From Anaerolinea sp. (lineage in GTDB: Bacteria > Chloroflexota > Anaerolineae > Anaerolineales > Anaerolineaceae): a stretch of DNA of 64,000 nucleotides. The position numbers and the translations under genes are program-made. The DNA lies in contig PNON01000001.1 in assembly GCA_013824865.1 (NCBI GenBank), forward strand, positions 39,291 to 103,290, given 5' to 3'. This document shows positions 1 through 64,000 of this stretch, in pieces. The notes below the pieces were generated by a model. The model saw only the letters and a list, made by a program, of their open reading frames with translations. It was not told where the DNA came from and did not search any database. Each line of letters starts with the position of its first letter. Positions within the stretch are counted from its first letter, which is position 1.

Positions 1-1
1 T

Positions 2-409
2 GGTTACCCAGTTTATTGGATTCGAGTCGTTGCTTTCCTGATTGCCGCAGTCTATGCCGGTCTGGGGGGAATTCTCGCAGCATACAACACCGGGATCATC
101 ATGCCCACCACTATTCAATTAAGTCGAACAATTTGGGTGTTGTTGACAGTTATTCTGGGTGGAGCTTCCTACTTTTTTGGTCCTATCGTCGGAACAGCAA
201 TTGCGGTTTGGTTGGATGTGCTAATCAGCGGTGTCACAGAAAGATATAACCTAGTCATTGGAGTGATTTTCCTATTAATTGTGCTCTTTTCGCCTACAGG
301 CGTGATCGGTATTTTCGATACTTTGCGGAAAGACAAGAAATTTACGATTACTAATATATTTTCCTTTAAAAAGAGAAGATATATCCAAAAACATAAAAGG
401 AGGTGGTGA
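2..409 (+). CDS. livM: branched-chain amino-acid ABC transporter permease (LivM-like), C-terminal part, truncated by window edge
   Basis: Frame from base 2 (GYPVYWIRVVAFLIAAVYAGLGGILAAYNTGIIMPTTIQLSRTIWVLLTVILGGASYFFGPIVG...LLIVLFSPTGVIG) is typical LivM; followed by Liv-type SBP and two ATPases. Confidence 0.85.
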   Translation, partial: GYPVYWIRVVAFLIAAVYAGLGGILAAYNTGIIMPTTIQLSRTIWVLLTVILGGASYFFGPIVGTAIAVWLDVLISGVTERYNLVIGVIFLLIVLFSPTGVIGIFDTLRKDKKFTITNIFSFKKRRYIQKHKRRW

Positions 410-500
410 GAATCTCGTGTAATTGTATCCATAGGCTGGAGTAAAGCTAACCCTGTTGGAAGATGTATTCAAACCAAATTATAAAAGGAGAGAATAAGAA

Positions 501-1853
501 ATGATGAAAAAGCTGTTATTGATTGTCACGATTGTAATGATAACCAGCATGCTTTTATCCGCATGTGGTGTACCCGCTGTCGCCCCTGCACCAGCAGAAC
601 CAGCCGCTCCTGCAGCGGTTGGTGAAATTAAAATCGGCATGATCAGTGCTTTTACTGGTCTATTCTCGGGTTTTGGTGAAATGCAGAAACAGGGCGCGGT
701 ATTAGCATTGGAAGAAGCTAATTATATGGCCGGCGGTAAAAAGATCGTTCTCATTATGGAGGATGATCAGCTCGATAATGAACAGGCTATCACAAAATCC
801 AAAAAACTTGTAGAGCAGGACAAAATCGACATATTAACGGGTATGGTGTCAGGTGACGAAGGTCTTGCAGTTGCAGATTATATGAAAGATAAGAACATCC
901 CTGTCATTCCTATGTATTCTGCCTCAGAAGATATAACAATGCGCGAATTCCATCCAATGATTGTGCGCACAACCTGGACAGGTGCTCAATCAATGGACGT
1001 TTTCGGTTATTGGCTAGCAACCCAAAAAGGTTGGAAAAAGGTTTATCAAATCGGCGAAGATTATTCGTATCCCTGGAACCAGGGCGGTGGCTTCATGCGT
1101 GGTTTCTGCCGCGGTGGTGGTGAAGAAGTTACAAGTGTTTGGTCTCCACCAGGATCCACTTCCGACTTTTCTTCAATGATCGCTTCCATTCCTTTGGATC
1201 AAGGATATGATGCGGTTCTGTATAACGGTGGTGGTGGCGATGCGGTTAACTTTGTAAAGCAATTTGTGGAATTGGGATATCACAAAAAGATCGCATTGAT
1301 TGGACAATCAAATACGTTTGAAAAACCTGATCTTGACGCTTTGCCTGCCGATATTGTTGGCGCCTATTCCCCACACCATACAGCTGACGATCTCAATACT
1401 CCAGAATGGAACACTTTTAAGGAAGCTTTCAACAAGCGTTGGGGTCGGAATCCATCAGCTGCTTCTGAATTCGCCTATTCTTCAATGCGGGTGATCCTAC
1501 GCGCTATCGATGCTTTGAATGGTGACATCTCTGATAAGACCGCTCTGGTTGACGCAATGCTCAAGGTTGATATGACTGATGATCCGCGCGGACCGGTTTC
1601 CCTTGATCCGAAATTTCATGCTGCAATAGGGAACGTTTATATCCGTGAAGTATCCAAAGCGGAAGATGGAACCTTATATAACAAGGGAATTTGGACTGTA
1701 AAGAATGTAAGCCAGTTTGGTCCATACGATCCTGATACCTACTTGAAGCAACCGATTGATGGTAATACGTATCCACCACAGAAATGCTCTGACTTCCCAC
1801 CCGAGATGTTGGAAGCTGCAAATATCTATGAATTTGTGGAGTTTGGCAAATAA
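501..1853 (+). CDS. ABC transporter substrate-binding lipoprotein (LivK / periplasmic binding protein family)
   Basis: Lipoprotein signal MMKKLLLIVTIVMITSMLLSACG; EIKIGMISAFTGLFSGFGEMQKQGAVLALEEAN typical of type I periplasmic binding fold; RBS AAAGGAGAG. Confidence 0.92.
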   Translation: MMKKLLLIVTIVMITSMLLSACGVPAVAPAPAEPAAPAAVGEIKIGMISAFTGLFSGFGEMQKQGAVLALEEANYMAGGKKIVLIMEDDQLDNEQAITKSKKLVEQDKIDILTGMVSGDEGLAVADYMKDKNIPVIPMYSASEDITMREFHPMIVRTTWTGAQSMDVFGYWLATQKGWKKVYQIGEDYSYPWNQGGGFMRGFCRGGGEEVTSVWSPPGSTSDFSSMIASIPLDQGYDAVLYNGGGGDAVNFVKQFVELGYHKKIALIGQSNTFEKPDLDALPADIVGAYSPHHTADDLNTPEWNTFKEAFNKRWGRNPSAASEFAYSSMRVILRAIDALNGDISDKTALVDAMLKVDMTDDPRGPVSLDPKFHAAIGNVYIREVSKAEDGTLYNKGIWTVKNVSQFGPYDPDTYLKQPIDGNTYPPQKCSDFPPEMLEAANIYEFVEFGK

Positions 1854-1899
1854 TTGCATTTCTGATATATCTACTGAAATAAATTAACAGGAGAATTTG

Positions 1900-2664
1900 A
1901 TGGAAAAGCCCGATCAGCAGCATGCATTAACCGTTAAATCTGTTTCAAAAAACTTTGGCGGAGTTCGTGCAATGCGCTCAGTTAGTTTTGATGTTCCAGT
2001 TGGTGAAAGACGTGCTCTGATCGGGCCAAATGGCGCGGGGAAAACAACCCTTTTCAATACGATTGCAGGTGAATTAGTTCCTAATGAAGGTAGTATAAGT
2101 TTCTTTGGTATTGATATTACTCGCAGCAGCGTTCAGAAACGCGCCAACCTGGGTTTAGGACGAACTTACCAGATCTCTCAACTGTTCCTAGACCTTTCTG
2201 TTGAAGAAAACCTCTATTTATCTGGTTCTGGTGGGGCAACGAAAGCCTTTAAATTTTTGGGATCATGGAAAAAGAATAAGGTAGAACGCGACTGGGCTCA
2301 GGAAGTTGCAGATCAGGTAGGGTTGAAAGAGTATAAAAATTCAACGGTATCCGAACTATCGCACGGTTTACAGCGTCAGCTTGAAGTAGGGATGGCAATT
2401 GCCATGCGTCCGCGTTTGATCATGTTGGATGAACCTGCAGCTGGTCTCTCACCGTCTGAGAGAATCATCTTAACTGACTTGATCAAAAAACTACCACGAG
2501 ATGTAACCCTGATCCTTATCGAGCACGATATGGAAATAGTCCTCGATATCGCTGACAGGATTACGGTAATGTACCATGGTTCAGTAATTGCGGAAGGAAC
2601 ACCTGCGGAAATCCGTTCGAATCTAGAAGTACAAAAAGTATATTTAGGGAGTTCCTATGTCTGA
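1900..2664 (+). CDS. livG: branched-chain amino-acid-type ABC transporter ATP-binding protein (LivG)
   Basis: Walker A GPNGAGKTTLFN, signature LSHGLQRQLEVGMAIA, Walker B LIMLDEPAAGL. Confidence 0.93.
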   Translation: MEKPDQQHALTVKSVSKNFGGVRAMRSVSFDVPVGERRALIGPNGAGKTTLFNTIAGELVPNEGSISFFGIDITRSSVQKRANLGLGRTYQISQLFLDLSVEENLYLSGSGGATKAFKFLGSWKKNKVERDWAQEVADQVGLKEYKNSTVSELSHGLQRQLEVGMAIAMRPRLIMLDEPAAGLSPSERIILTDLIKKLPRDVTLILIEHDMEIVLDIADRITVMYHGSVIAEGTPAEIRSNLEVQKVYLGSSYV

Positions 2665-3382
2665 ACCGATTGGCGATCACCATGCAAATCTGGAAGTCTC
2701 GGACCTTCAAACCTATTATGGTGATAGCCACATTCTGCAAGGCTGCACATTAAGTGTAGGACAGGAATGTGTTGCTGTTTTAGGCCGCAATGGTATGGGT
2801 AAAACCACACTGATGAGATCTGTTATGGGATTGACGCGTCCAAAAGCTGGAAGTATCCGTTGGAAAGACTTGGAAATTTCCAAAAAGGAACCCTTTGAAA
2901 TAGCAAATTTAGGAATTGGGTATGTTCCCCAAGGACGTCGTCTTTTTCCCTCATTATCTGTTGAAGAGCACATATCTTTAACTTATCGAAAAACTGGAGA
3001 AGAAGAAATTTGGACACCCTCACGGGTGTACGACCTTTTCCCCGAATTGGCAAATCGCCGTAAAATCAGTGGTACACGTTTGAGCGGAGGAGAACAGCAA
3101 ATGCTTGCTATTGGGCGGGCGCTGGTTACTAATCCATCCATCATTTTATTGGATGAACCATCAGAAGGTCTATCTCCAATTGCGGTTGATCTCGTTATCG
3201 AAACTTGTCGGAAATTGCTCAAAGAGAATATCTCGATTCTTCTTGTCGAACAAAACATTCATGTAGCTGAGGCACTTGCCAGCCGTGTTTATATTCTTGT
3301 TAGCGGAAGAACAGTGTACAACTCTGAGGCAGCTAAGTTCTTAGATAACCTGGAACTTCGCGAAAAATATCTTGGCGTGTAA
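2657..3382 (+). CDS. livF: branched-chain amino-acid-type ABC transporter ATP-binding protein (LivF)
   Basis: Walker A GRNGMGKTTLMRSVMGL, signature LSGGEQQMLAIGRAL, Walker B IILLDEPSEGLSP; overlaps livG by 8 bp. Confidence 0.93.
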   Translation: MSEPIGDHHANLEVSDLQTYYGDSHILQGCTLSVGQECVAVLGRNGMGKTTLMRSVMGLTRPKAGSIRWKDLEISKKEPFEIANLGIGYVPQGRRLFPSLSVEEHISLTYRKTGEEEIWTPSRVYDLFPELANRRKISGTRLSGGEQQMLAIGRALVTNPSIILLDEPSEGLSPIAVDLVIETCRKLLKENISILLVEQNIHVAEALASRVYILVSGRTVYNSEAAKFLDNLELREKYLGV

Positions 3383-3543
3383 TTCAATATGCTCTCAATC
3401 AGATTTGTAGCCAGAGCCAAGTTCTTAGATTTTCAATCCAAGTCATATCAAGCATTTTTAACACCATGCAGTCAGCACTCATCAGGCAAGCACAGCATAT
3501 ACTATTGTTGGCATGATCAAAAAACTTGTTAGGAGAAAATCGC

Positions 3544-4758
3544 ATGACGAAAACAGTTGCAGTAATTGGTGCATTTGATTCCAAAGGGCAGGAATTTGCT
3601 TTCCTAAAGTCCGAAATTGAAAAGCACGGTTGTCAAACATTGATGATCAATGTTGGAGTATTAGGTGAAGGTCCATTTAAGGCGGATATATCCGCAGAAA
3701 AAATAGCTCTAGCAGGTGGAAGTAACCTACAGAAATTGGCTGCTGACAAGGACCGCGGGATCGCCATGGAAGTGATGACTCGCGGTGCCGCAATAATTGC
3801 CAAGCAGCTTTACGACGAGGGAAAATTTGACGGTGTAATCTCAATGGGAGGTAGTGGTGGTGCTGTTGTCGGTACGAGTGCCATGCGTGCACTACCTGTT
3901 GGAGTTCCAAAACTTATGGTAACTACGGTTGCATCAGGTGAGACAAGTGCATATGTTGGTACAACAGATATCACTATGATGCCTTCTATAGTTGATGTTT
4001 CAGGATTGAACCGTATCAGCCGCTCGATTTTTGCAAATGCAGCCGGTGCAATAAGTGGTATGGTGAATGTTGAAAAGGTAAAAAGTACTTCCGATGAAAA
4101 ACCACTAATTGCAGCTACTATGTTTGGGAATACTACTCGGGCTGTCGACCATGCAAGGAAGATAATGGAAGATAAGGGGTATGAAGTTCTTGTATTTCAC
4201 GCAACGGGCACTGGTGGCCGGACTATGGAAATGCTGGTTGACAATGGATATTTCTCAGGTGTTTTAGATATTACTACAACAGAATGGGCTGACGAAGTAT
4301 GTGGTGGTGTTCTGAGTGCAGGAAATACCAGGCTTGAAGCCGCTGCTAAAGCCGGTGTTCCCCAGGTTGTGACGCCCGCTTGTATTGATATGTGTAATTT
4401 CTGGGCTCCTGATACTATTCCTGCGCAATTTAAAGACAGACTTTTGTACAAATGGAATCCGAACATCACTCTTATGCGTACAACGCCAGAAGAGAATACA
4501 CGCATGGGTGAAATATTTGCTGAAAAACTAAACATGGCAAAGGGTCCAGTGGCAGTATTTATTCCTATGGGTGGTTTCTCAGAGGTTGATTTTCCCGAAA
4601 AACCTTTTTGGTGGCCAGAAGCAAACCAGGCATTCGTTGATGCATTAAAGAAAAATTTACGTCCTGATATCCAGGTTGTAATGAGTGACAAAGATGTCAA
4701 CGATCCCGAGTTTTCCGGGATGGTTGCAGATAAACTGATTGAATTTTTGAAAAAATAA
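3544..4758 (+). CDS. Tm-1-like ATP-binding domain protein (UPF0261 family)
   Basis: VAVIGAFDSKGQEFAFLKSEIEKHG...GVISMGGSGGAVVGTSAMRALPVGVPKLMVTTVASGET...GMVNVEK...VFHATGTGGRTME typical UPF0261; RBS AGGAGA upstream of ATG 3544. Confidence 0.88.
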   Translation: MTKTVAVIGAFDSKGQEFAFLKSEIEKHGCQTLMINVGVLGEGPFKADISAEKIALAGGSNLQKLAADKDRGIAMEVMTRGAAIIAKQLYDEGKFDGVISMGGSGGAVVGTSAMRALPVGVPKLMVTTVASGETSAYVGTTDITMMPSIVDVSGLNRISRSIFANAAGAISGMVNVEKVKSTSDEKPLIAATMFGNTTRAVDHARKIMEDKGYEVLVFHATGTGGRTMEMLVDNGYFSGVLDITTTEWADEVCGGVLSAGNTRLEAAAKAGVPQVVTPACIDMCNFWAPDTIPAQFKDRLLYKWNPNITLMRTTPEENTRMGEIFAEKLNMAKGPVAVFIPMGGFSEVDFPEKPFWWPEANQAFVDALKKNLRPDIQVVMSDKDVNDPEFSGMVADKLIEFLKK

Positions 4759-4770
4759 AAGGAGAACATA

Positions 4771-5601
4771 ATGGCAATATCACGTGATGAAATTCTTCGA
4801 AGACTTCATGCTCAGGTTGATGCTGGTAAACCAATCGTAGGCTGTGGGGCAGGAACTGGGATCAGTGCAAAATTAGCTGAAGCAGGTGGCGCTGATATCA
4901 TCATCATTTACAACTCGGGTCGCTATCGAATGGCTGGGCGCGGTTCACTTGCTGGTTTGATGCCCTTCGGTGATGCGAATGGTATCGTAGTCGATATGGC
5001 GTCAGAAGTCTTGCCAGTCATTAAAAATGTTCCCGTTTTAGCCGGCGTTTGCGGTACAGATCCATTCCGCTTAATGCCATTATTTATCAAGCAACTTAAA
5101 GAGATGGGCTTTTCGGGGATTCAGAATTTCCCAACGGTTGGATTGATAGATGGAAACTTCCGTGCCAATCTTGAAGGTACCGGAATGGGCTATGATAAAG
5201 AAATCGAAGCCATTCGGATTGCTCATGATATGGACTTCTTCACTTCCCCGTATGTTTTTGATGCTGAAGATGCAACTGCAATGGCAAAAGCTGGTGCAGA
5301 TCAATTAGTAGCCCATGTAGGACTAACGACTGCGGGATCGATTGGCGCCGTTGTTGCCTTTTCCATCGATCAAGCAATTGAAAAAGTGATGGTAATCGCT
5401 GAAGCTGGTCGCAAGGTGCGAAAGGACATCCTGGTAATTTGCCACGGCGGTCCATTTGATGAACCCGAATCTGTCGGCAAAGCGCTTCCTCGGATGCCAG
5501 GAATCAATGGATTTTTTGGTGCATCCAGTATTGAGCGGTTGCCAACTGAACGCGCAATCACTGCCCAGGTTAAAGAATTCAAATCACTCAAATTGGGATA
5601 G
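4771..5601 (+). CDS. phosphoenolpyruvate hydrolase family protein (TIM-barrel), copy 1
   Basis: MAISRDEILRRLHAQVDAGKPIVGCGAGTGISAKLAEAGGADIIIIYNSGRYRMAGRGSLAGLMPFGDAN; follows UPF0261 gene; RBS AAAGGAGA. Confidence 0.87.
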   Translation: MAISRDEILRRLHAQVDAGKPIVGCGAGTGISAKLAEAGGADIIIIYNSGRYRMAGRGSLAGLMPFGDANGIVVDMASEVLPVIKNVPVLAGVCGTDPFRLMPLFIKQLKEMGFSGIQNFPTVGLIDGNFRANLEGTGMGYDKEIEAIRIAHDMDFFTSPYVFDAEDATAMAKAGADQLVAHVGLTTAGSIGAVVAFSIDQAIEKVMVIAEAGRKVRKDILVICHGGPFDEPESVGKALPRMPGINGFFGASSIERLPTERAITAQVKEFKSLKLG

Positions 5602-5654
5602 ATTCCAGGATCTATACTCCTATATGAGATGTCTGCCATAATCACTTTAGAGAA

Positions 5655-5686
5655 CCGACTGCTGTAAAATTGATTCCAGCAGTCGG
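5655..5686 (+). terminator. 10-bp perfect hairpin between the two TIM-barrel paralogs (terminator/attenuator or processing hairpin)
   Basis: CCGACTGCTG-taaaattgattc-CAGCAGTCGG. Confidence 0.45.
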
Positions 5687-5773
5687 GAAAATCTTCTCTT
5701 AAGGAAAATAGCTGGATTTCCACTGTTCAAGATTGAATCCGTTCTCAATTCTTTGTAAGTAAAGGAGATTACC

Positions 5774-6616
5774 GTGACAATTCCTAGAAGTGAAATTCTA
5801 AAAAAACTCCATACCAAGGCTCAGAAGGGTATTCCGATTCTTGGTGGTGGTGCTGGTACAGGAATTTCGGCAAAGAGTGAAGAGGCTGGAGGTATTGACC
5901 TGATCATTATCTATAACACCGGGCGATATCGTATGGCTGGAAGAGTTTCAATGACAGGTCTATTCGCATATGGAGATGCTAACGCGATAATGATGGAAAT
6001 GGCAGGGGAAGTATTACCAATCGTAAAGAATACACCTGTCCTCGCAGGAGTCAATGCCACTGATCCTTTCAGAATGATGCCATTTTTTCTTAAGCAAGTA
6101 AAAGAGATTGGTTTTTCTGGTGTCCAGAACTTCCCGACAGTTGGTCTTTTCGATGGAAAGATCCGAAGCAACATGGAAGGTACTGGCTTGGGATATGATA
6201 AAGAAGTTGAAATGATTTTTCTTGCCCATAAGATGGACATGTTAACAACTCCCTACTGTTTTACAGAAGATGAAGCACGAGCTATGGTCAAGGCAGGTGC
6301 AGATTTAATTGTTGCTCACGTAGGGATGACGACTGGTGGGACTATCGGTGCTACGGATTCAATGACCCTAGATCAGGCAATAAATACCACGATGAAAATT
6401 GCAGATGCATCTAGGAACATAAGAAAAGACATCCTCGTAATCTGTCATGGCGGACCATTCGATGAACCGGATACTGTGGAAAAAGCTCTGAAGATGATGC
6501 CTGGTATAAATGGCTTTTTCGGTGCAACAAGCATGGAGCGTCTGCCCGTCGAACGGGCTATCACCGCACAAGTGCGAAAATTCACTGAGATGAAAATATT
6601 ACCGTTTAAAGGGTAG
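5774..6616 (+). CDS. phosphoenolpyruvate hydrolase family protein (TIM-barrel), copy 2
   Basis: MTIPRSEILKKLHTKAQKGIPILGGGAGTGISAKSEEAGGIDLIIIYNTGRYRMAGRVSMTGLFAYGDAN; strongly similar over full length to 4771..5601; GTAAAGGAG RBS. Confidence 0.87.
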   Translation: MTIPRSEILKKLHTKAQKGIPILGGGAGTGISAKSEEAGGIDLIIIYNTGRYRMAGRVSMTGLFAYGDANAIMMEMAGEVLPIVKNTPVLAGVNATDPFRMMPFFLKQVKEIGFSGVQNFPTVGLFDGKIRSNMEGTGLGYDKEVEMIFLAHKMDMLTTPYCFTEDEARAMVKAGADLIVAHVGMTTGGTIGATDSMTLDQAINTTMKIADASRNIRKDILVICHGGPFDEPDTVEKALKMMPGINGFFGATSMERLPVERAITAQVRKFTEMKILPFKG

Positions 6617-7010
6617 TTCTTTCGAATGATAAAATTATGCAAAATTGTGCCAGATCAATGAATCAAATCCAAAAAATTTAATAGTAATAATTATTGCCTC
6701 TATTCTTACCCAATCAGGTAAGTGTGGGAAACGCCACTCATACGGGGTCAAAGGCCCCTTATGAAAGTAAATTCACTTTGCGATTTTAACTTACATCCAT
6801 AATGTTGTTACTGAACCACCACTTCCGCATGACCCTGCAGTCGAAAATGAACTGACTATCCAGCTTATTTTTTCCATCTAGTTTTGATACTCTTTGTGAT
6901 CTGACCTACAACCTCAACCAAGCATATATTGTTTTGGTGTACCAGTAGTAACGCTAATACATACCCTCAATGGGTACGCTCAATCTAATTTTGAATTTTC
7001 GGATTAATTG

Positions 7011-7084
7011 TGCCCCAGGAGGGACTCGAACCCTCAATCTAGGCGTTAGGAGTGCCTCGCTCTGTCCACTTGAGCCACTAGGGC
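7011..7084 (-). tRNA. tRNA-Arg (anticodon CCT)
   Basis: Reverse complement GCCCTAG-TG-GCTCAAGTGGACAGAGC-G-AGGCA-CTCCTAA-CGCCT-AGATT-GAGGGTTCGAGTCCCTC-CTGGGGC-A folds as a cloverleaf; anticodon loop CTCCTAA. Confidence 0.93.
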
Positions 7085-7350
7085 ATGAATTTATTTTACT
7101 CCAAACCGAACCCGCGTGCAAATTCATTCATCTGCTGGCTTCCTTAATTTACAGGATTAACATTTTAGGTATACCGTTTTATAAGGAAAATTTGGCCATT
7201 TCAATTCAAATATCCTACGGAAAAAGAATATCTGACCAAACATCTTTTCCTCCCTTCTGTCCTATATTCATAAAAATATTACTTATAGATAGATGTTTAA
7301 CACACAAATAGTGGAGAAAGTTATCCACTTTCCAATTTCGATTCTCTTTC

Positions 7351-8109
7351 CTACCGATACGTCCCTTGCGGATCTAACTCTTCCCTGAGGATATGCAATT
7401 CCTTTTCTGAAGGCGATTCGGTATAGTGCAAATGCTCTGCCACCTTCAGTTCCCAGCCGGTATTGGCACGAGCCTGTTCCACCGAGGCGCCAGTGTGCAG
7501 GGCGGTGAGGACCAGCTCGCCATTTGCGTCCGGTTCCATCAAACCCAGGTCAGTAACGACGCACTGTGTACCGCCACCGCGCGCACCTGTGGCTTCGCGC
7601 TGACCGCCTCCGCCCAAAAAGCCGGCTGAGGTGACGAAGTCGCACTTCTCGGGGAAGCGGCGCTTCTGATGCGGGGTCATCACATAACAGCGGTTAGCCC
7701 AGCCAGCAATTTCCATCGATCCGCCGGAGCCGGGCATGCGCACCTTGGGGTGAGCATAGTCGGAACCGATGACCGTGGCATTGATATTGCCAAATTTATC
7801 GATCTGCGCGCCGCCCAGGAAAGCCACATCCACATTGCCGCGCTGCAGGTAGAACGCAAAAATATCATACATGCTGGTGACAGCAGCCGCACCGCTGACC
7901 AGGGTGGGATCGCCAATGGAAAGCGGCAGGCGGGAAGGGCGCGAACCGATGACACCGGCTTCATAGATCATGAGCAGGCTGGGGGCATGGGTGCGCATGG
8001 CCAGGTTGCAGGCCAGGTTGGGGCTGCCGACACCCACGAAAACGGTATCGCCATCCTTCAAAAGGCGGGCAGCGTTGATGATAAGGAGTTCTGATAATGT
8101 ATATTCCAT
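7351..8109 (-). CDS. CoA-transferase subunit beta (glutaconate/IpdB-like)
   Basis: LLKDGDTVFVGVGSPNLACNLAMRTHAPSLLMIYEAGVIGSRPSRLPLSIGDP...GSDYAHPKVRMPGSGG. Confidence 0.85.
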   Translation of the reverse strand: MEYTLSELLIINAARLLKDGDTVFVGVGSPNLACNLAMRTHAPSLLMIYEAGVIGSRPSRLPLSIGDPTLVSGAAAVTSMYDIFAFYLQRGNVDVAFLGGAQIDKFGNINATVIGSDYAHPKVRMPGSGGSMEIAGWANRCYVMTPHQKRRFPEKCDFVTSAGFLGGGGQREATGARGGGTQCVVTDLGLMEPDANGELVLTALHTGASVEQARANTGWELKVAEHLHYTESPSEKELHILREELDPQGTYR

Positions 8110-8118
8110 AGCGTCTTC

Positions 8119-9021
8119 CTAATAATCCCCGTAATTGACCGGTGCAGCCAGGCGCGGTTTTACTTCCAACCGCTTATGCACGTCAGCACCCAGCTTGATC
8201 CAATATTCCGCGCGGTCTTTTACCCCATACACCCACTCATCCAGCCAGGCTTTCACCCTCGCTGGGTCTTCGGTGACCTTATCCCACTCCAGGTAAAAGG
8301 TGTTGTCGCGGTCGTAATAGCCCTGGGTGTAGGAGGGATGGCTGGCATAAGGCACCAGGCAGACGGCATCCACGATGAAATCCGGGATGACGGTGCGGTT
8401 GGGATCGGAGCGGATGACGGATTCATCCACGATCTCTTCGGTGGTCAGGATGACGTGTTTGGCGGCAAAGGCAGCTTCCTTTTGCTCGCCGATGATTCCC
8501 CATATCTGGGCGTTGCCATTGGCATCGCAGCGCTGTACATGGACGATGGCTACATCCGGGAGCAAAGGCGGCACCACCACCACCTCACGCCCGGTGTAGG
8601 GGTCTTTCACCCGGCGGTATTGGGGATTGGCGTGCTCGAGGTCGGTGGCGGCGGTCTGATTCATGGGCATAAAAGGAAGCCCGCTGGCACCAGCCTGCAG
8701 GCGGCAGATCATGGAGAAGTGGGAGTACTCCTCCCATTCCAGATGTCCGGCTTCCAGCTCAGCGCGAATGATGCGCAATGAGCCAACACCGGGGTTGCCG
8801 ATGTATGAAAAGATGATCTTCTTCGCGCAGCCAGCTGCCACCATCATTTCGTAGATCAGGTCGGGTGTCGCGCGCGCCAGGGTCAGGTCTTTGCGCCCCT
8901 GGCGGATGATCTCGTGCCCGGCAGCAAAAGGGATGAGATGGGTGAAGCCGGCGGCGTAAATGGTGTCGCCATCCTTCACGTAGCTGGCGACAGCCTCGGT
9001 AAGCGTTGTCAGTTTCGTCAC
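8119..9021 (-). CDS. CoA-transferase subunit alpha (glutaconate/IpdA-like)
   Basis: VTKLTTLTEAVASYVKDGDTIYAAGFTHLIPFAAGHEIIRQGRKDLTLARATPDLIYEMMVAAGCAKKIIFSYIGNPGVGSLRIIRAELEAG; GTG start a few bases after the stop of the aldehyde dehydrogenase. Confidence 0.85.
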   Translation of the reverse strand: MTKLTTLTEAVASYVKDGDTIYAAGFTHLIPFAAGHEIIRQGRKDLTLARATPDLIYEMMVAAGCAKKIIFSYIGNPGVGSLRIIRAELEAGHLEWEEYSHFSMICRLQAGASGLPFMPMNQTAATDLEHANPQYRRVKDPYTGREVVVVPPLLPDVAIVHVQRCDANGNAQIWGIIGEQKEAAFAAKHVILTTEEIVDESVIRSDPNRTVIPDFIVDAVCLVPYASHPSYTQGYYDRDNTFYLEWDKVTEDPARVKAWLDEWVYGVKDRAEYWIKLGADVHKRLEVKPRLAAPVNYGDY

Positions 9022-9023
9022 TT

Positions 9024-10610
9024 TTACCCTCGCTTGACGATGGTGTGGATCTGTTCGTGCATGTAGAGCGGCAGGTAGTAATGCCCGCCGGCGTTCTTGC
9101 CGCTGGAGCCTGAGCCTTTCCATCCGCCAAAGGGTTGGAAACCCGGCCAGGCGCCGGTGGTGGCTCCCTGCGGGCGGTTTGCGTAGGTGACGCCGGCTTC
9201 GATCTTATCGAAGAACCACTCCACTTCCTGCTCGCTGCCATAAAAACCGGCGGTCAGCCCGTAGAGGACATTGTTTGCGCGTGCCATAGCTTCCTCAAGG
9301 GTATCGAAGGGGGCAGCCATGGTGATGGGCAGGAACATCTCCTCCTGCCACAGGCGGTGATCAGCAGGCACACCTGATACAACCGTGGGTGTGCAGAAGT
9401 AACCATTGGCATACGAGCCATCGGTGATGACCTTCCCGCCAGTGAGGATCTTGCCTGCTGTGTTGAGCTCGCTGCAGAAAGCCTGGTAATCGCGATAGGC
9501 AGCTTTATTGACCACCGGTCCCATATTCGAGGTGCGGGCAGTTGGGTCGCCCACCACCAGTTTGCTGGTCAGATCCACCACTTTGGCTAACAGGGTGTCG
9601 TAGACAGGCCGTTCAATGAAAATGCGAGAGAGGGCGGAGCATTTCTGCCCCTGCAACCCAAACGCTGAGCGGACGATTCCGGTGGCGGCATCATCCAGAT
9701 TGGCGTGCCTGGAAACGATGACCGGATTCTTGCCGCCCAATTCGAGGATGGCGGGACGCGTCCACTTGCCGCTGCTGAAGTCGCGGCCGATCTTCATGCC
9801 CACATCATAGGAACCGGTGAAGGTGATGCCGGCCACCTGCGGATGATCAATCAGCGCCTGACCCACCGTACTGCCCGGGCCGGATACATAATTGAATACG
9901 CCAGCCGGAATGCCTGCGTCGCGGAAGCATTCAGCAATCAGGCGCACAGTCCAGGGGGTATCGGTGGCGGGCTTCATCACCAGGGTGTTGCCGGTGACGA
10001 GCGCCGCGCCGGCAGGTCCGCCGGTGAGGGCGGCCGGGAAGTTGAAGGGGGAGATCACCAGCCAAACGCCATAAGGGCGCAGTACCGAGGTGTTGCGGGA
10101 GGTGAAACCGACCAACGGATCGTTGCCTAATTCCACGATAAAACCGTTGTTGGCTTCCATACGGTCACAGGAGTAACGGATCAGGTCAGCGGTCTCAGCG
10201 ACATCACCGATGGCTTCCATGCGGTTCTTGCCCACTTCGAGGGAAACGACCGCGCCCATCTCGAAGGTTCGCTGGTCCATGATGTCCGCGGCTTTGCGAA
10301 GCAGGCAGACGCGCTCCTGCCAGGGGGTGCGGCTCCACATCGGGAATGCCCGTGCTGCTGCATCCATAGCCAGGTTGGCGTCGGCAGTGGTACCTTTTTG
10401 GAAGACGCCAAGCAGAAGATTGGTATCAGTAGGGGAACGGTCTTCAAATTTTTCAGTAGTGAAATGCTCTTTGCTGTCGATGATCATGCCATGCTCTTTG
10501 CCCAGGTTGGGTTTGAGCGCGGCCAGGGCTTCATCAAAACGGGTGTGAAGTTCTTCGGGGGGATTGAACATGGTGGCATAAGTCAGCTTGAAATTGGTTT
10601 CAGGTGTCAT
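9024..10610 (-). CDS. aldehyde dehydrogenase family protein (1-pyrroline-5-carboxylate dehydrogenase-like)
   Basis: SPFNFPAALTGGPAGAALVTGNTLVMKPATDTP, GITFTGSYDVG, LELGGKNPVIV, GLQGQKCSALSRIF, PQGATTGAWPGFQPFGGWKGSGSSGKNAGG. Confidence 0.9.
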   Translation of the reverse strand: MTPETNFKLTYATMFNPPEELHTRFDEALAALKPNLGKEHGMIIDSKEHFTTEKFEDRSPTDTNLLLGVFQKGTTADANLAMDAAARAFPMWSRTPWQERVCLLRKAADIMDQRTFEMGAVVSLEVGKNRMEAIGDVAETADLIRYSCDRMEANNGFIVELGNDPLVGFTSRNTSVLRPYGVWLVISPFNFPAALTGGPAGAALVTGNTLVMKPATDTPWTVRLIAECFRDAGIPAGVFNYVSGPGSTVGQALIDHPQVAGITFTGSYDVGMKIGRDFSSGKWTRPAILELGGKNPVIVSRHANLDDAATGIVRSAFGLQGQKCSALSRIFIERPVYDTLLAKVVDLTSKLVVGDPTARTSNMGPVVNKAAYRDYQAFCSELNTAGKILTGGKVITDGSYANGYFCTPTVVSGVPADHRLWQEEMFLPITMAAPFDTLEEAMARANNVLYGLTAGFYGSEQEVEWFFDKIEAGVTYANRPQGATTGAWPGFQPFGGWKGSGSSGKNAGGHYYLPLYMHEQIHTIVKRG

Positions 10611-10936
10611 ATAAACGCAGCCTCCGGAATTGGATTGTGATACCAGTATAGTATAGGTCGGGTGGCAAGTCAAAATGATTTACTTGAACGCAAAGGGCGC
10701 ATAGTTTGCAAAGTAGTTTTACTAATCACAATTTTCCATTCTCTAACTTGCATTTATGTCCACAGGACTTCACTTCGTTTCGTAATGAAATGTTGTGTAA
10801 TGAGGAAAATTTCTCATTCTCTTTCGATTATATGTTCTATATACATTATAAGCACAAAATCGAGGTTGTATAGCTGTCAATAGTGACAGGTGGTAGGGGA
10901 AACAAAAAAGACAAATGAAACAAAAACCCTGCATGT

Positions 10937-10952
10937 TCAGCGGGGACGCTGA
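10937..10952. repeat. small palindromic repeat TCAGCGGGGACGCTGA (same core as the repeat cluster at 48.45 kb)
   Basis: Exact core TCAGCGGGGACGCTGA also present at 48457. Confidence 0.6.
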
Positions 10953-10983
10953 GTCAAGTGAAGAAGAGACTCTACTTACCTTC

Positions 10984-13845
10984 CTAAGGTTTCGTTTCAT
11001 TCACATCAAAGACTTTTAAAACCTCATCCCCATAGTGATTGATGACCTTAACAGCGATCTTGCCCTTCGCTGGCGGGTCAAACGGCAGGCTTACGGTGCG
11101 ATACAATGCTAACCAGGCTTCTTCATTGATCTCCGCGCGCAATGCTCGTTTTAGTTTGTCATAAGGTTGGTCGGCACCGGTGAAGTAGGCGTGCCGGACG
11201 TAAAAGCTCTCGCCGTTATAGTCAGTGTCCACTAACCAGCAGGCGATCTCATCCGGCTTATTAGAACGTACTTCACCTGTAGTCGGGTCGTAGATATCCA
11301 CGCCCAACATTTCGACCACCACTTTACCGTCCTGTTTGGTGATCTTCACATCCGGTTCACCGAAGACCATGAACAGGTTTCCGGCACCAGTTTTCTTAAG
11401 CAGCCCCTCTTCCATCATCAGATCCGGGCTCATTCGCACAGGCAGCACTTGTAATGCCCCATAATTCTTGGTCTCTTCTCCAACATGTGGATCAAACGCA
11501 AACCCCAACATTACCAATAGATCAAAACCAATACCTTTGGATGCTTCTTTGGCGGCTTCACGGATCATATCCGGGGAGACGGTGCCATGTTCTGGGCCGA
11601 TGCAAACCGCCACCCGGCGCGGCTTACCGTCTGCGTCGTTATACTCCCCGCTGGCATGCAGCCATTCTCCAGCAGATGCATCCAACCGTGTGAAATGGAT
11701 GCGCTCATCACGGCGGGTATTTTGCACCCCAGCTTTACGTAGATTATCCAATATGCGCTGGTGGAAAGTGCTGCTGTTTTGGGTTTGGGCTTCTTTTTCA
11801 GATTCCGGGCGTTCTTCATCCATGGAGAGCATGCGGTGCGGTGAGAGACTCTCCACGGTGAACGGACCGGTGATCCGTACCCGTTTTTTGTCTTCATATG
11901 GTTTGTCATATAACAATTCTACGTCTGCCCGCTTGCCAATGCTGGCGTCGATCTCTTTCTGCCTATCCCGCCGCAGCTCCCACCACTTTAGAATCAAGCC
12001 CTCTCCTTCGGGGAGAGGGTGGGGTGAGGGTTTTGATGAGGTTTCTTGGGATGAGGGCACCCTTGGCATTTCCCATTCTTCCCAGGCTGTGCCATTCAGC
12101 CGGTTGATCTCTGCCCTCAGCGGCTCCATCTCTTCCTGCCAACGTGCATAAATGACATCGATCTCTTCATTATTGGCTATGGATTTGAGTGTGATGTGAG
12201 GTACGCGTTCATACACAAACCCTTTCCGGATATCGCCTTTCATCCCTTTAGCGGATTCTCCCTCTCCAAATTCACCGAATTTGGGGAGGGTTGGGGTGGG
12301 GCTGATCTCATTTTCTTTCTTTTTACCATCAACCGAATCTGCCAACTGATAATATGGGTAACGCCCGGACATCAATCGCGTGCGCGCCAGGGCAACAGCC
12401 ACCCGGCTTGTGTCGATAGTGATCCACCTTCTGCCCCACTGCTCTGCCACATAGGCGGTTGTACCGCTGCCGCATGTCGGGTCTAGTACCAGATCACCTG
12501 GGTCAGTGGTCATCAGCATGCATCGTTCAATAATTTTTGGGTTTGTTTGAACAACATATATTTTTTCGTCTCCAACAAAACCACCTTGTGATAAATCATC
12601 CCAGATATCAACAATTTGGTTGTACCCAAAGTCGGATAAGTATTGAGAATAACGAATATTTTGCCCTTTTATTCCTAGTCTATTAGCTTTCTTTAAATTA
12701 TTAATACCGGATTGGTTTGTGCGCCACCCCCCCCGATTAGGAATAAAAGAGCGATTATTAAAGGATATTGAAAATCTGCTACTTTCACCACCAGTTTGAG
12801 AAGTAAGATCAGATAAATTCAATAATCGTGAGCCATTTTCAAATTTCTGTTTTAACCCTTCTATTTCATTGTGGGTAATCGGAATAATTGAACCATCAGG
12901 ATATTCAATATATTGATATGAGGTCTTAACTGCTTGCCCTAACGAAATTTCTTTATAACATCTTCTGAATTTAATATTTTCTTTATTTTTTGCATACCAG
13001 AGAAGATAATCTACTGTTTCAGCTATTAAATCGGATGTTTGGCTTGTTGTTTTATAAACCTTAATAATTCTACAGAAATTTTCGCTCCCAAACACTTCAT
13101 CCATTACAGATCTCACAATGTGTACATTCTCGTCACCGATTTGCACAAAGATACTGCCACTCTCGGTCAACAATTCGCGGGCTACTGTCAACCGGTCACG
13201 TAGGTAAGCCAGATAACTATGAATACCCAGTTCCCAGGTATCGCGAAAGGCTTTGATCTGCTCCGGCTGGATGGTTACTTCTTCTTCCTTGCCGTCCTTT
13301 ACATCGCGTTTGCGAGTGCTCACCTGCCAGTTCGAACCAAATTTGATGCCATAAGGCGGGTCCAGGTAGATCATCTGAACCTTGCCCTTCAAATTCTCCT
13401 TCTCTGCTAGTGAAGTCATTACGAGTAGAGAATCCCCCAGGATCATGCGGTTGGTCCAGTTCTGTTCATGGTGATAAAAATCCACCAGGTCTTCAAATTC
13501 GATGTGGTTGAAATCACCAAACATATCGGGTTGGTACTCTTCACCCTCACCCTTGCCAGTTACATTGCCAGAGAAGGTTATAATATTCTCAATGATCGCC
13601 TGCGGCTCGATCTTTTCCTGGATATATACAGGCACAGCAGGAACCTCCAAAGGGTGCTGGTCTTGTTCATCCTTGCCGCGCCACACCAATTGTGGGTCCA
13701 GGCTGGGGTCGCGTGGGTAGAGGATAGTTTTAGGCTGCTTTTCTTCATCAGCAACGAACCCGCGCAGTTCTTCGGTCGGGATGTTGGTGCGTTTGTCCGC
13801 GTGACGGATAGAGGTTAAGGGGATGGTGATTTTAGGTTTGGGCAT
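10984..13845 (-). CDS. mod: type III restriction-modification system DNA methyltransferase (Mod)
   Basis: MIYLDPPYGIKFGSNWQ (DPPY motif), DLVLDPTCGSGTTAYVAEQWGRRWITIDTSR (SAM motif), long C-terminal domain; located next to res. Confidence 0.92.
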   Translation of the reverse strand: MPKPKITIPLTSIRHADKRTNIPTEELRGFVADEEKQPKTILYPRDPSLDPQLVWRGKDEQDQHPLEVPAVPVYIQEKIEPQAIIENIITFSGNVTGKGEGEEYQPDMFGDFNHIEFEDLVDFYHHEQNWTNRMILGDSLLVMTSLAEKENLKGKVQMIYLDPPYGIKFGSNWQVSTRKRDVKDGKEEEVTIQPEQIKAFRDTWELGIHSYLAYLRDRLTVARELLTESGSIFVQIGDENVHIVRSVMDEVFGSENFCRIIKVYKTTSQTSDLIAETVDYLLWYAKNKENIKFRRCYKEISLGQAVKTSYQYIEYPDGSIIPITHNEIEGLKQKFENGSRLLNLSDLTSQTGGESSRFSISFNNRSFIPNRGGWRTNQSGINNLKKANRLGIKGQNIRYSQYLSDFGYNQIVDIWDDLSQGGFVGDEKIYVVQTNPKIIERCMLMTTDPGDLVLDPTCGSGTTAYVAEQWGRRWITIDTSRVAVALARTRLMSGRYPYYQLADSVDGKKKENEISPTPTLPKFGEFGEGESAKGMKGDIRKGFVYERVPHITLKSIANNEEIDVIYARWQEEMEPLRAEINRLNGTAWEEWEMPRVPSSQETSSKPSPHPLPEGEGLILKWWELRRDRQKEIDASIGKRADVELLYDKPYEDKKRVRITGPFTVESLSPHRMLSMDEERPESEKEAQTQNSSTFHQRILDNLRKAGVQNTRRDERIHFTRLDASAGEWLHASGEYNDADGKPRRVAVCIGPEHGTVSPDMIREAAKEASKGIGFDLLVMLGFAFDPHVGEETKNYGALQVLPVRMSPDLMMEEGLLKKTGAGNLFMVFGEPDVKITKQDGKVVVEMLGVDIYDPTTGEVRSNKPDEIACWLVDTDYNGESFYVRHAYFTGADQPYDKLKRALRAEINEEAWLALYRTVSLPFDPPAKGKIAVKVINHYGDEVLKVFDVNETKP
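11998..12040. repeat. in-frame palindromic repeat inserted in mod (encodes PSPHPLPEGEGLI on the minus strand)
   Basis: ccctctccttcggggagagggtggggtgaggg, short inverted repeat, low-complexity peptide with no relation to Mod family. Confidence 0.6.
12258..12306. repeat. in-frame palindromic repeat inserted in mod (encodes SPTPTLPKFGEFGEGES on the minus strand)
   Basis: ctccctctccaaattcaccgaatttggggagggttggggtgggg; inner inverted repeat ccaaattcaccgaatttgg. Confidence 0.6.
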
Positions 13846-13850
13846 AGGGT

Positions 13851-14876
13851 TTACCAGTTATTCTCATTTAGATCGACTAATTTAATATCTCTAAGTACAA
13901 CTTTTCCGGATTTACATGGTGCATTGTCAGCGTATAATTCATATTTTAGGTATGGTGAATCTTTTAGAAATGAAAACTTATACTGGTTGAAACGACTTGA
14001 TAGATTTTGTACATACGAGTGTGTTGTCCCCGGAAGAATAGGAACATATCGGCCAGGTGCTCGACCAATAATTTCACCGATAGGTGAAAATTGCTCATCA
14101 AAAACATTTTCTCTAGTTAATCGATGATATTTTATTGTATCTATCTCAATTGTGTTGGATTTTTGTTCATCTTTGATGTCAATAAATTCAATTAAATATG
14201 CTGGAATATATAGGATGCAATTGACATAATTTGCATACACCCGCCCTTTATTCTTAATCTTCACCCTTAATACGGGCTGAATACCGTCCCTTCTGCAATG
14301 ATTTGGATCGTCAGGGTTGATAAATGCATAGTTAAAAGATATTTCAAGGTCAGGGTATTTCCTACGTCCTAAAATATCCATTATCCATTGATGCTCTAGA
14401 GGTTTTGAGGAACTCGCTATTCTTCCGTAATAGCGATTATCCAATGCTTGATGAGGTGCGTTTTCACTATCAGGAATTTCTATTACATAAACAGCTTTTC
14501 CAGATTCTATGAGAGAAATTTCGTTATTTCTGGTAATTTGCTGAATATCAAGCTTATTTAAGGTAGGTGTAACCAGATTGGGGAGATAGTTTTCTAACCA
14601 TTCCTTAGTGCCATTAGCCTTGAGTTGAGTATCAATACCACCTCGATCAATTATATAATTTGAATGATCACCTTTGGTCATTCCACAAACAATGATACCG
14701 CCACCGGAATTTGCCATAGCAGATATAGCTTTTGAAACATCCCCGGTTTTTAAATTGGATTCACCCTGCAACTTAAAATCGATAAATTCTGAACCTTTTA
14801 TTTCAAGATTGCTAAACTCAGTTGATGGAATTACGTTAAATAAATCGTCTTCGATCCATTCAGATATCGGTTTCAT
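13851..14876 (-). CDS. AlbA_2 / Schlafen-type divergent AAA domain protein
   Basis: FIDFKLQGESNLKTGDVSKAISAMANSGGGIIVCGMTKGD...YVIEIPDSENAPHQALDNRYYGRIASSSKPL, the typical E/DFK...SAMANSGGG-I-V-G AlbA_2 layout. Confidence 0.78.
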   Translation of the reverse strand: MKPISEWIEDDLFNVIPSTEFSNLEIKGSEFIDFKLQGESNLKTGDVSKAISAMANSGGGIIVCGMTKGDHSNYIIDRGGIDTQLKANGTKEWLENYLPNLVTPTLNKLDIQQITRNNEISLIESGKAVYVIEIPDSENAPHQALDNRYYGRIASSSKPLEHQWIMDILGRRKYPDLEISFNYAFINPDDPNHCRRDGIQPVLRVKIKNKGRVYANYVNCILYIPAYLIEFIDIKDEQKSNTIEIDTIKYHRLTRENVFDEQFSPIGEIIGRAPGRYVPILPGTTHSYVQNLSSRFNQYKFSFLKDSPYLKYELYADNAPCKSGKVVLRDIKLVDLNENNW

Positions 14877-14911
14877 AATAGACCCATAATCATTAGCCCA
14901 TACTATAGTTA

Positions 14912-15406
14912 TTATTTTCCTGCTATTATTGCAGCTTCATCGACCCAAGAGCCAAGGTTAAGATAACCATTATCTGTCATCCAATCATATGTTTTATACC
15001 AAATTGATGGTTGGTGTAACTTGCTATCAAGAAAAATATAGTATTTTTCTAATGGGTTTTGCCCTCGATAATCCATCTGACATTCCCGGTTTTGACACAT
15101 ATTAATATAGATACCTACCAGACCATTTCCTCGGGTTATACTACTCTGAATTTCATAATCAACCCATTTTCGTAAATATGTTTCAGCACCAATTAGTACA
15201 ACTGTAACCGTTGTCCCTTGAAGTCCATTGTCTATCAATTTGCGTATCGATTGATCTCCGGATAGTTTTGTTCTTTCCCATAATGATTCATCCCAAAATC
15301 CTGCTTCCTGTTGAGTTCCGTAGGTCATCCAAGAGTTCCTAACTTGATTTACCCGCCAAATGTCTCGTTCATAGTGAAAACTAAAAAAAACTTTCCTTCC
15401 CATCAT
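14912..15406 (-). CDS. TIR-like (DUF1863 / MTH538, Thoeris ThsB-like) protein
   Basis: MMGRKVFFSFHYERDIWRVNQVRNSWMTYGTQQEAGFWDESLWERTKLSGDQSIRKLIDNGLQGTTVTVVLIGAETYLRKWVDYEIQSSITRGNGLVGIYIN: VFFSFHY..D..RV..VRN and W-V-x-Y-E-I motifs as in ThsB-type TIR proteins; start ATG overlaps stop of 15403..15819. Confidence 0.85.
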   Translation of the reverse strand: MMGRKVFFSFHYERDIWRVNQVRNSWMTYGTQQEAGFWDESLWERTKLSGDQSIRKLIDNGLQGTTVTVVLIGAETYLRKWVDYEIQSSITRGNGLVGIYINMCQNRECQMDYRGQNPLEKYYIFLDSKLHQPSIWYKTYDWMTDNGYLNLGSWVDEAAIIAGK

Positions 15407-15819
15407 CTCCCTCCCATTATGTAATATAAGATTATTATTCCGGAAATTAGAATTCCATAGAAAGGAAGAATCGTTTTCGAAAATAGTAAACATACCCAAG
15501 AAGGTACATCTTGAATTTTGTCGGTCTGTAATGTGAATTTATCATTGTATTGTTCATAATTATCGATCAAACGGATATTATTGTATAAATATCGATATAA
15601 TTTTTCTTGATGAAGATAATATGAATCTAAACCCCAGAAAATTAATGCCGGAAGAAAAGTCATCAGAAAAAATTGCTGATTAGTATCTTTTGAGGAGAGT
15701 ATAAAAATACCAGCCATTAATGTAACCGCCCAACCTTTTAGGAGGAAAGAATTTGTTGACATCCGAGAAACAATAGCTTGAATAAATTCTAAGTGTTTTA
15801 TTTTTTCGTCGGTCATCAT
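15403..15819 (-). CDS. small membrane protein (about 4 predicted TM stretches), candidate partner/effector of the TIR protein
   Basis: IKHLEFIQAIVSRMSTNSFLLKGWAVTLMAGIFILSSKD...FFLMTFLPALIFWGLDSYYLHQEKLYRYLYNNI...LPFYGILISGIIILYYIMGGR; ATGATG overlap with TIR start. Confidence 0.75.
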   Translation of the reverse strand: MMTDEKIKHLEFIQAIVSRMSTNSFLLKGWAVTLMAGIFILSSKDTNQQFFLMTFLPALIFWGLDSYYLHQEKLYRYLYNNIRLIDNYEQYNDKFTLQTDKIQDVPSWVCLLFSKTILPFYGILISGIIILYYIMGGR

Positions 15820-15849
15820 ATCACCCTTTCTATAATATATTTATTGTTT

Positions 15850-18800
15850 TCAATTTCGAATAGAAATTCTACTTTCCAGAAACGCGCTGATCGTATTCTT
15901 CAAATCCCACGGATCTTTCACTTCCAAAAACGCCCACCGTCCAAACTTGCCAAAATTATTAATCGCTGGCACCCACAAATTTCGCGCGGTATCCACCTTA
16001 ATTCCCTTTACTTCTAATGCTTCTCCAGATACTTCCAGAACCAGATTTAGGAACCCACCCTGGCCATTCCCTCCATGTGGTAGGATTATTTTCACTATGT
16101 AATCAGGGGTATACTCATGCGGCTCGCCATCTAAAATGTAGGGTATGTTGAAACCCAGGTTGTGGTTCTTCACATAGCATTCCACTTCATCCATTTCTTC
16201 CAGGCTTTGGGCGACCTTTTGTTCCCAACTTTCGGTGTCAGCTACCACATGGCTGACATGGCATTTCAATGGGTCAGTTGTATAAACGGGTTTGGCGGTG
16301 TCAAAAGAAACAAAGCGGGTGGAACCGATCTCATCGTAATTGCGTAATATCGGCAGCAGGGTTTTGTTGCCTGCAATTCCGCCCAGGATGGCATTGGCGA
16401 TCTTACCGGCTGCACGATGCTGGTTTCGCGAAAAAAGCAGCAACTGTGGAAAGGTATCATCTTTGCAGGTCAGGCAAGTCTCACGCCACTGGCGGGTAAT
16501 TTCGCGCACCTGGGGGAAAAGCCAGGGTTTGGTTTTGCCTTCACCATCGGTTAGATACTGCTCGCAAACGAGCTTGGCCAGTTGAAAATCCACTTCCTGC
16601 AACCGGCGGTCTTTGTACCCATAGAGGTCATGCAATTCGGCTACCCCCATCACATCACTAAGTTCTGTTTCTGTAGCCATATCCTGGGTTGTCAGTGCAT
16701 AATGAGATTCAGGCTTGAAATCTACCTGCAATTTTTCGGTTTCAAAATCATATCGGTAACCCGTGACCCGCGGGAAGGTGATCTCGCAGCGAATGCGTTC
16801 TTCCAATGCCTGAACGTGAGTAAGATTCTTTGGTGGTTTGGGGTTGGAGGAAGATCCCGATGTTGGGATGAATGAGAACGGCACACCATACACCTCAGCA
16901 TATTCGGGATCAAACCCCTCAATCGTTATCTTCTCTCCGAGTATGTCCAAAACATGATCTGCTACGGCATAAGAACGCCGCCTTAATCCACGCCCGACCA
17001 CCTGCTCACACAAAAGCTGGGTACCAAATGCGCGCACACCAAGAATGTGGGTCACGGTATTGGCGTCCCACCCTTCAGTAAGCATGGAGACAGACACCAC
17101 ACAACGTACATGCTCACCTAATTTTCCGGATTTACCGACGGTGTTCATCACCTCACGCAACAGGTCTTCATCGGTCAGGTCGTTTGCATCCCGGCCTTCG
17201 AAGCGTTGGCGATAATCGCTTTTGAACTCTTCGATTTGAACCGACATCAGCTTCTTATAGTCGTCGCTCATACCTTCGCCGCTCTCCAATTGTCCACTGT
17301 CGATCAGGATGGTATTGAGGCGAATGAGCGGCAGATTATGTTCGACATTGGAGAATAATCCCAACTTGCCTGGTACCCAGGTAGAGGTGCCATCGTCCAG
17401 CTGTTTTTCCCAACCGGAGATGTAATCGAATACTAATTTTGAAACGCTGGTGTTGTTACAGACCACAATAAATACCGGCGGAGTCATACCACGTTCGCGT
17501 GCATCGGTGTCGCCGTTCCAAGCCTGAAAGTATTTCTGGTAATTATCATACAAGCTTTGCAAAGCACCTTCGAGTGCTGGCGGGAGTTTAGGTTCACTAC
17601 TTCCAGCCTGGATAACCCTTCCACGGCGGGGTAGTTGATCACGAATACGACTCCATATATCCCGGTAAATCGGCTGCTCACCAGTCATGGCATTATCAGA
17701 AACGGGTACACGCGGCACTTTGACAATGCCAGATTCAATCGCATCGATCAATGAGAAATCTGAGACCACCCAGGGGAAGAGCGTTCCCTCTTTGTAGCCT
17801 GACCCTTTCAAGAAAAAAGGTGTGGCTGAAAGATCGTAAAGAGCACGAATGCCGATCTTCTCAGCCACAGCTTCCAGGCCACTGATCCAAATGCGGGCTT
17901 CCTCGTTTCTTTTTTCGGCTTCTTTTTTTTCGTCTCCTTTTAATACTTCGTCTTCTTCAGCCTTTTCTTCTTCAGGTTTTCGGCGGTAGCAGTGGTGTGC
18001 TTCATCATTGATGATGATGATATTTCGTTTATTTCCAAATTCCCGGCATACTCTTCGTACCATCTGCCCAGGGTTTTCAGTAAAAACCCCGCCATTCTGA
18101 TTAAGAATTCCTTTTGTTAAACGTCCGGCTTCGATCGTTTCACGCGGTTTGAATGCATGAAAATTGGTAATGACAAATTTACCCTTTCCGAGTTCACCCA
18201 TAAGATCCGGCGGGACAAGATCGTGTAGGCGGTAATAATTTTGTGGGTCAGAGGGCATTAATACCCTTAATCTGTCACGTATGGTAATTCCCGGAGTGAC
18301 GATCAGGAAAGTATCTGAAAAGTGTGCATCCTGTGGATTGGCTTGTTTATTGAGAATCTGCCAGGCAATTAGCATGGCCATAACGAGTGTTTTCCCACTA
18401 CCTGTCGCCATTTTCATAGCCAAGCGGATTAATTTAGGATTGGCTTCTTTATTAGCTATCTTTATCGTATCAAGCAAATGCTGATCGCCATATTTTGTTG
18501 CTACCTCTGTCAGGTAAATGATCGTTTCCATCGCCTCTATCTGGCAGAAGAATAACCGGCGTTCGCGCCCATTCAGGGACCAATAATCCAATAATTTATG
18601 GGTGGTGGATGTTATACCCTGGTAACCGCCTTTTCGCCACAGTCCAACCCGTCCGCGTACTTCATTTATGAACTTATTTTCCTTTACCCGATCCATCGTC
18701 CATTCGGTTTCAAACTCTAACTGGTGTGATCCCTTTTTTTTAGCTTTGGGTATGGGGACAAAATAGGTACTAATGCGTCGATGAGACGTGATCTCATCAG

Positions 18801-18888
18801 TGATACCATCTTCAGTAAACTTGAAGCAGCGTTTTGGTTCTTCAAATGGAGAGTTGATAACCGGATTTTCAATAACTACTTGAGGCAT
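15850..18888 (-). CDS. res: type III restriction enzyme, Res subunit (SF2 helicase plus C-terminal nuclease)
   Basis: [22 protein letters not shown] (Walker A), [13 protein letters not shown] (DEAH), [44 protein letters not shown], C-terminal YTPDYIVKI...[9 protein letters not shown] PD-(D/E)XK-like. Confidence 0.92.
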   Translation of the reverse strand: [1012 protein letters not shown]

Positions 18889-18992
18889 ATTCACCACCAT
18901 GCGAGATTGTTGTTTAACCCGCTAAAATTAATTATACAAGAACATGCAATTATTCCCAAACAAATTTGTCATTCATTATTTCCAAATCTACC

Positions 18993-19271
18993 TCAGTACG
19001 TAGTCTCCTGTCCCATCATCCGCTGCTGTATCCATTTTTCGCTGCGGCCGTGTTTTTGCCAGGTTTCCCTGGTGCGGTTAAGAGACCGGGCAGGGTCCAC
19101 CATTTCTTGCATGCGTTCATAGCCGACCTTCGCCAGCCAGAGGTTGGTCGGTTCAGCTTTGGGGCTGGGCACAGATTGGATCAATCGCAGCAAAATTTCC
19201 GGGTCAGTGACATCGGTCAATCGTAATTTTCCATCAACTGCTAACATTTTCAACTGGTGACAATTTGTCAC
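18993..19271 (-). pseudogene. BRO-N / DinD-like domain remnant
   Basis: CHQLKMLAVDGKLRLTDVTDPEILLRLIQSVPSPKAEPTNLWLAKVGYERMQEMVDPARSLNRTRETWQKHGRSEKWIQQRMMGQE matches the middle of BRO-N domain proteins but is cut at both ends. Confidence 0.65.
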
Positions 19272-19592
19272 CGACTGACTGCCTTGTAAATGTTATTGGT
19301 TATTCATCATAAAGCCTGCGGATATTAGTTCCTTCAAAAATTACCAGGTCTTTCTGCATTGATTCTCCCTCTTATTAATGATGATCGCGCCGGTGTTAAA
19401 AGTGCAATACTTTGTAATTGTTTTTCTGGTTTGTGCGGGTTTGGTGCAATATAAATTAACCTTTAACCGTCCTACAGTGGTTAATTTTGCAATCTCGGTC
19501 AGGCTCCTCAGCGATGTTGAGTTTAGATAGGTTTATAGGGGTGACATATCAAACTAGAAGGGAAGAATGGTTGGTGACGATCGATTCATTAC

Positions 19593-19628
19593 TTGTGTAC
19601 AATGTGTACATAGGGTATACTATGTACA
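19593..19628 (+). promoter_or_regulatory. promoter and autoregulatory operator of the toxin-antitoxin pair (three TGTACA motifs, 24-bp palindrome TGTACATAGGGTATACTATGTACA at 19605-19628)
   Basis: -35-like TTGTGT 19593, 17 bp, -10 TATACT 19616; TGTACA at 19596, 19605, 19623; antitoxin ATG at 19641. Confidence 0.75.
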
Positions 19629-19640
19629 CATGGAGAGAAA

Positions 19641-19916
19641 ATGAATAATTATACGGTCAATACCAGAGATGTGCGCAACCGGCTGCGTGAAGTGCTGGAT
19701 AGTGTCTACCTGCAGGATAAGGATGTGGTCATCGAGCGTAATGGCAAAGCCATTGCCGCCATCATTCCAGTGGAAGACTACCTGGCGCTACAGGAGGAGT
19801 TGGAAGACTTGCGTGCCGGACGTGTTGCTGACCTTGCATATACCAGCTGGAAAAACCAGCCTCAAAATGCTGTTACCCTGCAAGATTTCGAAGCCAGTTT
19901 GAAAAGAGATGAGTGA
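19641..19916 (+). CDS. type II toxin-antitoxin antitoxin, Phd/YefM family
   Basis: MNNYTVNTRDVRNRLREVLDSVYLQDKDVVIERNGKAIAAIIPVEDYLALQEELE. Confidence 0.9.
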   Translation: MNNYTVNTRDVRNRLREVLDSVYLQDKDVVIERNGKAIAAIIPVEDYLALQEELEDLRAGRVADLAYTSWKNQPQNAVTLQDFEASLKRDE

Positions 19917-20187
19917 AGTTCGCTGGCAGGTAAGGCTTCTCAAAGGACCGCAGAAAATCCTGCGCAAGCTGCCGGCAGATGCTCGCAACCGGCTGCTTGT
20001 GGTTTTACATCAGCTTGAGGTTAATGCCTATCCAGAAGGTTGTAAGAAACTCACCGGTTATGAGCATTTTTACCGCATCCGCGCGGGAGATTGGCGCATT
20101 ATTTACAGCGTAGAATCGGGTGAATTGGTCATCCTCGTATTGGAAATTGGGGCTCGTGGTGGAGTCTATAAGAATTTAGAAAAGTAG
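19909..20187 (+). CDS. type II toxin-antitoxin toxin, RelE/ParE family
   Basis: VRLLKGPQKILRKLPADARNRLLVVLHQLE...GCKKLTGYEHFYRIRAGDWRIIYSVESGELVILVLEIGARGGVYKNL; overlaps antitoxin. Confidence 0.9.
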   Translation: MSEVRWQVRLLKGPQKILRKLPADARNRLLVVLHQLEVNAYPEGCKKLTGYEHFYRIRAGDWRIIYSVESGELVILVLEIGARGGVYKNLEK

Positions 20188-20388
20188 AATTCCATTAAGC
20201 AATGGAATGATATTCATTAGGCACTTGTACATTGAGAATCGAGAATGGAAAACCGGGGTAAGAAGGTCAAAAGCCAGATGGGTGGAGAATGGGGATAAAG
20301 GAGGTAAAACAGGCGGGCACATAATTACACAGATGGACATTCATGTACAGGGTGGACAAAACATGCCCGTAAATGATGCAGGTATTGG

Positions 20389-20415
20389 GTGGACACACCG
20401 GTCCACCCCTACGAT
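20389..20415. repeat. intergenic palindrome-bearing repeat (gggtggacacaccggtccacccctacg)
   Basis: GGGTGGAC-acaccg-GTCCACCC inverted repeat. Confidence 0.45.
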
Positions 20416-20442
20416 GTGAATGTGCAAATTGAACAGGTCGAA

Positions 20443-21621
20443 TTAGATCACGCCGAGCTTTTTGCCGACTTTAGCGAAGGTATCCAGCACCTTATCGAGT
20501 TGTGCATCAGTGTGGGTGGCCATGTAGCTGGTGCGCAACAACTGGCGCCCGGGAGCCACAGCCGGTGAGATGACCGGGTTGACGAAGATGCCTTCGTCAA
20601 ACAGGGTCTTCCACATCAGGAAGGTCATGTCGTTATCGCCGATGATGATGGGAACGACCGGGGTGACCGAGTTACCAATATCAAAGCCCAGAGACTTATA
20701 GCCTTTGCGCATCTTATCCGCGTTGGCAAGGACGCGCGCGGGGCGGTCTGGCTCTTCGTGCATGACATGCAGGGCAGCCAGGGCAGCGGCGGTATTGGCA
20801 GGCGGGATGCTGGCGCTGAAGATGACCGAGCGGGCAAAATGCTTGATGTATGAAATGACATCCGTGTCACCGGCGATGAAACCGCCCAGGGAGGCAAAAG
20901 ATTTGCTGAAGGTGGACATGATGAGATCAACATCATTTGTGACACCGAAATGCGCCACCGTGCCGCGTCCGCCGCCCATCACGCCCATGCCGTGGGCATC
21001 ATCCACCATCAGGCGGGCGCCATATTTTTTCATCAGTGGGATCATCTGTGGCAGCGGAGCCAGGTCGCCTTCCATGCTGAAGAGGCCGTCCACTACCACC
21101 AGCTTGCCGATATTCTCAGGGATGGATTGGAGGGTACGTTCGAGGTGGTCCATGTCGTTGTGGACATAGCGCTCGATCTTGCCATAGCCCAATCGGGCGC
21201 CATCCACGATGCTGGCATGGTCATCTTTATCGAGGATCACTACATCACCGCGGCCGACCAGGGCGCTGATGGTTCCCAGGTTGACCTGCATGCCAGTAGA
21301 AAAGATGAGCGTGGCTTCTTTACCGACCCACTCGGCCAGCTCGTGTTCCAACTGCTCGTGCAGTTCAAGCGTACCATTCAAGAAGCGGGAGCCGGTGCAG
21401 GAGGTGCCAAAGCGCTTGATGGCTTCTATGGCGGCTTCCTTGACTTTCGGGTGGGTGGTGAGACCCAGGTAGTTATTGGAACCGCACATGATGAGGCGGT
21501 GACCTTTGAACACTGCTTCGGTGCCCTCGTTCTCAGTCAGAGGGATGAAGTAGGGATAAATACCGGTTGCCTTGGCGTTCTTTACATCCAAAAAATCGTT
21601 GCACTTCTGAAAGATATCCAT
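20443..21621 (-). CDS. aminotransferase class I/II fold alpha-oxoamine synthase, serine palmitoyltransferase-like
   Basis: MCGSNNYLGLTTHPKVKEAA, FSTGMQVNLGTISALVGRGDVVILDKDDHASIVDG, VDDAHGMGVMGGGRGT, PLP-Lys motif STFSKSFASLGGF, GIFVNPVISPAVAPGRQLLRTSYMATHT as in Bacteroidota SPTs. Confidence 0.85.
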   Translation of the reverse strand: MDIFQKCNDFLDVKNAKATGIYPYFIPLTENEGTEAVFKGHRLIMCGSNNYLGLTTHPKVKEAAIEAIKRFGTSCTGSRFLNGTLELHEQLEHELAEWVGKEATLIFSTGMQVNLGTISALVGRGDVVILDKDDHASIVDGARLGYGKIERYVHNDMDHLERTLQSIPENIGKLVVVDGLFSMEGDLAPLPQMIPLMKKYGARLMVDDAHGMGVMGGGRGTVAHFGVTNDVDLIMSTFSKSFASLGGFIAGDTDVISYIKHFARSVIFSASIPPANTAAALAALHVMHEEPDRPARVLANADKMRKGYKSLGFDIGNSVTPVVPIIIGDNDMTFLMWKTLFDEGIFVNPVISPAVAPGRQLLRTSYMATHTDAQLDKVLDTFAKVGKKLGVI

Positions 21622-21646
21622 GATAAAACCTCCAATAATAAAATAA

Positions 21647-22486
21647 TTACTGACGCCGTTTCATAATTCGGCGGATGGCATTTTTGACTTCCATATCCAT
21701 GACCACATAAGTGAAGTCACCCAGAATGGAGGTGAGGGTGTAATAAAACCAGCTCTGGAAACCGGGCAGGATGGTGTAGCGACCTTTGCGCATGTCTTTA
21801 ACGATGACGCTGGCCACTTTTTCGGCGGTGAGCACGCCAGCGTTATCAGCAAGTTCCTTGGTGATGGCAGGCTTCAAGTCCTTTTCAAATGCCAATTGGG
21901 GGGTGAGCGTATCGGGTGGGAATACGACCGATACCTGCACACCACGCGGTTTCAGCTCCGCGCGCAGCACATCAGAAAATCCGCGCACGGCATATTTGGA
22001 GGCACCGTACCCACTATAGCCGTAAGTGCCGATGAAACCAGCCATTGAAGAGATGTTGACGATCCAGCCGCTGCCGCGCTTGAGCATCCCGTTCACAAAG
22101 GCACGGGTCACATACACCGTGCCCAGGTAGTTGATATTCACCAGGTCGCGGAAGATCTCCGGCGCAAGGGTGGAGAACTTGCCGGGGTAGGTGATGCCGG
22201 CTGAGTTGATGAGAAAATCGGGGGTGCCATGTTCCTGCTCGTATTTTGCCAGGGCGGGCATGACCTTCTCCAGGTCGGAGACATCGCCGGCGACCAGGCG
22301 CAGTTGCTGGGCAGGGTTGACAAAATGGGAGCGGATCTCGTCCGCGGCTAGGTGAAGCTGATGATTGCGGCGGGCCATGATAGCAATATCCGCGCCCTGG
22401 CTGGCAAGCAGATTGGCCAGCGCCAGGCCGATGCCGCTGGAGCCACCGGTGATGAAAACGTGTTTAGCTGAGAAGTTTAATTTCAT
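21647..22486 (-). CDS. SDR family oxidoreductase, 3-ketodihydrosphingosine reductase (KDSR)-like
   Basis: HVFITGGSSGIGLALA...INSAGITYPGKF...VNINYLGTVYVTRAFVNGML...GFIGTYGYSGYGASKYAVRGFSDVLRAELKPRGVQVSVVFPPDTLTP; PPDT-P motif and C-terminal extension as in KDSR. Confidence 0.82.
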   Translation of the reverse strand: MKLNFSAKHVFITGGSSGIGLALANLLASQGADIAIMARRNHQLHLAADEIRSHFVNPAQQLRLVAGDVSDLEKVMPALAKYEQEHGTPDFLINSAGITYPGKFSTLAPEIFRDLVNINYLGTVYVTRAFVNGMLKRGSGWIVNISSMAGFIGTYGYSGYGASKYAVRGFSDVLRAELKPRGVQVSVVFPPDTLTPQLAFEKDLKPAITKELADNAGVLTAEKVASVIVKDMRKGRYTILPGFQSWFYYTLTSILGDFTYVVMDMEVKNAIRRIMKRRQ

Positions 22487-22577
22487 GGTTTATATAGTAT
22501 ACGATAAGAAAGGATTGATAAAGATAGCCTATTATAGTTTATAAATTTTTATTGATAGAAATTAGTCACTCATAAAC

Positions 22578-22608
22578 AACGAACCTCCCTATCAAAGGAA
22601 GGTTCGTT
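22578..22608 (-). terminator. hairpin downstream of the cytochrome cluster
   Basis: AACGAACCT...AGGTTCGTT 9-bp perfect arms, just below the frame-restored stop at 22617-22619. Confidence 0.55.
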
Positions 22609-22616
22609 GATCGAAT

Positions 22617-23799
22617 CTACTTTTCTGGCGCGCCGGCCAGTATCCAGGCTTTCAAGGCATCCAGCTCTTCAAGCGAGAGCTGCCCGGGGTGGCCGCCGGC
22701 TTCCATGATCTGGATAACCAGGCTGGCAGCCGGGTCACCAATGGTAAAGGCTTGCCCTTTAGCCACCATTCACCGCGTCCGCGTAAGTGGCCAGGGATAA
22801 ATCGCCAGAAGCGCCGTGACACATTCCGCATTTCTGCTGCATCAAAACGCCGATTCCTCCATCCCAGGTGGTGAGGTCAAGGTCGGTTTCCTGAGGTTTA
22901 TTGGGGTTCATATTCAGGGTTACAACAGTGGGCGTGGCAGTGGGTATGGGTGTCGGGATGCTGGTGGCGAGGACCTGAACCTGTTCAGCCGGTGGCAAGG
23001 TGGAGATGGCAGTAGTCTCAACCGTGACGAAGAAATAGATGCCGACCAGGGAAGCGAGGGAGAACACTGCAGCTATTGGAAAGAAAATAGAGCGGCGTTT
23101 CTTGATGACTTCAGGTGGAAAGGAGAATTTTCCGACCCCGGCTTTGATTTTTTCCAGCTCCAGGGCGTGATCTTCTTCCATCTCGTGGTGTTCTAGTTTG
23201 CCGTTGAATATGGATTTATTGAAGCGCTTGGAGTGAACATGGTAGAAGTGCCAGACGAGGATAGCCAGCACTGCCAGCACGGATTCACCGCCGTGGGCAG
23301 CTTTGGCTGCCGGGATGAAGACACCGGGCAGGAGATGGGCAGTCACGATCGGGTTCCAAAGCATGAAACCTGTGATGGCCATCACTGCGCCGCCCCACAT
23401 CAATGCCCAGTATTCAGCTTTCTCATCGAATGTGTAACGGCCTTGTTTTGGGCGGGATTTTTTCAGCCCGAAATTGTAACCAAAAGCCTGGATGCCATCT
23501 TTTACATCTTTAATGCCGGGAAGCATGGTCATTTCTGCGCATTCCACATAGGATTTGTAACCGATCAACACGAAATGGTAGATGATCTCGAACAGGAAGA
23601 TGGTGGCGGACACGCGGTGAATGATGCGCATCGCACTGATACCGCCAAATACCTGGATCAGCCATAGGGAAATATCCACGTTGATATATTTCTGCACCAG
23701 GCCAGTAATGGCGAGGGTGGTAAAAGAAAGGAACAGCAAGAGATGCTCAATACGTTGAGCTACCGGAAAGCGTTCGTAGGAAGAGGGTTTGTCGCTCAT
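22617..23799 (-). pseudogene. cytochrome b561-like membrane subunit with C-terminal cytochrome c domain, interrupted near its 3' end by an apparent frameshift (main ORF 22759..23799)
   Basis: YERFPVAQRIEHLLLFLSFTTLAITGLVQKY...ISAMRIIHRVSATIFLFEIIYHF...HGGESVLAVLAILVWHFYHVHSKRFN; CGMCHGASGDLSLATYADAVNGG then stop; next frame continues AKGQAFTIGDPAASLVIQIMEAGGHPGQLSLEELDALKAWILAGAPEK*. Confidence 0.8.
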
Positions 23800-24995
23800 G
23801 ATTCCTTCACTCCTTTGCGCTTATCGATCAAGCGGCGGATATAGTCGGAAATTACATATAAAGCCATGACACCAATCACCAGCGGGATCATGATCTTATA
23901 AAAGAGATTTACGTAGAATACAAGCGGAGCTTTAGTGGGGCTGGCAGTGTAATGGCTCATCCATGAGGCGGGGAAGTTTTCACTGGCATCCGGGTGACAC
24001 TTCTGGCAGGTCTTCAGCAAATTGCTCTTGATGTGCAGGCCGTTGGCAGGGGCATCTGAACGGGTCATATTATGGACACCATGGCAATCGATACACACCG
24101 GGGTGTTGGTTTGCTGATCGGGGGCTGTTTTTTCAAAGATGGTCACTGTTGTGCCATGGAAGTCTGCGATATAGGTGCTGTTGACTTTGGAGGAAAGACC
24201 ATACTTATCCATTAGTGCTTTATCAGCGTGGCATTTAGAACAAATACCAGGTGAGCGGAGACGGAAGGCATTATCGATGGCGGAAACATTGTGCACGCTG
24301 TGGCAATCTATGCAGGTGGGGGTGTCGATGTTGCCTTCCAGCAGCAGGCTGGATCCGTGCACAGAGCCTTTGTATTGCCCATAGATCTCGTTGTGGCATT
24401 TGGAACAGGTGAGGGGAATATTCACCCGTGCCTCTCCCAGGGTGTTGCCATTCTTATCCACCAGCAGGGTCTGGGTATGCGGATTGTGACAATCGGTGCA
24501 GGCCGGGGCGAGCACATTACCGGCTTCATGAGCCTGCATGTGGATGCTGTCTTTCACAGCAGCATACTGTTCTGCGTGACATTGCTGGCAGGCCTGGGTG
24601 GCTTCAAAACTGAATTCTTTATGAGTATCGATGGTCAACTCAGGATGGGGATAGCCAGTAATGGATATATGGCAAGTGGTGCAGGGTAAACCCTGATTAC
24701 CGTGCACTGTCTGTTGATATAACCCGCCATCAATACTGATCGATAGTTTTTCACCATCGGGGAGAGTTGTGATCAACCCGGGTTTACCATGACATCCCAG
24801 GCAGGCAGAATCTGATAGCTCAGCCGCTGATAATTGGAGATTGTCTGGCGCTTGCGCAAGAGCTGGTCCTGCCACGGCAGTACTATTGGGTAGGAATGCC
24901 GTGCCGATCAACACGAGGGCAATAAAAACCCCTGCGATGATCCAGGGTAAGTGGAATGGGTTTGGATGTTTTCCCTTCATAATTCGATTCTCCAT
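23796..24995 (-). CDS. membrane-anchored multiheme cytochrome c (9 CXXCH)
   Basis: CLGCH, CTTCH, CQQCH, CTDCH, CSKCH, CIDCH, CSKCH, CIDCH, CQKCH; N-terminal signal/anchor and C-terminal TM helix. Confidence 0.88.
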   Translation of the reverse strand: MENRIMKGKHPNPFHLPWIIAGVFIALVLIGTAFLPNSTAVAGPALAQAPDNLQLSAAELSDSACLGCHGKPGLITTLPDGEKLSISIDGGLYQQTVHGNQGLPCTTCHISITGYPHPELTIDTHKEFSFEATQACQQCHAEQYAAVKDSIHMQAHEAGNVLAPACTDCHNPHTQTLLVDKNGNTLGEARVNIPLTCSKCHNEIYGQYKGSVHGSSLLLEGNIDTPTCIDCHSVHNVSAIDNAFRLRSPGICSKCHADKALMDKYGLSSKVNSTYIADFHGTTVTIFEKTAPDQQTNTPVCIDCHGVHNMTRSDAPANGLHIKSNLLKTCQKCHPDASENFPASWMSHYTASPTKAPLVFYVNLFYKIMIPLVIGVMALYVISDYIRRLIDKRKGVKES

Positions 24996-25112
24996 GCTTC
25001 AAGATGGAATTATTAAAACTGGATTAATTATAACGAGTTTTACAGATTAATCCTCATAAGAATACAAATCCAGGCAAATTATGACAATAATATGATTTTC
25101 ATCGGGGGAACA

Positions 25113-25144
25113 TAAAAAGCGGTGGTTTTTCAGGCCACCGCTTT
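25113..25144 (-). terminator. rho-independent terminator of the decaheme gene
   Basis: Minus strand AAAGCGGTGG-cctgaaaaa-CCACCGCTTTTTA: 10-bp stem then T run. Confidence 0.8.
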
Positions 25145-25165
25145 GTACAGCAGAAAGGCATAAAA

Positions 25166-27376
25166 TTACGGACGGGTCATCCCGGTAACATCACCACCCA
25201 GGTCTTCAATGGCATCATACAGAGCTTGCATAACGTAAACGCCATTATGGATTCCAACACCCGGATCCTTGTAGGAGAAGTGCAGGTTGAAAGCAGCTTC
25301 CACCAAGCGGGGCGAGAAGACATAACGTACCTTGGCGCCTTTGTCATCTTTATCAGCAGCGCCATCTCCGTCTGCATCCGCATAGAAGTATGGGCGGGAG
25401 TCGGTATCGTACATAATACCCACACCCAGGGAGTCGGTGGCATAGGCTTGAATAGCAGCATACAGCTTCTCCTGGAAGCCAGCAACTTCGCCCATCAGAC
25501 CTTCGGTGGTATTGCCATCGCCATCATAATCGACGGCATCACCTGGTGCACGCAGGTCTTCCAATACATCGGTGCCATGGCAGCCTTTGCAGGTTTCGAT
25601 CTTGACTTTCAGAGTATGAACATTGTGGCAGTTGGCACAGGTGGTAAAACCATCCACATGCGTGAACTTGCCAGCATATTCCTTGTCAGGATACTGGAAC
25701 ATTCCGCCAGCATCGGCGCCGAACAAGGTTGCACCGGCGCTAAAGTAGTGAACATTCTGGAAGCTGATAGTTTTATCTGCGGTATCTGCTTCTTTACCAG
25801 CGACAGACAGGGATACAGTCTTGCCGGATTGGCGGCCCTGGTGGCAGGAGAGGCAGATGTTGTTGGGATCAGCGATATTCTTGCCATCAGCATCCTTGGC
25901 GAAACTAACGCTCTTGCCACTTGGGAAAGGTACATTTGCGGTTTCCCGAATGTTAGGCCAGTTGGCAGGATCGTGGCAGGTGTAGCAAGTAAAGCTGTTG
26001 GAGATGGGTTGAGCACCGATACCACTTTGCAGAACTGAACCCGTGGGGGAGATGGACACTGTACCACCGTTCTTCAGGAATTCCGGCAGTCCAGTTGCGC
26101 TGTGGCACTTGGCACAGTTGAATGGAACTTCGCCATCAGCATCCCAATCGCGGAAGGGAAGGCTGGCGCCATCAAAGTGACCGGCATCAGCGCGGGTAAG
26201 GGTGCTTACATCACCGCCCAAATCAGCGATTGAATCGATGAGCAGCTGGACAATGTACTTGTTGCCATGTGCAAAAGCGCCGGGATCTTTAACAGATACC
26301 TGGTAGTTATAGGCAGCTTTCAACAGTCGGGCAGTCCAAGTTGAAAATGCTACATTAGCGCCGTCTTTCTGGTCAATAACGCCATCACCATCGACATCTG
26401 CAAACCAGTAAGGATAGGCGGCGGCATCGTACACAATAGCCGCACCAGCTTTATCCTTGGCATAGGCCTGCATCTGGGCGTAAAGGTTAACCTGGAGACC
26501 TTCGATCTCAAAGGCCATGCCTTCTGCTACATCGCCATCGCCATCATAATCGCCACTTGAGCTGACCATGCGGATATTCTTCAGGTCTTCCGTTTTGGCA
26601 ACGCCTTCGTGGCATACGGAGCACTTATCCACTTTGACTTCAAGAGAGTGACTGTCATGGCAGTCGATACAGGTAGTATAACCATCGATATGGCCAAATT
26701 TCCAATCGTAGGTTTTACCTTCGTATTCATATCCGCCATGAACCTGACTGCCATATAATGTTGCTGCTGCAGCAAAGTAGTGAATATTACGGAAGCCGAA
26801 CCGGACATCTTTACCGGCATCATCTTTGATTGGTGCGACAACAGCATCAATATCTTCGATAGCAAATTTCTCGATCTGAGCGTCAACACTTACTTTGGAC
26901 TCGCGACCCTGGTGGCAGGACATGCATAATGCTTCGCGGCCCAGGTCTTCGATAACAACACCGGATGGGAAGCTTACGGCGGTCATTTCCAGCGAAGTCT
27001 CATTGTGGCAAGCAGTGCAATTGATTCCCTGGGCATTCGCAGCAGGTACTGCTGTTTCAACAGTGCCTTTAGCCTGGAATTCGATGAATCCATCTGCACT
27101 GTGGCATTTAGCGCAAGTAACCGGCACTTTAGCAGGGTCGCTCGCGTCCCAATGACGGAAGACTTCACTTTCCACAGCGTTGTGGCCGGATGCAGCCCAC
27201 ATCTCGGCGAATGGTACTTCTGGGGAGGCAGGAGCTTCTGCTACAGGTACCTCCACTACGGGCACCTCAGCAACGGGTGCTTCTGCGGTTGGCGCAACTG
27301 CGGGTGTGCAGGCGGCAACAACCATGGCTAAGCCCAGTATCAATCCTACTATTAATAATGTTCTCTTCATTGACAT
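25166..27376 (-). CDS. decaheme c-type cytochrome lipoprotein with internal duplication (2 x 5 CXXCH)
   Basis: Lipobox LGLAMVVAACTP; CAKCH CTACH CMSCH CIDCH CSVCH / CAKCH CYTCH CLSCH CANCH CKGCH; halves align across their length. Confidence 0.88.
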   Translation of the reverse strand: MSMKRTLLIVGLILGLAMVVAACTPAVAPTAEAPVAEVPVVEVPVAEAPASPEVPFAEMWAASGHNAVESEVFRHWDASDPAKVPVTCAKCHSADGFIEFQAKGTVETAVPAANAQGINCTACHNETSLEMTAVSFPSGVVIEDLGREALCMSCHQGRESKVSVDAQIEKFAIEDIDAVVAPIKDDAGKDVRFGFRNIHYFAAAATLYGSQVHGGYEYEGKTYDWKFGHIDGYTTCIDCHDSHSLEVKVDKCSVCHEGVAKTEDLKNIRMVSSSGDYDGDGDVAEGMAFEIEGLQVNLYAQMQAYAKDKAGAAIVYDAAAYPYWFADVDGDGVIDQKDGANVAFSTWTARLLKAAYNYQVSVKDPGAFAHGNKYIVQLLIDSIADLGGDVSTLTRADAGHFDGASLPFRDWDADGEVPFNCAKCHSATGLPEFLKNGGTVSISPTGSVLQSGIGAQPISNSFTCYTCHDPANWPNIRETANVPFPSGKSVSFAKDADGKNIADPNNICLSCHQGRQSGKTVSLSVAGKEADTADKTISFQNVHYFSAGATLFGADAGGMFQYPDKEYAGKFTHVDGFTTCANCHNVHTLKVKIETCKGCHGTDVLEDLRAPGDAVDYDGDGNTTEGLMGEVAGFQEKLYAAIQAYATDSLGVGIMYDTDSRPYFYADADGDGAADKDDKGAKVRYVFSPRLVEAAFNLHFSYKDPGVGIHNGVYVMQALYDAIEDLGGDVTGMTRP

Positions 27377-27729
27377 TTACATTCTCCTAAATAAGATTAT
27401 TAATAAAGTTGCTGGGAGAAACCGTATTCTCTAGGTGACCACCTCCTTCAGTGTGAAATATAAAACGAAATTACTAGACTGATAAATTATAGCCAGTTAC
27501 AAAGATTAATACAACATTAAAACCCCTATTTGTGGAAGATAGTTACTTTTTTAATATGCTAAGAGGAAGAATCACAAAGATGGATACCAGCCAAAAATGA
27601 ATGCGATAATAATGGTAAAATAAGGCGGAAATAATATCGTTTTCACCTTATTTTAATGCTGGTGTGACAAGATGAAGTCTGAGCAATAGTTTATGCAAAT
27701 ATTCTGGATTTAATATATAGGAGTGTGGA

Positions 27730-28206
27730 ATGCAGCGAAAATTCATCATTGGCGGGATTCTCATCCTGGCAGCCATTGTTTACCTGATTATTTCATCATC
27801 CCAGGCCAATGCGCAATATTTTTTGACGGTGGAAGAATTGGAAGCAAAAAAGCAGGAGATGTCCGGGCGTGAGTTACGAATTTCTGGCGCAGTGATTGGT
27901 GATTCGATCCAGTTTGATCCTAAAACCCTGGCTCTGTCTTTTGATATCGTCCATATCCCTGGTGACAACACGGAAATTGAAAAACTGGGCGGACTGGCGG
28001 AAGTTCTGCACCAAGCGGTAGTGGATACTTCCCGTCCACGACTGCAGGTTGTTTATAATGGTCCCAGGCCAGACTTGCTTAAAAATGAAGCTCAAGCCAT
28101 CATCACCGGGACACTCGATGAAGCCGGGGTTTTCCATGCAGAAGAACTGTTGCTAAAATGCCCAACCCGTTATGATGAAGCCGTACCCGCACAGGTGGAG
28201 AATTGA
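27730..28206 (+). CDS. ccmE: cytochrome c maturation protein CcmE (Cys-type, CXXXY)
   Basis: KFIIGGILILAAIVYLI, LRISGAVIGDSIQFDP, ARPDLLKNEAQAIITGTLDEAGVFHAEELLLKCPTRYDE. Confidence 0.88.
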   Translation: MQRKFIIGGILILAAIVYLIISSSQANAQYFLTVEELEAKKQEMSGRELRISGAVIGDSIQFDPKTLALSFDIVHIPGDNTEIEKLGGLAEVLHQAVVDTSRPRLQVVYNGPRPDLLKNEAQAIITGTLDEAGVFHAEELLLKCPTRYDEAVPAQVEN

Positions 28207-28298
28207 TCCTTGCCTGCGTCAAGATACTTACTCTGGAATAGCAGCCGTGAAAACGACTGCTATCCTTTTGATTAAAGAAACAGAACACTGGAGTTCTT

Positions 28299-30317
28299 AT
28301 GACTGTTGAGTTAGGTTTTGGAGTGCTCGTCCTCACGCTGATTGTAACGCTGTATGGAGTAGTGGCTGCCATTATTGGAGTCAGCCGTAAAGACCAACGC
28401 TGGATTGATTCTGCCAGGTATGCTTCGCTGCTCATTTTTCCATTGCTCACCCTGGTGGTTATCGCCATACTCTACCTGATCGTCACCGGGCATTACGAGG
28501 TGGCATATGTTTATTCCGTTTCCAGCAATGCCACGCCACTCTACTTGAAGCTAACTGCATTGTGGGGCGGTCAGGCAGGTTCGTTGATCTTCTGGAGCTG
28601 GTTGATGTCTGCCTTCACCTCTGCGGTGATGCTGCGCAAATGGAATCGGGACCGTGAATTTTTACCGTGGGTGATCGTGGTGACCTTAGTTACCCTGGTG
28701 TTCTTCCTTGTCATGTCCATTTTTTTTGAAAACCCCTTCAACCGCTTCTGGGCTACCCCCATGGGTGATCGGATTGAAGCGATGTTCCCCCCGGCTGGAT
28801 CAGACCTGTTATTACCAGCTGACGGGCGTGGTCTCAACCCGCTGCTGAGACATCCGGGTATGATCATTCACCCACCCATGCTTTACCTGGGTTTTGTCTC
28901 ATTTGTTATTCCATTTGCGTTTGCCATTGCAGCGCTCATCACCGGAAGAACCGATGACCGTTGGATCCGCATCACCCGCCGCTGGACGCTGGTAGCCTGG
29001 TTGTTTCTGACGATCGGTCTAGTGCTGGGGATGCGCTGGGCGTATGATGTATTGGGGTGGGGGGGGTACTGGGGTTGGGATCCGGTGGAGATTGCTGCCT
29101 TAATGCCCTGGCTGACCGGTACCGCGCTGCTACATTCGGTGATGATACAGGAAAAGCGCGGTATGTTCAAGCAGTGGAATATGCTGCTGGTCATCCTGAC
29201 TTACGACCTGGTGATCTACGGCACCTTTCTGACCCGTTCAGGGGTGCTCTCATCGGTACATGCCTTCGCGCAGAGCGCGATTGGTCCGCTATTCTTTGCA
29301 TTTATCTCGCTGACTTTGATCGTCTCTATCTGGCTTTTACTGCTGCGCTGGAAGAGTCTGCGTTCCGAAGGGCAACTACAGTCACTGCTCTCGCGTGAAA
29401 CGCTGTTTCTGGTGAACAACCTGCTCTTCCTGGGGCTTTTTATAGAATGTTTCTGGGGAGTGAATTTCCCGCTGCTTTCGGAACTGGTGACCGGGCAAAA
29501 GGTAACTTTTGGCCCAGCCTGGTACATCCGTGCCACAGGGCCGTTGTGGGGCGGGCTGTTGCTTCTGATGGGAATTGCCCCGCTATCTGCCTGGCAAATT
29601 TCCACATATAAAACATTGGGCAAAGCATTCTGGAAACCCTTTATTTTCTCACTCCTGGCAGTCGCGGCTGCTCTGGCACTCAAGGTGCGGGAGGCTGGGG
29701 CGCTCATTGGTTTCTGGTTGGTGGCGCTGGCATTCGCGGTTACATTGTATGAGTACTGGCGCGGAATCCGCGCGCGCCACAACAGCACAGGCGAGAACTG
29801 GCTGAAATCCATCTGGCACCTGACTGGAAAAAACCGCCGGCGCTATGGTGGTTACATCATCCATCTCGGGGTCATCCTGATGGCGATTGGCGTCATCGGT
29901 ATCGAAGCCTTCCAGACGCAAACTCAGGGGGCATTGACTCCCGGTCAGAGCCTGGAATTGGGAGACTATTCAGTGAAATATCAGTCACTGGCAGAATGGG
30001 ACACCAGGGACGGCAAGAATATTACCCGCGCAGTGATGGAAGTAAGCAAGAATGGCAGAGTGCTTCAGGAAGTTTATCCAAGGCGGGATTATTATTATGA
30101 TTCACAGCAACCCATGACTATTCCAGGTTTGCGCAGCACGATGGTGGACGATATCTATGTTATCCTTGTGGACTGGGAGCCAATTTCTTCCAGACAGGCG
30201 ACATTTAAGGTCTTTCACAATCCGCTGGTGAACTGGTTATGGGTGGGAACCATTGTTTTGATACTTGGTTCTATCATCGCTGTTTGGCCATCCACCGAGA
30301 GAGAACCTGCGAAATAG
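28299..30317 (+). CDS. ccmF: cytochrome c heme lyase CcmF
   Basis: LTALWGGQAGSLIFWSWLMSAFT, LNPLLRHPGMIIHPPMLYLGFV, WAYDVLGWGGYWGWDPVEIAALMPWLTGTALLHS, FLTRSGVLSSVHAF. Confidence 0.95.
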   Translation: MTVELGFGVLVLTLIVTLYGVVAAIIGVSRKDQRWIDSARYASLLIFPLLTLVVIAILYLIVTGHYEVAYVYSVSSNATPLYLKLTALWGGQAGSLIFWSWLMSAFTSAVMLRKWNRDREFLPWVIVVTLVTLVFFLVMSIFFENPFNRFWATPMGDRIEAMFPPAGSDLLLPADGRGLNPLLRHPGMIIHPPMLYLGFVSFVIPFAFAIAALITGRTDDRWIRITRRWTLVAWLFLTIGLVLGMRWAYDVLGWGGYWGWDPVEIAALMPWLTGTALLHSVMIQEKRGMFKQWNMLLVILTYDLVIYGTFLTRSGVLSSVHAFAQSAIGPLFFAFISLTLIVSIWLLLLRWKSLRSEGQLQSLLSRETLFLVNNLLFLGLFIECFWGVNFPLLSELVTGQKVTFGPAWYIRATGPLWGGLLLLMGIAPLSAWQISTYKTLGKAFWKPFIFSLLAVAAALALKVREAGALIGFWLVALAFAVTLYEYWRGIRARHNSTGENWLKSIWHLTGKNRRRYGGYIIHLGVILMAIGVIGIEAFQTQTQGALTPGQSLELGDYSVKYQSLAEWDTRDGKNITRAVMEVSKNGRVLQEVYPRRDYYYDSQQPMTIPGLRSTMVDDIYVILVDWEPISSRQATFKVFHNPLVNWLWVGTIVLILGSIIAVWPSTEREPAK

Positions 30318-30327
30318 GAGCTGAATA

Positions 30328-30819
30328 ATGGCAAAGAAAGCGTTTGTATTCGTTTTGCTGGCTGTGACCTTTTTCGCCAATCTACAGACAGCGGCAGTTT
30401 TTGCGCAGGAAAAGACACCTGTAACTGATGATGACGTGAACGAGGTAGCGCGGCAGTTGTATTGCCCGGTATGCGAGAATATTTCGCTGGATGTCTGTCC
30501 GACCCAGGCTTGCGAACAATGGCGCAGTCTGATCCGTGAAAAGCTGGAGGCGGGCTGGACGACAGAGCAGATTAATAGCTATTTCGCGACGCAATATGGT
30601 GACCGTGTTCTGGCAGAACCGCCCAAAAAAGGAATTAACTGGCTGGTTTATATTTTACCGCCGGCGATGATCATCGCGGGGGCTGTACTTCTCGCCCGGA
30701 CCATTACAAGGCTGCGAGCACCGAAGAAAAATATTGCATCAGTTTCACGAACTGCCGACACCTCAGGAGATAAATACCTCACCCGGGTGGAAGAAGAATT
30801 GAAGAAACGGAAAGGATAG
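30328..30819 (+). CDS. ccmH: cytochrome c maturation protein CcmH-like
   Basis: VNEVARQLYCPVCENISLDVCPTQACEQWRSLIREKLEAGWTTEQINSYFATQYGDRVLAEPPKKGINWLVYILPP. Confidence 0.9.
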   Translation: MAKKAFVFVLLAVTFFANLQTAAVFAQEKTPVTDDDVNEVARQLYCPVCENISLDVCPTQACEQWRSLIREKLEAGWTTEQINSYFATQYGDRVLAEPPKKGINWLVYILPPAMIIAGAVLLARTITRLRAPKKNIASVSRTADTSGDKYLTRVEEELKKRKG

Positions 30820-30822
30820 TAG

Positions 30823-31392
30823 ATGACGCAACCTTCCCCGATTGAGCCACTTGAAATAGAGAGTAAATCCAGCGCGCCAACTGCTGTTTTTGTCTTTGTT
30901 GGTGTCATTCTGCTGGCTTTTCTGGGTTTTCTGTATATGGGACTGCAGCGCAGTCAGCAAGGACCGGTAAAGGTCGGCGACCCCATGCCCCCCATCGTGT
31001 TGACCACTTTTGATGGCGACCCAATTGACACATCAGCAGAAAAAGGGAAAGTCGTCCTGGTCAATTTTTGGGCTTCATGGTGCAAACCATGTGAAAGTGA
31101 AGCTGCTGCCTTGCAGGAAGCCTGGGAATACTATCAACCGGGGGGGCAGGTGCTGTTTATTGGCGTGGACTATGTAGATACCGAGCCGGAAGCTTTGGAA
31201 TCGCTAGAGAAGTACAGCATAACATACCCCAATGGACCGGATCTGGGGACAAAGATCTCACAGATGTTCCGCATCACTGGAGTCCCGGAAACCTTTATCA
31301 TTGACCGGGATGGTAACCTGGCTTACATCCAGATCGGTCCGTTCGGCTCCACCGATCAAATCAAATCCCTGATCGACCCCTTACTGCAATAG
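30823..31392 (+). CDS. thioredoxin-like protein CcmG/DsbE/TlpA
   Basis: VNFWASWCKPCESEAAALQEAWEYY...FRITGVPETFIIDRDGNL. Confidence 0.9.
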   Translation: MTQPSPIEPLEIESKSSAPTAVFVFVGVILLAFLGFLYMGLQRSQQGPVKVGDPMPPIVLTTFDGDPIDTSAEKGKVVLVNFWASWCKPCESEAAALQEAWEYYQPGGQVLFIGVDYVDTEPEALESLEKYSITYPNGPDLGTKISQMFRITGVPETFIIDRDGNLAYIQIGPFGSTDQIKSLIDPLLQ

Positions 31393-31425
31393 TTTCTAAA
31401 TTCTACATGAAAGGCAATAAGCATT

Positions 31426-31932
31426 ATGGATATCACATCAGTCTTGTTGATCCTCACGGTGGCTTTGCTCGCCACGGCTTTCATTTTCCGGCCTTTCATC
31501 AGTAGAAAAAATTGGAAAACCAGCAAAAATGAGAACCCGGAGCATGTGAACAAAGATCATGATTATTCGTCATTATTGGCTGAAAAAGAACGCATCCTTT
31601 CAGCTATCGAGGAGTTGGATTTCGACAATAAGTTAAACAAAGTACCTGAAGACCTATACCCTATCCAACGTGCTGAGTTCATGAATCGTGCTGCTGAAGT
31701 ATTGAAAGCGCTGGATGAGATGGGTGTGGGTCGGGATGAAACTGTAGGAATGACAGCCAGCAAATACAGTCCTGACAATGGTGAGTATGACGAAGTGGAA
31801 GCTTTGATTGCCAAGCGACGTGGTGAAGTCAAGGTGAAAGGGAAAAGCTTTTGCCCGCATTGCGGTCAGCCAGCTCAGGCTTCTGACCGGTTCTGTCCAA
31901 AATGCGGCAAACTTGTTCGATCATCAGCCTGA
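31426..31932 (+). CDS. membrane-anchored zinc-ribbon protein in ccm operon (CcmI-like N-terminus)
   Basis: N-terminal TM, LLAEKERILSAIEELDFDNKLNKVPEDLY, C-terminal FCPHCGQPAQASDRFCPKCGKLV. Confidence 0.75.
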   Translation: MDITSVLLILTVALLATAFIFRPFISRKNWKTSKNENPEHVNKDHDYSSLLAEKERILSAIEELDFDNKLNKVPEDLYPIQRAEFMNRAAEVLKALDEMGVGRDETVGMTASKYSPDNGEYDEVEALIAKRRGEVKVKGKSFCPHCGQPAQASDRFCPKCGKLVRSSA

Positions 31933-31954
31933 AACAGGGATCTATAAGGAAAGT

Positions 31955-33844
31955 ATGAAGAAACTCACATCTATCATTTTCATTACCTTGTTGGTTTTAC
32001 TGACAGGCTGCAATACCTCTCTGGCTGGGGATATCAAACCCCCCGCTGATTACACGCCCCCAGCAGTGCTGCCCCCAGCAGCGACCGCAGTCGTTTATCC
32101 CCTCGTTCCGCCCGACCCTGTGGCTGGTGAGACAGTGTATGCTGAGTACTGCGCTTCCTGTCATGGTGAAAAGGGCAACGGAGTCGGGCAGAAGGCAGGC
32201 AATTCCGCTAGCTCTCCAGCGGCGCTTGCCCATCCCGAGACTTTGCGCAATGCCATCCCGCAGGACTGGTTTGCGGTGATCAAGGATGGCAGCGGATCCA
32301 TGCCAGGTTTTGCTACCAAACTGGATGACCGGGCTAACTGGAATGTGGTAGCTTATTTGCTTTCGATGGAAAATACGCTGGAACAGATGAGCATTGGCGC
32401 AGAAATCTTCTATGCAGTTTGCAGCCAGTGCCACGGAGTGGGAGGCAATGGGAATGGTAAGCGGGCAACAACGCTGGCTGTGACACCGGCAGATTTTACC
32501 GACCTGAGCTTGATGTCAGCCATCTCCAACCAGGGTATGGAGGATATCCTTTCCGGTGGTATCGGAGAAGCAATGCCAGCTTTTGGAAATATGTTATCGG
32601 AAGATGAAAGGTGGGCTGCGATCGGCTATATCCGTTCGCTTTCGTTTGCTCCGGTCGCAATGGCGAATGATTCCACAGTTGTGGATGACACACCAGACCC
32701 TGATGCACCTATTAATGTCGAGGTCACACCGATCTTGGAAACTACCCCCGTGGTTAAGCTTGTGACCATTACCGGCAGGATTATTAATGACTCCAGCAAC
32801 ACAGGCTCAAGTGGTTTGAAAGTGACCTTGCTGATTTTTGATAATATGCAGCAATCCTCATCTCTTGATACCATCGCAGATAAGAATGGTGAATTCAGGT
32901 TTGAAGGTGTTGAAATGCCGACTGGCCGCATTTTCATTGCATCGGTGGATTATGGCGGACAATCCTTCTCTTCTCAACCTTCGATGCATCCTGGTGTGGT
33001 GGTGGATGAGACTCAGACTGAACTGGACCTGCCTGTGCACATTTATGACGCCACGACCGATGTCAGTGTGGTCTCTGCTGACCGGCTGCACATCTTCATG
33101 GATTTCCGATCACCAGGTATTGTGCAGGTGGTCGCGTTATACCTGATCTCCAACCATTCCGACCAGGTAGTGACTGCATCAACTCCTGGCGAAGGTGTAT
33201 TGGAATTCAAATTGCCAGAAGGAGCAGCCAACTTGCAGTTTCAGGATAGTGAGTTAGGAGGGCGGTATATTGCGACTGAGCAAGGGTTTGCAGATACCGC
33301 TCCGGTGATGCCAGGTGAGGCATCGCACCAGGTACTGTTTATGTTCGACCTGCCTTATACTTCACGACTGAAATTAAGCATGCCAGTCTCAATTAACATC
33401 GAATCCATTAACGTAATGATCCCGGTGGGTAATATCAAACTAAAAAGCAGTCAACTGGAGGATGCAGGCATGCGGGAAAACCAGGGAATGAGCTTTAATC
33501 TGTTCACTGGCGGGGCAGTAGCTGCTGGCGGAAGCCTGGAAATAACCGTAACAGGGAAATCTGGTACTCAGAACACAACAGATTCACAGGGTAAGGTGAA
33601 TCCGATCCTGCTCGGTCCGGGAATATTCCTCCTCGCGGCATGTGGTGTGGGACTGTATTTCTATCAACAGGGGAAAAAACCTGTCGCAGAAGGTGAGATG
33701 GCAGATACAAACCTGAAAGATAAAGAGTCCGTGATGGACGCCATCATTGCCCTTGATCTCCTACATAATGAGGGTAAGATAATGAATGGCGTGTACCAAA
33801 TCAGGCGTGAAGAATTAAAGAATAAACTTAAGGGCATGATGTGA
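31955..33844 (+). CDS. di-heme c-type cytochrome lipoprotein with C-terminal membrane segment
   Basis: LLTGCNTSLAGDIKPPADYTPP; CASCHGEKGNGVG and CSQCHGVGGNGNGKRAT; C-terminal TM and EGKIMNGVYQIRREELKNKLKG tail. Confidence 0.85.
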   Translation: MKKLTSIIFITLLVLLTGCNTSLAGDIKPPADYTPPAVLPPAATAVVYPLVPPDPVAGETVYAEYCASCHGEKGNGVGQKAGNSASSPAALAHPETLRNAIPQDWFAVIKDGSGSMPGFATKLDDRANWNVVAYLLSMENTLEQMSIGAEIFYAVCSQCHGVGGNGNGKRATTLAVTPADFTDLSLMSAISNQGMEDILSGGIGEAMPAFGNMLSEDERWAAIGYIRSLSFAPVAMANDSTVVDDTPDPDAPINVEVTPILETTPVVKLVTITGRIINDSSNTGSSGLKVTLLIFDNMQQSSSLDTIADKNGEFRFEGVEMPTGRIFIASVDYGGQSFSSQPSMHPGVVVDETQTELDLPVHIYDATTDVSVVSADRLHIFMDFRSPGIVQVVALYLISNHSDQVVTASTPGEGVLEFKLPEGAANLQFQDSELGGRYIATEQGFADTAPVMPGEASHQVLFMFDLPYTSRLKLSMPVSINIESINVMIPVGNIKLKSSQLEDAGMRENQGMSFNLFTGGAVAAGGSLEITVTGKSGTQNTTDSQGKVNPILLGPGIFLLAACGVGLYFYQQGKKPVAEGEMADTNLKDKESVMDAIIALDLLHNEGKIMNGVYQIRREELKNKLKGMM

Positions 33845-34542
33845 TCCAGGTTCAGGGGCTGATCAAACGTTTCGGACCCAAGACTATCCTTAACAAGCTT
33901 TCACTTGAGGTCAAGGATGGCGAGTTCGTCGCGTTGATTGGTCCAAACGGGGCAGGGAAGACCACCCTGCTGCGCATTCTCTGTTCCCTTTCCAAACCTT
34001 CCCTTGGAGTGGTGAGCGTGGCGGGTTTCAAATTACCGGGACAGGCTGCCAGTGTTCGACAACGATTGGGGGTGGTCTCTCATATGCCGCTTTTATATGG
34101 CGACCTGACAGCTGCAGAAAACCTGGTTTTTTACGGGCGATTGTATTGTGTGCCGAATCTGGCAAGCAGGGTGGAGCAGGTGTTGGAACTGGTGGGCTTA
34201 TCAAACCGCTGTGGAGACCTGGTGCGCACCTTCTCGCGCGGGATGCAACAACGGCTGGCGATTGGCCGGGCAGTTTTACATGACCCGGAAGTGCTGCTGT
34301 TGGATGAGCCGCATACCGGCCTGGATCAAGATGCCTGCGACATGCTGGACAGGGTGTTGCGGGATGTCGCTGTTCAGGGGCGGACAGTGCTCATGACTTC
34401 GCATGATTTTTTGCGGGTGCAAAATCTGGCTACCCGTTTTGATGTGCTGACTAAGGGCAGGATCGTAGCTTCCACGGAAAGTGCTGATCTCTCTCAAGAC
34501 GGACTGCAGGCTTTTTACCGCCAAGCGCTGGAGCAGGTATGA
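33841..34542 (+). CDS. ccmA: heme ABC exporter ATP-binding protein CcmA
   Basis: Walker A GPNGAGKTTLLRIL, FSRGMQQRLAIGRAVLHDPEVLLLDEPHTGLD; GTG start overlaps upstream stop. Confidence 0.92.
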   Translation: MIQVQGLIKRFGPKTILNKLSLEVKDGEFVALIGPNGAGKTTLLRILCSLSKPSLGVVSVAGFKLPGQAASVRQRLGVVSHMPLLYGDLTAAENLVFYGRLYCVPNLASRVEQVLELVGLSNRCGDLVRTFSRGMQQRLAIGRAVLHDPEVLLLDEPHTGLDQDACDMLDRVLRDVAVQGRTVLMTSHDFLRVQNLATRFDVLTKGRIVASTESADLSQDGLQAFYRQALEQV

Positions 34543-35228
34543 AACAGAATACCTGTCCATCGTTCATTAAAGCAACGCTGGCTGTGGTCTGGAAAGACCT
34601 GACAGCTGAACTGCGCAGCCGGGAAATATTTTCAGCCATGTTCATCTTTGCCCTGCTGGTGGTGGTAATCTTTAATTTCGCGCTGGAATTGGAAGCTGGT
34701 ACACGAGCATCCATCACTTCCGGGGTGTTGTGGGTCACATTCACCTTTGCCGGCACTATTGGCTTGAACCGGTCCATGGCGCAGGAGAAAGACCGTGGAT
34801 GTATGGATGGGTTGTTGATGGCACCGGTTGATCGGAGTGCCATTTACCTGGGCAAGATGCTCGGCAACCTGCTTTTCATGATCGCGGTTGAAATTGTCAT
34901 CATTCCGCTGTTCAGCGTTTTGTACAATGTCAATCTGATCAATGGCGGATTGCTATTGGTCGTACTTCTAGGTTCGATTGGATATTCCGCAGTGGGTACA
35001 TTGCTGGCCAGCATGTCTGTGCAAACCCGCACACGGGACATGCTGCTACCGATCCTGCTCTTCCCGGTGGTCATTCCGTTGATCGTGGCAGCGGTGAAAG
35101 CTTCATCAGGTTATATTTCAGCGATGCAGATGGAAGAGATTACACCCTGGTTGAACCTGTTGATCGTATATGATGTCATCTTCCTGTCTGTTGCGTGGAT
35201 GGTATTTGACTACGTGGTGGAAGAGTAA
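34539..35228 (+). CDS. ccmB: heme exporter protein CcmB
   Basis: VWKDLTAELRSREIFSAMFIFALLVVVIFNFAL...GTLLASMSVQTRTRDMLLPILLFPVVIPLIVAAVKAS. Confidence 0.93.
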   Translation: MKQNTCPSFIKATLAVVWKDLTAELRSREIFSAMFIFALLVVVIFNFALELEAGTRASITSGVLWVTFTFAGTIGLNRSMAQEKDRGCMDGLLMAPVDRSAIYLGKMLGNLLFMIAVEIVIIPLFSVLYNVNLINGGLLLVVLLGSIGYSAVGTLLASMSVQTRTRDMLLPILLFPVVIPLIVAAVKASSGYISAMQMEEITPWLNLLIVYDVIFLSVAWMVFDYVVEE

Positions 35229-35275
35229 TTGGTAAAGAGAATCGAGATTCGAGAAACGAGATGAGAGAATAACCC

Positions 35276-35971
35276 ATGAAAAAACTGGATAGTAAATTAA
35301 CCATGTTCGATATTGTCACCGGCTTGCTTATGGCTGCTGCCGCTGGAATGGTGTTCTTCTATGCTCCGATTGAAATCGTTATGGGCTATGTGCAAAAAGT
35401 TTTTTACTTCCATGTGGCCAGCGCCTGGGTGGGCATGTTGAGTTTTATTGTGGCAGCCGTGGCGGGAGTCATCTACCTTAAGAAAAGGAGCGGCATCTGG
35501 GATATTGTCAGCTACGCAGCAGTCGAGATCGGCATTTTGTTCGCACTGATCACCATCATCACCGGCTCCATCTGGGCGCGGCCGATCTGGAATACGTGGT
35601 GGACCTGGGATCCGCGTCTGACAACGACCACGATCATGGCACTGGTGTATGTGGCTTACTTGATGCTGAGACAGGGTATTGACGACCCGGAGAAACGGGC
35701 ACGCTTTGGTGCAGTATATGTGATCATTGGCGCATTATCGGTACCGCTCACCTTCCTGTCTATTCGCATATTCCGAACGATCCACCCGGTAGTCATTGCA
35801 GCTCCAACCGCCACCTCGGCAGCGTTCGAGATGGCGCCCAAGATGCTGCAAACTTTTCTGTTCAGCTTGTTTGTATTCTCGGTGTTTTTCGTAGATCTCT
35901 TATGGCACCGAATCAAGTTGGGGAAGCTGGAAGCTGAAGTGGAACACCTGAAGATGGATGCAGGCGAGTAA
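35276..35971 (+). CDS. ccmC: heme exporter protein CcmC
   Basis: QKVFYFHVASAWVGMLSFIVAAVAGVIYL...GSIWARPIWNTWWTWDPRLTTTTIMALVYVAYLMLR (WWTWDPRLT). Confidence 0.95.
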   Translation: MKKLDSKLTMFDIVTGLLMAAAAGMVFFYAPIEIVMGYVQKVFYFHVASAWVGMLSFIVAAVAGVIYLKKRSGIWDIVSYAAVEIGILFALITIITGSIWARPIWNTWWTWDPRLTTTTIMALVYVAYLMLRQGIDDPEKRARFGAVYVIIGALSVPLTFLSIRIFRTIHPVVIAAPTATSAAFEMAPKMLQTFLFSLFVFSVFFVDLLWHRIKLGKLEAEVEHLKMDAGE

Positions 35972-35982
35972 GGAGAAGAAAA

Positions 35983-36117
35983 ATGGCACAGACATTCAGT
36001 TATTTTGTGGCAGGGTATGTGGTGATCTTCACCGGCCTGGCTGGATACATCATCAGCCTGGCTTTGCGCTGGAAAAAGATGAAACAAGAAAAAGTGATGT
36101 TGGAAAAACAACCTTAG
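35983..36117 (+). CDS. ccmD: CcmD-like small membrane protein, 44 aa (missing from the ORF track)
   Basis: MAQTFSYFVAGYVVIFTGLAGYIISLALRWKKMKQEKVMLEKQP*; RBS AAGGAG; directly after ccmC. Confidence 0.75.
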   Translation: MAQTFSYFVAGYVVIFTGLAGYIISLALRWKKMKQEKVMLEKQP

Positions 36118-36332
36118 ATTTGGGTGTCCAATCAATTGACTGGAGGGATAAACGAAAAGGACAAACTGGCTCTCAATGGGGTCGTTCATTAAGTTGACAA
36201 CAGTTGCCAGCAGTTTCAGCCATGCGTAATCAGTGGAGATGGGAATTCATGGTGAGTGTAGATTCTGGTCATGATCGGACTAATTATTTCGTATGTTTAC
36301 GAGAGTATGTTAACCAATGATTTGTATAGGAG

Positions 36333-36920
36333 ATGGAAATGGATTCAGGGGATAATTCCTTAGGTTTATTTATCAATGCGCTAGCCTTTTCAGCCAGGCA
36401 GCATAATGGACAGCATAGAAAGGATAGTGGGGAAAGTCCGTATATCAATCACCCCATTGAAGTGACACGTATCCTGTGGCAGGAAGGCGATATCCGGGAT
36501 ATGCCGGTCTTGCTTGCTGCGCTGTTGCACGACACACTCGAAGACACCGTGACACAGAAGACTGAAGAAGACTCAGCATTGCAACAAGAAATCGCATTGA
36601 ATTTTGGAAAAGAGGTACTGAGTCTGGTCCTTGAAGTGACAGATGATAAGAGCCTTGATAAAGCGGTTCGCAAGCAGTTGCAGGTGGAACATGCTCCGCA
36701 TCTCTCAATGAATGCGAAGCTGATCAAACTGGCAGATAAGATTAGCAATGTTCGGGATGTGATTGGTAACCCACCCAGAGACTGGGGGGGTGAACGCAGA
36801 CTGAATTATCTTTATTGGTCGAAAGCGGTGGTGGATGGAATACGGGGAGTCAATGCAAAACTCGAAGCAACTTTTGATGCGGCTTATATGCTGGGAATAA
36901 CCACTCTACAAGTTAAATAA
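36333..36920 (+). CDS. HD-domain phosphohydrolase, MESH1/RelA-SpoT hydrolase-like
   Basis: ALAFSARQHNGQHRKDSGESPYINHPIEVTRILW...LLAALLHDTLEDT...KLIKLADKISNVRDV. Confidence 0.88.
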   Translation: MEMDSGDNSLGLFINALAFSARQHNGQHRKDSGESPYINHPIEVTRILWQEGDIRDMPVLLAALLHDTLEDTVTQKTEEDSALQQEIALNFGKEVLSLVLEVTDDKSLDKAVRKQLQVEHAPHLSMNAKLIKLADKISNVRDVIGNPPRDWGGERRLNYLYWSKAVVDGIRGVNAKLEATFDAAYMLGITTLQVK

Positions 36921-37024
36921 TTCCTGAGAAAATAATGGATGAATGTATTATGTTTGATTTGCGGAAACAGCATTTGAATATATAATCAATTTATAGATTC
37001 AAAATTAACATTCAGGAGGAAGAA

Positions 37025-37429
37025 ATGGCTTCAATTGTGGATGTCGAAGGAATTGGAAAAACCTATGCTGAAAAATTACAGGCAGTAGGCGTTAAAACCA
37101 CCGACGCATTGCTGGAGCAGGGAGGCTCCCCCAAAGGACGCAAAGCCCTGGCGGAAAAAGCCGGGATCGCCGAGAAGTTGATCCTGGAATGGGTAAACCA
37201 TGTGGATCTGTACCGCATCAAGGGTGTGGGCAGCGAATACTCCGACCTGTTGGAAGAAGCAGGCGTGGATACCGTGGTTGAACTCGCCACCCGTAAACCA
37301 GAGAATCTGGTTAAAGCAATGGAAGAAAGCAATAAGAAAAAAAAGCTGGTGCGCAAGATGCCCACACTGGATATGGTGACAGACTGGGTGGAGCAAGCTA
37401 AAAAACTTCCATGCCTCATATCTTATTAA
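37025..37429 (+). CDS. DUF4332 (helix-hairpin-helix-like) protein
   Basis: VDVEGIGKTYAEKLQAVGVKTTDALLEQGGSPKGRKALAEKAGIAEKLILEWVNHVDLYRIKGVGSEYSDLLEEAGVDTVVELATRKPENL. Confidence 0.85.
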   Translation: MASIVDVEGIGKTYAEKLQAVGVKTTDALLEQGGSPKGRKALAEKAGIAEKLILEWVNHVDLYRIKGVGSEYSDLLEEAGVDTVVELATRKPENLVKAMEESNKKKKLVRKMPTLDMVTDWVEQAKKLPCLISY

Positions 37430-37444
37430 AATCGGAAAATAGTT

Positions 37445-37470
37445 AAACAAGGGGCGGAAGCCCCTTGTTT
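37445..37470 (+). terminator. hairpin terminator
   Basis: AAACAAGGGGC-GGAA-GCCCCTTGTTT, 11-bp perfect stem. Confidence 0.75.
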
Positions 37471-37485
37471 CGGATTAAGGAGAAT

Positions 37486-37815
37486 ATGGAAGAAACTGAG
37501 ATTCCCGTCAAAGGGGCTTATCCATTAGCGGCCAGCATACAATACCAGGCAGATTCGGTGGTTAGCAGGACCCTGGTCAACAAGCCGGCTGGCACTGTGA
37601 CTCTGTTTGCCTTCGGAAAAGAGCAGGGGTTGAGCGAACATACAGCACCCTTTGATGCCCAGGTACTGGTGTTGGATGGGAGGGCAGAAGTCAGCATATC
37701 AGGCAATTGGTTCTCAGTGGCAGCCGGGGAAACGATTCTGCTGCCGGCAGGGTTGCCGCATGCTGTGAAGGCAGTGGAAGCATTTAAAATGCTGCTGATC
37801 ATGATCAAAGCATGA
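37486..37815 (+). CDS. cupin-domain protein
   Basis: VTLFAFGKEQGLSEHTAPFDAQVLVLDGRAEVSISGNWFSVAAGETILLPAGLPHAVKAVEAFKMLLIMI. Confidence 0.85.
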   Translation: MEETEIPVKGAYPLAASIQYQADSVVSRTLVNKPAGTVTLFAFGKEQGLSEHTAPFDAQVLVLDGRAEVSISGNWFSVAAGETILLPAGLPHAVKAVEAFKMLLIMIKA

Positions 37816-37884
37816 TAGATTGACTATCCAAGTTAATCCGGACAAATCCATTACTTAGTGTTACTTTATAGGTGATTAGAATAT

Positions 37885-38541
37885 ATGGAATCGATTATTG
37901 TCAAAAATATAAAAGAAGAAAAGTATTACCGTTATGCACTCTGACTGAGCATTTTTACTATCCTGGCCAACCTTATTGAGGGAGGATTTTCCACCTTTCT
38001 TGGTTATTCAGATGGAACGATAGCGCTTTTTGGTTTTGGCATAGACAGCTTTATCGAAGTAATCTCAGCCATTGGCATCCTGGTCATGGTAATCAGGTTG
38101 AAAGCTGGTCGGTCTCACAAGCGCAATCAATTGGAAATTATTGCACTTAGGGTGACTTCCATCAGTTTCTTTTTGCTGGTAGTTGGATTAATTGCGACAA
38201 CAGTATTAAATATCATTAATCATCAACAACCAGAATCCACCAGGTGGGGAATCGTTATATCCATTATTTCAATAACGGTGATGTTCTTCCTGGTGCAGGC
38301 TAAAATGAAAGTGGGGAGGTTCCTGAACTCAGATGCCATTGTTGCAGACGCAAAATGCACCCAGGTATGCATATATATGTCAGTTGTTCTGCTAGCATCC
38401 AGTTTGCTTTACAGCCTGACCGGGATCGGTTTGATGGATACCCTCGGCGCGCTTGGCATCGCTTACTATTCATTTACCGAAGGCAAGGAAGCGTGGGAGA
38501 AAGCCGCCGGTAAGGAAGATTGCGATTGCGAAGCTGATTAA
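37885..38541 (+). pseudogene. cation-efflux/CDF-like transporter with in-frame TGA at codon 20
   Basis: MESIIVKNIKEEKYYRYAL*LSIFTILANLIEGGFSTFLGYSDGTIALFGFGIDSFIEVISAIGILVMVIRLKAG...: coding continues in the same frame across TGA 37942-37944. Confidence 0.7.
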
Positions 38542-38957
38542 TCGCCAATGATTTTTACCAGGATGCGTTTTCTCCTCATTCCATCAAACTCGCCATAAAA
38601 AATCTGTTCCCATGTGCCAAAGTCAAGTCTGCCATTGGTGACGGCCACCACCACCTCCCGTCCCATTACCTGGCGTTTTATGTGGGCATCTGCATTATCT
38701 TCACCGGTGCGATTATGCCAGTAGTTATTGATCGGTTCATGGGGGGCCAGTTTTTCTAGCCAGAGGTCATAGTCATGATGCAGGCCGGATTCATCATCAT
38801 TGATGAACACTGAAGCGGTGATGTGCATGGAGTTCACCAGAACCAGGCCTTCACGGATGCCGCTCTCACGCAGGCAGGATTCCACCTGTGGGGTGATGTT
38901 GATAAATTCGCGGCGGGAGGGGGTGTTAACGGTCAATTCTTTGCGATAGGATTTCAT
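38538..38957 (-). CDS. secondary thiamine-phosphate synthase / YjbQ (UPF0047) family
   Basis: [38 protein letters not shown]...[39 protein letters not shown]. Confidence 0.9.
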
Positions 38958-39009
38958 CTCATCAGCTCCTGGCGAAGCGGCGTGAATGAAGGTTTGAAAA
39001 ATAAGGTAA

Positions 39010-39711
39010 TTAATCCCGGCGGCGGCCAAGCAGAATGAAGGCGTAATACAGGACAGTTGAAATGGCCTGTATGGCAGCGGCCACATAAGTCCAGGCAGCG
39101 GCATCCAAGACGGAACTGACACCGGATACTTCACTGTTATAGATCACGCCAGAGGTGGAAAGCCATTCTTTGGCCCGGCGGGAGGCATCCAGTTCCACCG
39201 GCAGGGTGATGACTGCGAAAACAGCGGTGAGGCCGAACAGGAATAACCCAATCCATGCGACCGAATCTCCAGCAGTACCCAACAACATGCCAATGGCAAA
39301 GATGATGGGTCCCAGCCAGCTGCCAATCTGTACGGTGGGTACCAGGGTGGAACGAAGTTTGAGCGGCGCATAGTTTTCACCATGCTGAATGGCGTGCCCG
39401 GCTTCATGGGCGGCAATACCTGCAGCAGCCACACTGTTGCCATTGTGAACATCCCGGCTCAAGCGCAAGGTGCGGGAGCGCGGATCGTAATGGTCACTCA
39501 GCGTACCGTTCGTGGTTTCCACTTTAACAGATTGCAGCCCATTTTGGTCTAGCATATATCGAGCCACCTGGGCACCGCTGAAATTCGCGTAGGTCCGAAC
39601 CTGCGAATATTTTTTAAATGCGCTTTGTACTTTCATTTGCGCCCAAAAACCAAGTAATAAAGCAGGCAGGGCAAACAAGAAGTACAAGCCATAACCACCA
39701 AATCCAATCAT
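39010..39711 (-). CDS. neutral zinc metallopeptidase (YugP-like)
   Basis: [32 protein letters not shown]...[18 protein letters not shown] (HEXXH-like HEAGH). Confidence 0.9.
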
Positions 39712-39900
39712 AAATTACATCCTTTCATTGATCTCACAGTTGATTAATTTTAATCCATTATTATCAGAAATGTATAAGAACGGATGGAAAGCAGTCCAAA
39801 CCGGTAATCATTCAAAGACGGTATTGCAAGCTGGGGGGATAAATTACGGAGGGTTAATGGTGTAAAATTATGCTGATTAATCTATTCGCTGGAGGAGTAT

Positions 39901-40437
39901 ATGAGGCGCTGGCAGGTGATCATTGGTAGTTTACTGATATTTTTTGGAGTGATCGCTTTGGTGAATGCCATTTGGCACATCCAATTGGGCAGGTATCTGT
40001 GGCCGATCATATTCATCGCAGCGGGTGTGTTGCTGCTGGTGAAACCGAAACTACCCGGGTCGTGGTTATGGGATTGGATATCCGTGAATCATGCTGTCCG
40101 AAAGGGAGAGGTTTTTGCCAGGGAGGAAACCAGGAATGGATTCATTGGCGATACCACCATCGAGTTGACAGAGGCTGAACTACCCGTTGGTGAAATGCAT
40201 TACACCTTGAAAGGCTTCATCGGAGATATCACCCTGCGAGTGCCTGCTGAAGTAGGCGTTAAAGTTCGCGCCAACAACTTTATGGGTGAGATCGACATGT
40301 TTGGAGACGAGAGCACCGGCATTATGGCTCCCGTGGAAGCGCAGACAGCGAACTATGGCAACGCAGTGAAAAAGGTCGTGGTGGATATGAACTACTTCAT
40401 TGGCGAGCTCAAGGTTCGGCACTATAAAACCATATAA
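39901..40437 (+). CDS. LiaF-like / cell-wall-active antibiotics response membrane protein
   Basis: Two TM segments then FIGDTTIELTEAELPVGEMHYTLKGFIGDITLRVPAEVGVKVRANNFMGEIDMFG. Confidence 0.75.
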   Translation: MRRWQVIIGSLLIFFGVIALVNAIWHIQLGRYLWPIIFIAAGVLLLVKPKLPGSWLWDWISVNHAVRKGEVFAREETRNGFIGDTTIELTEAELPVGEMHYTLKGFIGDITLRVPAEVGVKVRANNFMGEIDMFGDESTGIMAPVEAQTANYGNAVKKVVVDMNYFIGELKVRHYKTI

Positions 40438-40571
40438 ACCGAAAATTAGCACTAAATGGTATTTCTTTTCAAAAAGACCCTGAATGCATGGAATAGTAAA
40501 TTACCTCTATTGCAAACCTACCTTGGCAGGGAGGTGGATAGATCAATCCCCTGAGAAAACAACTTGGACCT

Positions 40572-41342
40572 ATGAAGAACCGACTTATATTGCTGTTCAC
40601 CCTCATGGCTTCACTGCTGACAGGCTGCCAGTCCCAAAAGCCAGGCGCGGAAAGCGCAACGGGACTGCCACCCCAACCTACTCCCGTCCTGGCAGCCACG
40701 GCGGACCTTAGCTGCCTGGATGGTAAAACCTCCGTGCCTGCCAGGGTGGTGCGGGTAATTGATGGCGATACCATTGACGTGCAAATCAACGGGGTGACCG
40801 AAACCGTGCGTTACCTGGCGGTGGATACCCCGGAGATGCACGCCAGAAACCCAAATCTCGGGCGGGAAGCGGCGGATTATAACCGAGCATTAGTTGAAGA
40901 TGCAATAGTGGAGCTTGTGAAAGACATATCAGATCGGGATGAGTTTGGCCGCTTGCTGCGATTTGTAAAGGTGGATGGCGTTTTGATAAACTACGAACTC
41001 ATCCGGCAAGGTCATGCCACAGCGTTCATCCGTGAACCGGATGTGATGTGTGCTGCCCCCTTTCAGGCTGCCATGCTGGCTGCATATCGCGAACGGTTGG
41101 GCATCTGGCAGGATATACCCTTTGACAGCGGAACAGCGAGCTTATGCCCACAGGGGTGCGCCAATCCCCCGGTGGGATGCGCTATTAAAGGCAATGTAAA
41201 CCGCCTTAAGGATAAGATATATCACCTGCCTGACACAGCAGATTATCCCGATGTGGAAATGGACCCCGACAAGGGCGAGTTGTGGTTTTGCACCATTGAG
41301 GAAGCCATTGCCAATGGATGGCGTCCACCGCGCGCAGAGTGA
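40572..41342 (+). CDS. thermonuclease (SNase) family lipoprotein
   Basis: LLTGCQSQ lipobox; RVVRVIDGDTIDVQINGVTETVRYLAVDTPEMHARNPNLGREA...DRDEFGRLLRFVKVDGVLINYELIRQGHA. Confidence 0.88.
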   Translation: MKNRLILLFTLMASLLTGCQSQKPGAESATGLPPQPTPVLAATADLSCLDGKTSVPARVVRVIDGDTIDVQINGVTETVRYLAVDTPEMHARNPNLGREAADYNRALVEDAIVELVKDISDRDEFGRLLRFVKVDGVLINYELIRQGHATAFIREPDVMCAAPFQAAMLAAYRERLGIWQDIPFDSGTASLCPQGCANPPVGCAIKGNVNRLKDKIYHLPDTADYPDVEMDPDKGELWFCTIEEAIANGWRPPRAE

Positions 41343-41355
41343 GTATAATGGGAGC

Positions 41356-42144
41356 ATGACACTCTTTCTATCAAAACTACTTCCATTGTTTATTTACCCG
41401 GTCGGGTTAGCGGGATTGTTGTTACTGATGGCGTTGGTACTGTGGAAAAAAACGAACCTGACGCGGTTTTTCGTACTCATCGCCTTCCTGGCAATTTTCG
41501 TGGGCGGCAACCGTTGGGTCAGCATGTCCATTGTGCGTTCGCTTGAATCCAGGTATGCACCACTGGCAGAAAATATCCACGGGGATGTGATCGTAGTTCT
41601 CGGCGGTGGGACAGATCCGCAGCAATATCCACGGCCAACAGTAGAGGTCAATGGCGCAGGCGACCGCATATTCTACGCGGCCAGCCTGTACCGTTTGGGC
41701 GTTGCTGACCAGGTCATATTGACAGGCGGCAATATTGAATGGCAGGGCGAGGTTTCCAGCACACCGGCAGAGGATATGGCGGTGTTGATGCGCTTCAGCG
41801 GTGTACCATCTGACGCCTTGATACTGCAGGGAGAATCTGCCAATACAGCAGAGGATGCTGCCTTTTCAGCCCAGATCATCAAGGAAAATGGCTGGCAGCG
41901 GGTGATCTTGGTGACCAGCGCGCTGCACATGCCGCGTTCGGTAGCGCTCTTTAAAGAGATGGGCGTCGAGGTGATACCCGCCCCAACTGATTTCATCATC
42001 ACCGACCAGGCATATGCTGACCTTTTTTCATCCCGCTGGGAAAACATTGCCATCAACTTACTGCCAACTGCCTCAAGCTTAAAGTCAACCACGAGCGCTC
42101 TCAAGGAATATATCGGGATGCTGGTGAATACGATTGGCGATTAA
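41356..42144 (+). CDS. YdcF family (DUF218) protein
   Basis: DVIVVLGGGTDPQQYPRPTVEVNGAGDRIFYAASLYRLGVADQVILTGGNIEW...ESANTAEDA...RVILVTSALHMPRSVALFKEMGVEVIPAPTDF. Confidence 0.88.
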   Translation: MTLFLSKLLPLFIYPVGLAGLLLLMALVLWKKTNLTRFFVLIAFLAIFVGGNRWVSMSIVRSLESRYAPLAENIHGDVIVVLGGGTDPQQYPRPTVEVNGAGDRIFYAASLYRLGVADQVILTGGNIEWQGEVSSTPAEDMAVLMRFSGVPSDALILQGESANTAEDAAFSAQIIKENGWQRVILVTSALHMPRSVALFKEMGVEVIPAPTDFIITDQAYADLFSSRWENIAINLLPTASSLKSTTSALKEYIGMLVNTIGD

Positions 42145-42173
42145 TGCGGGTATGGTCATATTGAGAGAAAGTA

Positions 42174-42911
42174 ATGAATCTGAATAAAAATAACGATCAA
42201 GGACAGTTTCTCGATTACCTGAATCATTGGGTGGCAGGATTGCCTGTGGTTGGATTTGCTGAGCTATGCCCACAGCCGACCAAAGCGGTCATCATCTGTG
42301 TGGATATGATCAATGGGTTCTGTCATGCCGGGCCGCTCGCAAGCCCGCGGGTGAAACAGATCATCCAACCCATCCTGGCTCTACTTAAAGGCGGACACAG
42401 AGGGGGCATTACCCAAATCCTTCTGACCCAGGACAGCCATGAACCGGAGGCTGTAGAGTTTGGAGCTTTTCCGCCTCACTGCATTCGAGGTACAAACGAG
42501 GCTGAAACCATCCCTGAAATTAAACAGCTGCCTTTCCACCCGGAAATGGTTCTGCTGGAAAAGAATTCGATCCATTCCGGGTTGAATACTGGTTTGAATG
42601 CCTGGCTGGCGCAGCATCCTGAACTGGATACCTTCATCCTGGTTGGCGATTGCACGGACCTGTGCATTTACCAGTTGGCCATGCACCTGCGGTTGGATGC
42701 AAATGCCCATCAGCTAAACAGAAGGGTGGTCATTCCTGCAGATTGTGTGGATACTTATGATATCGACGTGGAGGCAGCAAGTGCAATTGGCGCCATGCCG
42801 CATCCAGGCGGTATACTGCATAAAATCTTCCTGTACCACATGGCATTGAATGCAATCGAGATTGTGGCGACCATTCAGGTGAAGAACGAGGTTAGCAATG
42901 AGCTTATTTAA
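42174..42911 (+). CDS. isochorismatase-family hydrolase (nicotinamidase-like)
   Basis: AVIICVDMINGFCHAGPLASPRVKQII...ILLTQDSHEPEAVEFGAFPPHCIRGTNEAE...DTFILVGDCTDLCIYQLAMHLR. Confidence 0.87.
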   Translation: MNLNKNNDQGQFLDYLNHWVAGLPVVGFAELCPQPTKAVIICVDMINGFCHAGPLASPRVKQIIQPILALLKGGHRGGITQILLTQDSHEPEAVEFGAFPPHCIRGTNEAETIPEIKQLPFHPEMVLLEKNSIHSGLNTGLNAWLAQHPELDTFILVGDCTDLCIYQLAMHLRLDANAHQLNRRVVIPADCVDTYDIDVEAASAIGAMPHPGGILHKIFLYHMALNAIEIVATIQVKNEVSNELI

Positions 42912-44241
42912 TGGAAAACGTTTGGATAATTCAACTTTCAAATTGGATGTAGAGCGAATGCGCAAAGGGTGGTATAGCGATAAATACTTCTGCAACATTG
43001 CAGAAATGCTGACCATCCTTTCCAAATCCAGCTACCGCTATCAAGGGGAATCTCCCCGCTTAAAGGACATCGATTTGACGGAAGGCATCTGTTCCGGTGA
43101 CCTGGAAGTGGAAATGCAGGTCTTCACCCGCCGACGGGGAAAGACAATTGTGGTTGGGATCGATAAAGCCCTGACCATGTTGCGCCTTTGCACCGGATAT
43201 CGGGATGGCAATGAATTTGTGGATACATCCAATCGATTGGAAGTATGGGCAGTTAAAGATGGTGAAATTGTGCATGGAACAGGCGACCCCATGCATGTAG
43301 AGCCAGTAATGCGCATCCGCGGCAGGTACCGCGATTTCGCTCTGCTCGAGACGCCCATCCTGGGTGGCATCACCCGCTCCAGCCGGGTGGCCACAAATGT
43401 CTATTGTACGCTGATCGCCGCACGCGGCAAGGCAGTCATGTTCTTCCCGGCCAGGTTTGACGCGCATGAAGTGCAGGCAGCAGATGGCTATGCCTATTCA
43501 ATCGCAGTGCAACGTTTCAATCTGGATTTTGCTGGAAAATTGCCTACATTTGTCTCCACTGATGCCCAGGGTGACTGGTGGGGCGGTCAGGGTGGCGGCA
43601 CCGTTGCTCACAGCGCAATCGCCTGTTTTTTTGGGGATACAGCCGAGGCCATGCTGGCATTTTGCAAAGTATTACCGGTATCCATTCCCCGCATCGCGCT
43701 GGTGGATTTCAATAATGATTGTGTGGCTGATTCATGCGCGGTGGCGAAGGTGCTATTTGCAAAATACCGCGAGTTGGTGGATTCAGGCAATAGTGAGGAA
43801 GCTGAGCGATATAGACTGTATGGGGTTCGACTGGATACCGGCGCGACCCTGCGGGATGTTTCCGTGCCACCACTGGGCGATCCAGGGTTGGATATGGGAG
43901 TCAATCCACGCCTGGTTTTCAATGTGCGGGAAGCGCTGAATAACAACTGGGGAAGCTGGGGTTTGCCAGAAGAATGGCACACCAGGGCAGAAGAATATTG
44001 CCAGAAGATCCATATTGTCGTTTCTGGCGGTTTCAACCCGGAAAAGATCGAGAAATTTGAAAAGCTGGGCGTGCCGGTGGATAGTTATGCTGTTGGCTCT
44101 TCTTTATTTGATAATCACGGTCCCACGGTTTCTGACTATACTGCGGATGTGGTGCGCGTGAAAGTGAAGGGGAAATGGATAGAGCTGGCCAAGGTTGGGC
44201 GGGTTCCTTGCGAAAATCCCAAGTTGGAACGCATTTGGTAA
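42898..44241 (+). CDS. nicotinate phosphoribosyltransferase-like protein
   Basis: LDVERMRKGWYSDKYFCNIAEML...VVGIDKALTMLRLCTG...VDFNNDCVADSCAVAKVLF...YGVRLDTGATLRD; overlaps isochorismatase gene. Confidence 0.82.
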   Translation: MSLFNGKRLDNSTFKLDVERMRKGWYSDKYFCNIAEMLTILSKSSYRYQGESPRLKDIDLTEGICSGDLEVEMQVFTRRRGKTIVVGIDKALTMLRLCTGYRDGNEFVDTSNRLEVWAVKDGEIVHGTGDPMHVEPVMRIRGRYRDFALLETPILGGITRSSRVATNVYCTLIAARGKAVMFFPARFDAHEVQAADGYAYSIAVQRFNLDFAGKLPTFVSTDAQGDWWGGQGGGTVAHSAIACFFGDTAEAMLAFCKVLPVSIPRIALVDFNNDCVADSCAVAKVLFAKYRELVDSGNSEEAERYRLYGVRLDTGATLRDVSVPPLGDPGLDMGVNPRLVFNVREALNNNWGSWGLPEEWHTRAEEYCQKIHIVVSGGFNPEKIEKFEKLGVPVDSYAVGSSLFDNHGPTVSDYTADVVRVKVKGKWIELAKVGRVPCENPKLERIW

Positions 44242-44307
44242 AGCGCACTTTCCCTCGCTGGTTCACTCCATATGGTAAGATTGTGCTGAAAAGGATAAAA
44301 ATTGTAT

Positions 44308-46497
44308 ATGAATAATCACATTACGGCTGAAACCCCCGTTACTTTCAGCCTTCCCCGCCGCATCAACAGACTGGCAGATTTTGCCTACAACTTGTGGTGG
44401 ATCTGGAATCCAGAAGCCATCCGTCTTTTTAACTTGATAGATAAAGCGCTCTGGGAAGCTGTGTATCATAACCCAATCGTTTTCCTGCGCGATGTAGGGC
44501 GGGCGCAATTGAATGCTGTTGTCAATGACCGTCATTTTCTGGATGCTTACGACCGGGTGATCAAAAACTTTGATTCTTATGTGAAGGGTAATCATACCTG
44601 GTACCATAAGACATATCCGAATGCAGGGGAGGAGCAGATCGCATACTTCTCTTTTGAATTTGGTTTACACGAATCCATCCCTGTGTATGCTGGCGGACTG
44701 GGGGTGCTCTCAGGCGACCATTTGAAGGAAGCAAGCGACCTGGGTTTACCATTGGTTGCTGTGGGTTTTCTATACACCCAGGGATATTTTTCGCAAAAGA
44801 TATCTGAAGATGGCTGGCAGGAAAATCGAAACCAAGCTTTGAAACTGGAAAATCTACCAGTCATGCCACTCAAGGACGAAAATGGCAAACCGGTCACGGT
44901 CAGTGTCGATTTGACTGGTAGAAAGGTGTTTGCAAAGCTCTGGCAGATCAACGTGGGCCGAGTTCCTTTGATCTTGTTGGATAGCAATGTGGAGCCGAAT
45001 AACGCCAGCGACCGCATGCTCACATCGCGCCTCTACAGCAACGACCTGGACCTGCGCATCTCTCAGGAGATCATCCTGGGCATTGGCGGGGTACGAGCGA
45101 TACGAGCGCTGGGGCTGAATCCAGCCGCCTGGCATATGAATGAAGGACATTCCGCATTTCTTACCCTGGAACGGGTGCGCGAAATGGTATTGCAAGGCAA
45201 GACATTTGAAGAAGCTTGCGAGGTAGTGAGGCGATCCAGCATCTTTACCACTCACACACCGGTGCCAGCTGGCAATGATGAATTTGCACTGTGGTTGATC
45301 GATAAATACTTCCCATTGTACTGGCAGGAATTAGGCATTACCCGGGACCAGTTCATTGATATTGCCCGTAATAAGGCCAAATGGGGTGGAGACGCATTTT
45401 CTTTGCCTGTCCTGGCGATGCACCTGGCAAATTATCGCAATGGCGTTTCTGAGCTGCATGGTGAGGTCTCCCGCAAGATGTGGCACTTCCTGTGGCCGGA
45501 TAAGCAGGAAAAGGATGTACCCATCTCGCATATCACCAATGGTGTGCACACCGGCACCTGGCTGGCCAGGCAGTTGCGCGGTCTGTTTGACCGTTACCTG
45601 GCTTCAGACTGGCTGGAGCGAATAGATGATCCGACAGTTTGGGATGGTATTGACAATATTCCCGACGCTGAATTATGGATGGTGCGCCGACATCTCAAAC
45701 GCAAGCTGATGGCGTATATCATGGAGCGATCGCGCAATACCTGGATATCCACCACCATCCACCCGGTGCAGATCATTGCCGGGGGTGCGTTGCTGGATCC
45801 GTATGCTTTGACTATCGGTTTTGCGCGTCGATTTGCCACTTATAAGCGAGCCAACCTGATTTTGCGGGATATGGATCGAATCATGAATTTACTTAACCAG
45901 CCAAACCACCCGGTGCAGATCATCTTTGCCGGAAAGGCGCATCCAGCGGATGAAGGTGGAAAACTGCTCATCCAGGAGGTGTACCGCGCGGTGAAAAATG
46001 CCCGCAATGGCGGCCGGCTGGTATTCCTGGAAGACTATGACATGAACATCGCCCGCTACCTGGTGCAGGGCGTGGATATCTGGTTGAATACCCCCCGCCG
46101 ACCGAATGAAGCATCCGGCACTTCGGGCGAAAAAGCTGCCATCAACGGTGTGCTTAATTTTTCAGTTCTTGATGGCTGGTGGCGGGAAGGTTTTAATGGC
46201 AAGAACGGCTGGGCTATCGGTGATGATATAGAGTACGCAGATCATGATGCACAGGATAGCGCGGATGCTGCTTCACTCTATGATACATTGGAAAATGAGA
46301 TCATCCCGATGTATTATGACCAGCGCAGCGCTGATAACCTTCCAGATGAATGGATGGCACGCATGAAAGAATCCATTCGCACCATGGCGCCACAGTTTTG
46401 CACCCGCCGTATGGTAAAAGAGTATATGACTGATATGTATCTGCCAGCCATGCAATCATCTGTTAATAAGGTTGTGGTTAATAAAGAGAAAGGCTAA
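44308..46497 (+). CDS. glgP: alpha-glucan phosphorylase (GlgP family, DUF3417 N-terminus)
   Basis: LADFAYNLWWIWNPEAIRLF, IAYFSFEFGLHESIPVYAGGLGVLSGDHLKEASDLGLPLVAVGFLY, HMNEGHSAFLTLERVRE, FTTHTPVPAGNDEF, NTPRRPNEASGTSGEKAAINGVLNFSVLDGWW. Confidence 0.95.
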   Translation: MNNHITAETPVTFSLPRRINRLADFAYNLWWIWNPEAIRLFNLIDKALWEAVYHNPIVFLRDVGRAQLNAVVNDRHFLDAYDRVIKNFDSYVKGNHTWYHKTYPNAGEEQIAYFSFEFGLHESIPVYAGGLGVLSGDHLKEASDLGLPLVAVGFLYTQGYFSQKISEDGWQENRNQALKLENLPVMPLKDENGKPVTVSVDLTGRKVFAKLWQINVGRVPLILLDSNVEPNNASDRMLTSRLYSNDLDLRISQEIILGIGGVRAIRALGLNPAAWHMNEGHSAFLTLERVREMVLQGKTFEEACEVVRRSSIFTTHTPVPAGNDEFALWLIDKYFPLYWQELGITRDQFIDIARNKAKWGGDAFSLPVLAMHLANYRNGVSELHGEVSRKMWHFLWPDKQEKDVPISHITNGVHTGTWLARQLRGLFDRYLASDWLERIDDPTVWDGIDNIPDAELWMVRRHLKRKLMAYIMERSRNTWISTTIHPVQIIAGGALLDPYALTIGFARRFATYKRANLILRDMDRIMNLLNQPNHPVQIIFAGKAHPADEGGKLLIQEVYRAVKNARNGGRLVFLEDYDMNIARYLVQGVDIWLNTPRRPNEASGTSGEKAAINGVLNFSVLDGWWREGFNGKNGWAIGDDIEYADHDAQDSADAASLYDTLENEIIPMYYDQRSADNLPDEWMARMKESIRTMAPQFCTRRMVKEYMTDMYLPAMQSSVNKVVVNKEKG

Positions 46498-46499
46498 CG

Positions 46500-47027
46500 A
46501 TGGACTGGTTATTGTCGGGCAGTGCATGGTTGGGGGCATTGTTTATTTTTGCAATGCGGGTGTTGGATATGACTTGCGATACGTTGCGGGTTTTATTTGT
46601 GGTGCGTGGAAAAAAGAAATTATCATGGATGCTGGGTTTTATACAGTCAGCTGTATTTATTGTTGCCATCAGCCAGGTGCTGACCCATTTGGATAACCCG
46701 CTGACAGTCATTGGATACGCTGCTGGTTTTGCCACTGGCAATGTGGTGGGCATGTATATTGAAGAGTATCTGGCCATCGGGCACACATCCATTCGGGTGG
46801 TCAGCTCCAGGCTTGGATCCCTGATCGCAGAGAAACTCCGTGAAGGCGGGTTTGCGGTCACTGAGATCCCAGCCCGCGGCAAAGATGGCATGGTGACTGT
46901 GCTGAATATTTCTGTTCTTCGTAAAGATGTGGATCGGGTGGATACGATTGTGCTCGAAGTTGACCCGGAAGCTTTCATGACCACCGAAGATATGCGTCCA
47001 TTACGGCGCGGTTTCTGGCGGTCGTAA
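46500..47027 (+). CDS. DUF2179/DUF5698 (UPF0316) membrane protein
   Basis: FAMRVLDMTCDTLRVLFVVRGKKKLSWMLGFIQSAVFIVAISQVLTHLDNPLTVIGYAAGFATGNVVGMYIEEYLAIG. Confidence 0.87.
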   Translation: MDWLLSGSAWLGALFIFAMRVLDMTCDTLRVLFVVRGKKKLSWMLGFIQSAVFIVAISQVLTHLDNPLTVIGYAAGFATGNVVGMYIEEYLAIGHTSIRVVSSRLGSLIAEKLREGGFAVTEIPARGKDGMVTVLNISVLRKDVDRVDTIVLEVDPEAFMTTEDMRPLRRGFWRS

Positions 47028-47071
47028 CGGGATTTTTGAGAAATCCGGAAACCGTGCTTCGAAGTCCAATT

Positions 47072-48376
47072 ATGATGGATAGAAATTTGCAAAATAAACA
47101 CATATGGGTTTATTTTTCTCTTCTTTTCGTCATCTTTCTAGGTGGTTGCAGTGATAGAACAACCTCTCTGCCAGTGATTGATCCTGAAGATCAGATTCAA
47201 CTGGCTGTCAGCACACAATTAGCACAAGCCAGGTTAACCCAGACTGCTGCCATAACGGGTACTCCGCAGGAACCAACCGCTGCTCCCACAGCCACTCCCA
47301 TCGTTCTACAAAACCCAATCACAGCCACAGTATGGCAGCAAGATCCGATGGTGGCGATCCTGCTTTACCATAGATATATCCCGATAGATAAAACGAATGA
47401 CTCGCGTATGAAGATGCAGTTGAGTGTCTTCCGCGCACAACTCGAGCAGCTTCATGCTGCGGGTTTTTCATTGGTCTCCCTGGAAGACTGGTTGAATGGA
47501 AAACTTGAATTATTGCCCGGAAAGCGGCCTCTTATCATCACCTTTGATGATCTGTTCTTTGCAGACCAGATTTATATCGAGGAAGATGGTGAACCCTCTC
47601 TTCGTTCTGGTTTGGGCGTTATGTGGCATTTTTATCAGGAGTATCCGGATTTTGGATTTAAACCCGCGCTGTTTTCCAATATGGGTGATAAATATTATGG
47701 AAATGTAATCCGCGGAGATTGGTTTTATGTGGAGAAGGGATGGCAGGACAGCCTGGCGCAGGCAATCGCCTGGTGTATTGAGCACGATGCCCTGGTTTAT
47801 AACCATTTCTATACCCACCCATCCCTGCCCAAATTAAATGCCACTGAAATAATTTGGGAAATGAAGAAAAATGATGAAGAGATTGTCAAAATTCTTTCCA
47901 GGATCGGTAAAGAAGATCTGGCAGAAAGATCAGCAAATATCATTTCTTTAACCTTTGGTGAATGGCCGGTCAGTGATAAGGGGAAGAATGCCATCTTAGA
48001 GTATGTTTCACCGTTGGGTAAACCGGTGCTGGGAATCGTTGAGGCTGAACCCTTCTATGTGCGTGAGAATCTTGTTCTTGCTCCCTATTTGGATGGGTAT
48101 AACCCGTACCATATTCCCCGCATTGAAGGTCAGCAGATCAATATTGATGAATTGATCAAAGACAAGGATTATTTACCGGTTGCGGGTGAATGCGAATTGA
48201 ACAACCCAGCTCCTGAAAATGAGGGAGACTCGGAATATCTCAGGATACATATCGCTGAAGCGGTTGCTTCAAACAGGTGCCCCGCCGGGGTATATGCCAT
48301 ATCGGGTTATTTATTCAGGGTGGATCAAAGTAGTGTGGAACAGATCAGCCTGCCCGATTATCCGCGTGAGTATTGA
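47072..48376 (+). CDS. polysaccharide deacetylase-like lipoprotein
   Basis: LGGCSDRT lipobox; VAILLYHRYIPIDKTNDSRMKMQLSVFRAQLEQLHAAGFSLVSLEDWLNGKLELLPGKRPLIITFDDLFF. Confidence 0.75.
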   Translation: MMDRNLQNKHIWVYFSLLFVIFLGGCSDRTTSLPVIDPEDQIQLAVSTQLAQARLTQTAAITGTPQEPTAAPTATPIVLQNPITATVWQQDPMVAILLYHRYIPIDKTNDSRMKMQLSVFRAQLEQLHAAGFSLVSLEDWLNGKLELLPGKRPLIITFDDLFFADQIYIEEDGEPSLRSGLGVMWHFYQEYPDFGFKPALFSNMGDKYYGNVIRGDWFYVEKGWQDSLAQAIAWCIEHDALVYNHFYTHPSLPKLNATEIIWEMKKNDEEIVKILSRIGKEDLAERSANIISLTFGEWPVSDKGKNAILEYVSPLGKPVLGIVEAEPFYVRENLVLAPYLDGYNPYHIPRIEGQQINIDELIKDKDYLPVAGECELNNPAPENEGDSEYLRIHIAEAVASNRCPAGVYAISGYLFRVDQSSVEQISLPDYPREY

Positions 48377-48454
48377 TTACCTGCCATTAGTTATCACCAC
48401 CGGGGATGTGCTCCCGGCGTGGATTTAGGCGCACATAATGCTTAAATCTTTGTT

Positions 48455-48596
48455 CCTCAGCGGGGACGCTGAGGATGAAGTGAGGTAGGGGCGACCCTAC
48501 GCGTCAGTACACCTTTTTGTTACCTTGAGCATAGCGAAAGGTCTCTGCCATTGGCTAAGCAAATGGTGCATTCAAATTCGAATGCACCCTACAAGC
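48455..48596. repeat. direct repeat copy 1 (about 142 bp) of intergenic tandem repeat pair
   Basis: cctcagcggggacgctgagg...ccttgagcatagcgaaaggtctctgccattggctaagcaaatggtgcattcaaattcgaatgcaccctacaagct. Confidence 0.9.
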
Positions 48597-48602
48597 TTAA
48601 TT

Positions 48603-48743
48603 CCTCAGCGGGGACGATGAGGACAAAGAGACGTAGGCGACTCTACGCGCCAGTCCACCTTTTTGTCACCTTGAGCATAGTGAAAGGTCTCTGCCATTGG
48701 CTAAGCAAATGGTGCATTCAAATTCGAATGCACCCTACAAGCT
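48603..48743. repeat. direct repeat copy 2 (about 141 bp)
   Basis: cctcagcggggacgatgagg...ccttgagcatagtgaaaggtctctgccattggctaagcaaatggtgcattcaaattcgaatgcaccctacaagct; near identical to copy 1. Confidence 0.9.
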
Positions 48744-48798
48744 GTGGCAGCCCGGGCGAGGGCAGGCGCTTGTGTTGCCATAATGGGTTTCGTTGTAG

Positions 48799-48819
48799 GG
48801 ACGAGGCGACGCCTCGTCC
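48799..48819. repeat. short palindromic repeat GGACGAGGCG-A-CGCCTCGTCC
   Basis: 10-bp perfect arms. Confidence 0.6.
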
Positions 48820-48844
48820 TTACGGTTCTTGTGCAGGATGACAT

Positions 48845-51800
48845 TTAATCCATCGGCCACCCTGGAATTGCCACATCCACCTCAGCCATCAGGCGGATGG
48901 TCTCTTTCAGCGCCACCACCACACGTTGATAGTGGTTGATATCCTCTCCGCTGAGTTTTCTCCCCTTGCGGTCTTTCAACCACTTGTCGCAAACTTGATA
49001 CCCGCCGATCTTGAATTTCCAGACCTCCTCCGGGACGCCCTCAAAATACTGCTTCGGGTTGATCCATACATTTCCGCTGGTGTACTGCACTTTTTCCACC
49101 AGGTGATCCCCGGCGACCGGATAACCGGTGATGAACTGCTCCACCCGCGGAGTTCGCAGCAAATGGAAATCGACCAGTTCCTTGCCCAGGCGCACCAGGG
49201 TTTTAAACAGCGGCAAGTTTGAGGTGAGCGGTAGTCGCGGGAAGTCGATCTTCAGAAATTCAGCATAGCGGCTGCGGTAGGTGGGCGAGTGGAAAACCGC
49301 GTAGGTGTAATAGAACACGTCCTCCGGCCCAAATGTGGAAACCAGGTCACCCTGCCCGTCTTCGATGAAGACCAAACCCAGAGCTCGGCTGGCGGAGGTA
49401 ATGAATGCTTGCGATAGGTTCGGTTTACGAGTAGTTTCGACTAGATCGAAAAGTGTGCCTTTTGTTTCATATGGGTTGGTATAAAGATATAAAGGGAAAT
49501 GATAGCCATTATTTGATGTTTTTGATGAAAGTATTATTTTTTCTGTGGTGAAAACTGTTGCGAAGATATGAGCAAATTCTTCCCCTTTATTAATTCTACT
49601 GGTTATGAGTGCCAAATTTTCTTCCCTCATTTGACACATGACACTAGGCCTAGGCATACTATGGAACCCTCTTGAATGACCGGTAAAAAATGTGAACCGG
49701 TTATCAAAAGGCCTATAAGTAATTCGAATAAAATTATCTGAATTCAATCTCGATTTTCGTAAATCCGCTTGAGCCAAAGAGATCTTCCAGTCTCTCGAGT
49801 CTTGTCCTAGATTGAATACTTGTCTAGCTTCTTCAATTGGTAAATCCATAAACTTAGTAATAGTTTTTATTGCTTCTGTTTTTTCCATATGTATTGCAAG
49901 TTCATCTCTGGAAGTAACAATACCAACCGAATTTACCGGAAAAATATCTTGAATATTCATCAATTTTAAATATTCACTAGAATTCAGCAGGTTTTGAGGT
50001 TTAAATAACCAATATGGTTCCTGTGGTTCTGTTATTGTCCAGTTAATACAAGAAATATCTACTGACTGTAAGGCAACGTATTTTTCATTTCTTCTCCCCC
50101 ATATTTCATGATGAAAAATTTTAGTACTGGGGCTATCATTTTCTAGTTTGTTTTTAATACCTAAAATAATAGCTACACCTTGTTGAATGTCGAATACATT
50201 TTCATCCTTTGACCCGTCTGGGCAAACTTCTTTTTTCTTGGAGTTCCCGTGTAAATCGAAAATGTAAAGTTCGTCAAAAGACTTATTTAAGTGTTTTCTT
50301 AGTCCTTTGAAAGTAGGGCCATCAATATAATTATGGTTCGTAATAAATGCCAATATTCCACAACTTGTTTTATTTATTCTCCACTCTGCAAATCTAATAA
50401 ATTTTATATAATCATCCTGTAACCCTTTTAGATTTCTTTCATTTAATCTAATGCCATCAATCTTATAATAATCCTTTACTAGTTCAGATATCCATGGTCC
50501 ATTATTTATTGATTCATAAGAATACGGCGGGTTTCCAAGTACGACCATGATGGGTGTTTGTTTTTTCACTACTGCAGCAGCATTAGCTTCATCGGTTATA
50601 TAATGCGCCAGTCCATCCAGCATTTCGCTCTTGGTCACGCCTTCATCCAGTGTATTGGTCAGGTACACTTTGAGTTGGTCGTCCTTCTGCCAGGCATAGC
50701 CCAGTTCTTCTTTTAACTGCAATCCCAGCTTGAGATGCGACATGACATACGGCGCCATGAGCAGCTCGAAACCAAAGATGCGCGGTAACAGGTGGTTATG
50801 AACATAATCCTGCCACTGCCCAAATTGCCCGCGTTCGCGCATTCGTTCATGCACCAACCTAAGGACAAAGTACAAAAATGTCCCGGTTCCGGCAGCCGGG
50901 TCGAGGATGTTTACCTCAGGGTCCGCCAATCCCAGCGGTTTGCCAAACTTCTCGCGCAGGATCCAATCCACCGAATTGACGATGAACCGCACCACCGGCT
51001 CCGGGGTGTAATACACGCCGCGGCTCTTGCGCAATTTAGGATCGTAAGCCGCCAGGAAGGTCTCATAAAAATGCACCACCGGGTCTTCAGTACGGGTACG
51101 CTTGCCGAAATCCGCCAGGATGGTTACCAGATTGGCACGTTTGAGCAATTCAGCAAGATCATCCAGGTAACTGGCGATGATCGAGCCATCCAGCTCTTCA
51201 CCCACATCCAGAAACAGACGGCGTAAGAACTTATTGGTACCCAGGTAAGTGTAGGCGCTCGCCCGGTTGAAAAGTTGCCCATCCGGCATGGCAACCCTTG
51301 CTGCAAACAGGCCATAAGCCATTGTCTGGGCATACAGGTCGGCAAATTCCGCCGGGGTCAGGTTGGGCAGCAGGTATTCTTTGAAAGCGTTGAACTGGCG
51401 GTGAAGCGCACCCTTCTCATCCATTTCATTTTTCAAATCTGCCAGGATCAGATCGCGCATGAAATGCGCCATGTGTGCCATGCGCTGTGCCAGGTCTTTG
51501 GCGGTGAACAGCATGGGGACTTCGACGTCAAAGAAACCCTGCAATAGCTTTGCGGTCTGGCTGATATTCTCATCATGGATGATCAAACGGTTGTTCTTAC
51601 CCACTTCAGCCACTTTTACCCGCAGCCGTTCCTTGCCGTTCACATACCAGCGAAATTCAAGGTAATCCGTCAGGATGAGGTTATTCAGCGCTTTCGTGTA
51701 GCGCTTCATCTGGTCTGTCTTTTCGATCTTATCCAGGTCAACACCCACATCCTTGGTTTCCACATAGCCCAGCGGGACCTTGCGGCGTTCCACAATAAAA

Positions 51801-51970
51801 TCGGGCGCGCCGCAATCAATATGCTTTGGGTCATTCGAGGCTTTGATGCCAGGCTGGTAACTTTCCAACAGGGCTTCCAGTGATGAGCGGTGGGTGTGCT
51901 CGGTGGCAATCCCGCGTTTTAAGTCCGCTTCGATTTTCTTCAAATAATCCCGGATTTCTGTATCCAACAT
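48845..51970 (-). CDS. type ISP / IIG-like restriction-modification fusion enzyme (PD-(D/E)XK nuclease plus N6-adenine methyltransferase)
   Basis: N-term CGAPDFIVERRKVPLGYVETKDVG (PD...ETK); RGVYYTPEPVVRFIVNSVDWIL; ILDPAAGTGTFLYFVLR; VVLGNPPYSYES (NPPY). Confidence 0.9.
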   Translation of the reverse strand: MLDTEIRDYLKKIEADLKRGIATEHTHRSSLEALLESYQPGIKASNDPKHIDCGAPDFIVERRKVPLGYVETKDVGVDLDKIEKTDQMKRYTKALNNLILTDYLEFRWYVNGKERLRVKVAEVGKNNRLIIHDENISQTAKLLQGFFDVEVPMLFTAKDLAQRMAHMAHFMRDLILADLKNEMDEKGALHRQFNAFKEYLLPNLTPAEFADLYAQTMAYGLFAARVAMPDGQLFNRASAYTYLGTNKFLRRLFLDVGEELDGSIIASYLDDLAELLKRANLVTILADFGKRTRTEDPVVHFYETFLAAYDPKLRKSRGVYYTPEPVVRFIVNSVDWILREKFGKPLGLADPEVNILDPAAGTGTFLYFVLRLVHERMRERGQFGQWQDYVHNHLLPRIFGFELLMAPYVMSHLKLGLQLKEELGYAWQKDDQLKVYLTNTLDEGVTKSEMLDGLAHYITDEANAAAVVKKQTPIMVVLGNPPYSYESINNGPWISELVKDYYKIDGIRLNERNLKGLQDDYIKFIRFAEWRINKTSCGILAFITNHNYIDGPTFKGLRKHLNKSFDELYIFDLHGNSKKKEVCPDGSKDENVFDIQQGVAIILGIKNKLENDSPSTKIFHHEIWGRRNEKYVALQSVDISCINWTITEPQEPYWLFKPQNLLNSSEYLKLMNIQDIFPVNSVGIVTSRDELAIHMEKTEAIKTITKFMDLPIEEARQVFNLGQDSRDWKISLAQADLRKSRLNSDNFIRITYRPFDNRFTFFTGHSRGFHSMPRPSVMCQMREENLALITSRINKGEEFAHIFATVFTTEKIILSSKTSNNGYHFPLYLYTNPYETKGTLFDLVETTRKPNLSQAFITSASRALGLVFIEDGQGDLVSTFGPEDVFYYTYAVFHSPTYRSRYAEFLKIDFPRLPLTSNLPLFKTLVRLGKELVDFHLLRTPRVEQFITGYPVAGDHLVEKVQYTSGNVWINPKQYFEGVPEEVWKFKIGGYQVCDKWLKDRKGRKLSGEDINHYQRVVVALKETIRLMAEVDVAIPGWPMD

Positions 51971-52317
51971 TTTCTCCTCGTGTAACCCGCTGCATATATA
52001 TATGATTATAGATGAATTCTGAGTTGGTGAATGCGAATATCAGTGCAATTAAACATGCTTGTTTTCATCTAACCATCCATCAATTATTTCTTTTGTCCCT
52101 TTTGTTCCCGAATCACCTGTCATTATTGACAGCTTGACGTGCATTGCTCCCTTCATATAATAGAGGAAGATCAGAAAATAATGTTAAAGGATTTAATTGA
52201 CAGGCGAATTACACACCATTACATTACAAAAATTAATTTGGGGAGCCGGTTTGTAATAAGGTGTCAAAAGAAACCGTAATCCCATCCCAGGTGTTCTATT
52301 AAAAAAAATGAGGTTCC

Positions 52318-53973
52318 ATGTCTGAATATGATCTGAAATCCGTAAAATTGCCCAAACTAACGGGCACGTCGCTAAAATTATTTGCTGCTGCCGTTGAAAG
52401 CCCGGCCATGCAGGGAGTCCTGTTACCATCCCTGCTCGAGAATGGCGGCATTCCCTTCCTGCAGGATTTGGATTTGTCTGAAGCCCCCACTTACTATCCG
52501 CTGGTGAAGGGCAATCACAAAATCAGGGTTGAGGATTTTAATCCGGACAAGGCAGCCAAACCTGCCGGATTCCCCTTCCGCACCATGATGGATTATGCGC
52601 GTGCCTATCGCAGTGGGGAGACCACCCCAGTTGAAGTGGCGGAACAGGTGCTGGCCGCCATCAAAGCCAGTGAGCAATCTGACCCCAACCTGAAGCTCTT
52701 TATTGCTATTTACCGGGAGGATGTCCTGGCGCAAGCCAAGGCTTCCACTGAACGTTTCGCGAAAAAGAAACCCCTAAGCCTGCTGGATGGGGTGCCTGTA
52801 GCGATAAAAGATGAAGTGGATATGGTTCCATATTCCACCACCGTGGGAACCCGCTTCCTGGGTCAGGAACCTGCCAAACAGGACTCTGAAGTGGTTGCCC
52901 GATTACGTGCTGCCGGCGCGCTGCTGGTGGGCAAGACCAACATGCATGAAATTGGCATCAACCCGAATGGGTATAACGATGCTTATGGTGCGGTTCGTAA
53001 TCCATACGATCCGACCTGTGACCCGGGTGGTTCAGCCAGCGGCAGCGCCGCAACCGTGGCATCCGGTGTGGTGCCAGCAGCCATTGGCGCGGATGGCGGC
53101 GGTTCCATCCGCATCCCGGCTTCATTGTGCGGGATCGTGGGTTTGAAAGCCACCTTCGGGCGCATCAGTGAACAAGGCGCCGCGCCCCTGTGTTGGAGCG
53201 TGGCGCATCTTGGGCCGCTGACTGTCAGCGTGGAGGACACGGCACTAATCTATAGTGTTATCGCAGGAGAAGATGCGCGCGACCCCAACACCCTGGATCA
53301 ACCGCCGGTCACCCTGCAGGGATGGAATGAGCGTGATTTGAAAGGGTTGACCGCTGGTATTTACCCCGAGTGGTTTGAGCATGCCGACCCGGAAGTAGTC
53401 AAGGTCAATTATGAGCTGGTGGAAAAACTGAAAGCGCGCGGCCTGGTGGTCAAGGAGATTAGTATTCCGGACTTGAATGCCACCCGGGTGGCCCATGCTG
53501 TTATCATCCTTTCAGAAATAGCCAGTTGTATGCGGCCGCACAGTCAAAAACGCAAATTACAGGGTGCAGCTGTGAGATTGACTCTGGTGATCGGCGAAGT
53601 GCTGACAGCCATGGATTACCTGCAGGCACAACGCATGCGCACACGCACCATGAACAACTTCAATAAAGTGCTGAAGGATGTGGATTTCATTCTAACCCCG
53701 GGCACCGCCCGTGTTTCTCAGCCAGTGCCGGATGGCGGGTACGCCAGCGGTTGGTCTGATCTCTCTTTGGATACTGAGATGATGCGTTTTATGATCCCCG
53801 GGAATCTCCTCGGGCTACCAGCGATCAGCTTCCCAAGCGGGTACGATTCACGCGGCATGCCGGTGGGGATGCAGGCTTTTGGGCGACATTGGGAAGAGAA
53901 TGTATTGCTGCGGGTGGCATATAACGCCGAGCAGGTTGTAACCCGCCAGCTTCCAGGCATGTATTTCGGTTAG
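52318..53973 (+). CDS. amidase (amidase signature family)
   Basis: LDGVPVAIKDEVDM, LLVGKTNMHEIGINPNGYNDAYGAVRNPYDPTCDPGGSASGSAATVASGVVPAAIGADGGGSIRIPASLCGIVGLKATFGRIS. Confidence 0.93.
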   Translation: MSEYDLKSVKLPKLTGTSLKLFAAAVESPAMQGVLLPSLLENGGIPFLQDLDLSEAPTYYPLVKGNHKIRVEDFNPDKAAKPAGFPFRTMMDYARAYRSGETTPVEVAEQVLAAIKASEQSDPNLKLFIAIYREDVLAQAKASTERFAKKKPLSLLDGVPVAIKDEVDMVPYSTTVGTRFLGQEPAKQDSEVVARLRAAGALLVGKTNMHEIGINPNGYNDAYGAVRNPYDPTCDPGGSASGSAATVASGVVPAAIGADGGGSIRIPASLCGIVGLKATFGRISEQGAAPLCWSVAHLGPLTVSVEDTALIYSVIAGEDARDPNTLDQPPVTLQGWNERDLKGLTAGIYPEWFEHADPEVVKVNYELVEKLKARGLVVKEISIPDLNATRVAHAVIILSEIASCMRPHSQKRKLQGAAVRLTLVIGEVLTAMDYLQAQRMRTRTMNNFNKVLKDVDFILTPGTARVSQPVPDGGYASGWSDLSLDTEMMRFMIPGNLLGLPAISFPSGYDSRGMPVGMQAFGRHWEENVLLRVAYNAEQVVTRQLPGMYFG

Positions 53974-53980
53974 GCTTTTT

Positions 53981-54007
53981 ACATCCCAGGCGTGCCGCCT
54001 GGGATGT
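53981..54007. terminator. hairpin downstream of amidase
   Basis: ACATCCCAGGCG-tgc-CGCCTGGGATGT, 12-bp perfect stem. Confidence 0.6.
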
Positions 54008-54062
54008 ATATTAATAACCTCTGGTCTTATTCTTGCACCGAAGCCTGTGTTAAGGAGTGACT

Positions 54063-57000
54063 ATGAAGAGACCATCCCCATTTCGTTATCTACTGCTTAT
54101 CATACCTGCGGCTGCCACCGTCTTGCTGGCCTATTTCATCTATAACCAGCTTGCGCGGGTTGCCGGGGTGAGCACACTCCAACTGCCCACGACTTCCACC
54201 GAAATCAGCGAGACTCCCCAGGTTGTTGAGGATGTTGCACCATTCCAGAAATCGGTGGATGCTGCGGTGGAAAAGTTAAAACTAGATAACCCGGCGTTCG
54301 CGCTTTATGATCCCAAGGTAAACAACGTGGAACTGGCAAAAGATGGCCGGACCGCTTTGATCTGGCTTGAGGTATACGACCCGGAGACTGGCGAGCTGAT
54401 GGCGCGCGAACCGGAACTGGCGATTGCGAATGCCAACCCCGAGGGGCAAAAGGGCACAGCCGATGAATGGGGTATTACCTTACCATATGATGATGGTTTT
54501 AACACCAGGCTAGATTCCCTCCCGGATGGTTTGATGGGAGAGGAGATGCTGCAACGATATCAGCAGGCCGATAGCGAACAGAAGGTGACCGCGAAATTTG
54601 GCGGGTATTATCTGCCCTGGGCAGGCGGGGTTTCAAAAAGACTCACCTGGAGCATTGGACATAAATCCTGTGGCGATAATGCCTGCAAATATGCCTTCGA
54701 TTTCGCGGATGGGACAATGTTCCCTCTGCTGGCTGCCAAAGGGGGGACGGTTTTTGGCGCGCAGTGGACGTGCAATAACGGCTCCACCAAGTGCACCAAT
54801 TACCTGATCCTGAAAGATGCGAGTACCACCCCGACGACGTACCAGATCTATTACCACCTGGCAAATGGGTCCATCCCGAGCGCTTTTCGGTCAAAAGGAG
54901 CCCGGGTTAACCAGGGTCAGTTCATCGGCAATGTGGATGATACAGGCTATAGCACGGCTCATCACCTGCATTTCATGGTGCATGCCAGCACTTATGGCTT
55001 CTGGGGGCAATCGGTGGACATCACATTCAAGGATGTGGATATTAATTATGATCCAGTAACGCAAGGCGGGCGTCCGCGGCTGCCCTCAGAGGCTTCTCAA
55101 TACGGGGGGCAAGGAAGATATTCTTATATCTCTGGCAACAGGCCCGCCAATGCACCGACAGGTACACTCACCAGCCCGACGGTGGGGCAGGTATTTACAG
55201 CAAATAATCTGGTAGTGAGCGGATCAGCCCAGGATGACAAAGGCATTACCAAAGTGCAGGCGATTGCCTATTATGACAATGTCTGGCATGAGGTGGGGCA
55301 GCCGGTCAAGACAGCCAGCTTCAACATCCCTGTTGACATGTGCGCAGCAGGAAAGGAAATGCCGGATGGACCCATCGTGCTGGCTGTAAACCTGTATGAT
55401 GTGGAAGGAAATCAGTCCTATGGTTATGTTGGTTTCAGGGGCATCACCAAGAACTATCCATGCGGCACGGCAACCCCGGTGATACAGACATGCACTCCAG
55501 GCGCTGACCAGGTGGCGCTATTTAATCAAACCAATTACACCGGCACCTGCAAAGTATTTAATGTAACTGAAATAGGCAGCCGCAGTTCCATGGGGACTTT
55601 CGCGGGGAATGAAGCTGCTTCTGTGCTGGTGGGCAGCAACGCGCAGATAACCATCTGGGCTAACACATATTACACCGGCCGGGCGGAAACTCTGATTGCT
55701 TCCGACCCTGATTTGAGAGATAACCTGATCAACAAAGGCGCATTTAATTCGTTCAAGATCAAAGCCAGAAGCACAGCAGCAATAGCGCCAGCCATAAAAT
55801 ATCCTGTCAGCGGGGCGAAACTAACAACAAATGACAGCATCACACTGGCCTGGTTAAATCAGGGCTGGGCGGATGAATTCCAGGTGACTTTGAGTGGGTC
55901 AAGCGGCTTCGAGACTCGTACCACTGCATGGACGCAGGATCAATCCTGGAGCCTGGGTGGATTACCGGCAGGCACATACAGTTGGAGTGTGAAAGGCCGC
56001 AATACCGCCAATGGTTCAACCAGCACGGCTGTCAACGGAACATTCATAGTGACAGCTGCAGCACCCATCAGCACCGCGCCTGTTGGAGTGCCTTACAACG
56101 ATACAGTCGAAGCGGGCGTGAATGGTTGGGCAGCGACCGGGTTGTGGAAACAGACCACAACGAAAGCCAGCAGCCCCACACATTCATGGTTGTATGGGGA
56201 AACGATCAACAGCGTGCTGCAATATAACACCGGCGGCACGGGGACGCTTACTTCCCCGCCAATTAACATTCCAGCAGGCGGATATTACCTGCACTTTACC
56301 TACCGATATAAAACTGAAGCTGTCAGCCGGTTTTGGGATCAGCGCATTGTGCAAGTTTCGCGAGGTGGCGGTCCATTTGAGGCGTTGCTGCAACTCAAGG
56401 ACGACCCGATGGGGTACTGGTTGAACAGCCCGGCGATAGACCTTAGCGCATATGCTGGCAGTGACATTCGTGTCAGGTTCTACTTTAACACGGTGGATAA
56501 TCTGCTGAACTCTGGGGATGGCTGGTATGTGGATAATGTATCTGTTGACCAGGTTGGACCTGCTACTGGCTGTAATGAGCCTGTTCCAAATGACAATCTT
56601 GCATCAGCACAGAATCTTACCCAGGGGGGCGCAGTGGCGGGCGATATTTGCGCTGGAGGCGATGTAGATTACTTCAAGTTCACCGCGACTGCTGGCCAGG
56701 CATTGACCTTCGATGTGGATGCCAGGACCATCGGTTCCGCGCTTGATCCTTACCTGTTCCTGATCGATCCAACCGGGAAGACAGTGCTGGCTGAAAGCGA
56801 CGACGAAGTAGCATTTGAGGTGAAGGATTCGCGAATATTCTATACCATCCCGGCAAGTGGGACCTACTACTTGAAACTGAATGCCTGGGACCATCCGGGG
56901 GTGGGTGGCACGAATTATTTCTATTTACTGCGCTTCTACGGCGACACTGCTGCTCCAACTGCCACCATGAGTTACCCAGCCAGCGGTGCATTACTGCCAA

Positions 57001-57986
57001 ACACGCAGGTGAGCATAAAAGTGAACGCAGCTGATAACCAGGGTGGCAGCGGGTTGAACCATGTCAATTTCTTCTGGCATAACCACGACTGGACCTCAGG
57101 CAAATGGGTGAAAATTGGAGAAGACTGGGACGGCGGAGATGGGTGGAGTGTGGTATTCGACACTACCAAAGAAGTGAGAGGTGAAAACGGAGCCATTTAT
57201 GCCCAGGTGTTTGATGGTTCTGGTAACTGGACAAGCGCAGCCAGCTGGAATTTAAAAACTGATCCAGCCCAGGCAGCCCCAGCAGCTTCTGCCTCATCTT
57301 TACTGGCGCTGCCGGCTGAATCGGATATCAATGCTGTGCTTCTACAATGGAATGCCACTGACGCTGGCGCAGGAATTACCGGGTTTGAGTTTCAGGTACA
57401 GGTGGATGGCGGCGCCTGGATGGATTGGAAACCCGTGGATGGCATCAAGGCAATTGACCGTTATGCCTGGTTCATAGGGGAACCGGGTAAGAGCTATGGC
57501 TTCCGCATGCGCGCGGTGGATGCGGCTGGTAATAAGGAAGCGTATCCGAATGTTGCCGAGACAACCATAAAAATGAAATCCTGCACCAACGGAAAAGATA
57601 GCTACGAAGTGGATAACCTGCCTGCTAATGCCAGCGCTATTAAGGTGGATGACGCGCGGCAGACGCGAACCTTCTGCGGGCAGAATGATGATGATTGGGC
57701 AAGCATGAGTCTTAGAGCCGGCGAGATATATTTCATCAATGCGCTGCCTTTGTCTCCATCGAATGCAGTGGTGATCACTGTATATGATAACCTGGGGAAC
57801 CCGGTGGCGGAAAAACTCCCAACCCAGATGGGACAACCAAATACCCTGCGGTGGGTCGTTCCGGAAGGCACCACATACTACCTGAAGTTGCGCAACCTGA
57901 ATCCATTGATCGCTGGTGACGGGGTTTCTTACCAGGTTTGGATCGATCAGGGCATGAAATTCTATATTCCATTGGTGATCCCATAA
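54063..57986 (+). CDS. large secreted multidomain protein: M23 peptidase, beta/gamma-crystallin, MAM/immune-inhibitor-A-like, PPC domains
   Basis: N-terminal TM; QIYYHLANGSIPSAFRSKGARVNQGQFIGNVDDTGYSTAHHLHFMVH (M23); VALFNQTNYTGTCKVFNVTEIGSRSSMGTFAGNEAASVLVGSNAQITIWANTYYTGRAETLIASDPDL (crystallin); DYFKFTATAGQALTFDVDARTIGSALDPYLFLIDPTGKTVLAESDDE (PPC). Confidence 0.85.
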   Translation: MKRPSPFRYLLLIIPAAATVLLAYFIYNQLARVAGVSTLQLPTTSTEISETPQVVEDVAPFQKSVDAAVEKLKLDNPAFALYDPKVNNVELAKDGRTALIWLEVYDPETGELMAREPELAIANANPEGQKGTADEWGITLPYDDGFNTRLDSLPDGLMGEEMLQRYQQADSEQKVTAKFGGYYLPWAGGVSKRLTWSIGHKSCGDNACKYAFDFADGTMFPLLAAKGGTVFGAQWTCNNGSTKCTNYLILKDASTTPTTYQIYYHLANGSIPSAFRSKGARVNQGQFIGNVDDTGYSTAHHLHFMVHASTYGFWGQSVDITFKDVDINYDPVTQGGRPRLPSEASQYGGQGRYSYISGNRPANAPTGTLTSPTVGQVFTANNLVVSGSAQDDKGITKVQAIAYYDNVWHEVGQPVKTASFNIPVDMCAAGKEMPDGPIVLAVNLYDVEGNQSYGYVGFRGITKNYPCGTATPVIQTCTPGADQVALFNQTNYTGTCKVFNVTEIGSRSSMGTFAGNEAASVLVGSNAQITIWANTYYTGRAETLIASDPDLRDNLINKGAFNSFKIKARSTAAIAPAIKYPVSGAKLTTNDSITLAWLNQGWADEFQVTLSGSSGFETRTTAWTQDQSWSLGGLPAGTYSWSVKGRNTANGSTSTAVNGTFIVTAAAPISTAPVGVPYNDTVEAGVNGWAATGLWKQTTTKASSPTHSWLYGETINSVLQYNTGGTGTLTSPPINIPAGGYYLHFTYRYKTEAVSRFWDQRIVQVSRGGGPFEALLQLKDDPMGYWLNSPAIDLSAYAGSDIRVRFYFNTVDNLLNSGDGWYVDNVSVDQVGPATGCNEPVPNDNLASAQNLTQGGAVAGDICAGGDVDYFKFTATAGQALTFDVDARTIGSALDPYLFLIDPTGKTVLAESDDEVAFEVKDSRIFYTIPASGTYYLKLNAWDHPGVGGTNYFYLLRFYGDTAAPTATMSYPASGALLPNTQVSIKVNAADNQGGSGLNHVNFFWHNHDWTSGKWVKIGEDWDGGDGWSVVFDTTKEVRGENGAIYAQVFDGSGNWTSAASWNLKTDPAQAAPAASASSLLALPAESDINAVLLQWNATDAGAGITGFEFQVQVDGGAWMDWKPVDGIKAIDRYAWFIGEPGKSYGFRMRAVDAAGNKEAYPNVAETTIKMKSCTNGKDSYEVDNLPANASAIKVDDARQTRTFCGQNDDDWASMSLRAGEIYFINALPLSPSNAVVITVYDNLGNPVAEKLPTQMGQPNTLRWVVPEGTTYYLKLRNLNPLIAGDGVSYQVWIDQGMKFYIPLVIP

Positions 57987-58163
57987 TCCAATGACTAGGC
58001 TATTCCCCGGGGTGTCCCATAGTATTGGTGGCGCCCTTTTTTCTTCATTGGGATTGGATGCATTGCATTGATCTTTGACTTCGGAGCTGACAGTCTCATG
58101 GGTGAGAATGAAAACCGGGGTATGGTAGAATTGCACATCCTAGGAAGGTGATCAGCATCTGGA

Positions 58164-59063
58164 ATGAATAACAAGCTATTCCCTTATCTTGCTCTGCTGG
58201 CAGCCATTTTATCGTTAACGCTGTCAGCTTTCTTTGTCCGCTGGGCAAATGCCCCTGCGCCTGTGTTTGCCTTTTACCGGATGGCGATTGGCGGGTTGGT
58301 GATCACACCATTTCTGATCAAAGGCGGAGTTAGCCGACAGATGCCTCGTACACAGGCATTATTTATACCGGTATTAGGCGGGCTTTTCACAGCCGCAGAT
58401 CTGACACTATGGACGATCGGTGTGCAGGGAACGACGATCGCGAATGCTACTTTGCTGGGTAATACTGCCTCTATCTGGGTGGTTTTGTGCTTATGGCTGA
58501 TTTTCAGGCAGAAATTCACCGGCAAATTTTGGGTCGGCCTAGCGCTGGCTCTGCTAGGAGCAGGCATCGTGCTGGGATATGATTTCTTCGTCCGACCACA
58601 TTTTGGTACTGGTGACACGCTGGCGCTCATCTCCGGGATGTTTTTTGCCGGTTATTACCTGGCCACTTATTTTGGCAGAAAAAAACTGGGTGTAGTACCG
58701 TATCTTTGGCTGGTATCCGTTTCGTCATCTGCCGCACTGTTCATCATCAGTAAAGCCATGGGGTATTCCATCACGGGTTATCCATGGCAGACCTACCTGA
58801 ATTTCATTGGGGCGGGATTGGTGGTGCAGGGATTAGGTTACGTCGCCATTGCATACGCGCTCGGACACCTGCCAGCATCAGTTGTTGCCCCCACGTTGAT
58901 CCTGCAGCCAATATTTTCAGCGCTGCTGGCGATCCCCCTCTTCAATGAGCATTTAATTCCCGTCCAATGGGCGGGAATAGCTGCTGTGCTTACCGGGATC
59001 TATTTGATCAACCAGGTTAATCAGCCAGAAAAAACCTTGGTTGTGTTGGAGAGTAGCGAGTGA
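58164..59063 (+). CDS. DMT/EamA family transporter
   Basis: LALLAAILSLTLSAFFVRWANAPAPVFAFYRMAIGGLVITPFL...APTLILQPIFSALLAIPLFNEHLIPVQWAGIAAVLTGIYLIN. Confidence 0.9.
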   Translation: MNNKLFPYLALLAAILSLTLSAFFVRWANAPAPVFAFYRMAIGGLVITPFLIKGGVSRQMPRTQALFIPVLGGLFTAADLTLWTIGVQGTTIANATLLGNTASIWVVLCLWLIFRQKFTGKFWVGLALALLGAGIVLGYDFFVRPHFGTGDTLALISGMFFAGYYLATYFGRKKLGVVPYLWLVSVSSSAALFIISKAMGYSITGYPWQTYLNFIGAGLVVQGLGYVAIAYALGHLPASVVAPTLILQPIFSALLAIPLFNEHLIPVQWAGIAAVLTGIYLINQVNQPEKTLVVLESSE

Positions 59064-59064
59064 A

Positions 59065-59415
59065 CTAATCGCGCACAAAATGGGGGATCGAATCCGGCAG
59101 GGGCAGGGTGATTTCAACGATGCCTTTAAAGACCTCCCCATCCCAGACCGGCACCTGATAGATCATCTTGCGGTGGCCGGTTTTTTCAATAGTGTAAACA
59201 TTTAGAACGGGATGCTCCAGCAGTTCCTTTATTTTGGTACGGGCTGGTTCCGGGTGACATGCGAGCACAGACTGGCCGATGAGATGCGTGCCGCCATCGT
59301 CGGCGAAGCTGTCCGCAGATGCCCGGTTCATATCGAGGATCTGGCCAGTTTCATCGCAATAGGTGAAAGCCACCTGTATTCCATCCATCCAGCGATAAGT
59401 TGGTTGTTCAGGCAT
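59065..59415 (-). CDS. PAS-domain-like protein
   Basis: MDGIQVAFTYCDETGQILDMNRASADSFADDGGTHLIGQSVLACHPEPARTKIKELL. Confidence 0.7.
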   Translation of the reverse strand: MPEQPTYRWMDGIQVAFTYCDETGQILDMNRASADSFADDGGTHLIGQSVLACHPEPARTKIKELLEHPVLNVYTIEKTGHRKMIYQVPVWDGEVFKGIVEITLPLPDSIPHFVRD

Positions 59416-59457
59416 ATTTTCTCCGGTTGTTGGGGATGAAGAGCGTGGGTGATGGTA

Positions 59458-60126
59458 CTATATATCGAGCCGATAACCGACCCCACGGACAGTGATAATG
59501 AATTTCGGCTTGCGGGGGTCAACTTCAATGATCTTGCGCAGCCAACTGATGTGTACATCCAGGGTGCGCGTGTCCTGGGTGTAATCTGTTTCCCATACTT
59601 GCTTGAAGACAATGTCACGTTCCATTACTTCACCAGGATGGTCCATCAGGAACTTTAATAAGCGGACCAGGTGTGGAGTAAGGTTACCCACGTTGTTCAG
59701 GCAGCGAACCCGCTGCCTTTCCAGGTCCAACCTTATCGGACCGATGTGCAGAAAATTCTTCGATTCACCAGGCTGCAATGGTTTAAGGCGGTTGATCAAT
59801 TTCTGGATAGTGAATGGCAGCACCAGGATGGTAGCATCGCAATCTGATTTGACATTATGGTTTTTTGCAGCTTCTTCGGGGCTGATGATCAAAACAATCG
59901 GGATATCATCCATGACGTCTCTCAACGATTGGCAAATGCGCTTGCCGGAAGTACGCAGAGAGTCAGCATCTATGACGATGATATCCGGATCGACACCGAT
60001 CAGTTTTTCCAGAGCAGTGGAGCCATTCCTGACGGATTGAACGTCGTAACCACGCTTTTTTAACCCATCATAAAAGGATGGATGGTCAGCTCGTTTTCCT
60101 TCAATCAATAGTATTTTTGTGGTCAA
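59458..60126 (-). CDS. response regulator with OmpR/PhoB-type winged-helix output
   Basis: MTTKILLIEGKRADHPSFYDGLKKRGYDVQSV...IVIDADSLRTSGKRICQSLR; LTPHLVRLLKFLMDHPGEVMERDIVFKQVWETDYTQDTRTLDVHISWLRKIIE..KPKFIITVRGVGYRLD. Confidence 0.9.
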   Translation of the reverse strand: MTTKILLIEGKRADHPSFYDGLKKRGYDVQSVRNGSTALEKLIGVDPDIIVIDADSLRTSGKRICQSLRDVMDDIPIVLIISPEEAAKNHNVKSDCDATILVLPFTIQKLINRLKPLQPGESKNFLHIGPIRLDLERQRVRCLNNVGNLTPHLVRLLKFLMDHPGEVMERDIVFKQVWETDYTQDTRTLDVHISWLRKIIEVDPRKPKFIITVRGVGYRLDI

Positions 60127-60360
60127 TATATCTTCCTGCGGTGTTCCGGTTGCCTAATTCTTCCTTCATCCCCCGGTTCAAATACTTCATACTACCTTAT
60201 CAAACACGGAGAATTTGCAAACAGAAATAATTATCTATATTTTACTGTCAAATATGAAGTAGCAATGTTAGCAACGATGAATTCCAAGATATATAGTTTA
60301 TTAAGGATGTAATTATTATACCAGCAAGATATTTTAAAGTATTAAAACAAGTAGCAAAGG

Positions 60361-61710
60361 TTATTCAGATGCAGCAGCGAGATTGTGAATCCAGCGTTTG
60401 GAGAGAAATCGGCGGAGTACAAAAAATAGTTTGATTAATTCCTCAATATAGATTACTGCCGCTACGTAGTAGACAGGCAGGCGAAAAACATTCGCGGAGA
60501 TTAATGCGGCTGGAACGCCATACAACCACATCGTTCCAAATTCGACCATCAAAATATACCGGGTATCTCCTCCTGCTCGCATGGTACCGACAATTAAACC
60601 AAAGTTGGTAGTTTTCACGATGATTGCAAAGGCGAGAATCGTGATCACAAGATGGGCATTGGAGCTGGCGGCAGCGGAGATCTTATAAATATCCAGGATG
60701 AATCCCTTGCTCAGCAGAATTATCGCACAGACGATAACCGCCAGGCTGACACTGATGGCGAGGGACTTTTTCCCGTAACGGTAGGCCTCTTCTGTTTCGC
60801 CAGCGCCGATCTTTTTACCGACCATGATGGCAGTGGCGGTGCCCAAACCCAGGAAAGGGACAAAAGCAAGGTATTCGATGGTTCCAGAAATGTTCGTAGC
60901 AGTGATCGCTTCAGTGCTGATATGCGCATAGATAGAGTTAAATGTGGTTATCCCTAACGCCCAGACGAGCTCATTGACTGCCACTGGCAAGGCAGTGGAG
61001 ATGTAGCGTTTTACCAGAACCGGATCGATGCGAAATTCAGGGAGGATGCTGTTATAGGGGCGTTTGAAACGGGTAATGGTTACAATGATCGCGAGTTCAA
61101 TTACCCTGGAGATGATGTAAGCCAGCGCAGCCCCCTGGATACCCATGGTGGGTAAGCCTGCTTTACCAAATATTAACCCATAACCCAGCATTGTATTAAA
61201 GGATAGAGCGAAAGCGCCTACAATCATTGGGATCTTCACACTCTCGGTGCTGCGCAGCATCACATAGATGGCATAGCTCAGCCCATTGAAGACATACCCC
61301 AGAGAATAGAGCTGCAAGTATTTACTTCCCAATGCGATGACCTGGGGGTCAGTCGTAAAAAGCCCAAGAATTTGCGTTGGGATCGCCTGAGCCAGCAGGG
61401 TAAAAATGATCCCGAGCAGTCCGTTTAACATGAGATTAAGGCCAAAAACCTTACGGATGCTTTGGACATCCTGTTTGCCCCAAAACTGCGAGATGAATAT
61501 GGCTGATCCGCTGCTAAGGCCAAAATATAGCAGGGAGAGCAAAAACAACACCTGACCAGCCAGTGCGACTGCAGCGATGGAAGTATCACCCAGTTGCCCC
61601 ACCAGCATGGCATCCACCATGCCTAATCCGGACATAAAAAGCTGCTGGATCATAATAGGCGCGGCAAGCGACACCAGAGTTTTTAAATAGCGTTGGTCCT
61701 CGGTCTTCAT
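60361..61710 (-). CDS. MATE family efflux transporter
   Basis: LAAPIMIQQLFMSGLGMVDAMLVGQLGDTSIAAVALAGQVLFLLSLLYFGLSSGSAIFISQFWGKQD. Confidence 0.93.
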   Translation of the reverse strand: MKTEDQRYLKTLVSLAAPIMIQQLFMSGLGMVDAMLVGQLGDTSIAAVALAGQVLFLLSLLYFGLSSGSAIFISQFWGKQDVQSIRKVFGLNLMLNGLLGIIFTLLAQAIPTQILGLFTTDPQVIALGSKYLQLYSLGYVFNGLSYAIYVMLRSTESVKIPMIVGAFALSFNTMLGYGLIFGKAGLPTMGIQGAALAYIISRVIELAIIVTITRFKRPYNSILPEFRIDPVLVKRYISTALPVAVNELVWALGITTFNSIYAHISTEAITATNISGTIEYLAFVPFLGLGTATAIMVGKKIGAGETEEAYRYGKKSLAISVSLAVIVCAIILLSKGFILDIYKISAAASSNAHLVITILAFAIIVKTTNFGLIVGTMRAGGDTRYILMVEFGTMWLYGVPAALISANVFRLPVYYVAAVIYIEELIKLFFVLRRFLSKRWIHNLAAASE

Positions 61711-61789
61711 GGCAAGGAATGATTATACCTGATAAGGGCAACGGTTTACTTGACTGGGTTCGGATAGCGTGGTATTATTTGCCTCTTGA

Positions 61790-61861
61790 TGCGGGGTAGA
61801 GCAGTGGCAGCTCGTCGGGCTCATAACCCGGAGGTCCCAAGTTCGAATCTTGGCCCCGCTA
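61790..61861 (+). tRNA. initiator tRNA-Met (anticodon CAT)
   Basis: TGCGGGG-TAGAGCAGTGGCAGCTCG-TCGGG-CTCATAA-CCCGG-AGGTC-CCAAGTTCGAATCTTGG-CCCCGCT-A; 1:72 mismatch and GGG/CCC anticodon stem mark an initiator. Confidence 0.94.
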
Positions 61862-61872
61862 CTGTTATCCAG

Positions 61873-61929
61873 ACGCCCATCCCACTCAATGCCCCCTTTC
61901 GGGGACGCAAAGACAGCGGAAATGGGCGT
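61873..61929 (+). terminator. nested hairpin downstream of initiator tRNA
   Basis: Outer arms ACGCCCAT/ATGGGCGT and inner CCCC-(c)tttc-GGGG. Confidence 0.45.
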
Positions 61930-62051
61930 TCTTGGTTTAAACATGCGCTAATTCCTTAAACTATTTAATTGAGAAGAGAGCTTTTTGTTGAACACTAAAT
62001 GGTTCTCTTCTAGAGATAGGTCAAGATTATCAATCCAGTGATTACTTTACA

Positions 62052-62103
62052 ACCTATCAATATTGGTAGGTTTTGACCTGCAAACCTATCCAAATTGATA
62101 GAT
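62052..62103. promoter_or_regulatory. pair of 20-bp operator-like palindromes
   Basis: ACCTATCAAT|ATTGGTAGGT (9/10 arms) at 62052-62071 and ACCTATCCAA|ATTGATAGAT (7/10) at 62084-62103, start-to-start 32 bp. Confidence 0.4.
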
Positions 62104-62438
62104 ACGATTTTTTTGTAAAAAAATTTCGTAAAAACAAAAAGAGACAACTAGAAGAGGAGATTAGAATCCTCATTTTTCGAAAGCAGTATTACAATAGTTG
62201 ACAGATGTAGTCAGAATCCCAACCTAAGTGGTGCTTACCAAAAACCAGCTCAGTTGGCTTATTTGGATCGAAGGATAGTTCTGACAGCCTAGTGGTATGT
62301 AGTTAATTTTGTTTATCATAGGTATTTTGGCGAGATCTACAAAGATCCATAATATGATGAGTAAAGAATCATGCATTTATGGCAACTAAGGCTCGTGCTG
62401 CCGGTCAGACAAAAAACTCTCTTAAAGGATGGTGTCCC

Positions 62439-63515
62439 ATGCCTAATCTTTCTGTAAGTTTGTGGAATATATATTTAAATCACCCGGTCATGGTAGCAGC
62501 CGGTCCCCCAGGACGTGACGGAGAATCACTGTTAGCCTGCGCACGTGGGGGAGCAGCTGCGCTTGTCACTAAGACAATTTCCATCAATGCCGCTTCTGTT
62601 CCTCAACCGAATATGGCAGATTTCAGAACATACTTTTTAAACACAGAATTATGGTCTGAATTACCATTAGAACAATGGCTGGAGACAGAATACTCAAAAG
62701 CCAAAACTGCCGGGTTACCCATGATAATCAGTTTAGGATATACAGCTGCGGATATTGCATTGCTGGCTCCAAAAGTTCGCCCATATGCGGATGCAGTGGA
62801 ATTAAGCACACACTACATAAGAGATGATCCCCGTCCAATGCAAGATGCTATTCGCGCGGCAAAAGACAGTGTGGCCGTACCTGTATTAGTTAAATTAAGT
62901 CCTTTTCGTGAAATCCAACGCGCCGCTCAAGCCGCTCAAGAAGCCAATGCAGATGGTATTGTGGCGGTCAATTCATTTGGACCAGCATTAGGTATTGATA
63001 TAGAACATAACGGCCGTTTATGGATGGGGGGAAAGGGTTACGGTTGGATTTCTGGCCCAGCCCTTAAACCAATCGCTCTATGTGCCGTCTATGATATAGC
63101 CCAGACCACGGATTTGCCTATCATTGGTGTAGGTGGGATCACTCGTGGAACTGATGTGATCGAATTTTTGATGGCCGGTGCGAGTGCAGTCCAGGTGTGC
63201 ACGGCGGCTATCACAAAAGGTCCTACTGTTTTTGGCAAAATTGCAGATGAAATGGACAAATGGATGGAAAAGCACGGCTATTCCTGCATTGCTGAAATTC
63301 AAGGGTTGGCATTAAAACAACCTGCTCCCAAAATGGAAAAGGAACCCGTCATCATTCTTGACAACTGTACTGGCTGTACGGTTTGTGTGACAAGTTGTGT
63401 ATATAATGCTTTATTCATGAAGGACGCAAAAATCCATTTGCGCACTGAAAACTGCGCCCACTGTGGACTATGTTTAAGTCGCTGCCCAACAGGGGCATTG
63501 CAGATGGCAACATAG
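62439..63515 (+). CDS. dihydroorotate dehydrogenase-like / dihydropyrimidine dehydrogenase (PreA-like) protein with C-terminal 2x[4Fe-4S] ferredoxin domain
   Basis: NHPVMVAAGPPGRDGESLLACARGGAAALVTKTIS...VLVKLSPF...DLPIIGVGGITRGTDVIEFLMAGASAVQVCTA; CTGCTVCVTSC and CAHCGLCLSRCP. Confidence 0.88.
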   Translation: MPNLSVSLWNIYLNHPVMVAAGPPGRDGESLLACARGGAAALVTKTISINAASVPQPNMADFRTYFLNTELWSELPLEQWLETEYSKAKTAGLPMIISLGYTAADIALLAPKVRPYADAVELSTHYIRDDPRPMQDAIRAAKDSVAVPVLVKLSPFREIQRAAQAAQEANADGIVAVNSFGPALGIDIEHNGRLWMGGKGYGWISGPALKPIALCAVYDIAQTTDLPIIGVGGITRGTDVIEFLMAGASAVQVCTAAITKGPTVFGKIADEMDKWMEKHGYSCIAEIQGLALKQPAPKMEKEPVIILDNCTGCTVCVTSCVYNALFMKDAKIHLRTENCAHCGLCLSRCPTGALQMAT

Positions 63516-63846
63516 TCGCCACCCAAGAAAAATGCGCAGTGGATAGTGGAGATTCCTCCAAAAAATGGGTTTATACTAACCGCGGCATAAATCTGTTTAA
63601 ATGTTTGTCCAATTTCACAACACTTTCCCGGAATAAATAGTTTGGTTACCATCCTCTCGCACTTTTCTTGAGTAATTACCCTGCGGGAATGATGTCGCGA
63701 ATTTGTGCGGGCAGTGTAGTAAATTGTAGGTGAATTCAGACTGATAATGAGTCAAAATTCAGGGTGATCGTCTACACCTTTAAGAAATGCAGATGGGTAG
63801 TGCGCAGCCTCCTCAAAAAGGATAAGTTCAATCACGGTTATGCGAG

Positions 63847-63891
63847 CTTGCTACAAAGAGAAAAGGAGTAACTCTTTCCCTTTGTAGCAAG
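63847..63891 (+). terminator. hairpin terminator/attenuator-like element
   Basis: CTTGCTACAAAG ... CTTTGTAGCAAG 12-bp perfect arms followed by gggactttttgg. Confidence 0.6.
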
Positions 63892-64000
63892 GGGACTTTT
63901 TGGGGCTTGTGCTGGAGTAAGATTTTAATAATTTTGTACACCTCTGTAAGGTAGATGGTAGGAGCAAAATTTCTAACAAAATTGAGTTCCATTCCAGCAT

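Follow-up and report, generated by a model that had tools for sequence, protein, structure and literature searches.

Do three neighbouring cytochrome genes of an uncultured member of the Anaerolineales, Anaerolinea sp., encode a route by which electrons could leave the cell? We explored this question in a window of 64,000 nucleotides, the whole stretch of DNA analysed, in which a decaheme lipoprotein, a nonaheme cytochrome and a cytochrome b are encoded at 22617-27376 by three co-oriented genes on the minus strand, as an earlier note on this DNA had described (Table 1). Taken together, the data presented below make it probable that the cluster is a menaquinol-to-surface electron conduit in a single-membrane cell, its extracellular function and its direction being the presumptive part of this reading.

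Table 1 Features of the cytochrome locus, in positions of the 64,000-nucleotide window
Feature	Coordinates	Strand	Evidence
Decaheme c-type lipoprotein, 736 aa, two tandem pentaheme modules	25166..27376	-	CXXCH count, lipobox, alignment, AF2, Foldseek, hhalign
Pentaheme module N, residues 60-398	26183..27199	-	module alignment, tree
Pentaheme module C, residues 399-736	25169..26182	-	module alignment, hhalign, tree
Hairpin with a U run behind it, downstream of the decaheme gene; probably an intrinsic terminator	25111..25148	-	MFE -16.4 kcal/mol, z -4.0
Nonaheme c-type cytochrome, 399 aa, C-terminal TM helix, CbcL c-domain-like	23796..24995	-	9 CXXCH, invariant His, profile, AF2
Diheme cytochrome b of FdnI type, with a mono-heme c domain (PSCyt1-type) at the C terminus; reading frame interrupted near 22760	22617..23799	-	
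Terminator hairpin immediately downstream of the frame-shifted cytochrome b stop	22574..22609	-	MFE -22.7 kcal/mol, z -5.5
Divergent ccm cluster (CcmE, CcmF, CcmH-like, thioredoxin-like, CcmABC-like) and a cytochrome c gene	27730..35971	+	

The nine and ten CXXCH motifs of the nonaheme and decaheme proteins are far above chance (in 2000 shuffles the motif occurred 0.04 and 0.02 times on average and at most 2 and 1 times, respectively), and every motif histidine is invariant, in 37 sequences of the nonaheme and in 69 of the decaheme. The nonaheme and cytochrome b genes overlap by 4 bp. The neighbouring ccm cluster, in which CcmE and CcmF were assigned by Pfam and the other genes by position and sequence, plausibly provides the heme-attachment machinery for these cytochromes; ccm genes adjoin the decaheme gene in relatives too.

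Consistently with the quinol-interacting cytochrome b that had been proposed, the third gene encodes a diheme protein of the Ni_hydr_CYTB/FdnI family (PF01292, 1.9e-10, 41.3 bits against a cut-off of 30.1), whose profile matched FdnI (formate dehydrogenase-N gamma, PDB 1kqf, chain 1kqf_C) at 8e-18. The fold is shared, and the four b-heme ligands of FdnI align to invariant histidines of our protein, H18, H57, H155 and H169 corresponding to H19, H61, H169 and H184. Unlike FdnI, it lacks FdnG or FdnH partners and has an added fifth helix and a c-heme tail. The reading frame does not run to 22617, the end that had been given: it stops at 22759, and a homologous continuation to 22617 lies in another frame. 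Identity between this continuation and the mono-heme domains at the C termini of related proteins reaches 60%, and PSCyt1 was detected in a relative with an intact gene. Its homology, together with the strong hairpin terminator that follows the frame-shifted stop, places the break inside the mono-heme domain, as either a real lesion or an assembly error.

The nonaheme protein, described before as a membrane-anchored 9-CXXCH protein and confirmed as such, combines an N-terminal signal or anchor with its C-terminal helix (residues 357-393 in an AF2 model of pLDDT 76). Exactly nine histidines outside the motifs are invariant in the 37 sequences. The nonaheme profile matched OcwA and NrfA-family chains; the AF2 model had no match in the PDB, so that its fold enters no argument below.

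ImcH and CbcL are the quinol oxidases of extracellular electron transfer (EET) in Geobacter (PMC12307469), and CbcL has been described as having nine bis-His c-hemes and a six-helix diheme HydC/FdnI domain (PMC9129911, PMC6295460). In this family the multiheme c domain, with nine CX2CH in G. sulfurreducens, lies outside the membrane, and most members have six TM helices. Measured against this published description, the nonaheme/cytochrome b pair matches CbcL/MtoC/MtrH, having nine c-hemes with at least one extra conserved histidine per heme. As in CbcL, the b part is an FdnI/HydC-like diheme, the membrane helices number six in total (five plus one by hydropathy, summed over both chains), the c part precedes the b part, and there is no molybdopterin subunit. 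Two differences stand out: the c and b parts are two overlapping genes here and one polypeptide in CbcL, a split layout that is also found in relatives, and 17 of the 43 cytochrome b genes carry a CXXCH-bearing tail. Separate c-type and b-type genes also make up the two-gene layout of CbcBA. In this respect the pair resembles this bc quinol complex of Geobacter and Seep-SRB2 (role in PMC10553843). CbcL-family proteins are needed for respiring low-potential extracellular acceptors.

At least 273 public stretches encode relatives, mostly from Anaerolineae among the matches listed, and cytochrome b directly follows the nonaheme in 41 of 45 cases. Of the 17 genomes with the decaheme, 15 also encode the nonaheme (within the class, Fisher p 1e-6, uncorrected for shared ancestry) and two do not; several nonaheme carriers outside the class have no decaheme. 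At least one quinol module accompanies 41 of the 47 flanked loci. In relatives, the locus frequently includes an ImcH-like CX3CH heptaheme or a module of the octaheme/FeS/NrfD type. The heptaheme resembles ImcH, the high-potential menaquinol oxidase of Geobacter, in having a CX3CH beside a membrane helix and six CX2CH, with the CX3CH before the first CX2CH in 34/34 ORFs. Unlike ImcH, it mostly has a single TM helix and a further PSCyt1 heme.

The outermost protein is the decaheme, for which the predicted 10-CXXCH lipoprotein was borne out by ten motifs and a lipobox (VAAC). Its two modules are 38% identical (E 1e-74), and the tree of modules places the N modules and the C modules on opposite sides; relatives have arrays of 5, 10 or 15 hemes. 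The AF2 model (pLDDT 92.5, pTM 0.87) ends in three long C-terminal helices of the NrfA type, and each module matched the genome's own NrfA, remotely, by hhalign (probability 93.5%, E 2.4e-7), with all five hemes aligned in order, heme 1 on the catalytic heme, and the distal histidine and HNPxY-like motif of NrfA aligned as well. Unlike NrfA, the protein is duplicated and lipid-anchored, the catalytic CXXCK lysine is replaced in that all ten motifs are CXXCH, and neither the segment after heme 3 (the tyrosine segment) nor the QHPE segment is conserved in hhalign alignments. The top Foldseek match was OcwA (PDB 6i5b; probability 1.00, but E 0.014 and TM 0.23-0.34, a remote likeness), the surface terminal reductase of Thermincola (PMC6703420). 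Both appear to share the NrfA-superfamily fold, and OcwA is a surface multiheme protein of a Gram-positive cell, as is presumed of the decaheme; however, its nine hemes, two of them penta-coordinate, form a c554-like part and a pentaheme, whereas the ten hemes here form two like pentaheme modules, and no clear sequence match between the two proteins was found.

These features raise an enzymatic alternative: the decaheme would act on a soluble substrate as a doubled NrfA-like reductase that receives electrons from the bc pair and, like OcwA, has open hemes, here hemes 1 and 6. The ordered alignment of the hemes, the NrfA-type helices and an arginine invariant in module C (R409) are in line with it, as is OcwA itself, two of whose hemes are open and whose activity with nitrite is weak (PMC6703420). 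Against it stand the loss of the lysine in both modules, the unconserved segments, a genuine NrfHA already in the genome, and two invariant histidines without NrfA counterpart, H199 and H543, which could close hemes 1 and 6. Since OcwA keeps open sites despite enough histidines (PMC6703420), the histidine count alone is no proof of closure, and the statement that all ten hemes are bis-His is weakened. On balance we consider the enzyme unlikely. The earlier note had named clear homology to a soluble-substrate reductase as what would overturn its idea; a remote relationship to NrfA does exist, but the known catalytic residues are missing, and without the lysine and the tyrosine segment there is no clear homology to a characterised reductase in function. 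Our findings suggest instead that each module is a pentaheme of NrfA fold in which the catalytic heme has become an ordinary one of the CXXCH type. A nanowire-like polymer, which had been suggested for structure prediction, found no backing: filament cytochromes (OmcS, OmcE, OmcZ and similar) were absent from the fold matches, and OmcS appeared by sequence only, at E 0.25.

On the conduit reading, about 22 heme groups in the products of the three genes most likely carry electrons from the membrane to the cell surface. The FdnI-type cytochrome b would exchange electrons with the menaquinone pool and move them across the membrane via its two b-hemes; the nonaheme, which its C-terminal helix would hold against the outside of this membrane, would accept them on nine bis-His c-hemes, the five helices of one and the single helix of the other recreating the six-helix diheme membrane part of CbcL, and the flexible mono-heme tail may relay electrons. 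These steps draw on the family, ligand and synteny evidence. The separately transcribed decaheme, whose surface localisation we infer from its lipobox and from the fact that no outer-membrane marker was detected, would be anchored outside the single-membrane cell and extend the wire into the cell wall or beyond, presumably exchanging electrons with an extracellular acceptor or donor such as a mineral, humic substance, electrode or partner cell.

The rest of the genome fits around this chain as follows, its absences being weak since it is 86% complete. NuoG/H and a membrane-linked NiFe hydrogenase are present, NrfD occurs only with that hydrogenase, and neither Omp85, a heme-copper oxidase nor an ImcH-like module was detected. 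No molybdopterin, sulfite or hydroxylamine partner lies in the cluster, and the two PF00384 matches of the genome are NuoG and a NuoG/HoxU-like protein. The earlier claim that a catalytic subunit is lacking holds for the cluster, but NrfHA, with its own quinol dehydrogenase, lies on the same contig about 47 kb away.

FdnI natively reduces menaquinone, and the chain might accordingly run inward, from an extracellular donor (partner cell, Fe(II) or cathode) through the decaheme to menaquinone, with NrfHA as a sink. CbcBA has been proposed to run in reverse in syntrophic Seep-SRB2 (PMC10553843), and CbcL-type homologs occur in Fe(II) oxidisers (PMC6295460). We regard this as a still fainter prospect than the enzyme, considering that the genome has a quinone-reducing hydrogenase and complex I, and that the ImcH-like modules linked in relatives have so far been reported only from Fe(III) reducers (PMC6295460).

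Finally, the array might store charge or relay electrons to other partners within the envelope, such as NrfHA or peroxide/NO defence, and never reach extracellular substrates. Multiheme pools can act as capacitors, the lipoprotein could remain near the membrane, and a wall-crossing motif was not identified. We judge this the least probable of the alternatives: NrfA is already served by an NrfH, the loci showed no conserved gene for a soluble partner, and a conserved surface-anchored array of ten, and up to 15, hemes seems to exceed the needs of a local relay. The EET idea of the earlier note is in part supported: the families, the conserved heme ligands and the linkage to quinol modules speak for an electron conduit, the nanowires fall away, and the extracellular function is the presumptive part.

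Possible, and put forward tentatively, is a more specific proposal, that the decaheme represents a class of surface terminal cytochromes not described in the literature searched: a duplicated NrfA fold (5, 10 or 15 hemes) without the catalytic lysine, lipid-anchored, which terminates on the outside an electron export chain of split-CbcL/ImcH type in Anaerolineae with a single membrane, independently of MtrC, OmcS and OcwA.

CbcL-type homologs from Chloroflexi are missing from the list of a 2018 survey (PMC6295460); our data suggest that these oxidases, counted as absent, are present but split over two genes. The decaheme, for its part, offers a case in which the fold of a nitrite reductase appears to have turned into an electron-conducting array. 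According to published reports, Anaerolineae occur on anodes and where iron is reduced, and they encode many multiheme cytochromes, yet an outward electron route is not established for them (PMC7399161). The locus provides named, linked candidate genes for such a route, widespread in public genomes, and suggests a way in which 'breathing' onto solids or partner cells could work in these common anaerobes.

The CXXCH numbers of the three minus-strand cytochromes are far above those expected from shuffled sequences. The nonaheme and cytochrome b genes overlap by 4 bp, and a hairpin with a U run 3' of the decaheme gene suggests that the latter is its own transcription unit. The cytochrome b frame is broken, owing to either a real lesion or an assembly error, and the remainder of the gene is readable in another frame. 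Since this tail shows up to 60% identity to the C-terminal c domains of relatives, in which it is intact (PSCyt1 in one intact copy), and since a strong hairpin terminator follows directly, the earlier note gave the correct gene end with 22617, even if the ORF itself is interrupted.

Features in the window and in retrieved stretches (L141 and L142, own genome G000; other L numbers, relatives).
Feature	Position	Strand	Remarks
Decaheme gene	25166-27376	-	736 aa, 10 CXXCH, lipobox
Nonaheme gene	23796-24995	-	399 aa, 9 CXXCH, C-terminal TM helix
Cytochrome b ORF	22759-23799	-	346 aa
Frame break	22740-22770		near 22760, within mono-heme domain
Conserved D-x-D-G-D loops	26510-26550, 26350-26410, 25490-25530, 25330-25390		helical end of each decaheme module
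Small gene pair	19641-20187		Phd/RelE-type toxin-antitoxin look by eye
DNA methylase	10984-13845
DNA methylase	48845-51970		type ISP restriction-modification enzyme (PF18135)
NrfH + NrfA (CYACK)	L141:5333-7161		contig C1, about 47 kb from cluster
Hyb-like NiFe hydrogenase	L142:5154-10535		contig C26; FeS and NrfD-type subunits
15-heme protein, preceded by repeats that look Ig-like by eye	L133:3336-7166		contig labelled Myxococcales
Single pentaheme adjoining ferric-reductase-like FAD/NAD flavocytochrome	L052:9336-12064, L053:7890-10541, L054:6237-8717		nonaheme not found

The cytochrome b profile (35 sequences) matched FdnI (1kqf_C) at 8e-18, and H19, H61, H169 and H184, all invariant, are the counterparts of the FdnI heme ligands H18, H57, H155 and H169. 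Hydropathy placed six helices in the pair, five of them in cytochrome b and the sixth at the C-terminal end of the nonaheme, which carries exactly nine invariant non-motif His, one per heme (37 sequences). Cytochrome b directly follows the nonaheme in 41 of 45 cases and is present in every nonaheme-bearing genome among the 301 Chloroflexota genomes sampled. Geobacter CbcL combines nine bis-His c-hemes with a six-helix diheme HydC/FdnI domain (PMC9129911, PMC6295460) in one polypeptide, whereas the pair here occupies two genes. By analogy, the pair would work like CbcL; we call it CbcL-like rather than CbcL, because it is not a single chain and was compared with the published description of CbcL. 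Chloroflexi homologs of the CbcL type are missing from a 2018 survey (PMC6295460), which may have overlooked split versions. In L088, L099, L101, L103, L119, L122 and L126, nonaheme homologs have grown to 14-15 hemes, mostly adjoining the decaheme and an octaheme that has a collagen-like octaheme among its relatives.

The decaheme consists of tandem NrfA-superfamily modules, N (residues 60-398) and C (399-736), with 38% identity. In the module tree the N copies are on one side and the C copies on the other, so that one old duplication accounts for the decaheme family; the single-module pentahemes of L052-L054 are basal on the N side, and the L133 relative has 15 hemes in three modules. In the AlphaFold2 model (pLDDT 92.5, pTM 0.87) each module ends in three long helices, whose EF-hand or dockerin-like D-x-D-G-D loops are possible calcium sites. 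Foldseek retrieved OcwA first (prob 1.00, yet E 0.014), then NrfA, octaheme nitrite reductase and MccA. The module profile reached NrfA at 6e-6, and hhalign against the genome's own NrfA (93.5%, 2.4e-7) kept all five hemes in order, with the His of STHY, DIHS and HNPEY aligned to H229, H243 and H370. CYACK lies opposite CAKCH, so the catalytic lysine of NrfA is replaced; CHQGR stands in place of the tyrosine-bearing segment after heme 3, and QHPE is without a His counterpart. The invariant H199 and H543, new relative to NrfA, could close the former active site; in OcwA, however, some hemes stay open although His suffice (PMC6703420).

The nonaheme-cytochrome b pair occurs at 30 of the 47 decaheme loci that have 4 kb or more of flanking sequence on each side. 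A heptaheme with a NapC-like start is present at 26 of these loci and NrfD at 19, where octaheme and FeS genes usually accompany it; 41 have at least one of the three. The linked heptaheme bears the ImcH signature (CX3CH by a membrane helix, in 34/34, plus six CX2CH), from which it differs by an extra PSCyt1 heme. In Geobacter, ImcH serves as the high-potential and CbcL as the low-potential quinol oxidase of extracellular electron transfer (EET; PMC12307469), so their analogues beside one surface decaheme provide the strongest contextual argument for EET. Within the class, decaheme and nonaheme are associated: 15 genomes have both, 2 + 2 only one and 19 neither (p 1e-6, uncorrected for ancestry). 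A ccm cluster is divergent from the decaheme gene, likewise in several relatives. Decaheme family members in contigs labelled Acidimicrobiia (L094, L098, L100) possibly reflect horizontal transfer.

The genome, assigned to the order Anaerolineales by way of named relatives, is a draft (2.1 Mb, 57 contigs, 86% complete), which makes the absence of detected Omp85 and heme-copper oxidase weak. It encodes NuoG, NuoH and the hydrogenase and, given the NrfH/NrfA pair, has an ammonia-forming nitrite reductase. This content is consistent with a single-membrane anaerobe reducing menaquinone, the quinone assumed from the group, by H2 or NADH.

The decaheme's fold arrangement was not found in the open-licence PMC articles searched. 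Gene content, families, conserved ligands, tandem NrfA-superfamily modules and recurrent linkage were observed. We lean towards a conduit, as the earlier note had suggested, in which the pair would oxidise menaquinol and electrons would flow outwards through a surface-exposed decaheme to an extracellular partner. The pair would be a CbcL-like oxidase split over two genes, with the decaheme as terminal cytochrome.
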